From the IMG/VR virus record IMGVR_UViG_3300042540_001929, positions 48,746 through 112,745 of that record: a stretch of DNA of 64,000 nucleotides; one strand, written 5' to 3'. Every line of letters starts with the position of its first letter. The first letter of the stretch is position 1. The position numbers and the translations under genes were made by a program. Origin of the DNA: a virus. Positions 1 through 64,000 of this stretch are shown piece by piece. The notes beneath the pieces were generated by a model. It was not told where the DNA came from. It saw nothing but the letters and a program-made list of their open reading frames with translations, and did not search any database.

Positions 1-24
1 TATCAAAAATGATTCGGGAGTGAT

Positions 25-32
25 GATATATA
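25..32 (+). promoter_or_regulatory. Candidate late promoter, GATATATA
   Basis: GATATATAAG lies at the extreme left of the window, upstream of the scaffold-like gene. It is identical to the motif found before most operon-leading genes here. The gap to the ATG at 95 is 62 nt, longer than the 17-31 nt seen elsewhere, so this copy is less certain. It also overlaps the first codons of a longer reading of the frame that starts at GTG 20 or ATG 23. Confidence 0.4.
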
Positions 33-94
33 AGGTTGACGATAATGAAGAATTTAAAAAAATACTCAAATCAGACAAAAATAAAAATAACATC

Positions 95-1429
95 ATGGAG
101 TCCAGAAAAGAATATGTAACGAGTGAAGAACTCAACAATTATTCCATTTTCTTAAAGAAAAAAATGGATGAGCTCGAGTCTCAAATCCGCGAGGCTAAGA
201 CCACTCAGAATTTGGTAGAAAGCTCAGATTCTTATACAAAACAACTCGAGGAAAGAGTAGATCGTCTAGAAAAATACTGCGAGTATTTGGCAGAAAATCT
301 GGAAGCATCTATCAAGTATGGCGAATACGTTGCAGAGAATTTGGACAACTCCATTACTTACAGCAAATATCTCGCAGAGAATCTTGACAAGAATATCTCC
401 TATTCTAAATACCTCGCAGAGAACGTTGACAAGTCAATTTTGTATTCCGAGTATGTGGCAGAGAACGTGGATAAAGGTATTAACTACTCTAAATATCTCG
501 CAGAAAAATTGGATGACACCATTCAATATTCCGAATATCTTGCAGAGAATGTGGATCACACTATTGCCTACTCAGAATATCTGGCAGAAAATGTAGACAG
601 AAATATTTCTTATTCTGAATATCTCGCAGAGAAGTTAGATAGAAACATTTCTTATGCTGAATATCTCGCGGAGAATTTGGACAAAGGTATTGCCTACTCA
701 GAATATCTTGGTGAAAACCTTGATAAAGGTATTGCCTACTCAGAATATATTGGCGAAAAATTAGAACAAGGAATTTCTTATTCCGAATATTTGGCAGAAA
801 ATGTAAACAGAACAATTTCTTATTCTGAATACATAGCCGAAAAATTAAATGGCACGATTTCGTACACCGAGTCTTTGTCTGAAAGCGTAGGATATCAACC
901 AGTGGTTGAAAAAGACGCACGGAGACAGGCAGAAGTCGCCTCAAGAACTGAATTAGCGGAGTCTGGGTTTGCAGGAGATTATACAAATCTTGGCAAACAA
1001 ATTGATTTCCTAATTGAGTCGGTCCAAACCCAAAAGACCGAAAATGATCAAAGAAAGGCTGAAAGCAAATGGCAGCCTACTGCTCAAACACAAAAAGCAG
1101 AACAAGTTCTCAACGAGAATGCAGACGCCAAACCAACATCTGGCCACAAGTTCATCGACGAGATGCCAACAGAGTATGCTCCGATTTGGGAGTCATTGAG
1201 CGAAGGACATAAGCAATCAATTATTGCCCAGTCTATTTTCCACAATCTCAATACACCTTATCAGATCAGAAATTTCTGGTCAACCCGTCAATTTGGACCT
1301 AAGCCTCTGGCTATGCAAAAATTGCAAGAGAACGAAAACATATCAGAGTCTTCAAACAGTCAGGCAACCGCTGCTTACAGCAACGATTATCTGAGCTGGG
1401 TGGCTAAGTCACTAGAAGGCAAATTCTAA
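95..1429 (+). CDS. Scaffold-like protein with fifteen 14-residue repeats
   Basis: This 444-residue protein sits directly upstream of the major capsid gene, the place of the gp22 scaffold in T4. Residues 60-269 are fifteen tandem 14-residue units of the form x-Y-S-E-Y-L-A-E-N-L-D-K-x-I. That period equals two heptads and fits a long helical rod or coiled coil. Every unit contains [LVI]-[AGS]-E, the site type cut by T4-like prohead proteases. The C-terminal 80 residues (around DEMPTEYAPIWESLSEGHK) look like a compact domain, followed by a low-complexity tail. ATG 95 is preferred because the frame upstream (GTG 20, ATG 23) overlaps a promoter-like motif; the longer form remains possible. The scaffold role is inferred from position, repeat design and cleavage motifs; no homology search was possible. 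An internal head protein is the alternative. Confidence 0.6.
   Translation: MESRKEYVTSEELNNYSIFLKKKMDELESQIREAKTTQNLVESSDSYTKQLEERVDRLEKYCEYLAENLEASIKYGEYVAENLDNSITYSKYLAENLDKNISYSKYLAENVDKSILYSEYVAENVDKGINYSKYLAEKLDDTIQYSEYLAENVDHTIAYSEYLAENVDRNISYSEYLAEKLDRNISYAEYLAENLDKGIAYSEYLGENLDKGIAYSEYIGEKLEQGISYSEYLAENVNRTISYSEYIAEKLNGTISYTESLSESVGYQPVVEKDARRQAEVASRTELAESGFAGDYTNLGKQIDFLIESVQTQKTENDQRKAESKWQPTAQTQKAEQVLNENADAKPTSGHKFIDEMPTEYAPIWESLSEGHKQSIIAQSIFHNLNTPYQIRNFWSTRQFGPKPLAMQKLQENENISESSNSQATAAYSNDYLSWVAKSLEGKF
272..901 (+). repeat. Fifteen 42-bp (14-codon) coding repeats
   Basis: Fifteen diverged 42-bp units encode the helical repeats of the scaffold-like protein. The protein pattern is much better conserved than the DNA: codons vary freely while the Y-x-x-Y-[LVI]-[AG]-E core is kept, which points to selection on the peptide rather than recent duplication. 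Confidence 0.9.
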
Positions 1430-1454
1430 AAAAACAAAAAAAATCTCTAAAAAA

Positions 1455-3182
1455 ATGAAACTAATTAACGAAGCTGAGATCTTCGATACCTGGTCGCCTA
1501 TCATCGAACAGAAAGCTGGTATCACTGATCCTTCTAAAAAAGCGTGGTTGTCTAAATACTGCCACTATCACTCCCTCAACGAATCTGCCGGTGCATACCA
1601 GTCGTTGAACGTTGTCAACGGCATGGGTCCCGTTGCACCTCCTGTCTTTCCTGGAGCAACACAAGCTACTTCGGTTGGTGGTTACGGTCCTAACCAAGGA
1701 TTCTACAGCCAATCTTGGCAAGGTTCTGGCGATAAGTTTCCTTCACTTCTTCCTTTGGCTATTCAGGTAGCTGCGAAGACTGTAGGTTTCGATATCGTTC
1801 CAGTTATTCCTATGTCAGGTCCTTCTGGCGTTTTGTCTTACCTCGACTACGTGTATGCCGGTGGTAAACTCAGTCCTCAATCCGTAGGTACTACCGCAGC
1901 CGATGCTTTGGCCGCTGCTCCTGCAATGATCAAATTGCAAATCACCACCCAGACAGACATGTCTTTACTAGTAGTAGGACCAGGCACACCAGGTACTACG
2001 TATTACATTACTAACGCTACATCAGCAGGTGCTTATATCTCTGCTAGGTTTGTTGGTCTTTCTAGGATTGACGGCTTCCCGATCTTCGAAATTATCGGAA
2101 TTACAGAAGGCGAATCTGTTGCTTCCGTTGTTAATGGGGGTGCAACTAAAGTTGGTACTTCAATCAACGGAGCTGAAGTTGGTACTACCACATCTACTGC
2201 TTCTTTGGTTAAAGCTTTGGAAGATCATATCCAAGGTTTCTCTGGAGCTGGTTTCTATGACGACCAGAACTGGCAGGGTCCTTTCGTAGATGGTACGAGG
2301 ACTTACAATCCAATGCTTAGAGGCGTAGGTGAAGAAAACTACTACAACTTGATGGGTCTTTCGACCTTCACGAAGTTCGTAGAAGCTGACACCTTCCAGG
2401 TAGCTGCTTCCGTCACTACGGAGCAAATCCAGGACCTTAACAAGCAGTTCGGTATCGACGTCATTTCTATGATCGAGAACGCACTGGTTAATGAGGTTTC
2501 TCAGGCGATTAACAAGCACATTCTGGCCAGAGCTTTTGCTCTCGGTTGGTCTAACTGTTATGACTTCAACACAGTTGAAGGTCAAAACCTGAACCTGAAT
2601 TTGGTTCTTGGTGGACTTGCTGGTTCTTACACCATTCCTTCCTATGTTGGAAAAACAGACCAGCCTTTGACTATGACTGGTACCGCAGGTCCTGCAAATG
2701 GTGGATATGAAAACTTGTCAACTCTACAGAGAAGACTTTTCTCCCGTATCCTTGCAGCCGCTAACGTGGTAGCAAACAGAGGTAGAAGGGGTCCTGCTAA
2801 CTTCATCGTCACCAATGCAAACTTGGCTTCGGCGATGCAAGATATCAGCCAATTCACCTTTGCTCCTTTCACCAATACCTTGACTCAGAACAACGGTACT
2901 TTGTACCCAGTTGGATCTTTGGCCGGTATGACCGTGTATGTGGATCAAAACATGAGGTACAACGACACCAGAATCCTCGTTGGAAGAAAAGGTGGTGATG
3001 ATGAGCCAGGTCTCAAATTCATGCCTTACATGATGGCAGAATCGATTCAGACAATCTCTGAAGGTACAATGTCACCTAAAATCGCAGTTAAGTCTCGTTA
3101 CTCTCTAGTAGAAGCTGGTTTCCACCCAGAAACCATGTATCTCTGCTTCAATGTTAACCTGCCTACTGGCGGTCTGGTTTAA
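1455..3182 (+). CDS. Major capsid protein, gp23-like
   Basis: This 575-residue protein forms the head shell. Around residues 110-125 it has F-D-I-V-P-V-I-P-M-S-G-P-S-G, matching the gp23 region FDICGVQPMNSPTG, followed by the conserved Y-V-Y-A-G-G; the C-terminal KSRYSLVEAG region also fits the family. T4 gp23 is 521 residues, so this is slightly longer. The first 43 residues end in S-L-N-E before S-A-G, a site like that where T4 gp21 removes the gp23 propeptide (L-T-E|A), so the mature protein probably starts at Ser44. Codon use is richer in C-ending codons than the neighbours, as expected for the most abundant virion protein. It follows the scaffold-like gene by 25 nt of A-rich leader with no Shine-Dalgarno sequence, and is followed by a strong terminator. 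Confidence 0.93.
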   Translation: MKLINEAEIFDTWSPIIEQKAGITDPSKKAWLSKYCHYHSLNESAGAYQSLNVVNGMGPVAPPVFPGATQATSVGGYGPNQGFYSQSWQGSGDKFPSLLPLAIQVAAKTVGFDIVPVIPMSGPSGVLSYLDYVYAGGKLSPQSVGTTAADALAAAPAMIKLQITTQTDMSLLVVGPGTPGTTYYITNATSAGAYISARFVGLSRIDGFPIFEIIGITEGESVASVVNGGATKVGTSINGAEVGTTTSTASLVKALEDHIQGFSGAGFYDDQNWQGPFVDGTRTYNPMLRGVGEENYYNLMGLSTFTKFVEADTFQVAASVTTEQIQDLNKQFGIDVISMIENALVNEVSQAINKHILARAFALGWSNCYDFNTVEGQNLNLNLVLGGLAGSYTIPSYVGKTDQPLTMTGTAGPANGGYENLSTLQRRLFSRILAAANVVANRGRRGPANFIVTNANLASAMQDISQFTFAPFTNTLTQNNGTLYPVGSLAGMTVYVDQNMRYNDTRILVGRKGGDDEPGLKFMPYMMAESIQTISEGTMSPKIAVKSRYSLVEAGFHPETMYLCFNVNLPTGGLV

Positions 3183-3203
3183 TCCTAACCAGATAACAAC
3201 AAG

Positions 3204-3231
3204 AACCCCAGGCTTCGGTCTGGGGTTTTTT
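3204..3231 (+). terminator. Strong rho-independent terminator after the capsid gene
   Basis: A 10-bp stem (3204-3213 with 3218-3227, one G-T pair) is closed by a C(TTCG)G tetraloop, the very stable UUCG class, and runs into a T tract (226-231). It lies 22 nt after the capsid stop and just before the next promoter-like motif, so it should isolate the head operon. Confidence 0.92.
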
Positions 3232-3245
3232 GTTTGTGAAGAAAA

Positions 3246-3253
3246 GATATATA
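3246..3253 (+). promoter_or_regulatory. Candidate late promoter, GATATATA
   Basis: GATATATAG lies between the capsid terminator and the next gene, 21 nt before ATG 3275. Its position right after a terminator is the cleanest argument that this motif restarts transcription. Confidence 0.65.
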
Positions 3254-3274
3254 GATAAAAATAAAACCCAAGTC

Positions 3275-3856
3275 ATGTCAAAAGTAAAGGATTTTAATTC
3301 CTATATAGATTTACAATTTGGCTCAAAATCCAACGATTCTCACCTCAAAGAAGGGTTTATGGATTCTTTAGCAAATGCAATAGATTCAATAATGCCTTAT
3401 TCTAAGACCAAAACAATTAATTATATAGTAGATAATATTTTGGAATATGAAAAAGATTTGCTTCAAGCAAAATATGATTTGAAAAAAACTTTGCGTAATA
3501 TGGATCTTAAGTTGAAAGGTATTCGTGATAGAACACCAATCAATCAAGATGCAGTCGAATCAATCAAAGAACAAATTGAAGCGAAGAAAAATGAATATAA
3601 AGCTATGGTTAAATCAAAATCTACAGCAATTGAAAAAGCGAAAGAATTATTAAGAAAAGAGGGAGCGAAATCTCCACGTTTAAAAGAAGTTATAAAAGCA
3701 AAAATGGCTGAGTTAGAAATTGATTTAGCTGAATTTGAATATGATTTGGCTAAAAAAATTTCTGCAGAAGCTTCAGAAATTGAAAATCTAAAAGATGCTT
3801 TAGATCAGGCAAAGAAAGAAGCACAGGAAATGATAAATAAATTGACTACCCCTTAA
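3275..3856 (+). CDS. Coiled-coil protein with L-x-E leader
   Basis: This 193-residue protein is not recognised by family. Residues 1-26 form a leader ending in H-L-K-E before G-F, comparable with the cleavage site in the capsid protein. Residues 60-190 are almost wholly charged helix (K/E/L/A-rich) and should form a coiled coil. ATG 3275 is chosen because it lies 21 nt after the promoter-like motif; a longer reading from 3230 would run into the terminator and promoter. It is first of a run of four genes with the same kind of leader, right after the capsid gene, so a packaged internal head protein or a core component is a reasonable inference. Confidence 0.6.
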   Translation: MSKVKDFNSYIDLQFGSKSNDSHLKEGFMDSLANAIDSIMPYSKTKTINYIVDNILEYEKDLLQAKYDLKKTLRNMDLKLKGIRDRTPINQDAVESIKEQIEAKKNEYKAMVKSKSTAIEKAKELLRKEGAKSPRLKEVIKAKMAELEIDLAEFEYDLAKKISAEASEIENLKDALDQAKKEAQEMINKLTTP

Positions 3857-3870
3857 AATAAACACAAAAT

Positions 3871-4779
3871 ATGGTTTATAATTTTAAACAATGGGACCTT
3901 CACAATTCATTGAATGAAGGAAACTCAATGAAAGATATTTTAAATTGGTTTGGAAACTTTTTTGGTGGAAAAACAAGTAAGATTGATTCATATTTGGAAG
4001 ACATTATCCAAATAGAAGAAGATTACACAAAAGAATGGGATAAAATTGCTACCGAGATAGATGCTCTTCAGGTACAAAAGGCCCAAATTACAAACGATCC
4101 AGCGGAATCTAGAAAGTTGGATCGTATGATTGATAGGAACGAAAAACTACTTCAGTCTATGTTAGTTAAGAAAAATTCATCTATTTCTGATATAGAGGAA
4201 AAGGTTAGAAAAATTGTGGAAAAAAATTCTAAATTAGTCTCTTATTGGAATTTGAAGAAAAGCAGGGCAGAAAAAGAAATTGCTGAACGCTTATATGATG
4301 TGGCAAAAAAACTTACCAACACAGATCTAGGAGAAGAACTATATGATAAGTACAAAAAGGCTGCTTTGATTGCCAAAGAAAAAGATGAGGATTTCAGAAA
4401 AAAATATGGCGAGATGAAATTGCCAACCGAAGAATTCGTTAAGTCTTCTTCTGTAAAAATGTCTAAAAATTACGGTCCTTCTAAAATTGCCAAATCTACT
4501 CTCAATAAAATTTTGGGTTATTCTGGAACTGAATTTGAAAAATACGCACAAGAATTAGGTAAAGAAAACACAAAAGATCTAATAAGAGAATTGACACGGG
4601 TTAAAAATGAAATGTGTGCTATTAGAGATCTAGATGTGGAAAGATTAGAAGCAGACGCGGCTAAAATTGGTATGAGCGATGCTCAGCTTAAAAGAGAAAT
4701 TAGAGACTTGAAAACAAAGCATACCGACAAAATAGGTGACGTCAGAACGAAAATAACAATAGCCAGAAGATATGACTAA
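3871..4779 (+). CDS. Coiled-coil protein with LNE leader
   Basis: This 302-residue protein starts with M-V-Y-N-F-K-Q-W-D-L-H-N-S-L-N-E before G-N. The aromatic/hydrophobic leader ending in LNE resembles the capsid-targeting peptides of T4 internal proteins (which end in IAE). The rest is mainly charged helix with two long coiled-coil segments (about residues 45-145 and 225-300). It lies 14 nt after the preceding gene and overlaps the next by 8 nt, so the run is one operon. It has no recognised enzymatic motif. An internal head or core role is inferred from leader and position. Confidence 0.6.
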   Translation: MVYNFKQWDLHNSLNEGNSMKDILNWFGNFFGGKTSKIDSYLEDIIQIEEDYTKEWDKIATEIDALQVQKAQITNDPAESRKLDRMIDRNEKLLQSMLVKKNSSISDIEEKVRKIVEKNSKLVSYWNLKKSRAEKEIAERLYDVAKKLTNTDLGEELYDKYKKAALIAKEKDEDFRKKYGEMKLPTEEFVKSSSVKMSKNYGPSKIAKSTLNKILGYSGTEFEKYAQELGKENTKDLIRELTRVKNEMCAIRDLDVERLEADAAKIGMSDAQLKREIRDLKTKHTDKIGDVRTKITIARRYD

Positions 4780-5041
4780 AATTATTTTAAATCTTGGGGA
4801 TTTCCCTTTGAACGAGGATGTTAATTCAGATTTAGTAAATGCTAAGAAGGCGGTGAATGATCAATTGCAAGCCATTAGGGACGAAATCCAAAATGAAAAG
4901 AATCAATCAGAGGTAGCTCAAAAAACTGCCAGTTTAAAAAAACAAGCGACTCTATATGCTGCATTACCTGCTATGCTGAATAAACTGGCAACATCAATGG
5001 AAGCTAAAGAAAAATCTGGAGATAAAACAAACATATACTAA
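4772..5041 (+). CDS. Small helical protein with LNE leader
   Basis: This 89-residue protein begins T-K-I-I-L-N-L-G-D-F-P-L-N-E before D-V, again a leader ending in LNE at residue 15. The remaining 74 residues are a charged helix. ATG 4772 overlaps the preceding stop, which suggests translational coupling. If the leader is cut, the mature product would be a short basic/acidic helical peptide, similar in size to T4 internal proteins. No family was recognised. Confidence 0.55.
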   Translation: MTKIILNLGDFPLNEDVNSDLVNAKKAVNDQLQAIRDEIQNEKNQSEVAQKTASLKKQATLYAALPAMLNKLATSMEAKEKSGDKTNIY

Positions 5042-5043
5042 AG

Positions 5044-7503
5044 ATGAGAAATTATTTCACTCACAACCCTGCTGCAAAATCTATTATTACAGATTTTATG
5101 AAGCTTAATGAAAATGCCTCGGTGGACAATCTTCTTAAAAGAGCAACAGAGATTTGCTTAGATACATTCAAAAAAATTGTTTTTGATCTTGCCTCTCAAG
5201 AAAATCGCAACCCTGATGTTTTAAGATCCATGTTGTTGGATATTGCATCCGCCAAAACTGTCAAAAGCTTAGTTGCCAAAATCAAAGATTATGCAGGGGA
5301 GTCTGAATTGGCAGATTCTAGATTTTCTAAGGTTAAAAATATGTATATGAATGCCTTAAATTCTATGGGTGATGCATTGAAAAGATTGGTTGAAATTGAT
5401 TCTAAATTAGAGGATTCTATTATTGATTCTTACAAAACTTCAGCTAATCGATTAATTTCCTCTTTGGATTCTATTGCATTAAGTTTTTCAAAAAAGAAAG
5501 CGACTAATGAATCTTCAAGTTTTGATTTTAATTCAAATTCTTTGAACGAGTCTCTCGTAGGGTTTAGCGGTAGAATCGAAAAACTAAGAAAAAAACTTGT
5601 TAATTTGATTTCTGATTCCAAAGGAAAGGATGCAAAAAATGGATATGGGAGAGACTGGCAAAGACTGTTTTCTTCACTGGAACAAAAATTAGAAGCCATT
5701 GAAGACTCCAAAGATTTAACTGGCGAGAAAGACAGAAAAACTTTGTCTGAACTAGAAAAACAAACAGATTCTCTTTCCGAAGAATATTACAATTACAAGA
5801 TTAGAACTGCAGAGATGAGTATGAAAAAGATCATTGATGACGATGAACTTGTGACAAAATATTCAGATGTGAATCAAATTATTACCGATGCTTTGGACAT
5901 TATAGCAAAAGCAAATGGTCAAGAGTTATTGATAGATAAAACTATCAGGGAAGAAATGGATGAGATGGAGCAGAAGGTGATTCAAAAAATTTTCCCGATA
6001 AAAATTGGAGCAAAGGACACAGACCTGAAATTTAAAAAGTCTGGTATTATCACTGCTGTACAGAAATCTTTAATGTCATCTTTCCCCTCTTTTAAAACTT
6101 TCTTACAAAAACATGGAGGGGCGGATGGTAAATACGGTAAAGCAACATCAATTGCAATCAAGTCTATCCAATCTTTACTTGGAAATAAAAACGCAAATGG
6201 TGAATTGGATAAACCCCTTTTCGATTCTCTCCTGAAAATGGAGCAAATCTCCGGCGAAAACAAAAAAATGTTAACAAATGCTTTGGGTGTTTTGAAAAAA
6301 ACATATGCTATGTCAGAATCCAAGGTTTTAGGAATAGAGAATTTCTCAAAATTATTTGAAGCCATTTTTATCGATGATGATGATCTAGAAAGAGAAATCC
6401 AAAAAAATTCAGCAGATTTGGCTAATATGCCCGAAAATAGTTCTGCAAAAGATAAAGAAGAGAAAACATCAGAAGATTCTAAATTAGCAAAAAAATTATC
6501 AAAGCTGTTAAGAAACGGTTACAACAAAAATGCAGAAGAGGAGGATTTTTTGAAAGAAGATGGAACACTTAAGAGTTCTTATCCGAATGAATTCGTGAGT
6601 GCGTGGATTAGTACACTAGAAGAAAACTCTAGCTCATCTGATAAACCTGGCTTCTTTTGGTTCCAAGAGCCTGATGAAAAAACGGGTGCTCTTTATTCAA
6701 CTAAAAGATTGGCAGGTAATTACAAAAAACCATATAATTGGGAAAAATGGAAGGAATTTTCAGGAGGGGAAACTTCACAAGAAAAAGATTCTTTCGCAAG
6801 ATGGTACACGAGCTACTACACAGGGTTTGGTGGTTTAGAAGACATTCAAAAAGAAAAGGTAATTAAAGAACTACTTGACTTCTATTCAAATCCAAAAAAC
6901 TCCTCTATGGTTAATCCAAAATTGGCTGATTCTTTCAACGATTGTGCTAGTTTTTATGATGACATAAAAGATGCAATTAAGGCAGGTAAATCTTCACCGG
7001 ATTCAGATTCATATGAATACTTTAAACAGGGATATTTGACTTCTGAAGCCATGGCAAAAATCTTAGAGGCTGCTTCAACTGCTGCACAAATAGATGATGA
7101 AGAGCCAGATTTAGGATTCTATGATTTTTTGATGCTTTCGATCTGTGTATTCCTTTGTGGATCTTCCATAGCTTGGAATTCTGAAAAGAAAAAATGGGAT
7201 TCAGCTTTGAATATTTTGAAGAATAAGGTATTGACAGAGGGTGTTTTAAAGAAAATCTCGGATGTTAAAGTGGTAGAAAATGATCCCAAATCGCCAATCC
7301 CATCATTGAATAAACAAGGAATAGAGATATTGACTAAGGGATATGATGGTAACTCCAAAAAAATCTTCAAAGAAAATTTAGAAAGAGCCTCTAAAGTTCT
7401 TGTTCCTTTAGTCGAAAGACATGCAGATAGAATGAATTACAAGAAGAAGGAAGACATTAAAACATTCGACTCTAAGAATGTGTTTGTGGTTAATTTAGAT
7501 TGA
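5044..7503 (+). CDS. Large head-associated protein with PG-binding-like domain
   Basis: This 819-residue protein has a leader ending in M-K-L-N-E at residue 23 and a second LNE at 167-169 in F-D-F-N-S-N-S-L-N-E-S, with an L-F-E at 437-439. Residues about 333-400 match the peptidoglycan-binding type 1 pattern (A-V-Q-K-S-L, then D-G-K-Y-G-K-A-T, then A-I-K-S-I-Q). The N-terminal third is helical; the C-terminal half is globular and acidic. It starts 2 nt after the preceding stop. The repeated L-x-E sites split it into segments, so it may be processed into several products during head maturation. The PG-binding-like fold could instead serve protein-protein contacts. No whole-length family was recognised. 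Confidence 0.6.
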   Translation: MRNYFTHNPAAKSIITDFMKLNENASVDNLLKRATEICLDTFKKIVFDLASQENRNPDVLRSMLLDIASAKTVKSLVAKIKDYAGESELADSRFSKVKNMYMNALNSMGDALKRLVEIDSKLEDSIIDSYKTSANRLISSLDSIALSFSKKKATNESSSFDFNSNSLNESLVGFSGRIEKLRKKLVNLISDSKGKDAKNGYGRDWQRLFSSLEQKLEAIEDSKDLTGEKDRKTLSELEKQTDSLSEEYYNYKIRTAEMSMKKIIDDDELVTKYSDVNQIITDALDIIAKANGQELLIDKTIREEMDEMEQKVIQKIFPIKIGAKDTDLKFKKSGIITAVQKSLMSSFPSFKTFLQKHGGADGKYGKATSIAIKSIQSLLGNKNANGELDKPLFDSLLKMEQISGENKKMLTNALGVLKKTYAMSESKVLGIENFSKLFEAIFIDDDDLEREIQKNSADLANMPENSSAKDKEEKTSEDSKLAKKLSKLLRNGYNKNAEEEDFLKEDGTLKSSYPNEFVSAWISTLEENSSSSDKPGFFWFQEPDEKTGALYSTKRLAGNYKKPYNWEKWKEFSGGETSQEKDSFARWYTSYYTGFGGLEDIQKEKVIKELLDFYSNPKNSSMVNPKLADSFNDCASFYDDIKDAIKAGKSSPDSDSYEYFKQGYLTSEAMAKILEAASTAAQIDDEEPDLGFYDFLMLSICVFLCGSSIAWNSEKKKWDSALNILKNKVLTEGVLKKISDVKVVENDPKSPIPSLNKQGIEILTKGYDGNSKKIFKENLERASKVLVPLVERHADRMNYKKKEDIKTFDSKNVFVVNLD

Positions 7504-7545
7504 TGTTAAAAATTTGATGTTTCATTCTTATTTTTAGCCCCAATC

Positions 7546-7902
7546 ATGAATAAAATACTTTTTCTCATTCTACTTACTTTTGTTTCTTGCCGGAAAGAAT
7601 TGGATATAAAACCAATTGATCCAAAATATTCGAAAGATTTAGTAAACCAAGAGATAATTCAACCAGCTTTAGATCAAGCAAAAATTCTAAGCAGAGATTC
7701 TCTTTTTTATCCCTTAAATTCAAGTTTGGCCGTTTTTCATAGTCAATTCCCAAATGAATTCAGAAAATTCGAAAGTTTACGAGGGGATAAAGAAAGAGCC
7801 AATTTTTTGAAAAGGAATCATAAGTTCAGAAAAATTTGGAAGAAACTAGGTAATAATGAAAAGAAATTGAATTCAATTAATTCTATAAAAACTTATCAAT
7901 AA
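7546..7902 (+). CDS. Small predicted lipoprotein
   Basis: This 118-residue protein starts with M-N-K followed by about 11 hydrophobic residues and F-V-S-C at residues 12-15, a plausible lipobox, so it is probably lipid-anchored after cleavage before Cys15. The mature part is basic and Lys/Asn-rich with no recognised domain. It is 42 nt after the preceding gene, with no separate promoter seen. Phage lipoproteins include outer spanin subunits and superinfection-exclusion proteins; nothing here decides between them. Confidence 0.55.
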   Translation: MNKILFLILLTFVSCRKELDIKPIDPKYSKDLVNQEIIQPALDQAKILSRDSLFYPLNSSLAVFHSQFPNEFRKFESLRGDKERANFLKRNHKFRKIWKKLGNNEKKLNSINSIKTYQ

Positions 7903-7984
7903 ATTTATAGAAATAAGATTATATCAATTGAATACACCATCAGTTTTACAATCTATTCTAAAGTGTGAATTTTTTTCGAAACAT

Positions 7985-7992
7985 TATCTTTG
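7985..7992 (+). promoter_or_regulatory. Possible host-type -7 box, TATCTTTG
   Basis: TATCTTTG fits the Bacteroidetes -7 consensus TAnnTTTG and lies 18 nt before ATG 8011 in a 108-nt gap. No convincing TTG-type -33 element is seen at the usual distance. It would give the P-loop/asparagine synthetase pair expression separate from the late genes. Confidence 0.35.
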
Positions 7993-8010
7993 TGTTTTAA
8001 TTAAATTCAC

Positions 8011-8547
8011 ATGATCACAATTTTTGAAGGAGCAAGAAATTCTGGTAAAACTTTTCTGGCGAACAAATACTCCCAGCAAACGGGAATGCAAATTTACAAA
8101 TTTGAATTTGCTGGATGGTTTTCTGGATTGATGATTCCAGACGAAGATCCAAAGACACATTATTTTGCATTAGGAAAAGAGGCCATGCTACTTCAGCTCA
8201 ATAGAGATGGACTCCTGCCTCATTTTATCTTGGATCGGGGATTTCTCACTGTTTTAACCTGGGGGATTATCAGCAAAAGAATCACTCAGCAGGAAGCTTC
8301 ACAACAACTTAATCTTTTGAGGGATAAAGGACTTTTGGTAAACCTAAAGATAGTTCTAGTTGAAGGCACAAACCCAGAATCCAGAACTAAAGACCAATGG
8401 GATTTTCGAGAGGGGTCTGCAGAGGAAAAAGAAACTCTTTTAAATATAATTTCTGCTGTTCAATTTCTTCAGCCTGATTTAGAAGTTGTGAAACTTACTA
8501 ATGACTTTACCCATATGACCACAAAGAATTTAATTCATTTGATTTAA
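8011..8547 (+). CDS. P-loop NTPase, kinase-like
   Basis: This 178-residue protein has a perfect Walker A motif at residues 7-14 (G-A-R-N-S-G-K-T) right after a first beta-strand, the layout of small nucleotide or nucleoside kinases. An aspartate-rich strand follows at L-D-R-G (about residue 75). Residues 115-140 hold a possible lid (E-G-T-N-P-E-S-R-T-K-D-Q-W-D). The stop is 1 nt before the asparagine synthetase start, so the two are co-expressed. The substrate cannot be read from sequence; thymidylate-kinase-like is the closest impression. Confidence 0.6.
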   Translation: MITIFEGARNSGKTFLANKYSQQTGMQIYKFEFAGWFSGLMIPDEDPKTHYFALGKEAMLLQLNRDGLLPHFILDRGFLTVLTWGIISKRITQQEASQQLNLLRDKGLLVNLKIVLVEGTNPESRTKDQWDFREGSAEEKETLLNIISAVQFLQPDLEVVKLTNDFTHMTTKNLIHLI

Positions 8548-8548
8548 T

Positions 8549-9985
8549 ATGTGTGGTATTTTTATTAATATAGACGGGGAAACCTCGAGATTAAATTCTA
8601 TGTCACATAGAGGTATAGAATCAAATACGATTGAAAGAGATGGAGTTTTTTTATCCCACACTAGACTTCCAATCCAAACAGAAGAAGGGGATGGGTGGAA
8701 ACAACCAATTGAAATTTCACCAGGGATTTTCTTGCTTTACAATGGTGAGATCTTTAACTATGACACCACAGTCTTTGGTTCAGACATAGAATATCTTTGT
8801 CAAACATTTGCCCCTTGGAAGGGAGGATCTTTCCAAATGTTTTGTTCTTTGTTCGTTCCTAGAATTCAAACCTGGGATGGATTTTGGGCGATAGCTATCT
8901 ATGATTCCAAATCTAAAGACATTATTTGTTTTACCGATCCGCTTGGGAAAAAATGTTTATACACCAACGATGATGGCGAGCTAGCTTCCGAAATAAAGGC
9001 GGTTCAACATTGGTTTAGCCCTCAAGATTCACATTTCATTTCGACAGTTAGAAAATTTGGATATGTAACCGACGATTCAACCCCCTACAGAGACGTTAAA
9101 AGAATTTTACCCAACACGATTTATTATTACAATTTGGAAGTTCCCGGTTTTAAATCTACTTACTCTAATTATTATAGAGGATTTAACTTCCCAATTGAAA
9201 ATCTAACACCCGGAGATTATGAAGCTCACATGGAGTGGCTGTGGGCAAAACTTTTTGAATCTGTTCAAAACAGATTAATTTCTAAAAATTATCCTATTTC
9301 ACTACTTGTTTCTGGTGGTTTAGATTCATCTATCATTGCTGGGATCTTATCACAAATGTCTCCAGAGGTAAAATGGTTTTCTATAGAAAATGGAGAATCC
9401 AAGTTTGTTAAAATCCTGTCTGAATTTTACCAAAAGGATGTTAATTTTTTGGAGTACAACATGGATGAGTCTAAAATTAAAAAAATCTATCAAAAATGGA
9501 ATGAAAGCCCTATTGATTTGGGTTCAGTAGTACCTCAATTTTTTCTCTTTGAATCGGTTAAAAATCAAGGAAATTCTAGAATTGTTTTAAGTGGAGACGG
9601 AGCAGATGAACTTTTCGGAGGTTATTCAAGAATTCACGAGTATGATTCCCAGTTTTCTGATATATTCGATGAATTGAGATTTTACCACCTTCCCAGATTG
9701 GACAAGCTTTCAATGGCACACACATTGGAACTTAGAAATCCTTTTTTACACCTTGACATAGTTCGATTTGCTTTACATCTACCAAGAGAATGGAGAACAG
9801 ATAAAAAAATTCTGAAAGATACATTTGGGCCTCTACTTCCCTCTGAAATTGTGGATCGTCCTAAAGAGGCTTTGAAAAATCCAAAAATCAAAGAGAACAA
9901 ATTGAAGTATCGTCAACAGGCAGTTGACCTTTTTCTTGAAGTTGAACAAACCGAATCATTTTCAAAAGTAGAAGTAGATATATAG
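8549..9985 (+). CDS. asnB: Asparagine synthetase, glutamine-hydrolysing
   Basis: This 478-residue enzyme should make asparagine from aspartate, ATP and glutamine in the cytoplasm. It starts M-C-G-I, giving the Cys nucleophile of class II glutamine amidotransferases, with S-H-R-G-I-E-S, S-H-T-R-L-P-I and L-Y-N-G-E-I-F-N-Y as the other glutaminase-pocket motifs. The synthetase half has the PP-loop S-G-G-L-D-S-S at about residues 254-260 and S-G-D-G-A-D-E-L-F-G-G-Y at about 350-360. It is shorter than the about 554 residues of E. coli AsnB, mainly at the C-terminus, but no core motif is missing. It is a probable auxiliary metabolic gene, coupled to the P-loop protein. Its last codons overlap the promoter-like motif of the next gene. 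AsnB-like amidating enzymes with other substrates exist, so the exact acceptor is inferred. Confidence 0.85.
   Translation: MCGIFINIDGETSRLNSMSHRGIESNTIERDGVFLSHTRLPIQTEEGDGWKQPIEISPGIFLLYNGEIFNYDTTVFGSDIEYLCQTFAPWKGGSFQMFCSLFVPRIQTWDGFWAIAIYDSKSKDIICFTDPLGKKCLYTNDDGELASEIKAVQHWFSPQDSHFISTVRKFGYVTDDSTPYRDVKRILPNTIYYYNLEVPGFKSTYSNYYRGFNFPIENLTPGDYEAHMEWLWAKLFESVQNRLISKNYPISLLVSGGLDSSIIAGILSQMSPEVKWFSIENGESKFVKILSEFYQKDVNFLEYNMDESKIKKIYQKWNESPIDLGSVVPQFFLFESVKNQGNSRIVLSGDGADELFGGYSRIHEYDSQFSDIFDELRFYHLPRLDKLSMAHTLELRNPFLHLDIVRFALHLPREWRTDKKILKDTFGPLLPSEIVDRPKEALKNPKIKENKLKYRQQAVDLFLEVEQTESFSKVEVDI
9977..9984 (+). promoter_or_regulatory. Candidate late promoter, GATATATA
   Basis: GATATATAG forms the last codons and stop of the asparagine synthetase gene (GAT ATA TAG) and lies 17 nt before GTG 10002. 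Placement across a stop codon is repeated at 61984. Confidence 0.6.
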
Positions 9986-10001
9986 AAAAAAAGTCTACCT
10001 A

Positions 10002-10724
10002 GTGAAAATTCAAAAAGTTCAAAATTTCGACGAATTTACTTCCAAAAAAATAAACGAAGCAAACGATTCATTTTTTTCCTTCGATTTTTTAGGAAATCTA
10101 TTTACAAAAGGATTTGATGCTTTCACCGATGTACTGAAAGGAAAGGTTACTGCCCATATTTTTGAATATTTGGGGATTGGAGAGGGATCAATTCTTTCCA
10201 AATTGGTACAAAACTTTGTTGAAACTATCCCAGTAAAAGATTATTATGCCATTTTATTCAAAGGTAAAATTAGTGCTCCATATTTGGCTCCTAAAGCAGC
10301 ACAAGCAACAATTGAATTTTTAATAGAAATGGGGCCAGATGGAATAGCAAAAAATTTAGGAATTACCGATACCAACGGATATTTATACCGAACAATTTCG
10401 GAGATGCTCACCAACGAAGTTACAAAAAAAGATTTCTCAAAAAAATTAGAAAATTTCTATCTTTCTATGTTTGGTGGATTACCAGAAACTTCTGCAGAAG
10501 ATTTTAAGAAATCGCTTAATCCCCAGGAAAAAACGAAAATAGAAAATGAATTGGCTGCAAAAGCCAAAGAAAAAGGCATTCCCACAGAAAACCCTAAAGA
10601 AAAAAACACAATGTTGGACAACTTCTTTTCTAATTTAGGATCAATGAACCAGGCAAACCCAACCCAAATCGGTAACACATCAGGGGAGGATTTATTCACG
10701 ACCCTTCTTCAACCAAAAAAATAA
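10002..10724 (+). CDS. Protein of unknown function with INE leader
   Basis: This 240-residue protein starts at GTG (no in-frame ATG is near) with a leader ending in K-K-I-N-E before A-N-D at residue 19; I-x-E before Ala is the exact form of the T4 internal-protein site. The region after it is aromatic (S-F-F-S-F-D-F-L-G-N-L-F), then helical with some hydrophobic stretches, and the last 70 residues are polar and probably disordered. It begins a two-gene unit between a promoter-like motif and a strong terminator. A packaged or capsid-associated protein is inferred from the leader; no family was recognised. Confidence 0.55.
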   Translation: MKIQKVQNFDEFTSKKINEANDSFFSFDFLGNLFTKGFDAFTDVLKGKVTAHIFEYLGIGEGSILSKLVQNFVETIPVKDYYAILFKGKISAPYLAPKAAQATIEFLIEMGPDGIAKNLGITDTNGYLYRTISEMLTNEVTKKDFSKKLENFYLSMFGGLPETSAEDFKKSLNPQEKTKIENELAAKAKEKGIPTENPKEKNTMLDNFFSNLGSMNQANPTQIGNTSGEDLFTTLLQPKK

Positions 10725-10733
10725 AATCAAATC

Positions 10734-11075
10734 ATGAATATAAATGATGTATCAAAAAGAGAAATTTTAGATTTTAAAGATTTTCTGGGTAAGGTTATGG
10801 ACAATACGTTCAAACCGTTAGCCGCAGAAAATCAAAAAGATTCTTACGATAGAACAGGATTTCACAAGATCAAAAGAGAACCTGCCTATGACTTTGTGGG
10901 TTATGCCGATGCCGTCTTTTCTCCAGATAAAGCTGGTATTGGATTGCCTGGTTACAACGCTGGTAAAGACAGGCAGTACATCAACGCCATTGGTGGTCCA
11001 GGTTTAACCCCAACAACAACCAACGAATCTGAGGCAATTGATTACACCAAAATCAAAAGACTAGAGGATTTCTAA
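10734..11075 (+). CDS. Small protein of unknown function
   Basis: This 113-residue protein is not recognised. It begins with a short helical stretch (R-E-I-L-D-F-K-D-F-L-G-K) and has a Gly/Pro-rich centre (A-G-I-G-L-P-G-Y-N-A-G-K-D-R). It lies 9 nt after the INE-leader gene and is the last gene before a strong terminator, so the two are one transcription unit. It has no clear L-x-E leader of its own. A virion role is plausible only by association. Confidence 0.5.
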   Translation: MNINDVSKREILDFKDFLGKVMDNTFKPLAAENQKDSYDRTGFHKIKREPAYDFVGYADAVFSPDKAGIGLPGYNAGKDRQYINAIGGPGLTPTTTNESEAIDYTKIKRLEDF

Positions 11076-11093
11076 AGATTTTGTTTTTAATAG

Positions 11094-11125
11094 AAGGACG
11101 GGTTTGAAACTCGTCCTTTTTTTTT
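11094..11125 (+). terminator. Rho-independent terminator
   Basis: AAGGACG at 11094-11100 pairs with CGTCCTT at 11112-11118. The stem extends inward by a G-T pair and three more pairs to a 3-nt loop, and runs into nine Ts (11117-11125). It ends the two-gene unit 10002-11075. Confidence 0.9.
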
Positions 11126-11136
11126 GGTATAAGAAT

Positions 11137-11144
11137 TAAATTTG
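11137..11144 (+). promoter_or_regulatory. Possible host-type -7 box, TAAATTTG
   Basis: TAAATTTG fits TAnnTTTG and ends only 4 nt before ATG 11149, so a transcript from it would be nearly leaderless. It lies right after a terminator, where a new promoter is needed. No -33 element is visible because the terminator stem occupies that position. Confidence 0.35.
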
Positions 11145-11148
11145 TCGT

Positions 11149-11820
11149 ATGTCCAAAATTCGTTTGGTTCACATTTTAACCGAAATAGATACACCTAGGG
11201 AAATAGCTTCCATTGCTTCTTTGTCTCCCCTTGGAAATATGGGATTAGAATATGCTCAACAAGTAAACCAAAGATATACTGGAGATGACTGGAAATTAAC
11301 TAAAGCTTTGTGTCAGAATGAATTTACCAATCATGGCCCTGGACACTATGGAGCTTTCCAATCGTTCAAGAAGGCAATGTTGGAAAATTTTGATGATGAT
11401 CTAGATGCCTTGATCCTGTGTGAGTGTGATTGTGTACTAGAAGTAACCCCGGAAGATTTCATGAAGACAGTATATAGGGCTATTGAATTTTGTAACAAAC
11501 ACGAGATACGTTATTTTTCCCTTGGCTCTAGATTTGTGAATGGATTTTTACAGTCCCCAGTCTCTGAAACAGACCCAGATTTTCCTGAATTTTATACAAC
11601 ACCAAAAATTATTTTGGCCCATTGTGTTATCTTACACCGTTCTGGTAGAGAATTTTATTTGAACCGTTTAGGAGAGAATAATTGGGATTCTCCGGATTTG
11701 TGGTTCAATGAAATAAATTGGCTACACGGTAACAATAAATTCGGTATCTCTTGGGAAAGATCTGCATTCCAACACGAGGGTCATTCTTTAATTGATGACT
11801 GCTGGAAAAATTCACAGTAA
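11149..11820 (+). CDS. Probable glycosyltransferase
   Basis: This 223-residue protein looks like a GT-A-fold sugar transferase. It opens with a beta-strand (I-R-L-V-H-I-L-T), has a strand ending in an acidic cluster L-I-L-C-E-C-D-C-V-L (about residues 87-96) in the place of a metal-binding D-x-D, and a late W-x-x-x-x-x-x-H-E-G-H. Phages use such enzymes to glycosylate DNA or virion proteins; the acceptor here is unknown. It is monocistronic: a terminator precedes it and a convergent gene overlaps its end by 9 bp. The family call rests on fold pattern only. Confidence 0.5.
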   Translation: MSKIRLVHILTEIDTPREIASIASLSPLGNMGLEYAQQVNQRYTGDDWKLTKALCQNEFTNHGPGHYGAFQSFKKAMLENFDDDLDALILCECDCVLEVTPEDFMKTVYRAIEFCNKHEIRYFSLGSRFVNGFLQSPVSETDPDFPEFYTTPKIILAHCVILHRSGREFYLNRLGENNWDSPDLWFNEINWLHGNNKFGISWERSAFQHEGHSLIDDCWKNSQ

Positions 11821-12522
11821 AGCCACTTGACTTTCTAAATCTTTAATGAAAAGTTCTTTGGCGATCTTTAAAATGTTAGATTCCTCATTGAAGTCTTCTT
11901 GAATTTCAATAACCGTGACTTTTGAATTTGGTGCTTGGACTCCAACAGTAACCAAAATTTCATTTACAAGATGATCATAGGATATTGAAAAAAAATTGTT
12001 AGAAATTCTAACTCTTTTCATCATAATTCCAAAGGAAGAAGCATTAGAATATCTGGACCACCAGTATGAATAAATTTCATCAGTGGCAAGATTTCTAACC
12101 AATAAAATACCTAAATCTGAATTTTTCTTGTCTGGAGTCAGATTGTAAACCGAAATTCTTTTTTCTAACTTTTTCCAAATGTTTGTTCCCAGCTCGGCGT
12201 ACTTATACAAACAATCCAAAGATAAATCAACAATTTCCCGAAGTTCTTCTTTTTCTTCTTCTGTAAATTTTGAATCTATGAATTTTTCAAAAATCTGAAT
12301 TTCTTCCTGATCCATTTTTTGAAGATCTAATTTTTCGTTTGCCAAAATTTTTTCAGACAATTTTAAACCTTTAATAGAAGAAAAAATTTGTTGAATGGGA
12401 TGATAAATGTTGTCCCTTCGAATTTCTTCATTTACTTCTTGTAGAAAGTCTAACAAAATGTACTGTTTGTGTTCGGTATCTATTGGTAACTGTAGAAACC
12501 AGGTGGACTCGAGATTTTTCAT
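11812..12522 (-). CDS. Protein of unknown function, minus strand
   Basis: This 236-residue protein is one of only two genes on the minus strand. The N-terminal half is acidic and helical (residues 60-120, many Glu/Lys). The C-terminal half has alternating strands (I-L-V-T-V-G-V, K-V-T-V-I-E-I). It contains no catalytic motif that I recognise. It overlaps the glycosyltransferase-like gene by 9 bp tail to tail. A G-AATATATA motif lies 31 nt upstream of its ATG, so it may be transcribed with the late set. Confidence 0.55.
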   Translation of the reverse strand: MKNLESTWFLQLPIDTEHKQYILLDFLQEVNEEIRRDNIYHPIQQIFSSIKGLKLSEKILANEKLDLQKMDQEEIQIFEKFIDSKFTEEEKEELREIVDLSLDCLYKYAELGTNIWKKLEKRISVYNLTPDKKNSDLGILLVRNLATDEIYSYWWSRYSNASSFGIMMKRVRISNNFFSISYDHLVNEILVTVGVQAPNSKVTVIEIQEDFNEESNILKIAKELFIKDLESQVALL

Positions 12523-12553
12523 GACCGTTGGTTTAAATTTTTGAAATTCATCA

Positions 12554-12561
12554 TATATATT
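12554..12561 (-). promoter_or_regulatory. Candidate late promoter, AATATATA, minus strand
   Basis: Read on the minus strand the sequence is GAATATATATG, the same form as that before 54705 and before phoH. It is 31 nt upstream of the ATG at 12522. Confidence 0.45.
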
Positions 12562-12596
12562 CTTGAGTCAGCCCTAAAAAGGAAAATGGAGTTGAC

Positions 12597-12604
12597 GATA
12601 TATA
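12597..12604 (+). promoter_or_regulatory. Candidate late promoter, GATATATA
   Basis: GATATATAAAC lies 19 nt before ATG 12624, in the gap between divergent genes. Together with the minus-strand motif at 12554-12561 it makes a divergent promoter region. Confidence 0.6.
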
Positions 12605-12623
12605 AACAAAGTAATTGTCATAC

Positions 12624-13058
12624 ATGAGAATTCAAGATTTTGGTTCATATTCAGTTCAAAAGAAAAAAAGGTTCACCTCGGAGCACACTTTCACAGCATC
12701 TTTGGATTATGTTGATGTCAAATTGACCAACCGCCCTCCTGAATTGTCGGATGTAGACGATTTAAAATGTGAGATTGAATATGAGATTTCGATTGAAAGA
12801 CAAAAACAAGGAGTTCAGGATATATCATTCAAAATAAACCAAATTGAATTGGAGGTTAAAGTGGACGACCATCCGGATGATCCGAAAGAGTTTGAATTTG
12901 AAATTGTTCCTGGGGAAAATATTGATTCCAATCTGGTAGTTATACGCAAGGGAGAATCTTTAATTCCAACCGATCCCACCTTTTTACACATCGATATGAA
13001 AAAGTCAGCTAAAGTAGCGGATTTCAAAGTTACAGTCTTGTTTGGAAAAAATGAATAA
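12624..13058 (+). CDS. Small protein of unknown function
   Basis: This 144-residue protein begins M-R-I-Q-D-F-G-S-Y. It is rich in beta-branched residues and acidic (residues 30-110 look like an all-beta domain), with no recognised motif. ATG 12624 is chosen over TTG 12615 because of codon identity and its spacing from the promoter-like motif. The stop overlaps the next start (ATG 13051) by 8 nt, so the two are translationally coupled and probably work together. The order promoter, small beta protein, LNE-leader protein suggests a late-expressed pair. Confidence 0.5.
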   Translation: MRIQDFGSYSVQKKKRFTSEHTFTASLDYVDVKLTNRPPELSDVDDLKCEIEYEISIERQKQGVQDISFKINQIELEVKVDDHPDDPKEFEFEIVPGENIDSNLVVIRKGESLIPTDPTFLHIDMKKSAKVADFKVTVLFGKNE

Positions 13059-13941
13059 TTTGGTTCCCTATTTTGAAGAATTTTTTTCTCTAAATGAGTC
13101 AAAATCTTCTGGAAAAAAAAATTTAGGCATCATAGGACCTTTGGCAAACTGGTCACTTAAACTTCAAGTATATCCGGAACCTAATCAGGGTATGATTGGA
13201 TATGCCATAGATGAAAATTGGGTCGAGCTGGAACACAATGACAAAAAAGTTAGATTTCCGAAATCCTGCTGTGAAATGAAGTCCAATACAAAATCGGCGG
13301 TCATCCACATAAAACCTTACACGAAGTGGTTTTCAAAATTGAAGAATCGAGAAGAAATGGAAGATTTTATCGATAATTTCGTCGAGTCCAACACGGTTAA
13401 AAAAGAAAGTGGTCTGGAGAGAATATCGGAAAACACCCAAATTATTTTGGATTTATTTGGAATACATTCACAAGTACAAAATAATCAGATGAGGTTTCCC
13501 GGACTTTATGAATTGAAATTGGACAATGGAATGGAGGTAGAGATGGAAAAAAATGAAGGATCTGAACTTTTTTCTGAACTGAAAGTTTACAAATCTGGAG
13601 ATGCTAAATTTCCAGACATCAGGATTAAAAGAAAAAACAACCAATATCTGATGGAATTCAGAGGGCCTTCTGGAAAATTTATTGAGTCCGAAGAATCACT
13701 CGTAGATCTTTTCGAAAATAGAATTTGCACATACCTAACTAAATGTGTTTTGGGCATGGATTGCTCAGAAGAAGAATCACATTTAATCGGGAGGTTGAAA
13801 GAAACTTTGTCTGAAAAAGTGGATCTAAAAAATTCAGATAAGATAGAAAAGAGAAAAAAAATGATTGAAAATCTGAGAGATGTCTTAAGCAATTCGATAG
13901 AGAATTCTCTACTGGAAGACATTTTGCAAGGCGAAAATTAG
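13051..13941 (+). CDS. Protein of unknown function with LNE leader
   Basis: This 296-residue protein starts M-N-N-L-V-P-Y-F-E-E-F-F-S-L-N-E before S-K-S: an aromatic leader of 16 residues ending in LNE, nearly the same length and layout as that of the gene at 3871. The remainder is a mixed alpha/beta protein with a helical C-terminus (residues 240-296). ATG 13051 is preferred to TTG 13042 since it gives the leader the same form as its relatives. Delivery into the head with release by the prohead protease is inferred from the leader; no family was recognised. Confidence 0.55.
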   Translation: MNNLVPYFEEFFSLNESKSSGKKNLGIIGPLANWSLKLQVYPEPNQGMIGYAIDENWVELEHNDKKVRFPKSCCEMKSNTKSAVIHIKPYTKWFSKLKNREEMEDFIDNFVESNTVKKESGLERISENTQIILDLFGIHSQVQNNQMRFPGLYELKLDNGMEVEMEKNEGSELFSELKVYKSGDAKFPDIRIKRKNNQYLMEFRGPSGKFIESEESLVDLFENRICTYLTKCVLGMDCSEEESHLIGRLKETLSEKVDLKNSDKIEKRKKMIENLRDVLSNSIENSLLEDILQGEN

Positions 13942-13956
13942 TCTAATAAGAAACTT

Positions 13957-13964
13957 TACCTTTG
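13957..13964 (+). promoter_or_regulatory. Possible host-type -7 box, TACCTTTG
   Basis: TACCTTTG fits TAnnTTTG, in the 96-nt gap before the run of small genes that includes the NUDIX hydrolase; it is 73 nt before ATG 14038. No good -33 element is seen. Confidence 0.3.
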
Positions 13965-14037
13965 TTCCTGATATAAACAGAAATCAAGTTGTAAGTTATT
14001 TTGTGTTGTTAATTTTAAAAAAATTCTTTCTAAATTA

Positions 14038-14688
14038 ATGTACATGGGGTGGCTAAAACGTATATTCAATAAATCAAAAAAAATGAATTGGAAAGACAAA
14101 AGTCTAGAGGAAATACAAAATTTTTTTCAAACAAAAGATTTTCAATGGTTGAAGGGAGATCAGATGGGAAATATCGAGAAATTCAAATCCATAGAAAAAG
14201 ACGAATCTACAGGTTTAATTTTCATTTCATTTCGCTCTGGTGGAAGAATGAACGTGGAATTGGTTCAAGAATATATGGATGTTTTCCCTTCACAAAATAT
14301 AGATTTCAATGCTGTTGCTACCTCCAACCCGCATACTCCTACACAAACCAAGCCTGATATTTCATCTCAACCCAACAAGAAAACCAACTCTGTTTCATCT
14401 GTACAGCTTTCCGAATCTCCGATATATAGCTTATTGAAGAAACAAAAAACAAATTGGGTTAACGTGAACATCACCTTAAAATTGAATCTACCTTCCAAGA
14501 ATTTGTATGGGGTTCTTACCACTTCTTTCGAGGAAGCTGACCGTGAAATTGTGAACTTCGTGACGGAAGGGATCGACATAGATGATATCAAATCCGCTTT
14601 GGGAGATTCTATTTTGGCGTATTACGACAAGAAAAAAAATCTAGTTTCTTCTGATAAATTTTTAGACCAAGTAGAAGATGGACAGTAA
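14038..14688 (+). CDS. Protein of unknown function
   Basis: This 216-residue protein has a basic helical N-terminus (W-L-K-R-I-F-N-K-S-K-K), a polar Ser/Thr/Pro/Asn-rich linker at about residues 95-125, and a C-terminal alpha/beta region. ATG 14044 is an equally possible start two codons downstream. The end overlaps the NUDIX gene by 11 nt, so they are coupled. No family was recognised. Confidence 0.45.
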   Translation: MYMGWLKRIFNKSKKMNWKDKSLEEIQNFFQTKDFQWLKGDQMGNIEKFKSIEKDESTGLIFISFRSGGRMNVELVQEYMDVFPSQNIDFNAVATSNPHTPTQTKPDISSQPNKKTNSVSSVQLSESPIYSLLKKQKTNWVNVNITLKLNLPSKNLYGVLTTSFEEADREIVNFVTEGIDIDDIKSALGDSILAYYDKKKNLVSSDKFLDQVEDGQ

Positions 14689-15253
14689 TATTCTTTTTGA
14701 AAATAATCTTTTCCGTGTTGAAGAGAGAAACGGATCGACCGGTATGATCCCACTTTTCACCAATGTGGTGATTATGCCTTTTATCTCCGATGAACAGGGA
14801 TTGCCTTTGTCCATAGGAGTTCTAAAAGAGCCAAATCCTTTTAGAGAAGGAGGTATGTCGGTTTCTTTAATATCGGGAACTACTGAAGAGGAAGATCCAG
14901 ATTTACTTGCCACCGCCAAAAGAGAGCTGAAAGAAGAAAGTGGATATGACGTACAAGACAACAAAAAATGGTTTTATTTAGGGTCAGTTACATCTTCCAA
15001 ATTTGTGGACCATGAGCAACCCTGTTTTGCAGTAGATGTTACCGATGTTCCTAAAGGCGATCCAGAACCAGATGAAACTGAAAAAGAAAATGGCATGGAA
15101 TTTAAATTCATCTCTGCCAACGATGTCGTTAAACACAAAGATATTTTTATTCCGGGTCTTTTTTTAAAGCTGTTCAAGTTCGTGTTGGGATTCGACGTTC
15201 AGAACAAACAGAATGGACTCGAAAAAAGTAAAGGTTTTAAATTTTCAATTTAA
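14678..15253 (+). CDS. NUDIX hydrolase
   Basis: This 191-residue enzyme should hydrolyse a nucleoside diphosphate linked to another group (ADP-ribose, dNTP or similar), in the cytoplasm. The NUDIX box core R-E-L-K-E-E-S-G-Y is at residues 82-90, preceded by G-T-T-E-E-E-D-P-D (from residue 67); the Gly-to-Arg spacing is one residue longer than the textbook box and the middle Glu is Asp. A cis segment W-F-Y-L-G-S-V-T-S-S follows, as in ADP-ribose pyrophosphatase-type members. It overlaps the preceding gene by 11 nt. The substrate cannot be deduced. Confidence 0.75.
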   Translation: MDSNILFENNLFRVEERNGSTGMIPLFTNVVIMPFISDEQGLPLSIGVLKEPNPFREGGMSVSLISGTTEEEDPDLLATAKRELKEESGYDVQDNKKWFYLGSVTSSKFVDHEQPCFAVDVTDVPKGDPEPDETEKENGMEFKFISANDVVKHKDIFIPGLFLKLFKFVLGFDVQNKQNGLEKSKGFKFSI

Positions 15254-15258
15254 TTTTT

Positions 15259-15582
15259 ATGAGTCAAGCTAGAAAAGCCAGAAAAGAACTTGCTAAATCT
15301 TTGGGTTATTTGAAGAAAGATGAATCTATGATGTCTTTTAGAGAAAGAGTAAGAAGAGCTAACCAAATGGGTAAACAATTTCATACAATTCATCTTCAAA
15401 ATGTTATGAATCAAGAAATTCAATCTGGAAGGTTGCTAACCAACGCACAATTAGATAATTTAGGGAAAGAAAAAAATCAAACTGAAGGAAATTTTGGACT
15501 CAATTTGGATTCATTCGAATTTTTAGATGAATTAAAACCAGAGGAATCGTCACACAATGACATTCTAGACAACCCAAAATAG
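15259..15582 (+). CDS. Small basic-to-acidic protein of unknown function
   Basis: This 107-residue protein has a strongly basic first half (S-Q-A-R-K-A-R-K-E-L-A-K; E-R-V-R-R-A-N-Q) and an acidic second half ending D-E-L-K-P-E-E-S. The layout is compatible with a nucleic-acid-binding or partner-binding protein, but no motif is recognisable. It is 5 nt after the NUDIX gene and 1 nt before the next, clearly in the same operon. Confidence 0.45.
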   Translation: MSQARKARKELAKSLGYLKKDESMMSFRERVRRANQMGKQFHTIHLQNVMNQEIQSGRLLTNAQLDNLGKEKNQTEGNFGLNLDSFEFLDELKPEESSHNDILDNPK

Positions 15583-15583
15583 C

Positions 15584-15916
15584 ATGATTGATTGTTTGGC
15601 AGAGATTAAGATTTTTCTAGCTAAATGTTCGGCCAAAGAAGCCAAAAAAAAATTTGATGGCGGGATTGACTTTTCCGTGATAGATATTGGTAAAATTATT
15701 CGGGATTTAGGTTACAATAACTTAGATTTAAGTAAAGAATCTGAATTTATCATCAATTATACTATTCAAAGAAAAATAGACCAGGGGATATATAATACAA
15801 AGAACAACACCATAATGATCGTACACAAAAATCTTTCAAATGATTTTATTTCTAATTTAAATTCTTTTTTAAAGGAATACGAAAATGAATTTGAATTTTC
15901 GATCGAGATGTTGTAA
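15584..15916 (+). CDS. Small protein of unknown function
   Basis: This 110-residue protein is mixed alpha/beta, Lys/Asn/Ile-rich, without a recognised domain. It starts 1 nt after the previous stop and ends 17 nt before the tail gene block, so it may bridge the small-gene operon and the tail genes. A GATATATAA motif inside it (15787-15795) could help to start transcription of the tail genes. Confidence 0.45.
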   Translation: MIDCLAEIKIFLAKCSAKEAKKKFDGGIDFSVIDIGKIIRDLGYNNLDLSKESEFIINYTIQRKIDQGIYNTKNNTIMIVHKNLSNDFISNLNSFLKEYENEFEFSIEML

Positions 15917-15933
15917 AAATTTGTATGAATTAG

Positions 15934-17898
15934 ATGTCCAAAAATAGTTCTTTTCAGGGAACAAACACACCTACCACAGGAAATACTTTTTCAATAGCAG
16001 ATCAAAAGCTAAATCCTATCTTAAAGGATTATTGGTTTGGTTCTAGAGAGGCATCTGCACAAGAAATTGCAAACGATCAAGTTTCAAGATGGTCGAATTT
16101 GGGATCCTCTAATCCAAATAAAGGTCCAACTGCTAGGTCTTTATTTTATAACGCTGCTAATCTATTTGGTCCAGATGCTAAATTTGGTCAATTTCTTTTT
16201 TATTCTTTTTCAAATAATTCAAACACTTTCCGGCAGGAATACTATCAATCAGAGCAAACCCAATTTAACTCTTCGATTTCTTCTATTTCATCAAAAAATC
16301 CTTCTGCTGGACAATTGGTTAGAGCCGCGAATGAGATAAGAGCTGCTATACTGCCTGGACAAATTGGGAGTACAACAAATACTGGAAACAATACTACAGG
16401 AAGCCCGGGAAAAATCATAGGAGGTGCATCTGCTCCATATTATTGGAGAGATTTTTTGTATTGTAAATACTATGGCACAATTCCTAATAATTACATGATT
16501 ACCCTAAGGAGATTCCCAGCTCCAATGAGAGATAATTTGAGCATACCCAGTCAATTAATACAAACCGATCTATACAAACAAAAAGGAGCCGGTATGCCAG
16601 TAGCCCAAGCGGTTACCTGGTGGGGAGGGCAGACTGGTAACACTTTAAATGATATTATTTCCTTTTCAACGGGTCTTGTATTCCAATCCAAAACCCAGGA
16701 AGAAATATTAAAGGTTGAAGGGTTTGATCAAGGTTTTTTTAAGACTGTGTTGGGTAGAGCTTTGGGAACCACTGCTGATCTAGCCGGCGCTTCACAACTA
16801 TTTGGTGCTTTAGGAGATTCTCTTTCCGTTTTAGTTTCTGCGTCTGACTCTGGAAGAGGAGCAGTAACTATTCCTAAAATAAATCAGGCTTTAAGGGATA
16901 AAATGCAAAACACTTCAAATGGTCCTCTGTCAGATTTTATTTTTAATCCAGTTGATACCGTAGATAAAACTTATTACCGAGGAAGAGGTTTAACTTTTAG
17001 TGGTGGACCCATTTATCTCAAATTCCACTACGAGTTAACTTCTGTTGGCCAGGTTAATACGAAAGCTGCTTTGGTTGATATAATTGGAAATTTGCTAGGT
17101 TTGGGAACCAACTATGGAAATTTTCTAACTCCTGATGTTAGATACGATAACGGATTTCCCGCTATAGGTTTTCCAGGTGGAGATCAAGGATTAAAAGCTT
17201 TTTACTCTGATCCCATTAAATGGGTTAAAACCACAATTAAATATCTAGCAGATCCAGATGGAACTACGATGGATGATCCTCAAGTTCGACAACTGAAAAA
17301 ATTTACTTCGGATCTACAAACTGCTACAAATCAGGTTCAAAGTATGCTTCAACAAATCGATTCCTCCGGGGGTGGAATTGAAAAATTGGCCAAAGAGATT
17401 GAAGGCCCGCTCGGAAACATTTTGGCTTATGCCTTGGCAGATGATTTAATTGCAAAATTCGTACCCCCTCTATCACTTAAAACTGGAGCTCCTGTTGGTG
17501 AATGGCATTTGGTTGTAGGTAATCCGATGAATCCTATAGCAATGATTGGAAATTTAATTTGTTCTAATTTAGATATAGAATTTGGTGAAGTATTAGGTCC
17601 GGATGATTTTCCCACTGAAATCATAGCCACATTCACATTAGAACATGGTAGAGATCGGGAAAGAGGTGAAATTGAATCTATGTTTAACCGTGGTGATGGA
17701 AGATTGTACCAATCTACTTTACCCACCTATTCCAACACCCAATCTACTGCCAGCACTGCACTGGTTGACGGTACCACAGTTCCTTATGATATCAATGATT
17801 CAACGTTGGCTAATCCTTACTTGTTTTTTTCTGATAACAATTTCACACCGGGTGCTGTTCAAAATAATTTCATAGACCCAAATAATCCTATCCCATAA
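15934..17898 (+). CDS. Virion structural protein, tail region
   Basis: This 654-residue protein opens a run of tail genes. It has a Ser/Asn/Thr-rich N-terminus, then a conserved-looking segment Y-W-R-D-F-L-Y-C-K-Y-Y-G-T-I-P-N-N-Y at about residues 169-186, and a C-terminal domain with V-G-E-W-H-L-V-V-G-N-P-M-N-P-I and L-G-P-D-D-F-P-T-E (about 521-562) ending in an E-S-M-F-N segment. The position before gp53-, gpD- and gp5-type genes indicates a tail or baseplate part. It is not recognisable as a sheath protein, and the exact role is unknown. Confidence 0.6.
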   Translation: MSKNSSFQGTNTPTTGNTFSIADQKLNPILKDYWFGSREASAQEIANDQVSRWSNLGSSNPNKGPTARSLFYNAANLFGPDAKFGQFLFYSFSNNSNTFRQEYYQSEQTQFNSSISSISSKNPSAGQLVRAANEIRAAILPGQIGSTTNTGNNTTGSPGKIIGGASAPYYWRDFLYCKYYGTIPNNYMITLRRFPAPMRDNLSIPSQLIQTDLYKQKGAGMPVAQAVTWWGGQTGNTLNDIISFSTGLVFQSKTQEEILKVEGFDQGFFKTVLGRALGTTADLAGASQLFGALGDSLSVLVSASDSGRGAVTIPKINQALRDKMQNTSNGPLSDFIFNPVDTVDKTYYRGRGLTFSGGPIYLKFHYELTSVGQVNTKAALVDIIGNLLGLGTNYGNFLTPDVRYDNGFPAIGFPGGDQGLKAFYSDPIKWVKTTIKYLADPDGTTMDDPQVRQLKKFTSDLQTATNQVQSMLQQIDSSGGGIEKLAKEIEGPLGNILAYALADDLIAKFVPPLSLKTGAPVGEWHLVVGNPMNPIAMIGNLICSNLDIEFGEVLGPDDFPTEIIATFTLEHGRDRERGEIESMFNRGDGRLYQSTLPTYSNTQSTASTALVDGTTVPYDINDSTLANPYLFFSDNNFTPGAVQNNFIDPNNPIP

Positions 17899-17901
17899 TT
17901 T

Positions 17902-18501
17902 ATGTTAAATATTGATACTTTATATCAGAACAAAAGTGTTTTTAATCCCAATAAGGATTTACAGAACAATGGTGTTGGGATTTGGGATTTAACCGCTGGG
18001 TCGATGGATTTTCGAAATATAAATCTGAAGATTAATCGTTACTTTTTGGTGAGAGAGGAATTTCAAATGAGACCAGATCAATTAGCTTTCCAGGCTTTTG
18101 GGGATCTTTCTTATACCGGATCTCTTATGAAAATCAACAACATTTCAAACCCATTTGCGTTGAAAGAAGGGAACTTGATTGTTATTCCTTTACAGGAAAG
18201 AATTGAAGCTTCTTTCGCTTTGAAACAAGCAACCTTGCTTCAGTCCAACACAACCAACAATCCAAATCAGCAATTTAGAGATGTTCAAGAACAGAAGAAA
18301 TTTAAGATTTCTAATTCAAGACAGAAATTTTTAGAACAAAGGGGTAAAGCCAAAAATGCACCCGATCAAATTTTGCCACCGAATGTTACCCAGCCTGGAG
18401 AAAGACAAACAGTTAGAACTAATGTTGTTATTGGATTGGCCCCAGATGTTAGTAACGCTCCAGCTAATCCTGCAGGTAATTTTAACTCCATCCCCAACTA
18501 A
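17902..18501 (+). CDS. Baseplate protein with LysM-like segment, gp53-type
   Basis: This 199-residue protein has a central segment (residues about 55-95) with the pattern D-Q-L-A-F-Q-A-F-G-D-L, then I-N-N-I-S-N-P-F-A-L-K-E-G and I-V-I-P. That is the LysM-like arrangement found in phage tail assembly proteins and in the gp53 baseplate wedge protein. The C-terminal third is polar and Asn/Pro/Gln-rich. It lies between a tail structural gene and the hub gene with gaps of 2-3 nt. The baseplate role is from position and the LysM-like pattern. Confidence 0.55.
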   Translation: MLNIDTLYQNKSVFNPNKDLQNNGVGIWDLTAGSMDFRNINLKINRYFLVREEFQMRPDQLAFQAFGDLSYTGSLMKINNISNPFALKEGNLIVIPLQERIEASFALKQATLLQSNTTNNPNQQFRDVQEQKKFKISNSRQKFLEQRGKAKNAPDQILPPNVTQPGERQTVRTNVVIGLAPDVSNAPANPAGNFNSIPN

Positions 18502-18503
18502 AT

Positions 18504-20006
18504 ATGGCGGCCGATCAAATCATCATTAATAATGTTGCCAGAACCAGTATTCAGCTGGATCAGTTGGCTGTTCCGAATAGAACCGGAGGAGACAACCAAG
18601 GTTTAGATGACGCCTTAATGGACGCCGATGATAAATCTTTCGGCGGATATAAACCTGTTGTTTTTATTAATGGTTATTTTGTAGACAAATATTTATCTCA
18701 TTTAGAATTGGACATGTCTGGTTTTTTGCCAGAAATAAGATTCCAATTTTCTATGGAAAATCCCATGTTCCTCAGTGTTAATTATCCTAAAGATGGTGAT
18801 ATTGTATCTGTTTATTTTCGAAGCTGGGTTTCAGTTTATCGACCTTTGAGAATGGACTTTAATATCTTAACCGTTAAATCCGGCGTTTCTGGTAATTCGG
18901 AAGGCAATGGAATTACATTTAATATTTTGGGTGAATGTCGAATCCCTGCTTTATATAATGAGGTATCTAAGGCTTTTAGAAATTCCACTTCTTATGATGT
19001 CTTATTTCAAGTTTCTCAAGATTTAGATTTAGGATTTTCTACGAATGAAACGGAAGTAATAGATAACATGACGTGGATTTGTCCTAATATGTCATACTAT
19101 GATTTTATCCGGGAGGTTGTATCAAGGTCTTACAAAGATGATAGAAGTTTTTTTACGTCTTTCATAGATTGTTATTATAATCTCAATTTTGTAAATCTAA
19201 ACAACCAAATTTCGACATCTGATGTTGTACAGGAATGTCGGGTTGTTAGGGGTTCTGCTACCGGAACATCAGACGATACTGCTTTCCCGAAAAGTGAATT
19301 ATCAGAGCAACAGATTCCTTTGGTTCTTAGTAATGAAAAAGGAAATAGCGATTTGCCAACCTATATACAGGGTTATACTTTGATTTCGAATGCAGGAAAC
19401 ATCACCAACCATCAAGGATACATCCACGAAGTACAATTTTGGGATGAGGGCCTGGTCACGGAAAATGAAATTGAAAAGTACATAAGGTACACAGTTGAAA
19501 CAATAACAACAGAGAGCGTAGGTGAGAACATGATCCTACAAAGGGGCAGGGCAAAAGAAAAATTATACCAAAGAGAATTCCGAAAAAATTGGTATGGGAT
19601 TTTAAATAATTTCCAGGATGGTGGAGTACATGAAAATTTTATTCAGGCACTAGTTCAAAATGAAATTAACAATGATGATATAAGGAAATTCACATTGAGA
19701 GTTGAAACCGCTTCTTATTATGGTGGAATATACAGGGGAATGGCCATTCCTGTTTTTATCTACGTAAATGATCAAGGGAAAAGAAAAGAAAATACAGGAT
19801 CAAACAACAACCAAAATCCAGAGCAGGACATTAATCCAGTCTTAGATCGATTTCTTTCTGGTATTTACATTGTTATGGGAATTAAGGTTAATTATGAATC
19901 TTATAGAGGAATTTACATGCAACTTGATTTATGTAAGAGAGAATGGATTTTAAATAGTGCAGGTCAATTCCCCAAAACATTCCCAATAAATCTTATTACT
20001 GGATAA
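18504..20006 (+). CDS. Baseplate hub protein, gpD/gp27-type
   Basis: This 500-residue protein resembles hub proteins of contractile tails. After a polar N-terminus it has a beta domain (F-I-N-G-Y-F-V-D-K-Y, residues 52-61) and the typical hub segment T-S-Y-D-V-L-F-Q-V-S-Q-D-L-D-L-G-F, W-I-C-P-N-M-S-Y-Y-D-F-I-R-E-V-V (about residues 167-210), in which a short-helix region precedes the second beta barrel. The gp5-type spike gene follows two genes later, in keeping with hub-spike assembly. Family assignment is by pattern and order. Confidence 0.65.
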   Translation: MAADQIIINNVARTSIQLDQLAVPNRTGGDNQGLDDALMDADDKSFGGYKPVVFINGYFVDKYLSHLELDMSGFLPEIRFQFSMENPMFLSVNYPKDGDIVSVYFRSWVSVYRPLRMDFNILTVKSGVSGNSEGNGITFNILGECRIPALYNEVSKAFRNSTSYDVLFQVSQDLDLGFSTNETEVIDNMTWICPNMSYYDFIREVVSRSYKDDRSFFTSFIDCYYNLNFVNLNNQISTSDVVQECRVVRGSATGTSDDTAFPKSELSEQQIPLVLSNEKGNSDLPTYIQGYTLISNAGNITNHQGYIHEVQFWDEGLVTENEIEKYIRYTVETITTESVGENMILQRGRAKEKLYQREFRKNWYGILNNFQDGGVHENFIQALVQNEINNDDIRKFTLRVETASYYGGIYRGMAIPVFIYVNDQGKRKENTGSNNNQNPEQDINPVLDRFLSGIYIVMGIKVNYESYRGIYMQLDLCKREWILNSAGQFPKTFPINLITG

Positions 20007-20014
20007 ATACAATC

Positions 20015-22375
20015 ATGGGAATCCAGGCTACAGACAGAAACAGAAATTTGTTCCTGAAGGGATTTAGACTTTCAGATCAGGGCAAAAATGAAGATCCTAC
20101 TTATTTGGGATTCAAGTTTGTCTTTGATTTTGGAGTATTGCCAATCAATCCAGATTACGGTTGGGCACCTAGTCCTTTACTGAGAATCCCTAATTATACT
20201 GCCGGAAATGGAGCTGGTATGGCTTCTGGACTTGAAAATCCATTTGGGCAAGATGCCTACAATCTAGGTGGTCCAATCTACTATTCCACCTTCAATTATT
20301 TGTTGGAAAGAGAAGGGGGTTTCTTGGTCGGTTCTAATCAAACCAAAAGAGCTAATGCTTTGCGTCAATTTCAAGTTTTATTGGCTAACATCAACAACAA
20401 TTCGCCTTGGTTTTTTCAATCCATTGATGGTCTTGATAAGTTAGAGAAAATTGCCAGAACAGGGTTTCAAGACGAAGCAGGATTTGACAATTTCAATCCT
20501 CAAAAAACCGATGGAAAAACTTTAACGATCAACTGTTTGGAATCCCTAAATCTAAGAATTTCTGCATTGGCCGATTTGTATGAAACAGCCATGTTCGATG
20601 CTGACAATATGAGATGGTTAGTTCCTAGAAATCTAAGAAAATTCACGATGTACATTTTCGTGACGGAGATTCGCAATTTTTTTAAAACCTCAAGATTGAC
20701 CGGATCATCAACAGTTCTAGCTTCTTTGGATAATTTGACGAATGTTCTCACAACTAATCGAAATCCTGGTTCTAATATTCAAAATTTAGGAATAGACGAT
20801 CCCATCGAAAATTTATCAGGGAATCCAGGAAACTCTTTCACCTCTTTTGCATCAAACGTTTTTGGTCAATCTGGATTGCAAAATGATGTTCAGGCTTTTC
20901 GTAATCAGCAGGACCAAAGTGGCATAAAACCTGTTTTTATTTACGAGTGCCATCAGTGTGAATTTGATTTCAGTTCCAGTACACCTTTGGCTTCATCTAT
21001 AGACATGGGAAGCTCTTCGGCAGATTCTTTAATGGCAAAACAAAGTTTCAAGATTCACGTGGGAAAGGTTAGAATGAAGAATCAATATCCCAATATTAGA
21101 AACGACAAAAAACCTTTGATCCTGGCTGATGGTGCCTATCAAGATCGAACCTCGGTCCAAACTGCTGCTTTAACGTTGGAAACAATTGCCAGCCAAGCTA
21201 ATGAATTGATTACAAATTTCACTTCGGCAGCAATTAACGATCTGGTGAATGAAGGAATTAATCAATTTGTGAATCCCGCTTTAAGTGGATTAAACCAATC
21301 TTTACTTGGAAACATTTATTCTTTTAATCCTTCACAAATTGGCCGATTGGTTACACCCAATGGATTTAATTTCAACGATGCCCAGAATTTTCTCAATGGG
21401 GCGGCATCAACCGGAATTGATAATATCTTTAAGGGTAATTTACCTAACCCACAAAAGGTTGGCCTCGGTGGACCTCCGGAACGAGCATATCCACCGATTT
21501 CTCCCCCACAAGATGTTTATCCTAGAGTTCCTGGCACCGATTTAGGAACACCTTCTAGAGTTTATCCACCCCCGGGAGGAGACGTTTATAATTCTGTCCC
21601 TGGATCTGATTTAGGTGTACCAGACAGAGTATATCCGATCCCTACCGGAGATGCTTATAACAACGTTCCTGGTTCAGATTTGGGTGTACCCGATAGGGTT
21701 TATCCAAATCCAGTAGGGGATGTTTATACAGATGTTCCGGGCTCAGATTTGGGTGTACCAGATAGGGTTTATCCAAATCCAGTGGGTGATGTTTATGCCG
21801 ATGTTCCTGGATCTGATTTAGGTGTCCCCGACAGGGTATATACACCTCCAGGTGGAGATGTGTATGACAACGTACCAGGTTCAGATCTGGGATCTCCCGA
21901 TCGGGTGTACCCGCCACCGGGCGGGGACGTGTACACGGATGTGCCCGGGAGAGATCTGGGTGTACCAGATAGGGTTTATCCCACAGATCCTATTGGAGAC
22001 ATTTATTCTGGGGTACCTGGACCTGATTTGGACGTTCCAGATAGAGTGTATCCTATTACAAGTGATGATGTTTATACCGATACTATTTTTCCAAACACAC
22101 TTCCTAGAGAACAAGTTTATACTCCTAGTACTTTGTCAAATGTGGCCGGAGAGCTAAGATCTGTAGAAAATTCTTTTACCCAACCTCCTGGATCTGTCTA
22201 TCAGGCTTCCCCACCCCGGCCAATGCAAGGGGGACTGGGTGATGTATATCCGCCTACGGTTGGAGATTTTATTGTAGAACCCCCTCTGAACTTAGGCAAC
22301 ATGAAACCTTCTACTAAATTCAATCCTAGTTTAGGTAAGTTCAATCCTACTGAAGAGATAGAAGACGAACAGTAA
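20015..22375 (+). CDS. Tail or baseplate protein with 23-residue Pro/Asp repeats
   Basis: This 786-residue protein has an N-terminal structural domain (residues 1-350) including S-L-N-L-R-I-S-A-L-A-D-L-Y-E-T-A and N-L-R-K-F-T-M-Y-I-F-V, a pattern compatible with tail-tube-junction proteins such as gp48/gp54. From residue 499 to 683 it carries eight tandem 23-24-residue units of the form G-D-V-Y-x-x-V-P-G-S-D-L-G-V-P-D-R-V-Y-P-x-P-x plus a degenerate ninth. The repeats lack hydrophobic core residues and are likely extended. The stop overlaps the spike gene's ATG (TAATG), so the two products are coupled. The repeat function is unknown; a flexible ruler or ligand is possible. Confidence 0.6.
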   Translation: MGIQATDRNRNLFLKGFRLSDQGKNEDPTYLGFKFVFDFGVLPINPDYGWAPSPLLRIPNYTAGNGAGMASGLENPFGQDAYNLGGPIYYSTFNYLLEREGGFLVGSNQTKRANALRQFQVLLANINNNSPWFFQSIDGLDKLEKIARTGFQDEAGFDNFNPQKTDGKTLTINCLESLNLRISALADLYETAMFDADNMRWLVPRNLRKFTMYIFVTEIRNFFKTSRLTGSSTVLASLDNLTNVLTTNRNPGSNIQNLGIDDPIENLSGNPGNSFTSFASNVFGQSGLQNDVQAFRNQQDQSGIKPVFIYECHQCEFDFSSSTPLASSIDMGSSSADSLMAKQSFKIHVGKVRMKNQYPNIRNDKKPLILADGAYQDRTSVQTAALTLETIASQANELITNFTSAAINDLVNEGINQFVNPALSGLNQSLLGNIYSFNPSQIGRLVTPNGFNFNDAQNFLNGAASTGIDNIFKGNLPNPQKVGLGGPPERAYPPISPPQDVYPRVPGTDLGTPSRVYPPPGGDVYNSVPGSDLGVPDRVYPIPTGDAYNNVPGSDLGVPDRVYPNPVGDVYTDVPGSDLGVPDRVYPNPVGDVYADVPGSDLGVPDRVYTPPGGDVYDNVPGSDLGSPDRVYPPPGGDVYTDVPGRDLGVPDRVYPTDPIGDIYSGVPGPDLDVPDRVYPITSDDVYTDTIFPNTLPREQVYTPSTLSNVAGELRSVENSFTQPPGSVYQASPPRPMQGGLGDVYPPTVGDFIVEPPLNLGNMKPSTKFNPSLGKFNPTEEIEDEQ
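21509..22063 (+). repeat. Eight 69-72-bp coding repeats
   Basis: Eight units encode the GDVY-VPGSDLGVPDRVYP repeat, with unit starts at 21509, 21578, 21647, 21716, 21785, 21854, 21923 (72 bp) and 21995. Protein identity is high but the DNA differs; positions 21901-21960 have 42 G/C of 60 compared with 26 of 60 at 21721-21780. Confidence 0.9.
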
Positions 22376-23043
22376 TGGCAAATCCTCGATTTTATTTAGG
22401 GCAGGTCGTAGACATTAACGATCCCAGAAAATCCGGTCGAGCACGGATTAGAGTTTTTGGACTTTTTGATGGACTAGACCACGAAGATATTCCATGGGCT
22501 AGTCAAATAAGTGGACTTTCTTTCGGAAAGGGCGGATCTGGAACAATCTCCATCCCTAAGTTGGGTGCCATAGTTGTGGTTCAGTTTGATGGACAGAATT
22601 ACTATAAAATGAACTATTATGGTGAGAAGGACTATGCCCAAGACATGTTGGCAGAGATAGCCGATTCCTACGAGGGAGCACAGGTTATCGTGTATGACAC
22701 AGAAGCTGAACCTGGACCGTTGACTTTATTTTACACGAAAAAGAAAGGAGCTGTATTCTCTTTAGGAGATGCAAAGATCCAGTTTGATACACAAGACGGA
22801 GGTCAGCTCAGAGTTATTATTGAGATGGGCCAGGATCAAATCCGGATGGAAAATAACAAAGTAATCATTAACTCTAATAACATCGAGTTGGGAGAAGCTG
22901 CTATTGAGGCAGTCATTAAAGGAAACACTTTCCAAACCTATTTTAATTCCCATACTCATGTTGGTAATTTGGGTGCACCCACTTCACCTCCTGTCGTTCC
23001 ATCTACTCCCAATCATTTGTCTACTGTGAGTAAAACTAGATAA
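22375..23043 (+). CDS. Baseplate spike, gp5/VgrG-like OB-fold protein
   Basis: This 222-residue protein starts with the OB-fold signature of gp5/VgrG spikes: G-Q-V-V-D-I-N-D-P-R-K-S-G-R-A-R-I-R-V-F-G (residues 9-29) and D-I-P-W-A (39-43). Beta-prism-like strands follow (residues 125-185). It ends with F-N-S-H-T-H-V-G-N and a Pro/Ser-rich tail, often seen at spike tips or PAAR-docking ends. It lacks the lysozyme domain of T4 gp5 and is much shorter. ATG 22375 overlaps the preceding stop. It is expected to cap the tail tube and puncture the outer membrane. Confidence 0.85.
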   Translation: MANPRFYLGQVVDINDPRKSGRARIRVFGLFDGLDHEDIPWASQISGLSFGKGGSGTISIPKLGAIVVVQFDGQNYYKMNYYGEKDYAQDMLAEIADSYEGAQVIVYDTEAEPGPLTLFYTKKKGAVFSLGDAKIQFDTQDGGQLRVIIEMGQDQIRMENNKVIINSNNIELGEAAIEAVIKGNTFQTYFNSHTHVGNLGAPTSPPVVPSTPNHLSTVSKTR

Positions 23044-23045
23044 GC

Positions 23046-25871
23046 ATGTCAATAATTCCTAAGTGTTTAACTGATGATCAGATTGATAATTTCGTAAATA
23101 ATGTTAATAAAACATCTGACGAAATTTTAGGTGAAAGTAAATTTAAAATTCCCAACCCGGCATTACCTGGCCTTGGCTTATTGGTTAAGTTACAAATCAA
23201 AATTTTTGAAAAATCTATTTTGGTGAATTTTCTTCCAATTATAAAAGGGAAACAAATTTTAACAGAAGCTTTCACTAAATTGAGAGTTTTAAAATTCATC
23301 AGGGAAAGGACTGAAGAAGTTGCAGAATTGTTACGAAATCCAATACAAACACTTTTAAACCAAGCGGTAAATATTCCTTTAGCACAAGATTTTCCGTTTC
23401 CAGTTGCCTTGCTTTTTGGAATTAGAACTTCTAGTGGAGATATACAGAATCTAATAAGTGACATAAACACAGTAGGTAACGATGTTCAATCTGTTAATAC
23501 ATTGTTAAACTACAAAATAGAATTTGATTCTATTTTGGATCCACCCCCAGGATTGATCACCTCTCCTGATAGATCACCAGATAATCTTCAACAAATGAAA
23601 GTTAATTTCACGAGTGAATCTGGCGAAAGGGATTCTCCTTTGTTATTTCTAAAACCTGGTGATTATTTTTCACTTGATTTTGAAAACTTTACCAATACAT
23701 ATCAAGTTTCAGAAATTGAAATACAAACTAATTTCATCCAATTATTTTTTCAGCTTCAGGCAACTTCTTCTCCTTCTTTCGTATCACAACAAGAAAAAGT
23801 TTTCGTTCCTGGATTCTCCTCCGTTTCTCTCAGAATTTCTAGAAAAATTTCATTAAGACAATTCCTGAATGAACAGGGAAAATTAATAATTCCTCTTACG
23901 GCATTTGGTATTAGTTTACCTATATCCTTAGAATTGGGAAATTTCGATAGATTGAGCGAAACGAATCCAACTTACAAATTTGTTAAGAAATTAGAGGCGG
24001 AAACCAATTTGGATTTCTCAAAAGTTCTTAGTGATATGATCGATGGAATTTTCCCAGTTATCGATTGGGAAGAAATACAAAAGGATCCCAGATTTAGAAG
24101 TTCACAAGAGGACTCCAAGTTAGAAATGATAAACCTGGCTCGTTTAATCCAAATCGGAACGGATAATCCTTTGTTTATGATTCGAATGATTTTGAATTAT
24201 CTGAAGTTACTGTTGCTACCAATAGAGGTCGTTGTTTCTGTATTTAAAACAATACTTTCTCAAATAAGTAACCCAATTTCTTTAATCAGAATTATTTTTC
24301 TAATTATTTCTAATCCTTTGAGATTTTTATGTGACATTATTTCAGATGCTTTTTTGAAATTCCTGAGGGTATATTTAGAACCTCCTTTAGCTCCTTTGAT
24401 TCAGTGGAATGAGCTAGTTCAAGATCCTGTTGATAGAGGAAGAGGTTTAAAACCTTTGTTTTCTGATTTGATTTGTGGAAGATTTAAAAACAAGTTGGCA
24501 AATTACAATCCAGATTCTAATTTTTTCGTTCAAGAATCAGCCAAATTAAAAATCCCACCAGGAGAAAATCCAATTGTTCAATTAAGTTATAATTTGACAC
24601 AGAATCCCATTCCAGATCTAGGAGAAGTAAGTTTGCAATCACCAATCTTAAGTCAAAATACATCGATGAGATTTAGCACAATTACTGACACTGTCGAAAA
24701 CGGTCTTGCCTATTTGACTTCCCTAGGGATTGGTGACACCTTTTATCTTAGCTCTAATGGCCAATTTCAAAATTTTAGGGTTTCAGGAAAAAATCTAATT
24801 GAAAATAACAACCAAACTTATTTTGAATATTTAGTACAACCGGTGAATGTAACCGAAGTTTATGCCACCCAAGAAAATCAACAGCTCCAATCCGCCTTCA
24901 ACGGTATTGTTTCGGATCAATTTAAAGCATCAATCAGTGTAAACAATCCAAATAAAACTTTTTTGTTTATTTTAGAGCGTTACTTGCCAATGAAGGCCAT
25001 AGCCGCCTGGGAAAGCATAAAGGGAATTTTTTCTATTACAGTGGCTCTTGCCTCCGAAATACCTTCTCTTATTCCTTTATGTTTTAAATGTATATTTTCT
25101 GGAAATAGAAATACTCAACAAACCCCATCTTCTCTGACACAAGAGGGTTCTTCGGATTTTCTTCAAGGTTTTATTTCTTCTTTGGACATTGAATTAGACC
25201 CAGATAGAAGAAATTTTGGTGAGTATAAATCCGGGGAAGGAAGAGAAGCCTCAGAAGAATTCTTTCGGGAAATTCAATTAAAAGAAATTAATCCAGGAAG
25301 TCCAGGAGGGTCTGAAAAAACACCCAACACGGAAGGGGGAATTCAAGAAGTGTTTTTGGATTTACAAAAAGCAAGGCAAGCAGAGGGAAAATCAACTCGT
25401 GTTTACAGATCAAATCTTCCTGTCGAATTTCAATCTAATTTCAGATGGGATTCTTTAACACTGAACCAAATAGGAGAAAATCTGAAAGTTTTGTCTAGAG
25501 TTGCATATGAGCTTTCCTTTAGGGCTACAAGTAGTAGTCAAGAAAACTCAAATACTATCATAGATTTCTTAGCTAGTCTAAATCCTCTTACTTCTATTGC
25601 AAATGATATCAGAAATGAAAGTCAAAATGAATTGGTAAACAAATCTATTCCTATTACAGTTTGGGCTTTAACGGAGAACGGCGAAAGCGAATTCAAGATA
25701 ATTAACAATGGACCACTGTACCAATCCTTTTTGGATTATTCTTTTTTTACAAAATACGATCCAGAAATTGAAACCACGGAATTTAGATTTAAAGCTAGTC
25801 AAGTGAGATACTATGTTAATTTTAATTTCAGATTTGCTAAAGATATTTTGCTTCCTGCTTTGAGAGACTAG
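23046..25871 (+). CDS. Large tail-region protein with hydrophobic core segment
   Basis: This 941-residue protein follows the spike gene by 2 nt. It has amphipathic helices early on (residues 35-110) and a notable hydrophobic region at about 373-440, with runs such as L-N-Y-L-K-L-L-L-L-P-I-E-V-V-V and I-R-I-I-F-L-I-I-S that could span a membrane. The second half is beta-rich with polar stretches. Tape-measure proteins often carry such segments, but this one is short of long coiled coil and its position next to the spike would also suit a hub or injected protein. No family was recognised. Confidence 0.5.
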   Translation: MSIIPKCLTDDQIDNFVNNVNKTSDEILGESKFKIPNPALPGLGLLVKLQIKIFEKSILVNFLPIIKGKQILTEAFTKLRVLKFIRERTEEVAELLRNPIQTLLNQAVNIPLAQDFPFPVALLFGIRTSSGDIQNLISDINTVGNDVQSVNTLLNYKIEFDSILDPPPGLITSPDRSPDNLQQMKVNFTSESGERDSPLLFLKPGDYFSLDFENFTNTYQVSEIEIQTNFIQLFFQLQATSSPSFVSQQEKVFVPGFSSVSLRISRKISLRQFLNEQGKLIIPLTAFGISLPISLELGNFDRLSETNPTYKFVKKLEAETNLDFSKVLSDMIDGIFPVIDWEEIQKDPRFRSSQEDSKLEMINLARLIQIGTDNPLFMIRMILNYLKLLLLPIEVVVSVFKTILSQISNPISLIRIIFLIISNPLRFLCDIISDAFLKFLRVYLEPPLAPLIQWNELVQDPVDRGRGLKPLFSDLICGRFKNKLANYNPDSNFFVQESAKLKIPPGENPIVQLSYNLTQNPIPDLGEVSLQSPILSQNTSMRFSTITDTVENGLAYLTSLGIGDTFYLSSNGQFQNFRVSGKNLIENNNQTYFEYLVQPVNVTEVYATQENQQLQSAFNGIVSDQFKASISVNNPNKTFLFILERYLPMKAIAAWESIKGIFSITVALASEIPSLIPLCFKCIFSGNRNTQQTPSSLTQEGSSDFLQGFISSLDIELDPDRRNFGEYKSGEGREASEEFFREIQLKEINPGSPGGSEKTPNTEGGIQEVFLDLQKARQAEGKSTRVYRSNLPVEFQSNFRWDSLTLNQIGENLKVLSRVAYELSFRATSSSQENSNTIIDFLASLNPLTSIANDIRNESQNELVNKSIPITVWALTENGESEFKIINNGPLYQSFLDYSFFTKYDPEIETTEFRFKASQVRYYVNFNFRFAKDILLPALRD

Positions 25872-25905
25872 CATACAATCGAAGTTTGAATCTTGGTTTT
25901 AAAAA

Positions 25906-25913
25906 GATATATA
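25906..25913 (+). promoter_or_regulatory. Candidate late promoter, GATATATA
   Basis: GATATATAG lies 24 nt before ATG 25938 in the gap after the tail block; it would drive the S1/amidoligase operon. Confidence 0.6.
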
Positions 25914-25937
25914 GATGGTCTTTTTAAACCAAAAAAA

Positions 25938-27101
25938 ATGAAATCATCCAAAAAAATTTTAGTAGAAACTTCTAGTTTCAACTGGGACATTCCCAACAAC
26001 TTCACGGTAAATCCAAAATTTAAAACCGCCGAGAAGACCAAAGTTTACTGTCATGAAAGTTATGCTTTGGAATTGTACAATCTGATGACCGGCAGCATGA
26101 GCGGGTTTAGAACTTCAAAGGATTTGTCCGCTGGGGGTTCATATTCGTGTGTTATTTCGGCTTCTGATTCCACCCACGCCTTAGCACAAACAGAGTCTGG
26201 GCAAACCATCTATATCGACCTTAAAAAAGAGTCCAAAGATGCTGCCAGATTGGGCCTGATGGATGCCATCAACTTTGAAGTGGGCTCGGAAATTCAAGCA
26301 GCCGTTCGTCAAATCGCCGGCACCTATTATGGTTCTGTCGTAGATTGTTACATTCAAAATTTAAAGGCAGAATTTTTCGACCAAATCAAAAAGCAAACCT
26401 TAGCATATGAGGCAAGGGTAAAATCCATCAACAAAGGGGGTTATCTGGTAGATGTCAATGGAGTTGAGTGTTTTCTTCCTGGATCTCTGGCAGCAGCCAA
26501 CAAGATCACAGATTTCGACTCCTACATTGGCAAGAGATTTTATGTTATGATCGATGGTTATGTTGCTGCTAAAGACATCTTTGTTGTTTCTTACAAGAAG
26601 TATTTACACAAAATCATGGATCACAAGATCCAAGAATTGGATATGACCAAAAAATACAAGGGTCACGTCACCGGAACTTCCGCCTTTGGTGTATTTGTTG
26701 AATGGGAAGAGATTTTCACTGGATTGATTCATAAAACAGAATTTGAAAATCAGGTCATCGAAGGTTTCAATCCAGGCGATGAGATCGAATTTTACATTAA
26801 AGAAATTAAGGACGACAACCGTCTGACTTTGACCTTCGGGGAACCTCTAGAGAAAAATAAATGGATGTACGAATTGAAGAAAAATGTAGAAGACGGCACC
26901 TCAGAACCCATGGATGCCATCGTTAAACACAAAAGAAAAAATGGTGCCTTAATTGAAATTGGAGACTCTGGCCAGCTTGCTCTTGTTCCACAGGAAAAAC
27001 TGGGCAAGAATTCCAAAAATCTCCAGGCAGGAGATACCATTCGGGTTCAGGTCTATCAGGTAGATCCATTGGCCGGAAAAATATACGCTAGTCAGGTCTA
27101 A
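25938..27101 (+). CDS. Ribosomal protein S1-like, multiple S1 domains
   Basis: This 387-residue protein has three S1-type OB folds: about residues 155-222 (A-R-V-K-S-I-N-K-G-G-Y-L-V-D-V with F-L-P-G-S), 239-302 (Y-K-G-H-V-T-G-T-S-A-F-G-V-F-V with G-L-I-H-K-T-E-F) and 323-387 (D-A-I-V-K-H-K-R-K-N-G-A-L-I-E-I with A-L-V-P-Q). A divergent fourth may lie at 65-95. S1 domains bind single-stranded RNA; bacterial S1 brings mRNA to the 30S subunit. ATG 25938 is preferred over TTG 25893, which would read through the promoter motif. Use of more C-ending codons than the neighbours suggests good expression. It may redirect host ribosomes to phage mRNA; an RNA-stability role is possible too. Its stop overlaps the next ATG. 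Confidence 0.8.
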   Translation: MKSSKKILVETSSFNWDIPNNFTVNPKFKTAEKTKVYCHESYALELYNLMTGSMSGFRTSKDLSAGGSYSCVISASDSTHALAQTESGQTIYIDLKKESKDAARLGLMDAINFEVGSEIQAAVRQIAGTYYGSVVDCYIQNLKAEFFDQIKKQTLAYEARVKSINKGGYLVDVNGVECFLPGSLAAANKITDFDSYIGKRFYVMIDGYVAAKDIFVVSYKKYLHKIMDHKIQELDMTKKYKGHVTGTSAFGVFVEWEEIFTGLIHKTEFENQVIEGFNPGDEIEFYIKEIKDDNRLTLTFGEPLEKNKWMYELKKNVEDGTSEPMDAIVKHKRKNGALIEIGDSGQLALVPQEKLGKNSKNLQAGDTIRVQVYQVDPLAGKIYASQV

Positions 27102-28492
27102 TGAATTCACACTTCGACAAATATCAGGCCCTTTCATCATCCGTTCTAGGATTCGAATTTGAATTCTTTTCCGAGATGGTGAGAGGCCGAATTGTCGAAT
27201 CTCTTTCTAAGCTGCTTGGAAAAAAGGTTATTTTGTCCGACAAATATCATTCTAAAATTCCAGTCAGCGCCGATAGTTTCAAGCTAGAACCAGACTATTC
27301 CGGAGGAAGCAAAATGAACGAGCTAATCACTGGACCCATGTCATATGGAGAAGCCATTCCGGTTTTAATCAAAGTTTTAAAATGGATTGAAGCCAATGGT
27401 TGGACCACGGATCGGTGTGCTTTTCAATTTTCTATTTCTTTCGATCCTCACGACAGAAAATTAGAAAAAATGGAACGTTTGGATCGTATGAAATTTATTT
27501 TAGGAATTGATGAAGGTATAGTTTATTCGTCATTTGGAAACCGAACCAATAATGTGTATGCCAAATCTCTAAAGAAGATCGTACCAGTCAACAAATTTTC
27601 AATTTTAGAAAACATCACCACGATCGATCCAAAGTTGTTTAAGTTGCCTGGAGAGAAATATTATGGAGCAAATTTTACCAAATTACAAGATGGATATGTT
27701 GAGATACGCTATCTTGGAGGAAAGGACTACCAAAAGAAAATTAATCCTATTTTAGAAGTTACGGATTATGTTACTTTGTTGTTACATGATATCCTATCTG
27801 GCAAAAAGGTCTACGGAAAAGAGGACGTCCAAAAATTACAGGAGATGATGAGACAGCACACGAAGGTCGTGAGAAGTTTTTCAAATCCTGATTCATTCTT
27901 CATGAACTATCCAGATTTTCACGTGTTGGTTGATTTGAAAGGTTACGAAGAAAATATTAAAACTTATTGGTCACACATTAGGGAAAAAATATTTGATCTA
28001 ATTGTTGAAGGTGGTATACAGGCTTGTTTTTTCAATTATGATACTTCCATTGGTAGATTCCAAATCAAAGATGCCAAAAGCAAAAATGGATTGATTTTAA
28101 GGGATGTTGACATTTTTGACAGCATAGTTAAAAACGGAAAATTAGAGAACTGTAATTTATATGGAACACAGGTAAAAAATTCTGAGATTTATGACTGTAA
28201 ACTAGTTTTTGGCAACAAGCTCTACGACAGCAAATTTCAAAATTCCATAGCAGACTATGGAAATTTGCTTGAGAACTGTTACATCGATTGTCCACAGCAG
28301 ATGGTAGATTGTGAAGTCAAAGGTGGAGTATTGAGAAAGGCGGATTTAGGAAGGAACTCACTTATTTCCGAACAAACCGAGAAGGTCAAAGATTTCAACG
28401 AAATCCGTACCACACGTTTTATTTCAGATTCAAGGTTGAAAAATTTGAACGACCCAATCGCCAAGATCAAATTTAAAAATATCAATTACTAA
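27101..28492 (+). CDS. Amidoligase-like protein with beta-helix-like C-terminus
   Basis: This 463-residue protein opens with G-F-E-F-E-F-F (residues 17-23) and has N-E-L-I-T-G-P (73-79), F-Q-F-S-I-S-F-D (108-115) and Y-V-E-I-R-Y-L-G-G (about 205). The order resembles the putative amidoligase (COOH-NH2 ligase, glutamine-synthetase-like) fold, in which E-x-E and a later E-x-R hold ATP and metal; the usual His in the H-x-H strand is not present. Residues about 340-440 show short repeats (N-S-E-I-Y-D-C-K-L, K-L-Y-D-S-K-F-Q-N-S, L-E-N-C-Y-I-D-C) like pentapeptide or right-handed beta-helix coils. It is coupled to the S1 gene through TAATG. Substrate unknown; moderate confidence in the fold. Confidence 0.5.
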   Translation: MNSHFDKYQALSSSVLGFEFEFFSEMVRGRIVESLSKLLGKKVILSDKYHSKIPVSADSFKLEPDYSGGSKMNELITGPMSYGEAIPVLIKVLKWIEANGWTTDRCAFQFSISFDPHDRKLEKMERLDRMKFILGIDEGIVYSSFGNRTNNVYAKSLKKIVPVNKFSILENITTIDPKLFKLPGEKYYGANFTKLQDGYVEIRYLGGKDYQKKINPILEVTDYVTLLLHDILSGKKVYGKEDVQKLQEMMRQHTKVVRSFSNPDSFFMNYPDFHVLVDLKGYEENIKTYWSHIREKIFDLIVEGGIQACFFNYDTSIGRFQIKDAKSKNGLILRDVDIFDSIVKNGKLENCNLYGTQVKNSEIYDCKLVFGNKLYDSKFQNSIADYGNLLENCYIDCPQQMVDCEVKGGVLRKADLGRNSLISEQTEKVKDFNEIRTTRFISDSRLKNLNDPIAKIKFKNINY

Positions 28493-28493
28493 C

Positions 28494-29279
28494 ATGACAC
28501 TAGAAGAATTGATTCAGGAAATAAAAGATGATTTATCTGCCAGTTGTGCTTTGCCTTACAATTTGAACGACCAGGAAATCATTAGGATTATCACAAGGGC
28601 GAAGGCATGGATGTACGACAACTACCAGTACGCTGTGGAAAAAAGATATTTTGTTTTAGGTGGAGCTTTTTTCCAAACCCCACAGTTTAGAAACACCCGA
28701 CAAGTTCAACTCCCAGATAAAATTGTGACAGTCTTCGATGTCAGGGAAACCAACGGAAACGGGATTTCTGGCAACCCTGATAAGGACTTTGGAGATTCAA
28801 AATTGATTGGATCTGAACTTCTATTGTCTCCTTTTACTGGAGATAACCTTGTGTACAGAACCGTTATGTATTCTTATTTTGATTTGGCCAAGGCCTATCT
28901 TTTGCCTACTTATGCCTTTAGCTGGAACAAAAACACAAAGAAGCTTACAATTTTGGGTAGGGACCCAACTCCCCCCATTAGGTCATCTTCCCCTCAAAGT
29001 AATGCTAGCGGTTACAATCTGACCCAATCTGTTGTTGTAAGTTGTTTTGTAGCAATTGAAGATTATGAATTGTATAACGACGAATTATTCATCAGATATT
29101 GTTTTGCCAAGGCTAAACAATCTTTGGTTAAGGTTCTTAGCGCTTTCGATTACAACCTTCCAGGAGGAGTTAGAGTTAACACCTCAACTTTAAGTCAAGA
29201 GGCTTCTGCAGAGTTACAAGAGGTAATGAACATGATAAATGGCGAGAACACCCCATCTTATTTTCTCCAGTGGAATTGA
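28494..29279 (+). CDS. Probable neck or connector structural protein
   Basis: This 261-residue protein starts 1 nt after the amidoligase-like stop. The N-terminal 60 residues are helical (L-I-Q-E-I-K-D-D-L, I-I-R-I-I-T-R-A-K-A-W-M-Y), followed by beta strands and a C-terminal helical part (F-A-K-A-K-Q-S-L-V-K-V-L). This helix-strand-helix layout is common in head-tail connector or neck proteins, and it lies before the baseplate wedge operon, interrupted only by the endonuclease gene. The specific T4 equivalent is not recognisable. Confidence 0.45.
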   Translation: MTLEELIQEIKDDLSASCALPYNLNDQEIIRIITRAKAWMYDNYQYAVEKRYFVLGGAFFQTPQFRNTRQVQLPDKIVTVFDVRETNGNGISGNPDKDFGDSKLIGSELLLSPFTGDNLVYRTVMYSYFDLAKAYLLPTYAFSWNKNTKKLTILGRDPTPPIRSSSPQSNASGYNLTQSVVVSCFVAIEDYELYNDELFIRYCFAKAKQSLVKVLSAFDYNLPGGVRVNTSTLSQEASAELQEVMNMINGENTPSYFLQWN

Positions 29280-29296
29280 AAAATATACACCAAATT

Positions 29297-29304
29297 GATA
29301 TATA
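29297..29304 (+). promoter_or_regulatory. Candidate late promoter, GATATATA
   Basis: GATATATATG lies 27 nt before ATG 29332 in the gap ahead of the endonuclease-like gene. Confidence 0.5.
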
Positions 29305-29331
29305 TGTCAAATATTTTATCAATTTTTTTGT

Positions 29332-30537
29332 ATGGAAATTCTTCAAAAAATCGAATCTTGGAGGGGCAAGCCTGGACAAGCTTTTGGCTCTTATCTTTTT
29401 TTAATAAAGACCAATCCCATTTATGTCTCCGATTTGGAATCGTTGACTAGTTTTTTAGATTCACATTATCACAAGGAATCCATTTCTATCCAACAGAGAT
29501 TTTATCACGTTTGGTTCGATTTCTATGAAATCGAAACTTGTTTTCATTGTGGATCCCCTAGAAAATTTGCTAACATACCGAAGTTTTCTATAGATCGTTA
29601 TGGAGAAAAACCAACTAACCCTGTGAATTACTACAAAACATGTATGTTAGAAAATTGTTTAAAGAAACACAACAAAATTTCGACCTCACAAAGTTTGTTA
29701 AAAAAATATGGGACTAGCAATCCTATGTTAGTACCTGGAGCGATGGATAAATTGAAAGAAAGCAACAGAAAAAAATATGGAACTGAATTTTTCACTTCTA
29801 CGGAAGAATTCAAATCGAAAACTAAAAAAACTTTTCAAAAAAAATATGGGAGGCATCCAACAAGTTTGAAAGAAACACAAGACAAAAAAAGAAAAACAAA
29901 TTTGGAAAAGTATGGATATGAGAATGCCTTGGATAATCCGGAAATTAAACAAAAATCGAAAGACACAAACAAACAAAAATATGGGGGGAATTCGAGTATG
30001 TGTTCAAACGAGATAAAAGAAAAATCGAAAGAAACTAACCGTAAAAAACATGGTGTTGATTGGTATGTTCAAAGTGATGAATTTAAAATTAAATTCAAAG
30101 AGACTATGATGGAAAAATATGGGGTTGAGCAGGTGATGCACTACACACCTTCTTTTGAAAAATCTCTGGATACATCTTACAAGAAAAAATTATTTGTATT
30201 TCCTTTTGGTAGAATCGAGAAAATTCAAGGATATGAATGTTTTGCCTTGAATGAATTGATTAGCTCAGATTATTTAGAGGAAGATATTATCGTCAACAAC
30301 AAAGAAATTGAAAAATATACTGGAAAAATTTGGTACTTGGATTCTGAACAAAAAAAGAGAAAATACTACCCCGATATTTATTTGAAATCTGAAAATAAAA
30401 TAATTGAAGTGAAATCTGATTATACGTACGATGCTGGATATACTATAAACATCAGAAAGAAAAAAGCCTGTATCAATCTTGGATTTTTATTCGAATTTTG
30501 GATTTATGACGAAAAGGGCAACAAAAAAATAAAGTAG
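29332..30537 (+). CDS. Probable homing endonuclease with KYG repeats
   Basis: This 401-residue protein has three parts. Residues about 64-105 hold a four-Cys set (C-F-H-C then C-M-L-E-N-C), a likely zinc site. Residues about 125-285 are seven repeats of about 23 residues each beginning K-K-Y-G or close to it, rich in Lys, the type of DNA-binding repeat seen in phage homing endonucleases (DUF723-like). The C-terminus has Y-Y-P-D-I-Y-L then I-I-E-V-K-S, a D...E-x-K arrangement of the PD-(D/E)xK or Vsr-like nuclease fold. It stands alone between a neck-like gene and gp25 with promoter-like motifs on both sides, as expected for an inserted selfish gene. Cleavage site unknown. Confidence 0.7.
   Translation: MEILQKIESWRGKPGQAFGSYLFLIKTNPIYVSDLESLTSFLDSHYHKESISIQQRFYHVWFDFYEIETCFHCGSPRKFANIPKFSIDRYGEKPTNPVNYYKTCMLENCLKKHNKISTSQSLLKKYGTSNPMLVPGAMDKLKESNRKKYGTEFFTSTEEFKSKTKKTFQKKYGRHPTSLKETQDKKRKTNLEKYGYENALDNPEIKQKSKDTNKQKYGGNSSMCSNEIKEKSKETNRKKHGVDWYVQSDEFKIKFKETMMEKYGVEQVMHYTPSFEKSLDTSYKKKLFVFPFGRIEKIQGYECFALNELISSDYLEEDIIVNNKEIEKYTGKIWYLDSEQKKRKYYPDIYLKSENKIIEVKSDYTYDAGYTINIRKKKACINLGFLFEFWIYDEKGNKKIK
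29332..30537 (+). mobile_element. Free-standing homing endonuclease insertion
   Basis: The gene separates two structural operons. It shows no inverted repeats or target duplication, which fits spread by homing rather than transposition. The exact edges cannot be set from one genome. Confidence 0.45.
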
Positions 30538-30566
30538 CATATTTTTTTGCCTTCTTTTTTCCGCCA

Positions 30567-30574
30567 GATATATA
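30567..30574 (+). promoter_or_regulatory. Candidate late promoter, GATATATA
   Basis: GATATATAAAG lies 19 nt before ATG 30594, in a noncoding gap, at the head of the baseplate wedge operon. Confidence 0.65.
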
Positions 30575-30593
30575 AAGGGAAAGCAATTTCCCG

Positions 30594-30965
30594 ATGATAG
30601 AAATTTACAACAGAGACCCAGGAGATCCTCAATACAAATCCGATGTTTTAGAAACTACGGACCCGATCGAAATTTGTATCGGTCAGCTCAAAATGTTGTT
30701 GCTGACAATTAAGGGAGAGGTTCTTGGAGATCCTTCATTTGGACTTAGTTTAGAGGAATTGGTTTTCAGCCAAGAGCTCTCTCAGAAATCCCTCACTGAT
30801 GAAATTGGTCGTCAAATTAAAAATTATGTTCCAATTTTCTATCAGCTTAACGGTTATTTCAATGTTGAATTTTATGCCGGAACTCAGAGGGATATTGCGT
30901 ATCTAAATTTTTTTATTCCGAGTTACGGAGGTAAAAGTCCTCTGGTCTCCCTGAAAGTAACTTAA
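30594..30965 (+). CDS. Baseplate wedge protein, gp25-like
   Basis: This 123-residue protein fits the gp25/GPW family of baseplate wedge components, which share a fold with the sheath-initiator protein of contractile machines. The key segment I-G-Q-L-K-M-L-L-L-T-I-K-G-E-V-L-G-D-P (about residues 29-47), followed by G-L-S-L-E-E-L-V-F, is the usual family core; length is close to T4 gp25 (132). It starts the operon that continues with gp6- and gp7-type genes, the same order of functions as in other T4-like phages. Confidence 0.85.
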   Translation: MIEIYNRDPGDPQYKSDVLETTDPIEICIGQLKMLLLTIKGEVLGDPSFGLSLEELVFSQELSQKSLTDEIGRQIKNYVPIFYQLNGYFNVEFYAGTQRDIAYLNFFIPSYGGKSPLVSLKVT

Positions 30966-30969
30966 TTAT

Positions 30970-32700
30970 ATGGCCACTAATATTTTCCAGAAAAATAATA
31001 TTCTGATCCGGGGTCTGTTAAATGACACCTACAATTTTCTTCAAAGAACCTACAATCAAACCAGAAATGTGTTTACTGTGGCTTCTGCCTGGGGACAAAT
31101 TTTATTTGTCTTGGAAAATATTTCCCAGCTAATTTTGTATTTTATTGAAGACTCAATCACAGAATTAAACATCTATCAGGCCAGCAGGGATTATTCCATT
31201 AAAAGCTTGGCCAGAATAGCAGGTTATGATCCTGCCAGAGGTATGGCTGCTCAAGGAGAAATTGCTGTTACCTGGAATTTGAGAGAGTCTGATGTGGGCG
31301 GGGGAGCCATAATTTTGTCCGGTAGACCTAAAATTCAGTGTGAACAAAATGGGTTGATTTATACTTTGCTTCTGAATGGACCTTCAGTTAAAGTTCCTTT
31401 GAATCGAGGAGCAACATTCAATTTTAAAATGGTTCAAGGTGCTTTTCAAACATCCACCTTCACTGGAACAGGAGCTGCTTTACAAAGTTACAATGTTGTT
31501 TCAAAATCCGGTACTCTGATTGATCAATTTTATGTTGACATTTCCGTTAACGACGTTCCATGGAAAATGTATTTTTCTCTTTATGATATTCCATTAAACG
31601 GCAAAGGATATTTGGTTAAATCTGGAATTTCTGAGGGAATTGATATTTATTTCGGAAACGGAAATTTCGGTCAACCCCCTTTGAGAGGAACTATTATAAA
31701 AGCCGAATATCTCCAAACCAATGGGTTCAGCGGCAATATTGCTTCAAGAAAGGATCTTCAGTTGACCTATAGGTTTATGGATACTGGTACAGATTTATTT
31801 GGAAAAGAAGTTAATTTAAATAATTACCTTACAATTTTAGGAGTACTTGATCCTTCCTTCGGAAGTGATCCAGAACCAATTGAGCTAACCCGTCTGGTCG
31901 CTCCTAAAACTTCTCGTGCTTTCGTGTTTGCAAATTCCGAAAATTATGAAATCTATCTACAGAGATTTAATATTTTTTCACAAATTCAGGCATTTTCAAC
32001 TTTTGGTGATGACGTTCTAGATGATGATAATGTTGTGTATCTTTTTCTGGTACCGGATGTAACAATCAACATTCTAAGTGGGCAAGATTACTTTGATGTT
32101 CCTGCAGAAAGTTTTGTTCTAACTACCGCTCAAAAGCTTTCAATTTTAAATTTAATAGAAGATTCTGGCCAGATGATTGCCACGACAGTTGTAAAGATTT
32201 TAGATCCTGAAATTCAAAACTTCGTTGGAAATTTGGTTTTGTCTATTTTTGAAGGTTATGATCCTGAAATAATTAAGGATAAGGCAAGAACTTCTATATC
32301 GGAATATTTTATTAATTTGAAGAGAAGAGATAAAATTCCCAAATCTGATATTATCGCCATTGTTGAGGCTATTGATGGTGTGGATTCCGTTTCTTTTTAT
32401 TTCGTTGGACAAGCAAATGAAGAATATCACAAAACGGTAGACAATCTACCTAACGCCAGTGCTGAACAAAAGAATAGACAAATTGGTTTAAATTCTTTTG
32501 GAGATATTGTAATTAACTCCGATGAATTAGTTTTAATTCGAGGAGGATGGTCAGATCGTTATGGTACCTTTTATGAAGTAGGTATTGTTCCAGGCAAACC
32601 TTCGGCATTGAACATTGATATTTCTTCAATCGTTCCGAAAAATTTGTCAGCACAATTGAATTCTGAACAAAGAGCAAGAATTATAGCCCAAAATCAATAG
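30970..32700 (+). CDS. Baseplate wedge protein, gp6/J-like
   Basis: This 576-residue protein lies 4 nt after gp25. The N-terminus (N-I-L-I-R-G-L-L-N-D-T-Y-N-F-L-Q) and the stretch A-S-R-D-Y-S-I-K-S-L-A-R-I-A-G-Y-D-P (about 73-90) resemble the gp6/J baseplate wedge family, which forms the iris-like ring around the hub. The middle is beta-rich and the C-terminal third has the I-V-E-A-I-D-G-V-D-S-V motif frequent in J proteins. T4 gp6 is 660 residues. Position directly after gp25 is the classic arrangement. Confidence 0.75.
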   Translation: MATNIFQKNNILIRGLLNDTYNFLQRTYNQTRNVFTVASAWGQILFVLENISQLILYFIEDSITELNIYQASRDYSIKSLARIAGYDPARGMAAQGEIAVTWNLRESDVGGGAIILSGRPKIQCEQNGLIYTLLLNGPSVKVPLNRGATFNFKMVQGAFQTSTFTGTGAALQSYNVVSKSGTLIDQFYVDISVNDVPWKMYFSLYDIPLNGKGYLVKSGISEGIDIYFGNGNFGQPPLRGTIIKAEYLQTNGFSGNIASRKDLQLTYRFMDTGTDLFGKEVNLNNYLTILGVLDPSFGSDPEPIELTRLVAPKTSRAFVFANSENYEIYLQRFNIFSQIQAFSTFGDDVLDDDNVVYLFLVPDVTINILSGQDYFDVPAESFVLTTAQKLSILNLIEDSGQMIATTVVKILDPEIQNFVGNLVLSIFEGYDPEIIKDKARTSISEYFINLKRRDKIPKSDIIAIVEAIDGVDSVSFYFVGQANEEYHKTVDNLPNASAEQKNRQIGLNSFGDIVINSDELVLIRGGWSDRYGTFYEVGIVPGKPSALNIDISSIVPKNLSAQLNSEQRARIIAQNQ

Positions 32701-32702
32701 AT

Positions 32703-33233
32703 ATGGCACAAGATTTTAATCCAAATTTTCCACAAAACACCGTTAACTCTTACACTATGAGCGGTGTTAAATTCAATTCAACAACACCTTCTTTCGAAAC
32801 AAGTTCAGATTTGTATTTAACAGTTGAGCAAGCTCAAATCCGATCTTATAACTTAGGATGTTCTGGTTATAGAACTGCTATCACCAATTCTGTAGGTCAA
32901 ATACAATACGCTCCGTGTTCTAATTTTTCAACATATCAAACTATCATGAGGCAGATGACACCTTCAAATACACAAAGGAGATGGTACGCTTTCGATCCAA
33001 AAGAAAACATCGACGATATAAGAGATTCTATTAATGACTTTGGGTATGAAGGATTTGAATATAAGAACCAAATTTTCGAAAGGACTATGTCCAATCTTTT
33101 ATTTAGAGACCCAACAAAAAACTTCATTTTAGAACATTATCAAAGGGTTGTTTATGCTCTCATTGAAAGTGTAAAGCAAATTCGAAACTACTTTAATTAC
33201 ACAGTTCCTTTTAACAACAGAAGAGTTTTTTAA
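32703..33233 (+). CDS. Baseplate-operon protein of unknown function
   Basis: This 176-residue protein lies 2 nt after the gp6-like gene and 3 nt before the gp7-like gene. It has a polar N-terminus, a segment R-R-W-Y-A-F-D-P-K-E-N-I-D-D-I and a helical C-terminus with aromatic residues (Y-F-N-Y-T-V-P-F). No family was recognised. Tight placement in the wedge operon suggests a small baseplate component or assembly factor, in the place where gp53-type proteins can occur. Confidence 0.55.
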   Translation: MAQDFNPNFPQNTVNSYTMSGVKFNSTTPSFETSSDLYLTVEQAQIRSYNLGCSGYRTAITNSVGQIQYAPCSNFSTYQTIMRQMTPSNTQRRWYAFDPKENIDDIRDSINDFGYEGFEYKNQIFERTMSNLLFRDPTKNFILEHYQRVVYALIESVKQIRNYFNYTVPFNNRRVF

Positions 33234-33236
33234 TTT

Positions 33237-36200
33237 ATGACAGGTCTAGATCTTAAATTTTTCAACAAAAGAGGAGATCCTCTCAATTTCGAATATGTCG
33301 GACCAACTGCTTCTGGTCCATTAACTGCAACGTTTAATTATTTATCTGATCCTACAACCACTACACCCACTAGTGGATTCATGTCTTTATTAGATTTAAG
33401 TTCGAATACAATTTATCTAAGTGACACTGATCAAAGCGGTTTTTCTATTGTTCCTTGGTTTAATTCTATTGTTACTGCTTTAACGGAAGGAACAAAGGTA
33501 ATGTTGACCTTCACGTACTATCCTGCACAAACTTTAGTTTGTGTTATTTCTGCTGCTACTATATCTAGTGGAGTTGTTACTCTAACATCTGCACAAATTT
33601 TGGGGTCACCCTTTATATCTTCAGGAACACCAGTTACCTGTGATACAAAATATGAAAATCTATCTGGAGGTTACTACAGAGGTTCTATTTTCTTCGATGA
33701 AGTATCTGCTGGATTGTATGAGAATGAACAGTTGTTTATCGTTCAGCAGTTCAAGGATACTTCTACTTCTAATTTATTTTTGGGTTTCCCTCACACTGGA
33801 GCTACTGGTTCCGCCAATTCCCCTTTTTGGAGAACCAGATGGGAAAATTCAACCTATGGAGATGTTGATGTTTCTAATATTATTTTTACATACCAAATTG
33901 TTGAAAATGACCCAGATATAGATGGTTTGCCATCAATTTTGAATTTTCAAAATTTGGCCGTCCCCATTATACAAAATTCAGGTGATGTTTATTCTGGAGG
34001 TTACATTCAAACACCAGAGTCTGGGACTCCATCGAAAGCTTTACAAATTAATATTGGACTGAATTCCGGAGATGTTGCTTCAAACATCTACGAAAGAAAA
34101 TTGGTGATAGAAGACATTACATACGGTATAGAATCTCCTTATAAAATTGCAGAAATTTTATTTTATGGAGAGATTATCGGGGAAGATTCTAGGTTAGATG
34201 TATTAACTCAAAATTTAGGTCGCGCTTTTTTTGGAACAGATTCTGTTATTTTAAAGAACCATGATCCAAATGAAATTCTACCAAACTACGTTGAAATCAA
34301 CGAAAAAAGAAAAGAATTAATGGTTGCAGGGGAGGAGATTTTTCCCTACATTGGAAGTTATAAAGGACTTATTGGAGCCCTGAAATTCTTTGGGTATCAA
34401 GATCTTCGCATCAAAGAATATTGGCTGAATTTGAATTTTAACAAGGTGAAATTGCAGCCTTTGCAACAGAATCAGGAATTTTTGGATAATTACGGTAACA
34501 CATTGTTTCCAAACCAACAATCCATGATAGCCGATGTTTTGGATAATCCTAATACCGGAAAATATCGTCTTATACAAACTTATGGACCCAACGATGATGG
34601 AGAATATGTATTAGATATTTCAGGGGAAGAAACTCTAGTTCCAAGCAGGACATACAAGAAAACTGCTTTATTTGGATTGTACTATGATATAGTTAGAGCA
34701 AACGATGAATTAGACCCTTATGGATATCCAATCACGCAGGAAACCTTTTCATTCACTCAAGAAGAAGTTTTGTTGAAATTGTTTGCTTTGATGCAAAGAC
34801 TAAAACAATCTTATCTTCCTCTAAATGCTAGAATCGTAGATATTACCGGGGAAGGAGTTTATTTTAACATTTACAACACAAAAGAATGGACAGATTTTCT
34901 GGACAGAAGCGACATTGAATCCGGAAATAATGTAGACTTCATTGCAAATCCGGATTTTGGTTTTATTGAAGATCTCAGAGCCTTTGGCATAAGGCAGGAT
35001 CCATATGGAATTCAAGCTCCAATGAACTACAACGATGTGATCGACATTAATGTTACGGTAGCAGGACCTTCTGGCAACGTATTTCGATTCTCTGATGCAA
35101 CTGGAACATCAACCTCTTTGTTCCAAGCTTCTGGTAACAACCCCACTTTGAATTTGAATTTAGGAAAAACCTACAATTTCAACTTGATAACTCCTGGTTA
35201 TGATTTTTATTTGACTACTCAATCTAATTTGTCACAGATAGATCCTTTAGGGGTTGAAAACAATGGAGCAAGCGGAGGAACGGTTTCGCTAGAAGTAAAT
35301 CCACAGGAACAAACGAACCTATACTATTATTCGTCAGTCAATACTTCTTTACTGAATGGCCAAATTATACTAAGTCCTTCTCCTATCTCGGATTTTGGTA
35401 ATACTGTTGCCCCTTTAACAAACAATCAAAATTACACCGGACAGCAAAACTCGGCGATGCAAACTGCAATTGCTAATTTTTACTACTTCAAAGAAAACGG
35501 ACAGCTTCAATTTTTAGGTGATTCAAGTCAGGATCCTATTCAATTTGTAGATCCAAGTACTGGACAATTATATGTTAATCCAATCGGAATGCCTTTGATT
35601 TTGGAGTTGGCGGTGGACAGGTGGGTTTGGGATGAAATGGGTCAGTCTTGGAATTCTTTGAATTTGCCAACTTTCACAACTCAACCTACAGCCCTCACCT
35701 GGGACACAATTGATTTTTCTGCCTACAACGAAATTGAGTGGATCATCCAAAAATCCTCCACGCAACCAGGAACCGGATATTTTTATTCTTTCAGAGGTAA
35801 CATTTTAGATTTTAATAAACTAGCCCATTTTTTACCATTTACTGGACAATATGATGTTACGTGTCTTCTTTATGACTCTTTCAATTTTGTTAACCGTAAA
35901 ATTAAAAAAACAGCAGTAACGGTTTCACCAAAAGAAATAACTCTGGATGCATGGACACGTTACAGAGAAAATGAACTGTACATCTGGGAACAAACGATTA
36001 GAGATTGGGATTCTTATCAATCTATTTGGGAATACCCTGCAGAGGGTAAGACTGAAAATGAAGTTGCAAAAGAAATTCCCCCTGAAATTCTCAATTTTGC
36101 TGTTTATGGTAACAACGGTAATCAAGTACAAAATTTGCAAGTGTTTGCCTCAACCCCCGCGGTTGGTGCTTCTGGAAATTTTACAATAAGCCAAAATGTT

Positions 36201-37265
36201 CTAACCGTAACTAAAGCTTATTCTCTTTTAATTACCGGTTCTCAGTTTGGATTTTTGAACATTTTTACTTCAGTTCCACACAACTACGTTTCGGGTCAAG
36301 GTGTTTATCTAGGTGGTTTCATGCCCGAAATAAACTCCAATTGGAATATTATTATTCCATCAGGTTCAACTGGATATTCTTTTCAAATCCCTTATATTTT
36401 GGGACCAACTGCAGGAGTTGGTTTAACGGGTGGACCTGGTTCTATAGCCGGAGCAACCGCATACTTTGTTGATCCTTCTGTGTGGAACAGTCAGACGGTT
36501 ACTGGAAGCGGGAATATATCGGTATCCATTAATAATCGTGTCGTGGGGGCTACATCTTCTGGATCCAATTTGCAAGCAACTGTGAATTCTATCGTTCAGC
36601 AAATAAATTCGGTTGTAACTCAGCCAGACTACTTTGCACAGACTTTTAACCCAACATCCATCCCAGCAGTTGTAAACCTAGTGTCTGACGTTGATTCTGG
36701 AAATATAGGAAATGGAGATTCTTTGAGTGTTTCTGTTACCGGATCACTTCAGGTCGTTTCCGTTGATCCTTTTCTTTCTGGTGGTATAACTGGTTCTTCT
36801 TCTTTTGTAGAATGGAGTCCATTATCAGGAGAATTCCCAGTTGAATCTTTGAAGTATTACGGAACGAAAAATTTGAACTGGAACACTTTCAACCAGTCAA
36901 CTTGGGATGAGGCATACGCCCACGGATGGTACGATTTAGAATATCAAAATGGTTGGCTTGGCGGATTTGAGATTCATTCTATGCAACTTGGTGACAATGT
37001 TAAAATTAGTACCGGCAATGAGACTTTTCCGTTTCCTGTTGGTGTTACTTTTTCTGGTCCTAGTCCGCTTACTTTAAATGAAGTGGCAAACCAATTGAAT
37101 TCATCAGAAGACACTCACATTACAAATTTCTACTATAGGGTAATTCCTTCTTCTTCCGGAAATGAATCTCCAACAACTGGACCCACACAAACACAATTTA
37201 CCTCTTTCCCTGTGTTAGTGGTAACTTCTCCAACTCCGCCAACAGTACTTACTCCTTGCTCGTAG
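33237..37265 (+). CDS. Large baseplate wedge protein, gp7-like
   Basis: This 1342-residue protein has a beta-rich N-terminal region and, at about residues 290-400, a conserved-looking core with I-A-E-I-L-F-Y-G-E-I-I-G-E-D-S-R-L, E-K-R-K-E-L, G-S-Y-K-G-L-I-G-A-L-K-F-F-G-Y and L-R-I-K-E-Y-W. This pattern occurs in the large wedge protein of T4-like baseplates. The C-terminal half is made of beta-sandwich-like modules (Gly/Ser/Thr/Asn-rich), including a segment with many aromatic residues near 900-960. It ends in a Pro/Thr-rich tail. Order after gp25 and gp6 supports the assignment; the exact T4 counterpart is inferred. Confidence 0.6.
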   Translation: MTGLDLKFFNKRGDPLNFEYVGPTASGPLTATFNYLSDPTTTTPTSGFMSLLDLSSNTIYLSDTDQSGFSIVPWFNSIVTALTEGTKVMLTFTYYPAQTLVCVISAATISSGVVTLTSAQILGSPFISSGTPVTCDTKYENLSGGYYRGSIFFDEVSAGLYENEQLFIVQQFKDTSTSNLFLGFPHTGATGSANSPFWRTRWENSTYGDVDVSNIIFTYQIVENDPDIDGLPSILNFQNLAVPIIQNSGDVYSGGYIQTPESGTPSKALQINIGLNSGDVASNIYERKLVIEDITYGIESPYKIAEILFYGEIIGEDSRLDVLTQNLGRAFFGTDSVILKNHDPNEILPNYVEINEKRKELMVAGEEIFPYIGSYKGLIGALKFFGYQDLRIKEYWLNLNFNKVKLQPLQQNQEFLDNYGNTLFPNQQSMIADVLDNPNTGKYRLIQTYGPNDDGEYVLDISGEETLVPSRTYKKTALFGLYYDIVRANDELDPYGYPITQETFSFTQEEVLLKLFALMQRLKQSYLPLNARIVDITGEGVYFNIYNTKEWTDFLDRSDIESGNNVDFIANPDFGFIEDLRAFGIRQDPYGIQAPMNYNDVIDINVTVAGPSGNVFRFSDATGTSTSLFQASGNNPTLNLNLGKTYNFNLITPGYDFYLTTQSNLSQIDPLGVENNGASGGTVSLEVNPQEQTNLYYYSSVNTSLLNGQIILSPSPISDFGNTVAPLTNNQNYTGQQNSAMQTAIANFYYFKENGQLQFLGDSSQDPIQFVDPSTGQLYVNPIGMPLILELAVDRWVWDEMGQSWNSLNLPTFTTQPTALTWDTIDFSAYNEIEWIIQKSSTQPGTGYFYSFRGNILDFNKLAHFLPFTGQYDVTCLLYDSFNFVNRKIKKTAVTVSPKEITLDAWTRYRENELYIWEQTIRDWDSYQSIWEYPAEGKTENEVAKEIPPEILNFAVYGNNGNQVQNLQVFASTPAVGASGNFTISQNVLTVTKAYSLLITGSQFGFLNIFTSVPHNYVSGQGVYLGGFMPEINSNWNIIIPSGSTGYSFQIPYILGPTAGVGLTGGPGSIAGATAYFVDPSVWNSQTVTGSGNISVSINNRVVGATSSGSNLQATVNSIVQQINSVVTQPDYFAQTFNPTSIPAVVNLVSDVDSGNIGNGDSLSVSVTGSLQVVSVDPFLSGGITGSSSFVEWSPLSGEFPVESLKYYGTKNLNWNTFNQSTWDEAYAHGWYDLEYQNGWLGGFEIHSMQLGDNVKISTGNETFPFPVGVTFSGPSPLTLNEVANQLNSSEDTHITNFYYRVIPSSSGNESPTTGPTQTQFTSFPVLVVTSPTPPTVLTPCS

Positions 37266-37303
37266 AATTAAGATAAATAAAGAAAAATTCCAAATAAAAT
37301 AAA

Positions 37304-40300
37304 ATGCCAGTTAGAATTACAGGAAATCAAACGAGTGTTTGCGATTTGTGGGCTGGGACCACCATAATTTGGGCTCAGGAACCAACTTTCAATGGAATTA
37401 CTGGTGGAACACAAATATCGGAAGACGAGCAAGGACTCTCTGTATTTAATGGCGGAAATTCCGATTGGGCTTTTAAAGAATATCCAGGAGTAACTGGCGA
37501 TAAAACAATCATAATTAATATCAGTACCGTTGGTATTGTAAATCAAGATCCGATAGATTGTTCTGCTCCAGAACCACCTACACCATCTCCATCATTAAGT
37601 CCAACACCAACTCCAACTCTAACTTCAACACCTACGCAAACCCCTACCCCCACAACTACTCAAACTTCAACTCCTACAACCACATCCACTAATACACCTA
37701 CTCAAACTTCAACTCCTACAACCACATCCACTAATACACCTACTCAAACTTCAACTCCTACAACCACATCCACTAATACACCTACTCAAACTTCAACTCC
37801 TACAACCACACCCACTAATACACCTACGCAAACTCCAACTCCTACTTCTTCAGCAACACCTACGCAAACTCCAACTCCTACAACCACACCCACTAATACA
37901 CCTACGCAAACTCCAACTCCTACTTCTTCAGCAACACCTACGCAAACTCCAACCCCTTCATCCACTCCATTTGCAGATCCAACTGTTTTATTTGCAGGAG
38001 TTTATACACCCAACGAATCTGTTTGGTGTGTTGGAAGGAATTTAACTGTTTTCAGTGATGGTGTTTGGTCAGTTTATGATTCATCAAATTCGGCTGTTCC
38101 ATCCAATTCACCTTGGTACCTAGATACAAGGTCAATTTCGATTGATACCAACGACACCAAATGGGTTGGATGTGCAGTTTCATCTGCTACATCACAGGTA
38201 TTAATATTTTCCGTAGAAGGACCCAATGCTGCTACCGGTTCTTCTTGGAATTTGAGTGAATTTAATTTAGGATCCCCGAATTGGGAGGTTCCTTTAATTT
38301 ATGCAAGTCCATTTGGTCAAGAAATTTTAGCAGTAATTTCTCCCTTGAACGGAGGAGTTCCAACTGGAGCTACGTGCAATCCTGGTCCAACTGGAGGATA
38401 TCTTTGGAAATATAACAAGATAACAGAAAAATGGCAAGAGGTTTCTCCTGGATATGTTTGGCCAACAATTCATGACATCAAGGCGAAGGGAGAGGGTGGT
38501 ACAGATTGGTCTTATTATATTGCAACGGACGAGGGGCTTCAAATTATCAACTCTGGAACTTTAATACCTCAAAATTTGCAGGACGGGACTATCTACCTGC
38601 CTGAATTGAAAAAAATCAGTAAATTCAACTCCTCGTTAAATTCAGAAAGGGTCTATTCTGTAGATTTTGACGAGAATGGTAATTACTGGTTGGGAACAGA
38701 AGATGGATTAACATATTGGGATGGCCAAAAGTTTTACAATTGGGCAGTTCCAGTTGTCTTGCCTGTGACCAAGGTTGTTTCAGTACCCTATGGACACGTG
38801 TTTTTCCGATGTGGGAATCCACAATCGAATCCGCCAACTACCAATGGATTCTATCATTTCAATGGGGTTAATTTTACACACTATGATTCTTCAAATTCTG
38901 GATTACCATCGGATATTGTTGTAGATTTTGATGTGGCAACGACTAAATCAATTGAAAATTCAATTACCACTTATCCCTACAATCTTTGGATCATTTCAGG
39001 AAACAATATTGTTTTATTCGATTATGTATTACCTCACGTGTATGCTTCCAGTAATTTCGAAGGAACCACTGGATGGAATTTTTTAAGCTACACCCCTTCA
39101 CCTACTGGGGCAACCTCAAGTCAAGTACTTCTGCCTAAAGTTCAGAAGTACAATTGGGTTTATCCTTCTTGGCAAGGATATGATAATGCAGACTTGGCCC
39201 TAAACCATCCTGGAATGGATCCTAGAAATTTATTTTTGACTACAAATTTTAAATCTATAGCCAATGGAGAAGCAGGAAACCAAAACTATTGGAACTGGGG
39301 TCAAACCACAACTTATGAGCAGCAAATCCAAGCACAAGAAATTCCAGATTATTCTTGGATGATTGGAATTACATCCTCTCCTTCTACATCACAAACAGTT
39401 GTGGTTACATCAACCACTAGATATGGAAATTTGAATGTTTTAGGTGGATATTCTAACGAACAATTTATAAACTTTGGTCCATCTAGCAACACTGAAGAAT
39501 CATACATATTTGAAAATCCAAATTTTTCTGGAGCAACTGGGGAAGTTGGATTTTTAACTTTTTACACCGATAAAGGACAGGTTCAGGGAGTTATACCTTT
39601 CCGCGGAGGAAGAACTAGAATTTTGGATGTCAAACCTTCATTCGATGGAAACTCGTTGATCGTAGCTGGGAAATTCACTTCTTATTTGGAAGCAGGAGAA
39701 TTTGTTTGGAATACAAGATTCCCAAATGCTGCTGATTTGACCATAACTGGTGTTACCGGACCTACTGGAGGTCCAATTGGATTCTCGAATTTGTCAACAC
39801 CTGGAATAACTGGAAGTTTTGATTATCCATGGATTTTGAATGGACCTACCTCTGGAACCGGTGCGTACATTCCAGATCCAGGTTTGCTTTACGATGAACC
39901 AGCCTATTTTATAGCAGAAGTTGATTTCGATCTGGGGGATCAATGCAGTTATGGGGGAATTGATTTTGCCACCCAGTCTTTACAGTCTAGATTCAATTTG
40001 AAAAAATTTAGATATTTCCCTGCAATTGATTCTGCGAATAACCCCATATCCGGTCCTACTGGTTTTTACCCTATTGGTATAGGAGTAAGCGGAGGAACGG
40101 AATTATCCATCTCGCAAAATTCAATTCGTCTCATGAGCAATTTCATTGGAGGATATTCCACATTGAAAAATGATTATTCGAACGAAGGAGATTTGCCTGT
40201 TTCACCTGAATTTATTTTTAGTCCAATTCAAAATAACACATATTTACCAAGTGCATTTGTATTGGAAATGAATTCAGAATTTTCTTTGATTAATGCAAAA

Positions 40301-41629
40301 GTAATAGGAATGACGGGAGCTGGTTCTTTTGCTGATTCTCTTGTTAGTCTTCCCAACTCCCAAACTTTTCTAACCTCTGGAACATCCACCCATGATGTTA
40401 ATTTTGGTGGAATTACCATTTCTCATCCATCCGGAGCAACTGGATTTTCTTATCCTTGGGTTTTGCTTTCTAATTCAAATTTTGAAGGAATAACTGGTGC
40501 ATTTGTACGTAACTATCAAATAAATAATTCTAACTATCACACAGGTTGGCACAAAACAATTAGAGCTTTTAATAGCACATCGACCTACTACACCGCTTTC
40601 TTGTTTACAGGAGATGCTCTTATAGAAGGCGGAGGAACTAACGAAATTGTATCTGGGGTTTCTGGAGCACTTCAGGGTGGGATCTTATCCATTTCACCAG
40701 GAGGAAAAATTCAATCTGAATCAAATTTCGAAATTCTTCCTTCTTCTTACGAAGATGTTTATGTTACAAGAATTACAGAAGTTCAGGGATTAAGAGGAAA
40801 TGGTGATTATTATCTTTCGGTGAATTATCCTTTACAACCTGGAGTAACAGGAAGCGGAAATTTAATTCAAAAAAGAAACATATCTGGAACATTTATCGAT
40901 TCTTTTTCCACCTTTGAACCTGGGCAAACCGGAACACAAAATGAATTATTTTTCACAGTTTCTCCTGATTTGAATATTTTCATAACAGGAACAAATCAAG
41001 GTTTGACTGGCCCGACGGGTTTACCATATCCCTCTTCTAATTTTTCACCGTTCGTTTCTTTCCTTGAAAGCTATAAACCCCCATTGGGAGTAGACGAAGG
41101 AAATATCATATCCCGTGCGGGATCGGGAGCGTGGACTTGGGTAGATGTTCACAATTCGGACAACAGTCTTTATGTTCCAATGTTATCCACAGTTTTCTTT
41201 TCTAATTATGCCTCTGAAATTTTTGGAAAACAAAACAACCGATGGATTCTAAGCAATGCCAGAACTGGGGAGGTAATTTTAGATGTTAAATTTACACCAT
41301 ATTTTATTTACACATTTACAGAGTCAGATTATTATACCATACAAAATACTGTCGAGGATTCGGCTGGAAATGTTTACCAAGTTTCAAAACCTGCCTTTGT
41401 GTCTGTGGTTAATCAATCTATACCAAGAGCCAATGATCCCAACCCATTGCTCGTTAATTCTGCAGACTACGGATACGTTGCTCCTGGTAGAGACTTCGAA
41501 TCCCAATATGCAGATTTAGACAGACAAATTTTAGAAGACCAAATTATAATTAGATCTCAGAATGTTTCAAATTATGGGTCTGGTCTTAAATTAACAGACG
41601 ATCCAAATTCGACTTTTATAGGAAACTAA
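37304..41629 (+). CDS. Tail fibre or adhesin with Thr/Pro linker and propeller
   Basis: This 1441-residue protein has a small N-terminal domain (1-85), a Thr/Pro/Gln/Ser linker (about 88-222) and a large beta-rich remainder. Residues about 320-560 show propeller-type repeats such as F-D-E-N-G-N-Y-W-L-G-T-E-D-G-L, the Reg_prop pattern of two-component-regulator beta-propellers. The rest has many G-P-T-G and G-A-T-G turns. N-terminal virion anchor, flexible stalk and binding head is the reading suggested. It is the last gene of the baseplate operon, directly abutting the convergent phoH gene. Receptor unknown. Confidence 0.6.
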   Translation: MPVRITGNQTSVCDLWAGTTIIWAQEPTFNGITGGTQISEDEQGLSVFNGGNSDWAFKEYPGVTGDKTIIINISTVGIVNQDPIDCSAPEPPTPSPSLSPTPTPTLTSTPTQTPTPTTTQTSTPTTTSTNTPTQTSTPTTTSTNTPTQTSTPTTTSTNTPTQTSTPTTTPTNTPTQTPTPTSSATPTQTPTPTTTPTNTPTQTPTPTSSATPTQTPTPSSTPFADPTVLFAGVYTPNESVWCVGRNLTVFSDGVWSVYDSSNSAVPSNSPWYLDTRSISIDTNDTKWVGCAVSSATSQVLIFSVEGPNAATGSSWNLSEFNLGSPNWEVPLIYASPFGQEILAVISPLNGGVPTGATCNPGPTGGYLWKYNKITEKWQEVSPGYVWPTIHDIKAKGEGGTDWSYYIATDEGLQIINSGTLIPQNLQDGTIYLPELKKISKFNSSLNSERVYSVDFDENGNYWLGTEDGLTYWDGQKFYNWAVPVVLPVTKVVSVPYGHVFFRCGNPQSNPPTTNGFYHFNGVNFTHYDSSNSGLPSDIVVDFDVATTKSIENSITTYPYNLWIISGNNIVLFDYVLPHVYASSNFEGTTGWNFLSYTPSPTGATSSQVLLPKVQKYNWVYPSWQGYDNADLALNHPGMDPRNLFLTTNFKSIANGEAGNQNYWNWGQTTTYEQQIQAQEIPDYSWMIGITSSPSTSQTVVVTSTTRYGNLNVLGGYSNEQFINFGPSSNTEESYIFENPNFSGATGEVGFLTFYTDKGQVQGVIPFRGGRTRILDVKPSFDGNSLIVAGKFTSYLEAGEFVWNTRFPNAADLTITGVTGPTGGPIGFSNLSTPGITGSFDYPWILNGPTSGTGAYIPDPGLLYDEPAYFIAEVDFDLGDQCSYGGIDFATQSLQSRFNLKKFRYFPAIDSANNPISGPTGFYPIGIGVSGGTELSISQNSIRLMSNFIGGYSTLKNDYSNEGDLPVSPEFIFSPIQNNTYLPSAFVLEMNSEFSLINAKVIGMTGAGSFADSLVSLPNSQTFLTSGTSTHDVNFGGITISHPSGATGFSYPWVLLSNSNFEGITGAFVRNYQINNSNYHTGWHKTIRAFNSTSTYYTAFLFTGDALIEGGGTNEIVSGVSGALQGGILSISPGGKIQSESNFEILPSSYEDVYVTRITEVQGLRGNGDYYLSVNYPLQPGVTGSGNLIQKRNISGTFIDSFSTFEPGQTGTQNELFFTVSPDLNIFITGTNQGLTGPTGLPYPSSNFSPFVSFLESYKPPLGVDEGNIISRAGSGAWTWVDVHNSDNSLYVPMLSTVFFSNYASEIFGKQNNRWILSNARTGEVILDVKFTPYFIYTFTESDYYTIQNTVEDSAGNVYQVSKPAFVSVVNQSIPRANDPNPLLVNSADYGYVAPGRDFESQYADLDRQILEDQIIIRSQNVSNYGSGLKLTDDPNSTFIGN
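37658..37903 (+). repeat. 42-bp Thr/Pro coding repeats
   Basis: Four nearly identical 42-bp units start at 37658, 37700, 37742 and 37784 and encode T-Q-T-S-T-P-T-T-T-S-T-N-T-P. A longer alternating block of related units follows to about 37950. DNA identity is high, so the array is probably young and prone to length change. Confidence 0.9.
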
Positions 41630-42331
41630 TTATTTAGGTTTTGTGTTTCCCGTTACGCCCACAAGTTTGTATTTCCATTGTTCGTATCTCCTAACTATTT
41701 CTTTCAGAATTTTGCTCCGAACAATATCCTCTTCGGCAAAACGAAATTCCCCAACTCCTGAAATTCCTCTGACTAGTTCTACAAAGATGGGTAAAGCTAC
41801 CTTTTCATATGCTATATCGTGCTGTGTTATGTCTCCAGCTACTAAAACTTTAGATCCTTCTCCAACTCTAGAAATATAAAGCATGAGTTGTTTCATGTCG
41901 CAATTTTGGGCCTCGTCTAAAATCATCATGGATCTATCGAAGGTAGCACCTCTCATATAAGCCAAAGGTCTGAATTCGATAGTACGTTCTGAAATTAATT
42001 GTCCTAATTTTTCCTTTGAGATTATTTTCTCCATGGTGATTAAAAAACTTTCCATGAAAGGACTAATTTTTTCGCTAACATCTCCTGGTAAACTACCTAG
42101 CTTTTCTCCTGATTCTTGAATTGGTTTTGTAAAAATTATTCTTTCAATTTCTCCCCTTTGAACCATCTTTAAAGCTGCGTAGCATGCTGAAAAAGTTTTG
42201 GAAGAACCTGCAGGACCCCAACAAAATGTGATTGTATTTTTGAAAATGGTATCGCAATAATTTTTTTGTTTTTCTGTGAAATTTACATCGTAAAAATCTT
42301 TAGCTGTTAGTTTGCTTTTTGCTGTGGGCAT
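41630..42331 (-). CDS. phoH: PhoH-like ATPase
   Basis: This 233-residue protein is a PhoH-type P-loop ATPase. It has a Walker A-like loop at 39-46 (G-P-A-G-S-S-K-T), Walker B at 135-143 (M-M-I-L-D-E-A-Q-N) and a sensor strand L-V-A-G-D-I-T-Q-H-D (163-172), all in the family order. The Walker A loop has Ser where Gly normally precedes Lys. PhoH is widespread in phages; its role is unclear, with RNA metabolism or phosphate stress proposed. It is on the minus strand between two late operons, sharing a divergent promoter region with the plus-strand gene at 42385, and abuts the convergent fibre gene with no gap. Confidence 0.85.
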   Translation of the reverse strand: MPTAKSKLTAKDFYDVNFTEKQKNYCDTIFKNTITFCWGPAGSSKTFSACYAALKMVQRGEIERIIFTKPIQESGEKLGSLPGDVSEKISPFMESFLITMEKIISKEKLGQLISERTIEFRPLAYMRGATFDRSMMILDEAQNCDMKQLMLYISRVGEGSKVLVAGDITQHDIAYEKVALPIFVELVRGISGVGEFRFAEEDIVRSKILKEIVRRYEQWKYKLVGVTGNTKPK

Positions 42332-42354
42332 ATTTTAGTGTTGTGAATTGTTTT

Positions 42355-42362
42355 GATATATA
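42355..42362 (+). promoter_or_regulatory. Candidate late promoter, GATATATA, plus direction
   Basis: GATATATATTC lies 22 nt before ATG 42385. The same bases read on the other strand give a second motif for phoH. Confidence 0.55.
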
Positions 42363-42364
42363 TT
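42357..42364 (-). promoter_or_regulatory. Candidate late promoter, AATATATA, minus direction
   Basis: Read on the minus strand the sequence is GAATATATATC, 25 nt upstream of the phoH ATG at 42331. The two motifs overlap almost fully, so one site may serve two directions. Confidence 0.5.
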
Positions 42365-42384
42365 CAAAATTAAAATTTGAAATA

Positions 42385-43269
42385 ATGTCAACTGTTAGTA
42401 CAACCTCAATTTTAGGTTCAGATTCCATTTCAGCATCAAGAACAACCATCAATTCCAATTTTCTTCTTTTGCAAAATTGGATTAACCAGTATGTTGATGT
42501 ATTCGGAATAGATTCGGTGAATGGAATCCTGGATTTATCTGCCGCTTCTACTGGAAGAATTTCAGCTAAAACCGGTAAGTTCGATCAAATCATAGTCCCT
42601 GTAGGTGGAACAGCTTTAGCACAAATTAATTCCAACGGATCGAGTCAATTTGTGAGTGTTGCATCAACAACTTTAACTGCAAGCGGGGCCAGCATTTTCA
42701 ATGGGACTCTAACTTCAAATGGTACAGTTACATTTGGTTCAACCACAAATTTATTGGGAAGTAACAACCTTAGTGGAGCTTTTAATATATTACTTGGAGG
42801 TCATTTTGTAGGACAGAATACCATTTATGATTCTGGTGCAACTGCCGGACAGCCTTTCGCACAGCCTTCTTCTGGAGGAGGTGGAAGATCTTCTTCTTTG
42901 TCTGTTCCATACCAAATTACTGGAATAGAAGACGTGATTTATGCCCAGTGTGGACCCGGTTGGTACATGTCTGTAGGTACTACCGGTGCGTCGGGATCTG
43001 CTTTAGTAGCTGGAACTAGAATTACAATCGTTAATACTAGTGCCACTGGTGGATTTTTAGCTACTGGAGTTCAAAATTCTGGAGCCTATTATACTGGATT
43101 CAATACGGATGCTTCTTACGCCAACTTTCCATCTGCTGGTATAACGTGTGACTCTGGAAAACCTTATCAATCTGTTATTACTTTACAATGGGAGCCTAGA
43201 ATTTCCCAGGGAACTGGAACACAGCAAGGATCTTGGGTTGTACTTTCCTCTTCCAATATGACATTTTAA
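42385..43269 (+). CDS. Virion surface or fibre protein
   Basis: This 294-residue protein starts with a short helical segment (T-T-I-N-S-N-F-L-L-L-Q-N-W-I-N) of the kind that opens phage fibre proteins, then becomes Ser/Thr/Gly/Asn-rich with beta repeats (S-G-A-S-I-F-N-G-T-L-T-S-N-G-T-V). ATG 42385 is chosen from its spacing to the promoter-like motif; an upstream TTG/ATG frame extension would cross the promoter. It leads the operon of large virion proteins on the plus strand. A fibre or decoration role is inferred from composition. Confidence 0.55.
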   Translation: MSTVSTTSILGSDSISASRTTINSNFLLLQNWINQYVDVFGIDSVNGILDLSAASTGRISAKTGKFDQIIVPVGGTALAQINSNGSSQFVSVASTTLTASGASIFNGTLTSNGTVTFGSTTNLLGSNNLSGAFNILLGGHFVGQNTIYDSGATAGQPFAQPSSGGGGRSSSLSVPYQITGIEDVIYAQCGPGWYMSVGTTGASGSALVAGTRITIVNTSATGGFLATGVQNSGAYYTGFNTDASYANFPSAGITCDSGKPYQSVITLQWEPRISQGTGTQQGSWVVLSSSNMTF

Positions 43270-43277
43270 CAAAAAAT

Positions 43278-45488
43278 ATGGCTAAAACTCCTTTTATACG
43301 TCCATTACAAGTTCAAGGTGGTACCTTCTACGCCTTTTCTTCGGCTGCTGAAGATCTATCATTTACATTCAACAACTCTATAAATCAATTCAAGTTTTCG
43401 AAATTTGCCTTGTTGAATATCCCCAATATTGATTCCACAAATCCTCTTGGTAATACTTTGAAACTCAACGCTCCGGACAGTGCTTTTTTGGATAAAGCAA
43501 GTGGGGCAAACCAAATTATTACATCCAATCAAAACGTTAATTTTTCCCAGAGTTTTCAAAGTTATTGTTTGAATTTAGAAACCACTATTCTAAGCGGTAA
43601 CAATTATGATCAATCGTTAAAACAAAACGTTTCAGAAAGGGTTTTTTGGAAGTGGATAAAGGAATTAGGAGGAATAAGATTTCAGCCAGCTAATTCTTCA
43701 CAGGTAGTTTCGACTTTAGACCAAAATACTGTTTTGACTGTAAATGGATTGCCAGTAACTCAGAAAAGATATGTTGAAGGAGATCCATCCGGAGGAACCG
43801 GTTCTTATGGATTGACCGGAGCAACATACAATAGGGTAGTGCAGTACATTGGTAATTTAGACATTGTAAATTCAGTTAAGAATAACAATAACACTTACTC
43901 AGAGGTGTATGTGATGGTTCCAACCAAAGACGGTAATACTCCTACAGTTCTATTTAAAAATGTTGTCGACCAAAATTATCCGATGGATTTTGGGTGGACC
44001 AATAACCCACAAGATCCTTTAAATGACGAGTATCTGACCGGAAGATCATACAACGAATTCAACCCCAGTGGTTTGACAAATTTGGCTATTTTTGACTGTG
44101 ACGTTTTAGGATCACCTTCCGTAGAGTTCGAAAATACTTCCAATGGATCGACCGGTTCTGGAAATTGGTATTCCCCAAGAGCAATTGCTGATTCTTATTT
44201 TACTGATGCTACATTCACTAATCCTGCCGCTCAAATTTTAGAAAAATCATTTAACGGCGGAACCACTGGCAATGCATATCAAAAATACGTCAGAACAACT
44301 TTGGATTCTATCGGCATCGATTTTGATCCAAGTTCTTATCAACAGATCGTAAGTAATCCTGCTATTTCTACATTGGAGGAATTCAATGCTACTTCCGAAT
44401 CTACCGATTTTTCTTTCAATGCTGTTTTGATTTACTATGATGTTTATGATCCGGCAATTCCTGCCGATTCTGCCACCAATTTATACGGAGTTCTTTTTCT
44501 AGATGATGTACAAGATACTGGGATTGGAACTTCCGAAATTCCTGGATTCAAAAAATTTAAACCAAATCCTGTTACCAAGTTGAATGGTAACTCATTTGGA
44601 CTGAAGCTGAACATCAAATTTGACGTAGATATCGATCAAACTGGAGTAGAACAGGCAATAAACGATTATTCTCCTTTCTCACTGTCCATGTTTATGGATG
44701 CCATGAATGTTTTGCAAGATGCTTCAGGTACTTTGAATAACACTGCTGCCATTTATGCGAATTTGGAAGACCGGGTCAACGCTTTAGAAAATCTAGTTTT
44801 AACATCAGATACAACTTTCACATTCGATCAAAGGATTTCACAACTAGAAAATACATTGGCTGCAAATCAGGCTTTGTTCAATAATACTCAAGCCGTAATG
44901 GGATTAATCAACCAAAATTATGAGTTGATACGGGCAATTATTAACAATGAAACCTCAGTTGAAATTTCTTATAACTTAAATTTAATCAAACAGGGCCAGG
45001 GAATAATTGTTGATAGATCAGTTCCTAATCAACTAACGATTTCTAACAACAATCAAGATTATAACGTGGGGCCTAGGAAAGGAACGGTAACTTTACAGAA
45101 TAATTCCCCAAATAGAATTCCTCTCCTAACATTCGGTAACTATTACAAGCATGTCAACAATGGGGTTCCGATTACTTTGACCTCTGATTTGGTTATAAGA
45201 CTAGATGATTCTACTGTAAATTGGAAACTAGGTCAGATCATGAGATTTTGTTTTGGTGATCAAATTATACCTGGTAATTTCAATGTTAATTTCTTGACAA
45301 ATTCACAAGGTAAATATCCACTCTCTAACCCAACCCAAGTACCATATTCTACTTTAATTCTTTCTTTAACCAACAATGAATTTGCCCCGTATGATTTCAA
45401 ACCTGTTTTTGATATCATATGTGTAGATCCGGAAAATTTAATATTCCAGGTGGATCATGTTGGTAAAAGCATAACTAATAACTCGTAA
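43278..45488 (+). CDS. Virion structural protein
   Basis: This 736-residue protein is not recognised by family. The first 450 residues are beta-rich with Asn/Ser/Gly loops; residues about 490-560 form a helical segment (coiled-coil-like, D-R-V-N-A-L-E-N-L, R-I-S-Q-L-E-N-T-L) that could make a trimeric stalk, and a C-terminal beta domain follows. ATG 43278 is preferred because an earlier reading would overlap the previous gene by 37 nt. It lies 8 nt after that gene, in an operon of virion proteins. Confidence 0.55.
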   Translation: MAKTPFIRPLQVQGGTFYAFSSAAEDLSFTFNNSINQFKFSKFALLNIPNIDSTNPLGNTLKLNAPDSAFLDKASGANQIITSNQNVNFSQSFQSYCLNLETTILSGNNYDQSLKQNVSERVFWKWIKELGGIRFQPANSSQVVSTLDQNTVLTVNGLPVTQKRYVEGDPSGGTGSYGLTGATYNRVVQYIGNLDIVNSVKNNNNTYSEVYVMVPTKDGNTPTVLFKNVVDQNYPMDFGWTNNPQDPLNDEYLTGRSYNEFNPSGLTNLAIFDCDVLGSPSVEFENTSNGSTGSGNWYSPRAIADSYFTDATFTNPAAQILEKSFNGGTTGNAYQKYVRTTLDSIGIDFDPSSYQQIVSNPAISTLEEFNATSESTDFSFNAVLIYYDVYDPAIPADSATNLYGVLFLDDVQDTGIGTSEIPGFKKFKPNPVTKLNGNSFGLKLNIKFDVDIDQTGVEQAINDYSPFSLSMFMDAMNVLQDASGTLNNTAAIYANLEDRVNALENLVLTSDTTFTFDQRISQLENTLAANQALFNNTQAVMGLINQNYELIRAIINNETSVEISYNLNLIKQGQGIIVDRSVPNQLTISNNNQDYNVGPRKGTVTLQNNSPNRIPLLTFGNYYKHVNNGVPITLTSDLVIRLDDSTVNWKLGQIMRFCFGDQIIPGNFNVNFLTNSQGKYPLSNPTQVPYSTLILSLTNNEFAPYDFKPVFDIICVDPENLIFQVDHVGKSITNNS

Positions 45489-45500
45489 AATTCAAAAAAC

Positions 45501-48500
45501 ATGTCAGGCACACAAAACAGTATTAGTTCTTTAGTAGCTCAATTCCTGAGATTGCAAAAGAACGCGTTGGAAATTATAAATGGCTTGAATGAGGTTGCGA
45601 CCTCTACGAACCAGACAGTACAAATTGAAATGCTGGATGAAGCGGGATTACCAACAAATGTTAGCATTCCCGCTTATGGCTATTTAAGTTCTCAGATCCA
45701 AAGGCTTGATTCAAATATTCAGGCTTTAGCGGGGTTAGGTGACAACTTTTCTACAGTAAGAAACCCAGATGGTACTTATTCTCAAATTTATAAGTCAGAG
45801 CCACTTCGCGATCCTAAACCTTTTGTTAACTTGCAAGTTCCCAGCACATTTGCAACCAGAGATAATTGGTTTTTCGAAAGTTTTCTAACACCTTTATTGT
45901 ACATTAGTATAGATGTAACGGGGCAGCTACCTGACGATGCGGATAGAATTCTGATTAAAAGAATTATAGCCAATACCGAGACTGATGAACAAAAAGCATA
46001 TTTCGATGCCAATCTGAACGGTAGAAACAACATAGGAGAGCAAGAATTTATTAATTCTTTGACAGATAATGGAATTTTCTATTTTGTTGATGAAGAAGTT
46101 ATTCCTTTACCTTTAAGAACCATTAGAAATACTGGGAATTTTAGTGTTTTATCATTTTACGATGACACGGTCAGCACAACAGATTCAAATGGACAAACTG
46201 TTCAAGAGACCAGGAGAAATTACAAGTTGAATTCTGTTCAATATACAGATACTAGTACTGGTGTAACAAACGGTAGGACTTTAGATGTTGGAAATTTTCT
46301 TTTAACTCCAGATGGAACTAGATATGAAATTATCTCCATTAATATTAACCAGACCTCAGTTCAACTAAAAAGAACATCTGGATTTCAACCCGTAAGCATA
46401 GGCCCAAATTCCCTCACTTTACTTTCTACCCAATTTAATCCAAGATTCGTAGATGTAAATGTTGGATATAACGAAAGACAAGGGGTTTTCTTTAAAAAAA
46501 TCGACGACAACTACAACATTGTTGCTTCGTCTTGGTCACCTGGAGTTGTTTTCTGGAGCAACCAACTTAGAATTAATACAACAGGTGGGGTACAAACTTT
46601 AGAACAATTTTATCTTAATTCCGTAGCTGATTTGGGTCAACAGATGTTAGCTATGGCGAAAGAAAAAAAGATTTCTGCCATCTCTGGATTGACTCCGGAT
46701 GCTCCTACTATTGTTCCAACAAACTTTAGAGTTGTTCCTATCAACACACAACTAACACAGTCTACTGATGTACAAACACTGAATAACCAAGTTGCTTTGA
46801 AGGCAACTCTTCAAAGTGAAATTTCTCAGTTAGACACTGCCATAAACACAACTAGAGCACAAATCAATTCTGCGAGTAATACTTCTGTGATTGCTCAAAC
46901 TCAAGTCGGTATAGCATCACTAGGAGCTTCTACAGCTACAAATTTGACCAACACAACGCAAAATGTACAGGCTTTACAAGCTAATTTGAATTCTTTAACA
47001 CAGCAAAGAGTTCAAAAACAGCAACTATTAGCTTCGACAATCAGTCAAATTTCTACAACTTCTTCTTCTACTCCACAACTTTTGGCAGAACCTAAATATC
47101 GTGTTAGAGGTTTTTGGCCTATCCCTCCTCCCAAAGTAAATCCTACTACAGGGCAACAGCAGGTAATTCAATTTATTATCGAATACAGATATTTAAGTGA
47201 TTCAGGGGTAGCCCCTGCTATTCAGCAAATATCTTATCAAGATAATAACGGTCAGGAAAAAACAGGAGCTTTCAGTAACTGGAATAGAATTATAACTAAT
47301 ATAAGATCTAAAGTTTATGATGCGAGCTCTGGTACTTATGTTTGGGCTCCAGAAATTACTGCCGATGCCGATGCCAATAACATCAATCAATTGGATATTC
47401 CAATTACTAGCGGCGAACAGGTAGAAATTAGGATTAAGTCTGTTTCGGAAGCTGGGTGGCCAGAAAATCCGATTACTTCGGATTGGTCTGAATCTGTGAC
47501 AGTTTCATTCCCAGCGGATGCAACAACAGAAAGTGCAGTTGTTTCATTAACTACAAATTTGAAAGATGAAGCTTTACTTGCTATACAGCAGGACCTTTCT
47601 TCTAGAGGAGTAGATGCTTTATTGAATAGACAATTCACAGCCGGATCTAAAACTTTTTTGATCGATGCTCCAGTAATTTCTAGTGGTTTTACAGATGCTT
47701 CTGGAAATCCAGTAGATCTTTTCCAAAAACTAACAGATCTTCAAAATGAAATTGCTTCTTTAAAAGCTATGATAGATAAGTCAGTTGGAATCTTGGAAGT
47801 TCAACTGGTTGATGAAGCTGGAAATACCCAAATTATTACAAGCGGTCAGACGTTGAGGGTGAATGCAGGTTATTACAACCAAATTTTCTTAAATGCCACT
47901 ACAAGTGACGCAGGAAAAATTGCTGCTAAAATTTATCAGCTAAAATTAGTAAACACAGCTGCTGGTTTATTGGAATTGTCATCTTCTTTGCCGGGAGGCT
48001 TAGACGTAATTGCCGGGGTTTCAACTGCGTACACTTTACCTCCTGGATATTCCCAAAATTTACGATATGGAGAAATTGGTATTTCTGTAACTTCTTTAAC
48101 TGCAGCAGACATTATTCCTCAAGGATCTACTGGATCGGCGAACAATCAATCTTTTGAACAGTTAAGACAAGCTACACCATATGCTTCAGGAAACGCTAAC
48201 AGCCAATTTATTTATCCCAGATGGAAAAGTGTAGGTTTGGACCAGGAACTTTATTTTAATGCTGAAACACAACCTTACACTTCCGGTTATGATTATTCGG
48301 GTAACGGAAACGGCCAGCCCTTAAATGGACCATCACTTATTCCATTTGACCCTACAGATTCTTCTGTTCCCACGGCATCTGGATCAAATGGATCTGTTTG
48401 GAATGGTGGTTATACTGGTTCAACTGGTGCTTGGGTGGGTTTGGGAAATGGTACTCTAAGTGAATTTTGTGTTCACAAAAACCATCCTGCTTTAAATACT

Positions 48501-49085
48501 GGTTTGTCCTTCACTAATTTAGTTAAACCTAACTATGCTAATAATGGTACGGTTGTTTATCCTTATTTTAGACAATCTGATTATTTCTACACGGATTCTA
48601 CCTTTAACAATTATTGGATGCAGCTAGGATATACCCCAGTGACTCAAGATTTTGTACAGGGAGCAACTGCCTCTAGAGAAGATTCCATGTACCCTCTCAA
48701 ATTAGGTTTCGAAAGTAACGATGAATGGCTTATCGGAAAGTACTCATGTGGTTCTTATTTGTTTTTAGGACCAGCTACTTCTTCTTTGGTACAAGTACAA
48801 GGATCAACTTCTTTGGCCAATCAAACGGTTCAACAGGGAATAAATAATGCTATTATTATACCCATCATCTTCCAATTTAGAGCAACAGATAAGCTGGGAT
48901 ATATTGGCGGATTTAATGCCGCTGGAAATCCTACCAATATTACTTACACCAAAAAAATGGGATTAGACATTCAGGTAAGAAATCAAAGCACATTTTCGTT
49001 TGACTTAGAAGTAAGCGCAAAATACAAAAATGACACTCTATCTTCTAGAAATTTCTCTTCTCAAGGCGGAACAAATTTAGGATAG
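45501..49085 (+). CDS. Large virion structural protein
   Basis: This 1194-residue protein has a helical start (V-A-Q-F-L-R-L-Q-K-N-A-L-E-I-I), beta-rich domains to about 430, a coiled-coil segment at about 430-520 (Q-S-E-I-S-Q-L-D-T-A-I-N-T-T-R), a fibronectin-like region with W-P-I-P-P-P near 540 and Ser/Gly/Asn-rich domains to the end. Such helical-stalk and beta-domain alternation is typical of baseplate-attached fibres. It lies 12 nt after the previous gene and 1 nt before the largest gene of the window. No family was recognised. Confidence 0.55.
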   Translation: MSGTQNSISSLVAQFLRLQKNALEIINGLNEVATSTNQTVQIEMLDEAGLPTNVSIPAYGYLSSQIQRLDSNIQALAGLGDNFSTVRNPDGTYSQIYKSEPLRDPKPFVNLQVPSTFATRDNWFFESFLTPLLYISIDVTGQLPDDADRILIKRIIANTETDEQKAYFDANLNGRNNIGEQEFINSLTDNGIFYFVDEEVIPLPLRTIRNTGNFSVLSFYDDTVSTTDSNGQTVQETRRNYKLNSVQYTDTSTGVTNGRTLDVGNFLLTPDGTRYEIISININQTSVQLKRTSGFQPVSIGPNSLTLLSTQFNPRFVDVNVGYNERQGVFFKKIDDNYNIVASSWSPGVVFWSNQLRINTTGGVQTLEQFYLNSVADLGQQMLAMAKEKKISAISGLTPDAPTIVPTNFRVVPINTQLTQSTDVQTLNNQVALKATLQSEISQLDTAINTTRAQINSASNTSVIAQTQVGIASLGASTATNLTNTTQNVQALQANLNSLTQQRVQKQQLLASTISQISTTSSSTPQLLAEPKYRVRGFWPIPPPKVNPTTGQQQVIQFIIEYRYLSDSGVAPAIQQISYQDNNGQEKTGAFSNWNRIITNIRSKVYDASSGTYVWAPEITADADANNINQLDIPITSGEQVEIRIKSVSEAGWPENPITSDWSESVTVSFPADATTESAVVSLTTNLKDEALLAIQQDLSSRGVDALLNRQFTAGSKTFLIDAPVISSGFTDASGNPVDLFQKLTDLQNEIASLKAMIDKSVGILEVQLVDEAGNTQIITSGQTLRVNAGYYNQIFLNATTSDAGKIAAKIYQLKLVNTAAGLLELSSSLPGGLDVIAGVSTAYTLPPGYSQNLRYGEIGISVTSLTAADIIPQGSTGSANNQSFEQLRQATPYASGNANSQFIYPRWKSVGLDQELYFNAETQPYTSGYDYSGNGNGQPLNGPSLIPFDPTDSSVPTASGSNGSVWNGGYTGSTGAWVGLGNGTLSEFCVHKNHPALNTGLSFTNLVKPNYANNGTVVYPYFRQSDYFYTDSTFNNYWMQLGYTPVTQDFVQGATASREDSMYPLKLGFESNDEWLIGKYSCGSYLFLGPATSSLVQVQGSTSLANQTVQQGINNAIIIPIIFQFRATDKLGYIGGFNAAGNPTNITYTKKMGLDIQVRNQSTFSFDLEVSAKYKNDTLSSRNFSSQGGTNLG

Positions 49086-49086
49086 A

Positions 49087-52000
49087 ATGAGCACACCAAT
49101 CTCAACACCCATCCCTGGACCAATCTGTGGACCTGGCCCCAAACTATTTGACTCTAACTCATCTTTTGGTGTTCTAAGAACAAATCCAAAAATAACAGGA
49201 AATGTAAAAATTACTTTGGATTCCGAAGGAGAAGTTTGGTTAAATTCTATGGATGCAAATCCTACTTTGAGTGATCAGAAATACAAAAAATATCGGGTAA
49301 GCGGAGAACTTTCTTATGGAAAAGATATTCAAAAATTTTTCTCAGGAGGAAAAATCCAACGAATTTCTTTAAATCCTGATGTTATTTTCGAAGTTGGTAA
49401 ATTTACCGACGGGGAAAATAAACCGGTAGAGAATTTTGCATCCCAATATGATTTTTTTTATGGATCTGGAGCTTCAACTTTAGTCGATAGAAATTATGCT
49501 GAAAATTTCAAATTTTTTCAGCCTTTATGGTTGAAAGATGAATTACCTGATTTTTTTGTCGTTTTTAAAGTTCCCGAACCTTTAAGCTACCCATATTCTA
49601 CAAATCAAACACAAATTGTAGACGGTTCTCAATACAAGGTTATACAAGAAATTTCATCAACAGAAACCTTTTCGATTACTTATGGAGTTGACTTATTTGG
49701 GAATCCCATTGTTTATTCTGCCGGACAATTTTTTACCGGAAACACAGTTTATTCATCTTATAATATAATTTCTGGTACTGGTAAAGTAGTTCTAATGGAT
49801 GAGTTGTTATTCCAGCCTCAAGTGGATGACGTTGATTCTTATTTCAATTCTAAAATACTTCCTTATGCTTCTGTTATTTCTACTTTTGATTTAAGGTCAA
49901 ATACGAAGATCGGGAAATACATTCGATCAATTGTAAACAATCCCTCTTTTTCACAATCACCAATCGACTTTTCTTATCAACTAAATGCCTATACATACTT
50001 CAACGGAATAGATATTCAAACCGGTGCCTTCACGAAGAAAGGTGAGCTTTTGTATGATTTTTTAATTTCAAACGAATCAACACCTCAAATCGATTTCGAA
50101 AATTATGTGACTGAAGGTTTTTCTAGAAATGGAATCATAGCTCCGAATCTTCTTAATTTAGAATTTCTTTTCGATGATCCAGATTCAAACCTTTACACCA
50201 TAAACAGATATTTCGGTGCTTACGTGTCGAAAAACTGTTTGGGTAGTTTTAAAATGAATGGAAATTTCTTTTATACCTATAGGGATTCAGCTGGTAACAA
50301 TAACCTACCAAAGCCATCTTTGAACAATGTTGGATTTTATAATTCTACTCAAAATAATTTTCAAAGTAGCACTACCGGAGTTAGACTTTATTATGAAGGT
50401 GCCACTGGATGGATTCCAGGATCTTATGATGTTAATGTGGCAGATCCACAAAAATTATTTTATATCACTGATAAGTTTGATAGATTTTACAGTTTGAAAA
50501 GATTTGAAAATTACAATTCAAACACCAATTCCTGGATAGACAACACCCCGGTAGAGGCACAATTTGGACCCTTCACTAACGGAACATTTTCAACCGGTGC
50601 TACTTCTGGGTGGAAAACTGGTAATCTAGTAATTCCAAATCGTAGCGTTAATCTTTTAGATTTCACTGGTCCAGGGGAAAAAATAGGAGGATATAGCGGG
50701 ATCTTACCAACTTCTGAAGGACATGCTAACATCGACATAGAATTTCTCAAGGTCTCTGATCCAAATAAACCTGTAACTTTTAAAGTGATTTGGCCTGGAG
50801 GTAGTCAGGGAAATCTGATAGAAAAATATGATCTAATTCAATCTGGAAAATTGGGAGGTACTGTTTTGGGATGGAAAGCTGGTTCTTCTTATAACTCCGG
50901 AAATATCAATTACTTCAATTTGTCACAGGGAACTACAACTGATGTTGCCTTTTCATTTTGCTCTTGTGTTAACAATATAAGTTCAATTGTTTGGAATTCT
51001 GCCAATTCGAAAAATTCTTCTATAATTAGGGCTAAAAATCCTGGACCTAATTCCAACACACAATTCAAAATTGGCGTTTTCTCCGATTATTCTTCTTTTG
51101 AAAATTCGTATGTAGGAATTTGGTCCAACACCTCTTCTTATAATATCGGAGACATTGTTTCTTTCTTCGATTCCTACTTTCAAGCTTTGAATCCAATTAG
51201 TACACCCGCTTTAGGAAATCTAAATCCTGAACCAATTTCGAATCTTGACTGGTTACCTTATCAAACTTTCACTGAAGAAGGTTTTTTGAAAATTGCTGGT
51301 TTAGATGCCTCAGATTTATCTGGAATTGTTAATTTTAGAGGTGGTTCTAAAGAAATTAAATCTAGAGTAATTTTCTCTTCTGAAGAAAAAGATAAGATTG
51401 TCCCTGGTACATGGATAGAGGTAGAAAGTGGGCGTGGTGTAACCGGTTCTGTTTCAATGATAACTGAAATAACACCATATGTTGAGGATCCTATCTATGC
51501 CAATGGATCGGATTTGATTTCTGGGTTCAGAGGTTATGGTGAACTTCTGATTGCTCACCTCCAAGACAAGAATGCTGTTATCAATTTGGGATCTGATGGT
51601 AATTTCAATTTATTTGAAATTGTAAGTTTAGAAAGCGGTGTTTTTTCATTTTTTGATTTGAAAGATTTTGATTTTGATTTTTTATCTTCAACATATGGGA
51701 TGACCCCAACCCCAGAATTTCACAGATATTTTCAATTAATTCCAGGTCAATCTGGTCAAATTATAAATGGGGTGAAATATTTGGTGAGACAGGGACAGAT
51801 TAGATACGAAACTACTAATTATGTGTCTGGAGAATCTTTCATAGGAACCACAACAGATTTTTTCACTGACGCTGGTTCTTCGACAACGGGATTTACTGCT
51901 GTTGTCCTTCCAGCTATTTTTACACAGGTTGGATGGGTGAATGATACTTATCCATACAACATGTCACAGATACAGGCAGAACAAAATTTGAATTCTTTTA

Positions 52001-54663
52001 TTGGTTTCTATGGAATACAATCAATAACTAGTGTGAATCCAATTCCAAATCAAAACAACAAGGAAGAAATTTTCAATTATGGAAAATTAGAAACAGAATA
52101 TCAATACCTCCAAGAAAACTTCACCGTTCCGAGAGCAAATGTTTCTAGAGTAGTACCATTTATTAATAAATGGGGATATCTTGGTGGAACCGATGTAAGA
52201 GGTAATCCTTATCGATTGAATTCTTCTCCTGCTTTTGCGCCAACTAATTTTTCCCCGAGCTTCGAAAACGATTCACAAAACCCTGGATATTTTACACACG
52301 AGTGGTTTCTTCTGGAAGGTGTTCCTAGACAATTTCCTGCTAACAAAATTTTAGAGCAAAACAGTTATTTACCAGGTAAGATTGATTTAGATTCAATTAG
52401 AGATGCCAATCCAAACCTGAGTCTGTATGCCTATTCATTTTTTACAGTTGAGCCTAGCGACTATCCAAGTCCTTATTATGACCCAAGTAATTTCACAAAA
52501 GAATTTTTCACACCATTCAATTACAACCCAGCTTCTGGATTTTATGATACAGTTTTCAGGGGGGTGAAAATTTCATTGAAAAGAAGGAGCACATTACCCA
52601 ATCCACCATCAGATCTTGATAAATTTGTTTTGAATTATAGAGGGTTCGAAGGTTACAATTTTTCATCTATTTTGAGAGTTGTACCGGAAGATCCAAATAT
52701 TATACAGGCTCCAGTTTCATATGAAGTAATCGAAAACGTTCAACAAAAATTTGTGATATTTGTCACAACTGTTGTTATACAGGATTACCGGGCATTTCCT
52801 CTTGGATACACGGGTGGAACTGGGGCAGATCCTTATTTAGATTATCTTTTGTTATACAGTTTAGGTGATAAGAAACAGGATTCCGGAATTGGTCCAACTG
52901 GAGATCCAGGTCCAACGGGTTCATTATTGTATGAGATTTCGGATATCAAACTTTCTTCTGCTTTGGATTTATCTATTACTTCTAACTCTTTTGTTGGTAC
53001 AGCAGGAAATTTAAATCCAGTTTATTTAATTCCAAACCAAAACTTTGACACTGACCTCAGGGAAGAAATTAACCTTTTTTACCCTGCTGGATCTACCGGA
53101 AGTGTGGGGGTTACTGGACCAGGAAGTTTTGTGGTACCAAGTCAAAATTATACTTATCCTTGGCCTACTGGAAGATCTCAAAATTTGGTAAATTTCCAGG
53201 CCGTCCAATCTCCAGATTATGTTTTTAATATTCCATTTGCTTTTAGTAATCCAGTAACAATTCCTGTAGGACCAAGATCAGCATATGCCAATTATCCAGT
53301 TTTTCAAGTAGAGGGGGGAGAAAATTATTTCAAATTTATCATGAAGAGAATTTCCCTATCCCAGATTTTTGAAAGAGTAAACGGAGACAGCCCATACATT
53401 AAATACACAACCTATGAGTGGGACCAGCAAAGTTCAACAACCAAAGCAACTACAAATTATTTTCAGATTTCCTTAACTAAACCAACATCTATTTACAAAC
53501 CAACTGGAGTTTATCCTCAGCCAAGTTATAGTGGTCCTCAAACTTTAGGTAGAAGCAAACCAAGCGGATTTGAAATTGTTAATGGAGGATCAAATTACTC
53601 CTCTGATATTTTAAGATATGGTGGGCCTTACCAACCTTTATTCAAAAAAATATTTAAATTCAAGGAGGATAAGACCGACACCTTGACAAACTATCCTTCT
53701 GTTGATTTGAGTTTTAGAAATTGCACTTTTGCTCCTGAACAGCTTGATTTTGGAAAGATAGTTAATTTGGGTTATTCTAAGGTTTCTTTAGGAGCTGATA
53801 TTTTACAAGATTCTCAAAATTTACCGCAAGGTCCTAAATATCCATATGTAGGTCAAAGTCCAATTTTCTACAAAGATTTTTCTGTCTTTTTGTCTAGTTG
53901 GGATCCAGGTTATTATAATTTGTATACTTCATCTACACAACAAACCCCGGTTGCCGGAACTAGATCTATGAAAGAATTGAAGTCATTCTTAGGTTCTAAA
54001 ATGATGCAAACACCCTACACCATAACAATTTACACATTCATCACTTTAGAAATATCTAGAACAAATGGAACCACAGATGTTCAAGAGATTAACTTGTTGG
54101 CCAACAACTCAATTTCATCTATACAGAATTTAAATTCGATCACATCTAATACTGGAGTAGGTCAGCTTGGAACATATCTGAGTAGCGTTGATCTATCAGT
54201 TTTGGATGAAAACATTTTTCCCCAGGTAGAAGTTTTATGGCAGAAAAATCCCATTACCAATACCGTTAGTGGTTCAATCCGATTAGATAGAATTTTAAGA
54301 AGATATCTTTTGAATTCTGGTATTTCTACAGTCTTTGTAAACAATATGGTTAGCGAATTTGGTGTTGGTAATCCCAATAACATAAATGATGATATAGACA
54401 CTTACATACAAGAAAATATTAACCCAATTTATGAAGGTATCACTTTTGATTTGTTCGTGAAGAAAACCGGGCAAGCTTTGTCATCCACTGAAATTTTGGT
54501 CAGAGGGGATTTGATCAATCCTGATAGAATTAGATATGCCTACAATCCACAGCCAAATTTCAAGCTAACTAAAATCACAGATTTAATTTACACCTTTGAG
54601 TATTCCTTGACTGAATCACAAAATTATTCTTTGACCTTCTCTTTCAGAATCCAAAAAATTTGA
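49087..54663 (+). CDS. Giant virion structural protein
   Basis: At 1858 residues this is the largest protein here. It starts with a Pro/Gly-rich stretch (S-T-P-I-S-T-P-I-P-G-P-I-C-G-P-G-P), then a beta-rich region with E-V-W-L-N-S and F-F-V-V-F-K-V-P-E-P, and continues through many aromatic, Asn/Ser/Gly-rich beta modules with G-P-T-G turns near 1275. It has no coiled coil and no enzymatic motif recognised. A baseplate-attached fibre or a large peripheral baseplate protein is the best inference from operon position and composition. It closes the operon begun at 42385. Confidence 0.55.
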   Translation: MSTPISTPIPGPICGPGPKLFDSNSSFGVLRTNPKITGNVKITLDSEGEVWLNSMDANPTLSDQKYKKYRVSGELSYGKDIQKFFSGGKIQRISLNPDVIFEVGKFTDGENKPVENFASQYDFFYGSGASTLVDRNYAENFKFFQPLWLKDELPDFFVVFKVPEPLSYPYSTNQTQIVDGSQYKVIQEISSTETFSITYGVDLFGNPIVYSAGQFFTGNTVYSSYNIISGTGKVVLMDELLFQPQVDDVDSYFNSKILPYASVISTFDLRSNTKIGKYIRSIVNNPSFSQSPIDFSYQLNAYTYFNGIDIQTGAFTKKGELLYDFLISNESTPQIDFENYVTEGFSRNGIIAPNLLNLEFLFDDPDSNLYTINRYFGAYVSKNCLGSFKMNGNFFYTYRDSAGNNNLPKPSLNNVGFYNSTQNNFQSSTTGVRLYYEGATGWIPGSYDVNVADPQKLFYITDKFDRFYSLKRFENYNSNTNSWIDNTPVEAQFGPFTNGTFSTGATSGWKTGNLVIPNRSVNLLDFTGPGEKIGGYSGILPTSEGHANIDIEFLKVSDPNKPVTFKVIWPGGSQGNLIEKYDLIQSGKLGGTVLGWKAGSSYNSGNINYFNLSQGTTTDVAFSFCSCVNNISSIVWNSANSKNSSIIRAKNPGPNSNTQFKIGVFSDYSSFENSYVGIWSNTSSYNIGDIVSFFDSYFQALNPISTPALGNLNPEPISNLDWLPYQTFTEEGFLKIAGLDASDLSGIVNFRGGSKEIKSRVIFSSEEKDKIVPGTWIEVESGRGVTGSVSMITEITPYVEDPIYANGSDLISGFRGYGELLIAHLQDKNAVINLGSDGNFNLFEIVSLESGVFSFFDLKDFDFDFLSSTYGMTPTPEFHRYFQLIPGQSGQIINGVKYLVRQGQIRYETTNYVSGESFIGTTTDFFTDAGSSTTGFTAVVLPAIFTQVGWVNDTYPYNMSQIQAEQNLNSFIGFYGIQSITSVNPIPNQNNKEEIFNYGKLETEYQYLQENFTVPRANVSRVVPFINKWGYLGGTDVRGNPYRLNSSPAFAPTNFSPSFENDSQNPGYFTHEWFLLEGVPRQFPANKILEQNSYLPGKIDLDSIRDANPNLSLYAYSFFTVEPSDYPSPYYDPSNFTKEFFTPFNYNPASGFYDTVFRGVKISLKRRSTLPNPPSDLDKFVLNYRGFEGYNFSSILRVVPEDPNIIQAPVSYEVIENVQQKFVIFVTTVVIQDYRAFPLGYTGGTGADPYLDYLLLYSLGDKKQDSGIGPTGDPGPTGSLLYEISDIKLSSALDLSITSNSFVGTAGNLNPVYLIPNQNFDTDLREEINLFYPAGSTGSVGVTGPGSFVVPSQNYTYPWPTGRSQNLVNFQAVQSPDYVFNIPFAFSNPVTIPVGPRSAYANYPVFQVEGGENYFKFIMKRISLSQIFERVNGDSPYIKYTTYEWDQQSSTTKATTNYFQISLTKPTSIYKPTGVYPQPSYSGPQTLGRSKPSGFEIVNGGSNYSSDILRYGGPYQPLFKKIFKFKEDKTDTLTNYPSVDLSFRNCTFAPEQLDFGKIVNLGYSKVSLGADILQDSQNLPQGPKYPYVGQSPIFYKDFSVFLSSWDPGYYNLYTSSTQQTPVAGTRSMKELKSFLGSKMMQTPYTITIYTFITLEISRTNGTTDVQEINLLANNSISSIQNLNSITSNTGVGQLGTYLSSVDLSVLDENIFPQVEVLWQKNPITNTVSGSIRLDRILRRYLLNSGISTVFVNNMVSEFGVGNPNNINDDIDTYIQENINPIYEGITFDLFVKKTGQALSSTEILVRGDLINPDRIRYAYNPQPNFKLTKITDLIYTFEYSLTESQNYSLTFSFRIQKI

Positions 54664-54678
54664 GATTTTTGACTTGAG

Positions 54679-54686
54679 AATATATA
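54679..54686 (+). promoter_or_regulatory. Candidate late promoter, AATATATA
   Basis: GAATATATAAG lies 18 nt before ATG 54705, just after the stop of the giant virion protein. It shows the variant form with AA instead of GA. Confidence 0.55.
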
Positions 54687-54704
54687 AGCAAAGAATTTAC
54701 AGTC

Positions 54705-56162
54705 ATGCCAACACTAAACATTCTGACCCTAAATCAGGGTGATACACAAGAAGATATTCGCAATAAAGTAAATGCGAATTTTGACTCTTTGGTGTTAAAT
54801 GGAGGTGGACCTCAAGGGGTTCAAGGCCCTCAAGGGGATCAAGGACCAGTTGGATCTGCTGGATCTCAAGGGGATCCTGGTGAACAAGGTACCAGAGGAA
54901 CTAAGTGGTTTGTTGAACCCTCCCAGCCATCTGGTGGATCTGGAGACGAAATATTAGTGGGTGATTATTGGGTTGACACACTTAACGACAACTCAATTTA
55001 TCAATTTGATAATTCAGGTTGGGTATCAACTGGTTACACCTTGCAAACTTCTGGGATTTTCTCCACTCTTTCTGGAATCACCGGTCCAACAGCTGGTGCA
55101 AATGCTATTGTGTTAAACACGCCATTTCCAAATTTATACACTACGGTTTTATCTGATGCTATTTCTACACAATCTACTGCCAATCCTTCTTATTCAAAGT
55201 TATTAATTGCAACTGATTCGGCGAATGATTTTCCATTATTGGAATTTGCTAAAACAAATGCTGTAGGGATTGGAACTCCATCGGATTACACAAGACATCC
55301 TCAATTCAGATGGATGAATCCAAACCAGCAGAATTATAATCTTTTATTTTCTGTTCCTCAAGATTCTATGCAATTTAATTCTGGGGGAAATATGTCAATA
55401 CAAAGTACCGGCGGGGATATTCAAATTACTGCCCCACAAGATATCGAGATCGATTCACAATCTCAAATTTTGATGTACGCTGCGAATCAAATTTTGTTAC
55501 AGAGCGAACAGATTGTTTTTTCGTCCAATAATTTCCAGATGAGTTCCAGTGCAATGTCAATTTTTACCCAGGTTTCGGTGAATGCAAACACAACTAATCC
55601 TGCTTTACAGATATCAAATTCTGGAACAGGAGGTGGACTTCAAGTATTTTCTAATTCAACCAGTTCCTCTACTAATATAGTTGATTTTCAGTCAGGCGGA
55701 GAAACTAAATTTTCTATTAATGGGCAGGGAAAGGTTTATATGAAACAAACTGCCAGTTCTGTTAAATCAATCAGTTCATCTTCTGACTTAACCATATCTT
55801 TTACCCAATATTGGTTGCTGAATACATCAACAGTTAACCACGGAAACACTGTTCTTTTTGTTCCTCCTGTTTCTGGTGGTTCCAAAGGGTTGATGATCTC
55901 AATGGGAAGTTTTTCGGGTAGCTGGTCAAATTATCTACAAAATTACGAGTCTATTCAGCTTTCGATTTCAGTAGTGGACCTCGGTAACGCTATCAGATAT
56001 TTAGCATTAGGAGATTCTAGCAACGCAATAATTGGTAGCGCTGTTGATTTTGGGTCTGGGACGGAACAAAGATTTATCAACTTAACTATTATTAGAAACA
56101 ACTCAGCTACTAATTATCTTGTTTTTTACAATACATGTGGGGGACTTTGTGGTAAATTTTAA
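54705..56162 (+). CDS. Collagen-like fibre protein A
   Basis: This 485-residue protein starts with a short domain (I-L-T-L-N-Q-G-D-T-Q-E-D-I, then K-V-N-A-N-F-D-S-L) that probably anchors it to the virion, followed by ten Gly-Xaa-Yaa triplets at residues 35-64, then W-F-V-E-P-S-Q-P-S and a beta-rich body with Ser/Asn/Gln repeats. The N-terminal pattern and the later S-K-L-L-I-A-T-D-S segment are shared with the next gene, so they are paralogues. Trimeric fibre is the expected form. Confidence 0.65.
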   Translation: MPTLNILTLNQGDTQEDIRNKVNANFDSLVLNGGGPQGVQGPQGDQGPVGSAGSQGDPGEQGTRGTKWFVEPSQPSGGSGDEILVGDYWVDTLNDNSIYQFDNSGWVSTGYTLQTSGIFSTLSGITGPTAGANAIVLNTPFPNLYTTVLSDAISTQSTANPSYSKLLIATDSANDFPLLEFAKTNAVGIGTPSDYTRHPQFRWMNPNQQNYNLLFSVPQDSMQFNSGGNMSIQSTGGDIQITAPQDIEIDSQSQILMYAANQILLQSEQIVFSSNNFQMSSSAMSIFTQVSVNANTTNPALQISNSGTGGGLQVFSNSTSSSTNIVDFQSGGETKFSINGQGKVYMKQTASSVKSISSSSDLTISFTQYWLLNTSTVNHGNTVLFVPPVSGGSKGLMISMGSFSGSWSNYLQNYESIQLSISVVDLGNAIRYLALGDSSNAIIGSAVDFGSGTEQRFINLTIIRNNSATNYLVFYNTCGGLCGKF

Positions 56163-56177
56163 TTCCTATTTCTAATC

Positions 56178-57776
56178 ATGTTTAACACTAAATTCATTTT
56201 ACCTGGTGATGATAAGGATCAAATTATCTCCAAAATAAATTTCAATTTTCAACAAATTTTATTCAATGGGGTTGGATATGATGGACCAATTGGAAATGTA
56301 GGACCTACAGGAATTAGCGGAGAAGTTGGAGCAGATGGAATATTTGGAGCCAACGGAAACCCCGCTACCCAATGGTTTTTTTCTGGCATAGAGCCTTCTC
56401 CTTCAGATTCAAGAAACGGTGATATCTGGGTAAATGAAGGACCTACTGGAGGGAGGGATATATTTGTTTTCGGACCTACCTCGTGGATTTATTCAGGAGA
56501 AACTCTTTTAGACGATTCAATTTTTTCTTTGGTTTTAGGAATAAGCGGTCCAGGACAATCTTCAGACAAAAATGCAATAGAAATATCAAATTATCCGGAA
56601 ACCACAACTTTGGTTCTTTCTGACTCTCAATCTACTTTGAATGACGCCAATCCAAATTTGGCTAAATTATTAATTGCAACAGACGCAAGTCAGCAAAAAT
56701 ACCCATCTTTAACTTTTGATAAAACTTTTTATTCCGGATCGAATCCTCCTTCTTTTTTGTGGGCAGGTACCGGTCCATCTTATGATTTCGTTTTTTCTTC
56801 CCCGCAAGAATTAAAAATCACTAGCGGGGCTACTGCCTCTTTCGGGCCAACAGGATCTTTATCCAGCATTTATTTTTTTCCTAATCAGTCTCTCAGATTA
56901 AACTCTGCACAAAACCCTGGACAAAATATAAATTTAAATGCTCCAATTTCTGGTGGATATCTTTTGGCTTCAACCGCTAGCACGATCCAACTAACATCAA
57001 ATAACATAAATTTAACCCCACAGTCTTTATCTTTTCAATTTTCGGCGGGAACCGGTAGTTCTGTTAGTGGAACGGTAAACACTAACCCAATTCTTCGAAT
57101 TACTAATTCATCCAGTGCTGGGTCTGGAGTGAAAGTAAATCTAATAGGTTCATCTACCGATCCAATTGTAAGATTCACAAACAATCTTTCTTATAGGGTT
57201 TTCGAATCCAGGCCTGATGGATTAAATGTGGTAGGAGTTTCTGGACCATCTGGTTCAGCTTTTGGAAATTTTGTTAAAATGGTATCTTTTGCCAACAAAG
57301 TAAATACAAGTTCAACTTTCATTAGAAATAGTTTTACAAACAATCTAATGTCGTTACCACTAACAGAACAATCTTCTGATTTAATATCGATTCAACCAGA
57401 TCTAACAGGTCCAATATCATCTGATAATAGAATAGACAGAATTTATTTACAGATCGAAAATTTTTCAGGTATTTGGAGAGGACCAATTGCAGGAGGAAGA
57501 ACCTTCGATATTTTTTTGAACAACAATACTTTGTGTTTTGGTGGTATTCGAAGTGTTTATCCGGGGCCTAGTGGTTTTACTTCAACATCCGTCCAAATTT
57601 TGGATACTGGAACTGGGATTAATGAAGGGTGTAGACACATAAGACTCCAATTTTTATCCGAAGTTCAAATTGGCTACACTGCCTTTACAACATACGCAAC
57701 CACTTCCGCTCCCCGTTGTGGATTTATCCCATATTCTATAACTAGAACACCATCATCTCCAACTTCTCCAATTTAA
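56178..57776 (+). CDS. Collagen-like fibre protein B
   Basis: This 532-residue protein is a paralogue of the preceding one: it shares the start (I-L-P-G-D-D-K-D-Q-I, then K-I-N-F-N-F-Q-Q-I-L-F-N-G), a Gly-Xaa-Yaa block at residues 36-62 (nine triplets), W-F-F-S-G-I-E-P-S and A-K-L-L-I-A-T-D-A-S. The distal halves differ in sequence, which suits adaptation to different receptors. It lies 15 nt after its paralogue. Confidence 0.65.
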   Translation: MFNTKFILPGDDKDQIISKINFNFQQILFNGVGYDGPIGNVGPTGISGEVGADGIFGANGNPATQWFFSGIEPSPSDSRNGDIWVNEGPTGGRDIFVFGPTSWIYSGETLLDDSIFSLVLGISGPGQSSDKNAIEISNYPETTTLVLSDSQSTLNDANPNLAKLLIATDASQQKYPSLTFDKTFYSGSNPPSFLWAGTGPSYDFVFSSPQELKITSGATASFGPTGSLSSIYFFPNQSLRLNSAQNPGQNINLNAPISGGYLLASTASTIQLTSNNINLTPQSLSFQFSAGTGSSVSGTVNTNPILRITNSSSAGSGVKVNLIGSSTDPIVRFTNNLSYRVFESRPDGLNVVGVSGPSGSAFGNFVKMVSFANKVNTSSTFIRNSFTNNLMSLPLTEQSSDLISIQPDLTGPISSDNRIDRIYLQIENFSGIWRGPIAGGRTFDIFLNNNTLCFGGIRSVYPGPSGFTSTSVQILDTGTGINEGCRHIRLQFLSEVQIGYTAFTTYATTSAPRCGFIPYSITRTPSSPTSPI

Positions 57777-57779
57777 ATT

Positions 57780-58016
57780 ATGTTAACACAATCTGAAAAA
57801 AAAATTGCACAATCTTTAAAAGAAGGATTCGTTCAAGTCAAGGATCGAATTCATGTAGTCGAAGAACAAATGAAATCTTTGAATTCTCAAACAGAGTCTC
57901 TGATCAACCATCTGGAAGATTTGAGACTTCAAGAAAAAAATTTTATGGGTCAATTAAAAGAAAAATATGGCCCAGGTAAATTAAATCCTCTCACTCTTTC
58001 CTATGAAAAACTTTGA
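57780..58016 (+). CDS. Small coiled-coil protein
   Basis: This 78-residue protein is a single heptad-patterned helix (V-K-D-R-I-H-V-V-E-E-Q-M-K-S-L, L-I-N-H-L-E-D-L-R-L-Q). It starts 3 nt after the fibre gene and overlaps the following membrane-protein gene by 14 nt. Small coiled-coil proteins beside fibre genes can be assembly chaperones, but a partner of the next, also coiled-coil, membrane protein is equally possible. Confidence 0.5.
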   Translation: MLTQSEKKIAQSLKEGFVQVKDRIHVVEEQMKSLNSQTESLINHLEDLRLQEKNFMGQLKEKYGPGKLNPLTLSYEKL

Positions 58017-58836
58017 TTCAAAACTCAAAATTATTGTTTCTCTATCTCTTTTAACTTGTCTTCTTTTTCTAGGTTCAATTTGGCAGAATCAGGAATTGCA
58101 GCAAGCCAAAGTAGATTCTCAAAGACATTTAAATAATTATCTGGCGTCACATGATTCTATTGATGTTATTTCTTCGGAAAATGAAACTTTGTTGGCACAA
58201 AAATCATCAATGGATCTTTTTTATTCTGAATTGAGTGAAGAAAACATTGATCTTTTAAGAAGGTTAGATCTTGAAAAGAAAAAAAAGGCGAAGGTAATCA
58301 TTCAAACTGAAATTGAATATCGCGACACTTCAATCTATATTCCAATTACATCTTCTTTTGAAAACAATAAGCCAGCTTTTAATTTCAAATACAACCCGAC
58401 TTTGAAGGGGAAAAATAGGATGTCTATCTCTGGAGTTTTACCTTATTCAATTTCCTATGATACTTGCGAGTCAAAATCTGATTCCAATGGGGTGAATTGG
58501 AAAATACAACCTTCAATTACCCCGGGTATGGTTCATCTTGAAATCGAACAAAAAATCGATTTGGTAACTGGGTTATTCAGAGATCCACAAACCAAACGTT
58601 TGTATGTCAGAGCTTCTACGGATTTTCCTGGTATAACATTTAATGAATTAAATTCAATTAACTTATTGGATGATGAAGAATCTAGAAAGGCTTTGCGTAA
58701 TTCCAGAAAATCTTTTGGTATTGGAATGTCAGTAGGTTTTGGATTTACAGCAGGATCAAACGGATATATTGTAAGAGGACCTAATTTGGGTGTGGGGCTA
58801 ACTTACACCCCAAAATTTCTTCAATTTGGAAAATAA
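58003..58836 (+). CDS. Membrane-anchored coiled-coil protein
   Basis: This 277-residue protein has an N-terminal membrane segment at about residues 9-27 (I-I-V-S-L-S-L-L-T-C-L-L-F-L-G-S-I-W) followed by a coiled-coil stretch at 30-100, a beta-rich middle and a Gly-rich, aromatic C-terminus (G-I-G-M-S-V-G-F-G-F-T-A-G-S). An inner-membrane anchor with a periplasmic coil is the arrangement of inner spanins, though this is longer than usual. It overlaps the small coiled-coil gene by 14 nt. Function unknown; lysis, exclusion or a fibre-related role can be considered. Confidence 0.45.
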   Translation: MKNFDSKLKIIVSLSLLTCLLFLGSIWQNQELQQAKVDSQRHLNNYLASHDSIDVISSENETLLAQKSSMDLFYSELSEENIDLLRRLDLEKKKKAKVIIQTEIEYRDTSIYIPITSSFENNKPAFNFKYNPTLKGKNRMSISGVLPYSISYDTCESKSDSNGVNWKIQPSITPGMVHLEIEQKIDLVTGLFRDPQTKRLYVRASTDFPGITFNELNSINLLDDEESRKALRNSRKSFGIGMSVGFGFTAGSNGYIVRGPNLGVGLTYTPKFLQFGK

Positions 58837-58847
58837 AAAACAAAAAA

Positions 58848-61406
58848 ATGGCATACACCACAACATCTAAATATGTACAATTAACTCCTTATTTGGTTAT
58901 GGAGTACATGTATGCTGCTCAGCCAAATCCAGAAACTTATTTTGTAAACAACGGGGGAGGAAGCCCAACCGTAGGATTTAACAAATTAATCAACGGAATT
59001 ATAGAATATAAAGGATCTCCAACCAACGAGGTCCAAATTTTCAATTTGGATGAAAATTATTCTATCACTCAGAACACCGCTTTAAACAATGTGGTTAAAA
59101 CTTCTGAAAACTCTTTCATTCCATTGAACCCAAATTTGATTGTACCTTACAATGATTTTAACCCAAAGCTAACCCCCACTGCAGATCTTGAAATTACATT
59201 CCCTTCGAATATTTCGGTGATTTATGACACCGTGAGATATCACATTTTACAGGGATATAATTTGGAAAATATCGACGGACTGGTTTTATCTATTGCATTC
59301 TTAGATCAAGACGGATCCTACGTTACTTTTTCACAAATTGAATTGAGTTCAGGAACGGCTCAAAATTATACTTTGGATCCCAATCCTCTAACAATTGGGT
59401 CGAACATTTACGACAAGTATTTTCAGATCAACGTCCCTTCATTAGTGGACATGAACAACCAATATGCAGCGGCTAGTTTTTCGAACAAACCAGATACTTT
59501 GGCTGGAAAAACATCTCGTAGTGGAAGAGGATATGTAACTGGTTCTCCAATGCGGATTTCTGTATGGCAAATAAATGATATAACCCAAGTTAACGGATAT
59601 AACCAATATGGGGTTACTTTGTATGCAGCTCTTTCTTTAGAATCTGAAGATCCTTTTTCTAATGTTGGAGCCTATGTAGGTCCAGCCGAAAATGGAGATT
59701 ATTTCGAATATTTTGCTACTGACAATGGAGGATTTATTGAAAATTTCATCCTATTTCAAAATTCTATTGGAAACCAATATTACGTAGACCACAAGGTTGA
59801 AACGGCGGAGCAAATCGGAGCGGCTTTCATTATTACCAACAATTTTTCAACAATACAAACAACGGCATTTGATATTCCGTTGCTTTACAGACCTATTATT
59901 AGATATCCATCGGTGGCTGCTTCGTTTACGTTGCGTTATACTATGACACTAGTAAATTCTGTGGATCAATCTCGTTTGGTAAGAAATGCTTCTTTTACTT
60001 CCATCAATCCTGGTAGATATGGAGCTTTTATCGCTCCATTGCAGCTTTCCGTTTTTCCGCAGACTCAGAAGATTTACAACAAATTGGCAAATCAATCCAA
60101 TATCACTGTTCCATCTTCATCAATTGCTCCTATGGAAATTGTGAAATATCAAAATGTGTTTGTTGAAAATAGCACGGTTAATTTAACAATGTCAAATCTA
60201 ACTGTTACTGGAACAACAATAAGCCAAGCTGATGGTGGAGTAGCTCAAACTATTTCTTATGGATTGGGCCAAGCATACATAAGAATTTTACCATTCGATA
60301 ATTATTACAAGTTCACTTTCTTTAAAAAGAATCCCAATGGAGTAACAGAGAAAATAGATTTAACTTCATCCGGGACTTTTAAACTTGTCTTCATAGACAA
60401 TAAAAATAACAAATTGTTTGCCCCATCTATATCAGATAAAAACCTAGCCAATGCTTCTCAAGGTGAACTTGCTTTTAAAGTTGACCAAAGTTTGTCAGCC
60501 CAAATTTTAACATTTACAAATCGTAAATTTTATATTTCCAATCAGCCAGTGATAACCGAATCTTCACCAGTATCTGGGCAAAACTTATTCTCAAGATTTT
60601 CCAGTATTGGATCCAGATTGGCTAGAAGATCTTTATCTTCATCTGATTCTATTAGTGACATTCAGCTTTTAGCACGAAATTTTACATCACCAAATAACAA
60701 TTCAGGAACGGCTAGAATCTCGAGTTCTTCTTCCTCAGTTTTATATTATGGAAATTGGTTGAAAGACAATGAGCCAACCCCCCCTGCAATTCCAGTTGAA
60801 ACCGGTCCAACAGGTGGTGTAGAAGCCAGATCAGACCTTGCTTTAATTACGGGTCAAATTCCTCGTGAATCAACAATATTTTCCCCCTATTTAACATCAG
60901 TTCAAAGTTACTGGCAAAGAGCTCCAGTGGCAAGTGGTAGCACTTCTGGTACTTCTGGAACAACGACAACTGAAAATTCTTCGGTACAAACCCAAACTCT
61001 TAATGTTTTGGGAATTACTGCATTCAAGGCGGCAATAGCTTCTGACGTACAAGGTAAAATAGATTCCGGTTGGTCAAATCAACAAATTATTGATTATTTC
61101 CTTAATCCATCCGCTCTTGGGTACAAAATATATTCTGGAATAACAAAGCAAATTTTCACCGACGCAGTTTCTGGTCTTTTTGCAAATTATGGAATATCTG
61201 GACAACTATTTATGGACCAGCTTGCAGCCTATGGTAACACTGAAGGTGGATTGGACACAGGAGGTACTGCTGCTCAAGGTGGAAGTACCGGAAATCAAAG
61301 TGGATCTGATTCTGGAGGTCCAAATCGCCCAACTTTTCCAAGAGGAGGGGGAAGCTCAAATACCAGGCCTCCCTTGGGAGGTTTTAGACCAAGGGCTGGA
61401 TTCTAG
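58848..61406 (+). CDS. Large virion protein with Gly-rich C-terminus
   Basis: This 852-residue protein starts with T-T-S-K-Y-V-Q-L-T-P-Y-L-V-M-E-Y-M-Y and is beta-rich for 600 residues. Then Ser/Thr/Gly-rich linkers appear (G-S-T-S-G-T-S-G-T-T) and a low-complexity tail (P-R-G-G-G-S-S-N-T-R-P-P-L-G-G-F-R-P). It is 11 nt after the membrane protein and 17 nt before the tail-tube-like gene. A tail or fibre component is inferred; no family recognised. Confidence 0.5.
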   Translation: MAYTTTSKYVQLTPYLVMEYMYAAQPNPETYFVNNGGGSPTVGFNKLINGIIEYKGSPTNEVQIFNLDENYSITQNTALNNVVKTSENSFIPLNPNLIVPYNDFNPKLTPTADLEITFPSNISVIYDTVRYHILQGYNLENIDGLVLSIAFLDQDGSYVTFSQIELSSGTAQNYTLDPNPLTIGSNIYDKYFQINVPSLVDMNNQYAAASFSNKPDTLAGKTSRSGRGYVTGSPMRISVWQINDITQVNGYNQYGVTLYAALSLESEDPFSNVGAYVGPAENGDYFEYFATDNGGFIENFILFQNSIGNQYYVDHKVETAEQIGAAFIITNNFSTIQTTAFDIPLLYRPIIRYPSVAASFTLRYTMTLVNSVDQSRLVRNASFTSINPGRYGAFIAPLQLSVFPQTQKIYNKLANQSNITVPSSSIAPMEIVKYQNVFVENSTVNLTMSNLTVTGTTISQADGGVAQTISYGLGQAYIRILPFDNYYKFTFFKKNPNGVTEKIDLTSSGTFKLVFIDNKNNKLFAPSISDKNLANASQGELAFKVDQSLSAQILTFTNRKFYISNQPVITESSPVSGQNLFSRFSSIGSRLARRSLSSSDSISDIQLLARNFTSPNNNSGTARISSSSSSVLYYGNWLKDNEPTPPAIPVETGPTGGVEARSDLALITGQIPRESTIFSPYLTSVQSYWQRAPVASGSTSGTSGTTTTENSSVQTQTLNVLGITAFKAAIASDVQGKIDSGWSNQQIIDYFLNPSALGYKIYSGITKQIFTDAVSGLFANYGISGQLFMDQLAAYGNTEGGLDTGGTAAQGGSTGNQSGSDSGGPNRPTFPRGGGSSNTRPPLGGFRPRAGF

Positions 61407-61423
61407 AAAATTAACAATTTAAG

Positions 61424-61984
61424 ATGGCAATTTTAAACGCAAGATCCAATTCATTTTACTTCAACTTTCCCAAAGGGTTTTTTCCACCTAGTGTAGAAAA
61501 TCGATGGATTGATTATTTAAAAAAACAGCCAACCCCTTACGACACGATCACCTCCTTCATGAATTCCAGTATTCAGTCGGTGGGGTTCCCTACTATGAGT
61601 ACAAATCTGGTATCACAGACGAAGAACTTGGGAAAACAAATTAACTATCAAAGCGCAACCCCAGTCCAAGATTTATTTACCAGAGATTTCGATGTTTCGT
61701 TTAGAATAGGTGAGGGATTTGTAAATTATTTTATCATGTTGGAAACTGTTTTAGATAAACTAGCTTTCCAGAATGATGACCTATTTACTCCCGTTTTACC
61801 TCTTAGAATTTTGAACAACGAAGGAGGAGTAATTGTCTCGGTTGTATTTAAAGAAGTCAACCTAACGGGGATAAACGGAATCACCTTGAATTACACCCAA
61901 AATGCACCTAGTGTGAACACATTCACTGTTTCTTTTAAATGTAACTTCATGGAGTTAGACATGGAAGTACAGAAAAGAAACTAG
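61424..61984 (+). CDS. Tail-tube-like protein, gp19-type
   Basis: This 186-residue protein has the pattern of small tail-tube or tube-like baseplate proteins: F-Y-F-N-F-P-K-G-F-F at the start, I-Q-S-V-G-F-P (about 50-56), then F-D-V-S-F-R-I-G-E-G-F-V-N-Y-F-I-M-L-E (89-107) and a C-terminal beta-hairpin T-F-T-V-S-F-K-C-N-F-M-E-L. T4 gp19 is 163 residues. The assignment is by pattern and size, and a tube-related baseplate protein (gp48/gp54 type) is the main alternative. Its stop codon overlaps the next promoter-like motif. Confidence 0.5.
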   Translation: MAILNARSNSFYFNFPKGFFPPSVENRWIDYLKKQPTPYDTITSFMNSSIQSVGFPTMSTNLVSQTKNLGKQINYQSATPVQDLFTRDFDVSFRIGEGFVNYFIMLETVLDKLAFQNDDLFTPVLPLRILNNEGGVIVSVVFKEVNLTGINGITLNYTQNAPSVNTFTVSFKCNFMELDMEVQKRN

Positions 61985-61991
61985 ATATATA
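61984..61991 (+). promoter_or_regulatory. Candidate late promoter, GATATATA
   Basis: GATATATAAG begins at the last base of the tube-like gene's stop codon and lies 21 nt before ATG 62013. Confidence 0.6.
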
Positions 61992-62012
61992 AGAAAGAAA
62001 AAACACAATATT

Positions 62013-62258
62013 ATGAGAAAATTTTCTGAACTGACGAAGATGAATGAAATGAAATATGGTCAACCCATGTACGGAGAAAATGACATGAAACAGCACATGA
62101 AGAATTTGCTGGTTGCCGCTTCTGGAAACGACCAAAGAGTTTTGAACGACGTGGTAGACTGTCTCTCCGACGAGCAGATGAAAAAGTGCTACGATAATCT
62201 TGTCAAAGTTTACAACTACACGGGGAAAGTAGGACAAGCCGTTGAACCCAACCTTTAA
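62013..62258 (+). CDS. Small protein with MNE leader
   Basis: This 81-residue protein begins M-R-K-F-S-E-L-T-K-M-N-E before M-K-Y-G, a leader ending in M-N-E that matches the head-protein series less strictly. The rest is helical with a second half D-D-V-V-D-C-L-S-D-E-Q-M-K-K-C. No family was recognised. It is the first gene of the last transcription unit of the window. Confidence 0.45.
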   Translation: MRKFSELTKMNEMKYGQPMYGENDMKQHMKNLLVAASGNDQRVLNDVVDCLSDEQMKKCYDNLVKVYNYTGKVGQAVEPNL

Positions 62259-62272
62259 GGCGGTGAACATAA

Positions 62273-62602
62273 ATGTTAGGCCTCATCGAAATAAAATACG
62301 GCAAGGATAGTGCAGGTAAAATTCTTTCCTTAGCTATCAATCCGTCTTCTGTAGGATCTATTTCCACGGGAGCTACCGGCTTTTTCATTTTTCTAGACTC
62401 TGTTAACACAACAGTTGTCCAACCTAATATCAACAATTTTTCAACTAAGCTGTCCTTCTTTGGGACATCTTTTGCTGATGCCCAAGCCATGGAGCAAGCC
62501 TGGCTGGCAGCCACCGACAATCTTTTAATAGAGGCCCAAATTGTGACTTTGGATTTTCAATCACAGGGTTATATTTTTTCACAAACAATAGTTCAGGCGT
62601 AG
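62273..62602 (+). CDS. Small virion-like protein
   Basis: This 109-residue protein has a G-A-T-G-F-F-I-F-L segment, like the G-x-T-G turns of nearby virion proteins, and a Phe/Gln-rich C-terminus (L-D-F-Q-S-Q-G-Y-I-F). It ends with a TAG that directly abuts the GTG of the next gene. A small fibre-associated protein is plausible; family unknown. Confidence 0.4.
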   Translation: MLGLIEIKYGKDSAGKILSLAINPSSVGSISTGATGFFIFLDSVNTTVVQPNINNFSTKLSFFGTSFADAQAMEQAWLAATDNLLIEAQIVTLDFQSQGYIFSQTIVQA

Positions 62603-64000
62603 GTGAAAAAGATTGTAATACAATATATTTCTGGTTCACAAACACTGGCCACTTCTTTCGAGTTAGACACACTCTCGGAAATTATTGCGGTCGAAAACGG
62701 GGTTTACCTTTACTTCACTACTGTTTACAATTCTGGACCTCTTACAGCTTCTAGATTTTATTATGGAACTGTAGTTTATATTACTAAAACCGGTCAAGGA
62801 TATGACCTATATCAACAATGTATTCAGGCTATAGGTGATGTAGTTACTGATCCAATCTCTAACGAAGGAATTTTAGATTTTACCTGGGACCCAGGTGTAA
62901 CCGTGATTTTCTCTAACATGAGTGGGGATTCTAGCGGTGGTGGAACCGGAGGATCTAGCTCGGGAAGTTCTGGTACTTCAGGCAGCTCTGGTACTTCTGG
63001 ATCTACCGGAACCAGTGGATCTTCTGGAACAACAGGAAGTTCTGGTACTTCTGGAACCAGTGGATCATCAGGAACTTCTGGATCTGATGGTACAAGAGGA
63101 ACCTCTGGAACTTCTGGCTCATCGGGATCCTCTGGAACTACTGGATCTTCTGGAACATCTGGTTCATCTGGAACTTCTGGATCAGATGGAACATCCGGAA
63201 CTTCTGGCTCATCTGGATCATCCGGAACTACTGGTTCTTCAGGAACATCTGGTTCATCTGGAACTTCTGGATCAGATGGAACATCCGGAACTTCTGGCTC
63301 ATCTGGATCATCCGGAACTACTGGTTCTTCAGGAACATCAGGTTCATCTGGAACTTCTGGATCAGATGGAACCTCTGGAACTTCTGGCTCATCTGGATCA
63401 TCCGGAACTACTGGTTCTTCAGGTACATCAGGTTCTTCTGGAACTTCTGGATCAGATGGAACCTCTGGAACTTCTGGCTCATCGGGATCCTCTGGAACTA
63501 CTGGTTCTTCAGGTACATCAGGTTCATCGGGTACTTCTGGTTCTGATGGGACTGCTGGAACATCGGGATCCTCCGGAACTACTGGATCTTCTGGAACATC
63601 TGGTTCATCTGGAACTTCTGGATCAGATGGGACTGCTGGAACATCGGGATCCTCTGGAACTACTGGATCCTCTGGATCATCTGGATCATCTGGAACTTCT
63701 GGATCAGATGGAACATCCGGAACTTCTGGCTCTTCCGGATCCTCTGGAACTACTGGTTCTTCAGGTACATCAGGTTCATCGGGAACTTCTGGATCAGATG
63801 GGACTTCAGGAACTTCTGGTTCATCGGGATCCTCTGGAACTACTGGTTCTTCAGGTACATCAGGAACTTCTGGATCAGATGGAACCTCTGGAACTTCTGG
63901 CTCATCGGGATCCTCTGGAACTACTGGTTCTTCAGGTACATCAGGAACTTCTGGATCAGATGGAACCTCTGGAACTTCTGGCTCATCGGGATCCTCTGGA
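62603..64000 (+). CDS. Collagen-like fibre protein, truncated by window end
   Basis: A frame of 466 codons starts at GTG 62603, directly after the previous TAG, and has no stop up to the window end. Residues 1-112 form a small beta domain (K-K-I-V-I-Q-Y-I-S-G, then Y-L-Y-F-T-T-V). From about residue 113 the protein is continuous Gly-Xaa-Yaa, nearly all G-S-S, G-T-S, G-T-T and G-S-D triplets, well over 300 residues. Gly at every third place is the collagen triple-helix pattern, but Pro is almost absent, so stability must come from elsewhere. It is presumably a long trimeric fibre whose tip lies beyond 64000. The start codon is inferred; no ATG fits. Confidence 0.75.
   Translation, partial: MKKIVIQYISGSQTLATSFELDTLSEIIAVENGVYLYFTTVYNSGPLTASRFYYGTVVYITKTGQGYDLYQQCIQAIGDVVTDPISNEGILDFTWDPGVTVIFSNMSGDSSGGGTGGSSSGSSGTSGSSGTSGSTGTSGSSGTTGSSGTSGTSGSSGTSGSDGTRGTSGTSGSSGSSGTTGSSGTSGSSGTSGSDGTSGTSGSSGSSGTTGSSGTSGSSGTSGSDGTSGTSGSSGSSGTTGSSGTSGSSGTSGSDGTSGTSGSSGSSGTTGSSGTSGSSGTSGSDGTSGTSGSSGSSGTTGSSGTSGSSGTSGSDGTAGTSGSSGTTGSSGTSGSSGTSGSDGTAGTSGSSGTTGSSGSSGSSGTSGSDGTSGTSGSSGSSGTTGSSGTSGSSGTSGSDGTSGTSGSSGSSGTTGSSGTSGTSGSDGTSGTSGSSGSSGTTGSSGTSGTSGSDGTSGTSGSSGSSG
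63080..64000 (+). repeat. Tandem 81/90/99-bp Gly-Xaa-Yaa repeats
   Basis: The G-S-D marker recurs at 63080, 63179, 63269, 63359, 63449, 63539, 63620, 63701, 63791, 63872 and 63953, giving periods of 99, 90 (four or more times) and 81 bp, all multiples of 9. The array continues past the window. DNA identity between adjacent units is very high. Confidence 0.92.

Follow-up and report, generated by a model that had tools for sequence, protein, structure and literature searches.

Short N-terminal leaders, likely T4-type capsid-targeting signals, on tens of proteins in a group of giant phages

The window studied here (the whole stretch of viral DNA that was analysed, 64,000 nucleotides) raises the question of why its major capsid protein and several other products begin with short leaders that end alike, and whether these leaders direct proteins into the phage head. 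The first-pass annotation had listed eight such N-termini with their end residues, and all eight were confirmed, including those of the capsid protein and of the small product at 62013. The leader family is real and above chance, on evidence that is chiefly comparative. The features concerned are the following (a slash marks the putative cut):

1..1429, + strand: C-terminal (scaffold) part of the head-protease/scaffold fusion gene, which starts outside the window, 604 bases before its first position (L004:10141-12171, 677 aa)
275..862, + strand: 14 tandem 14-residue scaffold repeats, Y-S-E-Y-L-A-E-N-(V/L)-D... (sites counted)
1455..3182, + strand: major capsid protein, T4 gp23 type (Pfam Gp23, E 2.2e-36)
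1455-1583, + strand: capsid propeptide, 43 residues, SLNE/S (SLNES in 73/73 family members)
3275..3352, + strand: leader of the 3275-3856 product, 26 residues, HLKE/G (ortholog conservation)
3871..3918, + strand: leader of the 3871-4779 product, 16 residues, SLNE/G (ortholog conservation)
4772..4816, + strand: leader of the 4772-5041 product, 15 residues, PLNE/D (ortholog conservation)
5044..5112, + strand: possible leader of the 5044-7503 product, 23 residues, KLNE/N (weak basis)
10002..10058, + strand: leader of the 10002-10724 product, 19 residues, KINE/A, GTG start (score 24.3)
13051..13098, + strand: leader of the 13051-13941 product, 16 residues, SLNE/S (score 17.3)
62013..62048, + strand: leader of the small 62013-62258 product, 12 residues, KMNE/M (identity to G017:365372)

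The leaders had been described as often containing F, Y or W, which can be refined to an aromatic-x-x-aromatic pair, a spacer and the L/I-x-E end, with 5044 as an exception. The 10002 leader has the top score in the window under the motif model described below. In the 3871 family F5 and E16 are invariant and W8 is kept in at least 90% of 36 sequences; the structure model of this product (mean pLDDT 78.5) predicts a helical body with long helices and a low-confidence leader (pLDDT below 50 across most of residues 1-31). The 13051 family has one member per contig in six contigs (scores 16.7-24.6), while its ortholog count is n=0 in the shorter loci, most of which stop short of 13051. The 62013 leader, listed as a weaker member, is better than that: its product shares 59% identity over 80 residues (E 7e-35) with the small protein G017:365372, whose family carries the leader in 5/5 contigs (scores 17.0-19.7). 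The residue following KMNE in 62013 is M. The 5044 product has the LNE/N end without the aromatic pair, and only 3/56 of its orthologs score at least 11 (7/56 with other starts); no other member of the main set is as weak, and it could still be a chance match. The claim of otherwise unrelated bodies held in part, as a distant paralogy links 3275 with 3871 (27% across 115 residues, E 0.002).

Four of the leaders are retained across diverged orthologs. The 3275 leader scores at least 11 in 49/58 orthologs (median identity 30%), and leaders persist in 58/60 orthologs of 3871, in all 25 orthologs of 4772 that BLAST found and in 42/45 of 10002 (median identity 35%), the median protein identities over the four sets being 30-48%. 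Among control genes, 8011 (0/52) and 8549 (0/49) lack leaders in all orthologs, and a few others score in some (-4844, 5/52; -6819, 2/48; -3312, 1/52); in three contigs the gp24-like protein starts without a leader. A tblastn search of 50,697 phage records with the 10002 product gave no match.

A loose scan of 150 families for [LIVMF]xE or F-x-[ED]-aromatic was tried and rejected: it was barely enriched (plain [LIVMF]xE near N-termini, 0.573 vs 0.525), and therefore a two-block motif model, with five related contigs as its training set, was adopted. Its seeds were picked with a pattern already demanding the aromatic pair and [LIVFMY]xE[ASGND], it examines the first 45 residues only, and gene starts are unverified calls (the first ATG where one is nearby). 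Held-out and shuffled controls were run, the held-out training sets having been chosen using the full model; interior positions served as background for loose patterns. In the largest related contig 92/611 genes score positive, where about 2 are expected, and with this contig held out 38/537 genes without homology to training leader proteins do so (1.4-1.9 expected). Each related contig has 22-92 genes scoring at least 13, against 3 in T4. Over seven contigs or records 338 genes reach this level, false positives included, and over six contigs 134 body families, some of them false positives, have such a member, 76 being single-contig families. The proposal that the device sits on many more proteins than in T4 thus held, and the set, tens per megaphage contig, is far larger than proposed. 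False high scorers do exist, for example the nucleotidyltransferase-like GRWQPLHE/GH start (G003:9969).

In the five related contigs pooled, N-terminal aromatic pairs at spacing 3 are found in 0.266 of 1649 genes vs 0.168 in the interior, with no rise at other spacings. A downstream hydrophobic-x-E-small site is tied to spacing 3 only (136/402 vs 167/987 interior; Fisher 3e-21, computed from rounded fractions). When the third residue before the cut is left unrestricted, L (55, 17.9 expected) and I (47, 19.1 expected) are the top two, followed by S (15, 5.3 expected) and V (16, 8.1 expected), with A at 6 (3.7 expected). The residue after E, likewise unrestricted, is S, A, G or N in 98/196 pattern matches; N is favoured before E, and leader length medians are 13-17 residues within the 45 residues that the model examines.

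In the window's own record, under the model trained elsewhere, 8/97 genes score at least 13 (0.4-0.7 expected). All eight lie among 23 head-region genes and none among 32 tail genes (p 0.0004), and none of the 43 upstream genes reaches 13 (one scores 11); the limits of the head region were drawn after the genes had been seen. Five of the eight are strict leaders (3275, 3871, 4772, 10002 and 13051), which gives 5/23 in the head region against 0/32 among the tail genes (Fisher p 0.0097). The high scores of 10734 and of the upstream gene -6258 are reached without an L-x-E end, and in the capsid protein the model picks an internal IIE, not SLNE. Taken by itself, this partial record is limited evidence: none of the 77 genes in it that lack a homolog among the training leader proteins scores 11 or more, the first loose pattern gave 8/97 vs about 4 expected from interior positions, and aromatic spacing 3 is not raised (0.152 vs 0.176), though single leaders do show it.

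The suggestion of gp21-type cutting is partly supported: a protease gene is present just upstream (Peptidase_S77, E 3.6e-8; phrog_207 head maturation protease, E 1.7e-38; T4 gp21, E 8e-7 by BLASTP without composition correction), the cleavage itself being only inferred. This T4-type (S77) head protease is fused with a scaffold of 14 leader-like repeats, each containing the leader core aromatic-x-x-aromatic-(L/V/I)-x-E. The window's protein has 14 such sites, and the 57 family members longer than 500 aa have 10-14 each (median 13), vs about 0.15 after shuffling. Across the scaffold family 758 sites have spacing 3, vs 0-23 at spacings 1, 2 and 4-7. The N-terminus of the protease itself carries [LIM]NE in 52/59 cases. 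Structure prediction for the scaffold was poor (mean pLDDT 51.6, repeats as helix) and was given no weight.

The likeness to the T4 IPI-III leaders was supported: the model, never shown T4, ranks IPII, IPIII and IPI 1-3 of 249 T4 genes. In T4, residues 4 and 7 are the main determinants of targeting, and residues 8 and 10 those of processing (PMC9026906). Both systems have N-terminal leaders of 10-19 residues with a spacing-3 aromatic pair, a variable spacer and I/L-x-E before a small residue, unrelated bodies and a gp21/S77 protease; those traits of T4-type signals that sequence can show are present (unrelated bodies, spacing 3 in the pooled contigs, cut site, S77 protease, match to the T4 leaders). 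The clade differs in its far more numerous leader genes, a median leader length of 15-17 residues, a preference for N before E, enzymes among the cargo and a protease fused to the repeat scaffold. In phiKZ and SPN3US a gp21-related protease also cuts head proteins after Glu, and some of these are ejected into the host (PMC5694885, PMC10052503). The SPN3US motif is, however, A-x-E, six of its eight N-terminal propeptides have 111-254 residues and only those of gp45 and gp225 are short; no short aromatic leader common to tens of proteins was found in the paper sections examined, and neither A-x-E nor the S-x-E of phiKZ fits the clade leaders, in which L and I lead.

The cultured Sphingobacterium phage PAU provides partial agreement. 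Under the unchanged model its five genes annotated as 'internal capsid protein' take ranks 10, 15, 24, 43 and 219 among 297 (p 0.0097 in a rank test). PAU uses its own dialect, in which LYE replaces F-x-x-F: MK-T/S-I/L-x-x-LYE starts, half of them with LNE-type ends, occur near the head genes and elsewhere. The PAU-form pattern matches 13 genes including 3/5 'internal capsid protein' genes (p 0.0006), or 14 of 297 called genes including 4/5 (p 1.5e-5) with gp270, which was included post hoc, after inspection. In only 7/14 of these leaders does [ILV]NE occur within the first 20 residues; gp70 has no leader and gp199 no LNE end. The PAU record states no experimental basis for its note, and the leader itself may have guided the depositors. 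In the capsid protein of PAU, a relative, a cut at LME64/N would leave 521 residues, and 520 are given in Table 1 of PMC5646251.

The cargo domains include ADK, RimK, ClpB-like, GluRS and PPK2, as well as ATP-grasp enzymes and cell-wall hydrolases. The Pfam domains begin after the leader (adenylate kinase at 34, GluRS at 27; both leaders have 21 residues). A tRNA synthetase or an adenylate kinase with such a leader is odd for a head protein.

Sequence establishes the leader and the protease, and further that the leader is under protein-level selection, recurs on unrelated bodies and matches the leaders of T4. The most likely interpretation is that tens of proteins, including enzymes, carry T4-type capsid-targeting leaders removed by the head protease, in these giant phages; a comparable device was known before mainly from a few T4 proteins. 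Docking, targeting, cleavage and injection are inferred, and that the leader suffices for packaging and is removed in the particle would likewise be an inference from sequence alone. In this view, the aromatic pair (T4 positions 4 and 7) would dock the protein onto the growing head core; after shell closure the S77 protease would cut behind L/I-x-E and remove the leader; the mature protein would stay inside the head with the DNA, and many such proteins would be delivered to the host alongside the genome. The genes directly after the capsid gene probably encode core proteins, and most of the remaining tens of leader proteins are likely to be internal cargo. The proposed sizeable internal or injected set is thus supported as a reading, particle presence and injection being only inferred.

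Or perhaps all leader proteins are structural core or scaffold components, in which the leader times their removal and little reaches the host? The four post-capsid genes adjoin the protease-scaffold and capsid genes and 3871 is predicted to form long helices, but the 134 families, 76 of them confined to one contig, with enzyme and cell-wall domains are unlike a fixed core, and we regard this as unlikely. Still less plausible is a tag for another phage-made cell structure (a replication site or membrane patch), with L-x-E incidental or restricted to head proteins; the general-metabolism enzymes among the cargo, possibly active in the cell, would fit, but the cut site is tied to the aromatic pair, the window's leaders sit together in the head region, the best fit to the model is that of the proven capsid leaders of T4, and the PAU notes point the same way. 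Chance, with hand-picked examples of an L-x-E common near N-termini, is suggested by the weak results of the loose patterns, but is practically ruled out, being refuted for the clade because of the held-out and shuffled controls, the spacing test and ortholog conservation. A DNA or RNA element (start-region signal or recombination site) would fit the location of every leader at a gene start, but can virtually be dismissed given the variable spacer length and the synonymous codons at conserved positions (in 53 3871-type sequences Asn is AAC 27/AAT 26, Leu uses six codons and Glu is GAA 42/GAG 11).

The capsid-targeting interpretation permits a bolder version, put forward tentatively, since we would not quite expect its three parts to hold together. 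First, the head would be a general protein container, with the address on ~15% of one contig's genes and a start-up kit entering the host with the DNA (adenylate kinase, cell-wall hydrolases and enzymes of the Clp-like and ATP-grasp kinds in the clade; glutamyl-tRNA synthetase in a more distant huge phage). Second, the leader would be a single scaffold repeat. The scaffold, made up of 14 near-same Y-S-E-Y-L-A-E-N motifs, would form a lattice that the leader joins, which is why the address would work, and one protease would dissolve lattice and tags. Third, every clade would use its own tag dialect, fitted to its scaffold. The docking site for leaders is not known to be resolved in T4, and the scaffold-repeat hypothesis offers a candidate. 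The leaders would also allow particle-riding proteins to be predicted purely from sequence in uncultured giant phages, where most genes lack known function, turn the question of what huge phages inject into a testable list, and supply hundreds of natural leaders for studying cargo loading into phage heads.

No report of such a leader set in huge phages was found in the open-access literature searched (including PMC12363816, PMC12619734, PMC9723777 and PMC7162821) or in the sections examined of the jumbo-phage reviews PMC7824862 and PMC13282480, subscription papers and most preprints lying outside the search; no proteomics was found for the leader clade. N-terminal extensions of phage ribosomal protein S21 have been reported (PMC7162821), but as candidate leaders they were dropped (S21 in 2/15 records; a 66-residue frame without leader in LR756501). 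Among other phages, PTm1 has the S77 protease-scaffold gene, yet only 2/300 genes score at least 13 (0.6-1.5 expected), and the model scan gave 1/188 in MaF61 and 0/37 in 48 kb of the 121Q head region. PAU and PTm1 show no rise at spacing 3, Lak-A1 and T4 only a slight one, and in LR756500 the rise is not limited to this spacing. Lak-A1 is low under the model (7/596), and Lak seems to use another dialect, LYE ... I/LNE, seen in 9/603 N-termini vs 2/2311 interior windows, a contrast that is only descriptive, as the pattern was written after inspecting Lak N-termini. Finally, in a 40-kb stretch of MA9V-2 the top two of 44 genes begin with MKNFFSFINE/A and MKTFTYFINE/A, and the latter gene adjoins the protease gene.

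The leader, an aromatic-x-x-aromatic pair followed by a spacer and L/I-x-E, is an N-terminal peptide under selection that recurs on unrelated protein bodies; it has a fixed docking-like half and a cut-site half, and the matching protease is present. All eight N-termini listed as leaders in the first-pass annotation (the capsid at 1455 and the products of the genes starting at 3275, 3871, 4772, 5044, 10002, 13051 and 62013) match their description as written. A plain L-x-E-like pattern occurs in 0.573 of N-termini versus 0.525 at interior positions and is therefore too common to count, so three stricter tests were applied. In the first test, which needed no trained model, aromatic pairs among 1649 genes of five related contigs, when lying within residues 2–20 are enriched at spacing 3 only (0.266 N-terminal vs 0.168 interior), and only for spacing-3 pairs is hydrophobic-x-E-small found downstream more often than in the interior (136/402 vs 167/987). 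The spacing-3 rise is absent from the window's own record (0.152 vs 0.176).

A two-block model, comprising the aromatic pair with six preceding residues and the four residues around the cut, joined by a free spacer, was trained on the same five contigs.

Table. Genes scoring at least 13 in the two-block model (in brackets: expectation from shuffle, from interior)
G017, training: 92/611 (2.4, 1.5)
G014, training: 52/478 (0.8, 0.9)
G009, training: 43/351 (1.2, 0.6)
G003, training: 31/294 (1.0, 1.3)
G006, training: 22/185 (1.0, 0.4)
Window record, outside training: 8/97 (0.7, 0.4)
T4, outside training: 3/249 (0.2, 0.3)
Lak-A1, outside training: 7/596 (2.6, 2.2)
PTm1, outside training: 2/300 (0.6, 1.5)
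MaF61, outside training: 1/188 (0.8, 0.7)

Because training hits score themselves, each contig was also excluded from training and its genes homologous to any training leader protein were then removed. In held-out G017, 38/537 genes still reach 13 (1.4–1.9 expected), and in the remaining contigs 11/405, 7/290, 5/249 and 3/148 (at most 1.3 expected). None of the 77 genes of the window record without homology to training leader proteins reaches this score.

Orthologs of the window-region genes in other loci were counted at a leader score of at least 11.

Table. Orthologs scoring at least 11 (genes named by start; negative, upstream of the window)
With leader: 3275, 49/58; 3871, 58/60; 4772, 25/25; 10002, 42/45
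Upstream gene -4092, 30/52; 5044, merely 3/56
Controls at zero: 8011, 0/52; 8549, 0/49; 11149, 0/16; 11812, 0/27; 12624, 0/24; 7546, 0/3; protease-scaffold, 0/56; -5741, 0/50; -7277, 0/47
Controls with some scoring orthologs: -4844, 5/52; -6819, 2/48; -3312, 1/52
Frequent scorers not ending in a cut site, or not at the proposed one: -6258, 36/50; 10734, 35/44; capsid, 66/70

In 36 aligned 3871-type proteins (25–74% identity to the window's 3871 product), leader residues F5 and E16 belong to the 16 columns that never vary and at least 90% keep W8, while the stretch between the conserved leader residues varies in length. In 53 genes of this type the codons for the conserved leader Asn are 27 AAC and 26 AAT; nine different codons occur at the Leu/Ile/Val position. 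The leader is conserved at the protein level, not at the DNA level, and there is little doubt that it is genuine and under selection. Other genes of this region include:
7546-7902, small product in which LLTFVSC resembles a lipoprotein signal (by eye), among head genes
8011-8547, small P-loop protein (by eye), among head genes
8549-9985, asparagine-synthetase-like enzyme (MCGIF start, by eye), among head genes
10734-11075, small conserved protein with a leader-like F-x-x-F start, ending PLAAENQ without L-x-E

The likeness to the leaders of T4 internal proteins IPI-III, also proposed in the first-pass annotation, held: the model, trained without T4, ranks these three at the top of T4 (scores 16.7, 16.7 and 15.5; next gene 12.6). 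IPII and IPIII start with MKTYQEFIAE and IPI with MKTFKEFTSTTTPVSTITE, the next residue being A. T4 propeptides are 10–19 residues long, and the first ten IPIII residues are sufficient; residues 4 and 7 are important to targeting and residues 8 and 10 to cutting, and fusion to the leader gets foreign proteins packaged and delivered (PMC9026906).

A single gene directly upstream of the capsid gene encodes a gp21-type S77 protease fused to a scaffold; such a fusion is not itself new, since the PTm1 counterpart carries the annotation 'prohead core scaffolding protein and protease'. In the scaffold part a 14-residue unit (typically Y-S-E-Y-L-A-E-N-V-D) recurs 14 times, every copy with the leader core inside. 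The 57 family members above 500 residues have 10–14 such sites each, but the array was inherited once, and they therefore represent one observation. The 121Q scaffold has no leader-core repeat sites, and structure prediction for the fusion gave a poor model. The capsid N-terminus (window 1473-1508), AEIFDTWSPIIE, can be aligned with T4 gp23 AELLNKWKPLLE; it is similar to the leader core and could be the capsid's own scaffold contact.

By analogy with T4, the leader would dock the protein on the head core, the shell would close, the leader would then be cut off and the mature protein would stay in the head. Capsid targeting is the likely function, with docking, cutting and retention inferred from T4. 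Injection of cargo, and the leader as a mimic of one scaffold repeat, are looser inferences: we lean slightly towards the view that many cargo proteins are delivered to the host, and slightly against docking by scaffold mimicry. The T4 leader, and its letting T4-like phages load varied proteins, are already known (PMC9026906, PMC3012670). Propeptides of giant phages like SPN3US are described as far longer (PMC5694885). The open-access literature searched contained no report of tens of short T4-type leaders, some of them on enzymes, in huge phages.

The window covers bases 48,746-112,745 of a viral contig of 112,745 bases. Its capsid gene is of the T4 gp23 type (Pfam Gp23, E 2.2e-36) and has 31 relatives among named phage records. 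These are Prevotella Lak megaphages, huge phages without a cultured host, and phages that infect Tenacibaculum, Flavobacterium, Chryseobacterium and 'Sphingomonas' (the last being PAU, the true host of which is Sphingobacterium; PMC3738902). The best 80 of 164 matching IMG/VR stretches were retained, some in contigs as large as 434 kb. From the capsid relatives, a host within Bacteroidota is inferred as probable.

Leader genes form 134 body families across six contigs (false positives such as G003:9969 included); 58 families occur in at least two contigs, and in 31 of these every member scores at least 9. Of 40 leader proteins sampled from the 240 scoring at least 13 in the training contigs, mostly one per family, 13 exceed the Pfam cut-off (adenylate kinase, RimK ATP-grasp, SLT transglycosylase, CHAP, AAA_5, RNase_T exonuclease, ClpB-like, PG_binding_1 twice, OmpA twice, phage lysozyme, DUF5661), as do 9 of 20 sampled from 98 in two other huge phages (glutamyl-tRNA synthetase, radical SAM, TPM, DHH, PPK2, DUF2201, RecA-like, LRR twice). 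The adenylate kinase family carries leaders in 5/5 contigs (scores 16.6–24.1); in G017 a 21-residue leader precedes a domain starting at residue 34. Only one of two ClpB-like members has a leader, which may be false. Nor is the leader universal within families: one with 14 members in five contigs has 10 with and 4 without. Individual leader proteins include:
G003, genes from 147039, 148157 and 148953, minus strand: adjacent paralogs of this 14-member family with the common leader MKHLQSFSLFE/A (slash, proposed cut)
L156:11932-13797 (G006): 622-residue protein, leader NFKDFSNSNVSE/A, no Pfam match, between the capsid and following genes in 1/10 loci compared there

The leader expansion is absent from PTm1, MaF61 and a 48-kb part of 121Q. 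Lak-A1 seems to have its own form, e.g. MNKKALYEAIMKDISKIVKKKINE/N (9/603 N-termini vs 2/2311 interior windows, with a pattern composed after inspection). Applied to PAU without change, the model places the five 'internal capsid protein' genes (basis of these notes not given in the record) at ranks 10 (gp154), 15 (gp142), 24 (gp270), 43 (gp199) and 219 (gp70) of 297 (rank test p 0.0097). The PAU form MK-T/S-I/L-x-x-LYE opens 13 genes, including scaffold gp152 and 3/5 of those noted (p 0.0006), or 14 genes and 4/5 with gp270 (MKGLHNLYEAKLNE) added post hoc (p 1.5e-5); only 7 of these 14 have [ILV]NE within the first 20 residues. The 585-residue PAU capsid is reported to mature to 520 residues, marked as N-terminal sequencing data (PMC5646251); a cut at L-M-E64/N would leave 521, which is near but not exact. 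In LR756500 (462 kb) 50/631 genes score at least 13 (2.9 expected) and aromatic pairs are raised at spacings 3, 4 and 7; in LR756501 (735 kb), of which the first 320 kb were scored, the count is 48/407 (2.1 expected), with spacing 3 at 0.394 versus 0.181. Proteins with leader-type starts in these two phages include:
L238:975-1730 and L245:11859-12545 (LR756500.1), leucine-rich-repeat proteins with MKYIK-Y-DF leader starts
L259:13267-14892 (LR756501.1), full glutamyl-tRNA synthetase (tRNA-synt_1c, E 9.7e-91) with a leader-like 21-residue extension ending LMKE/S
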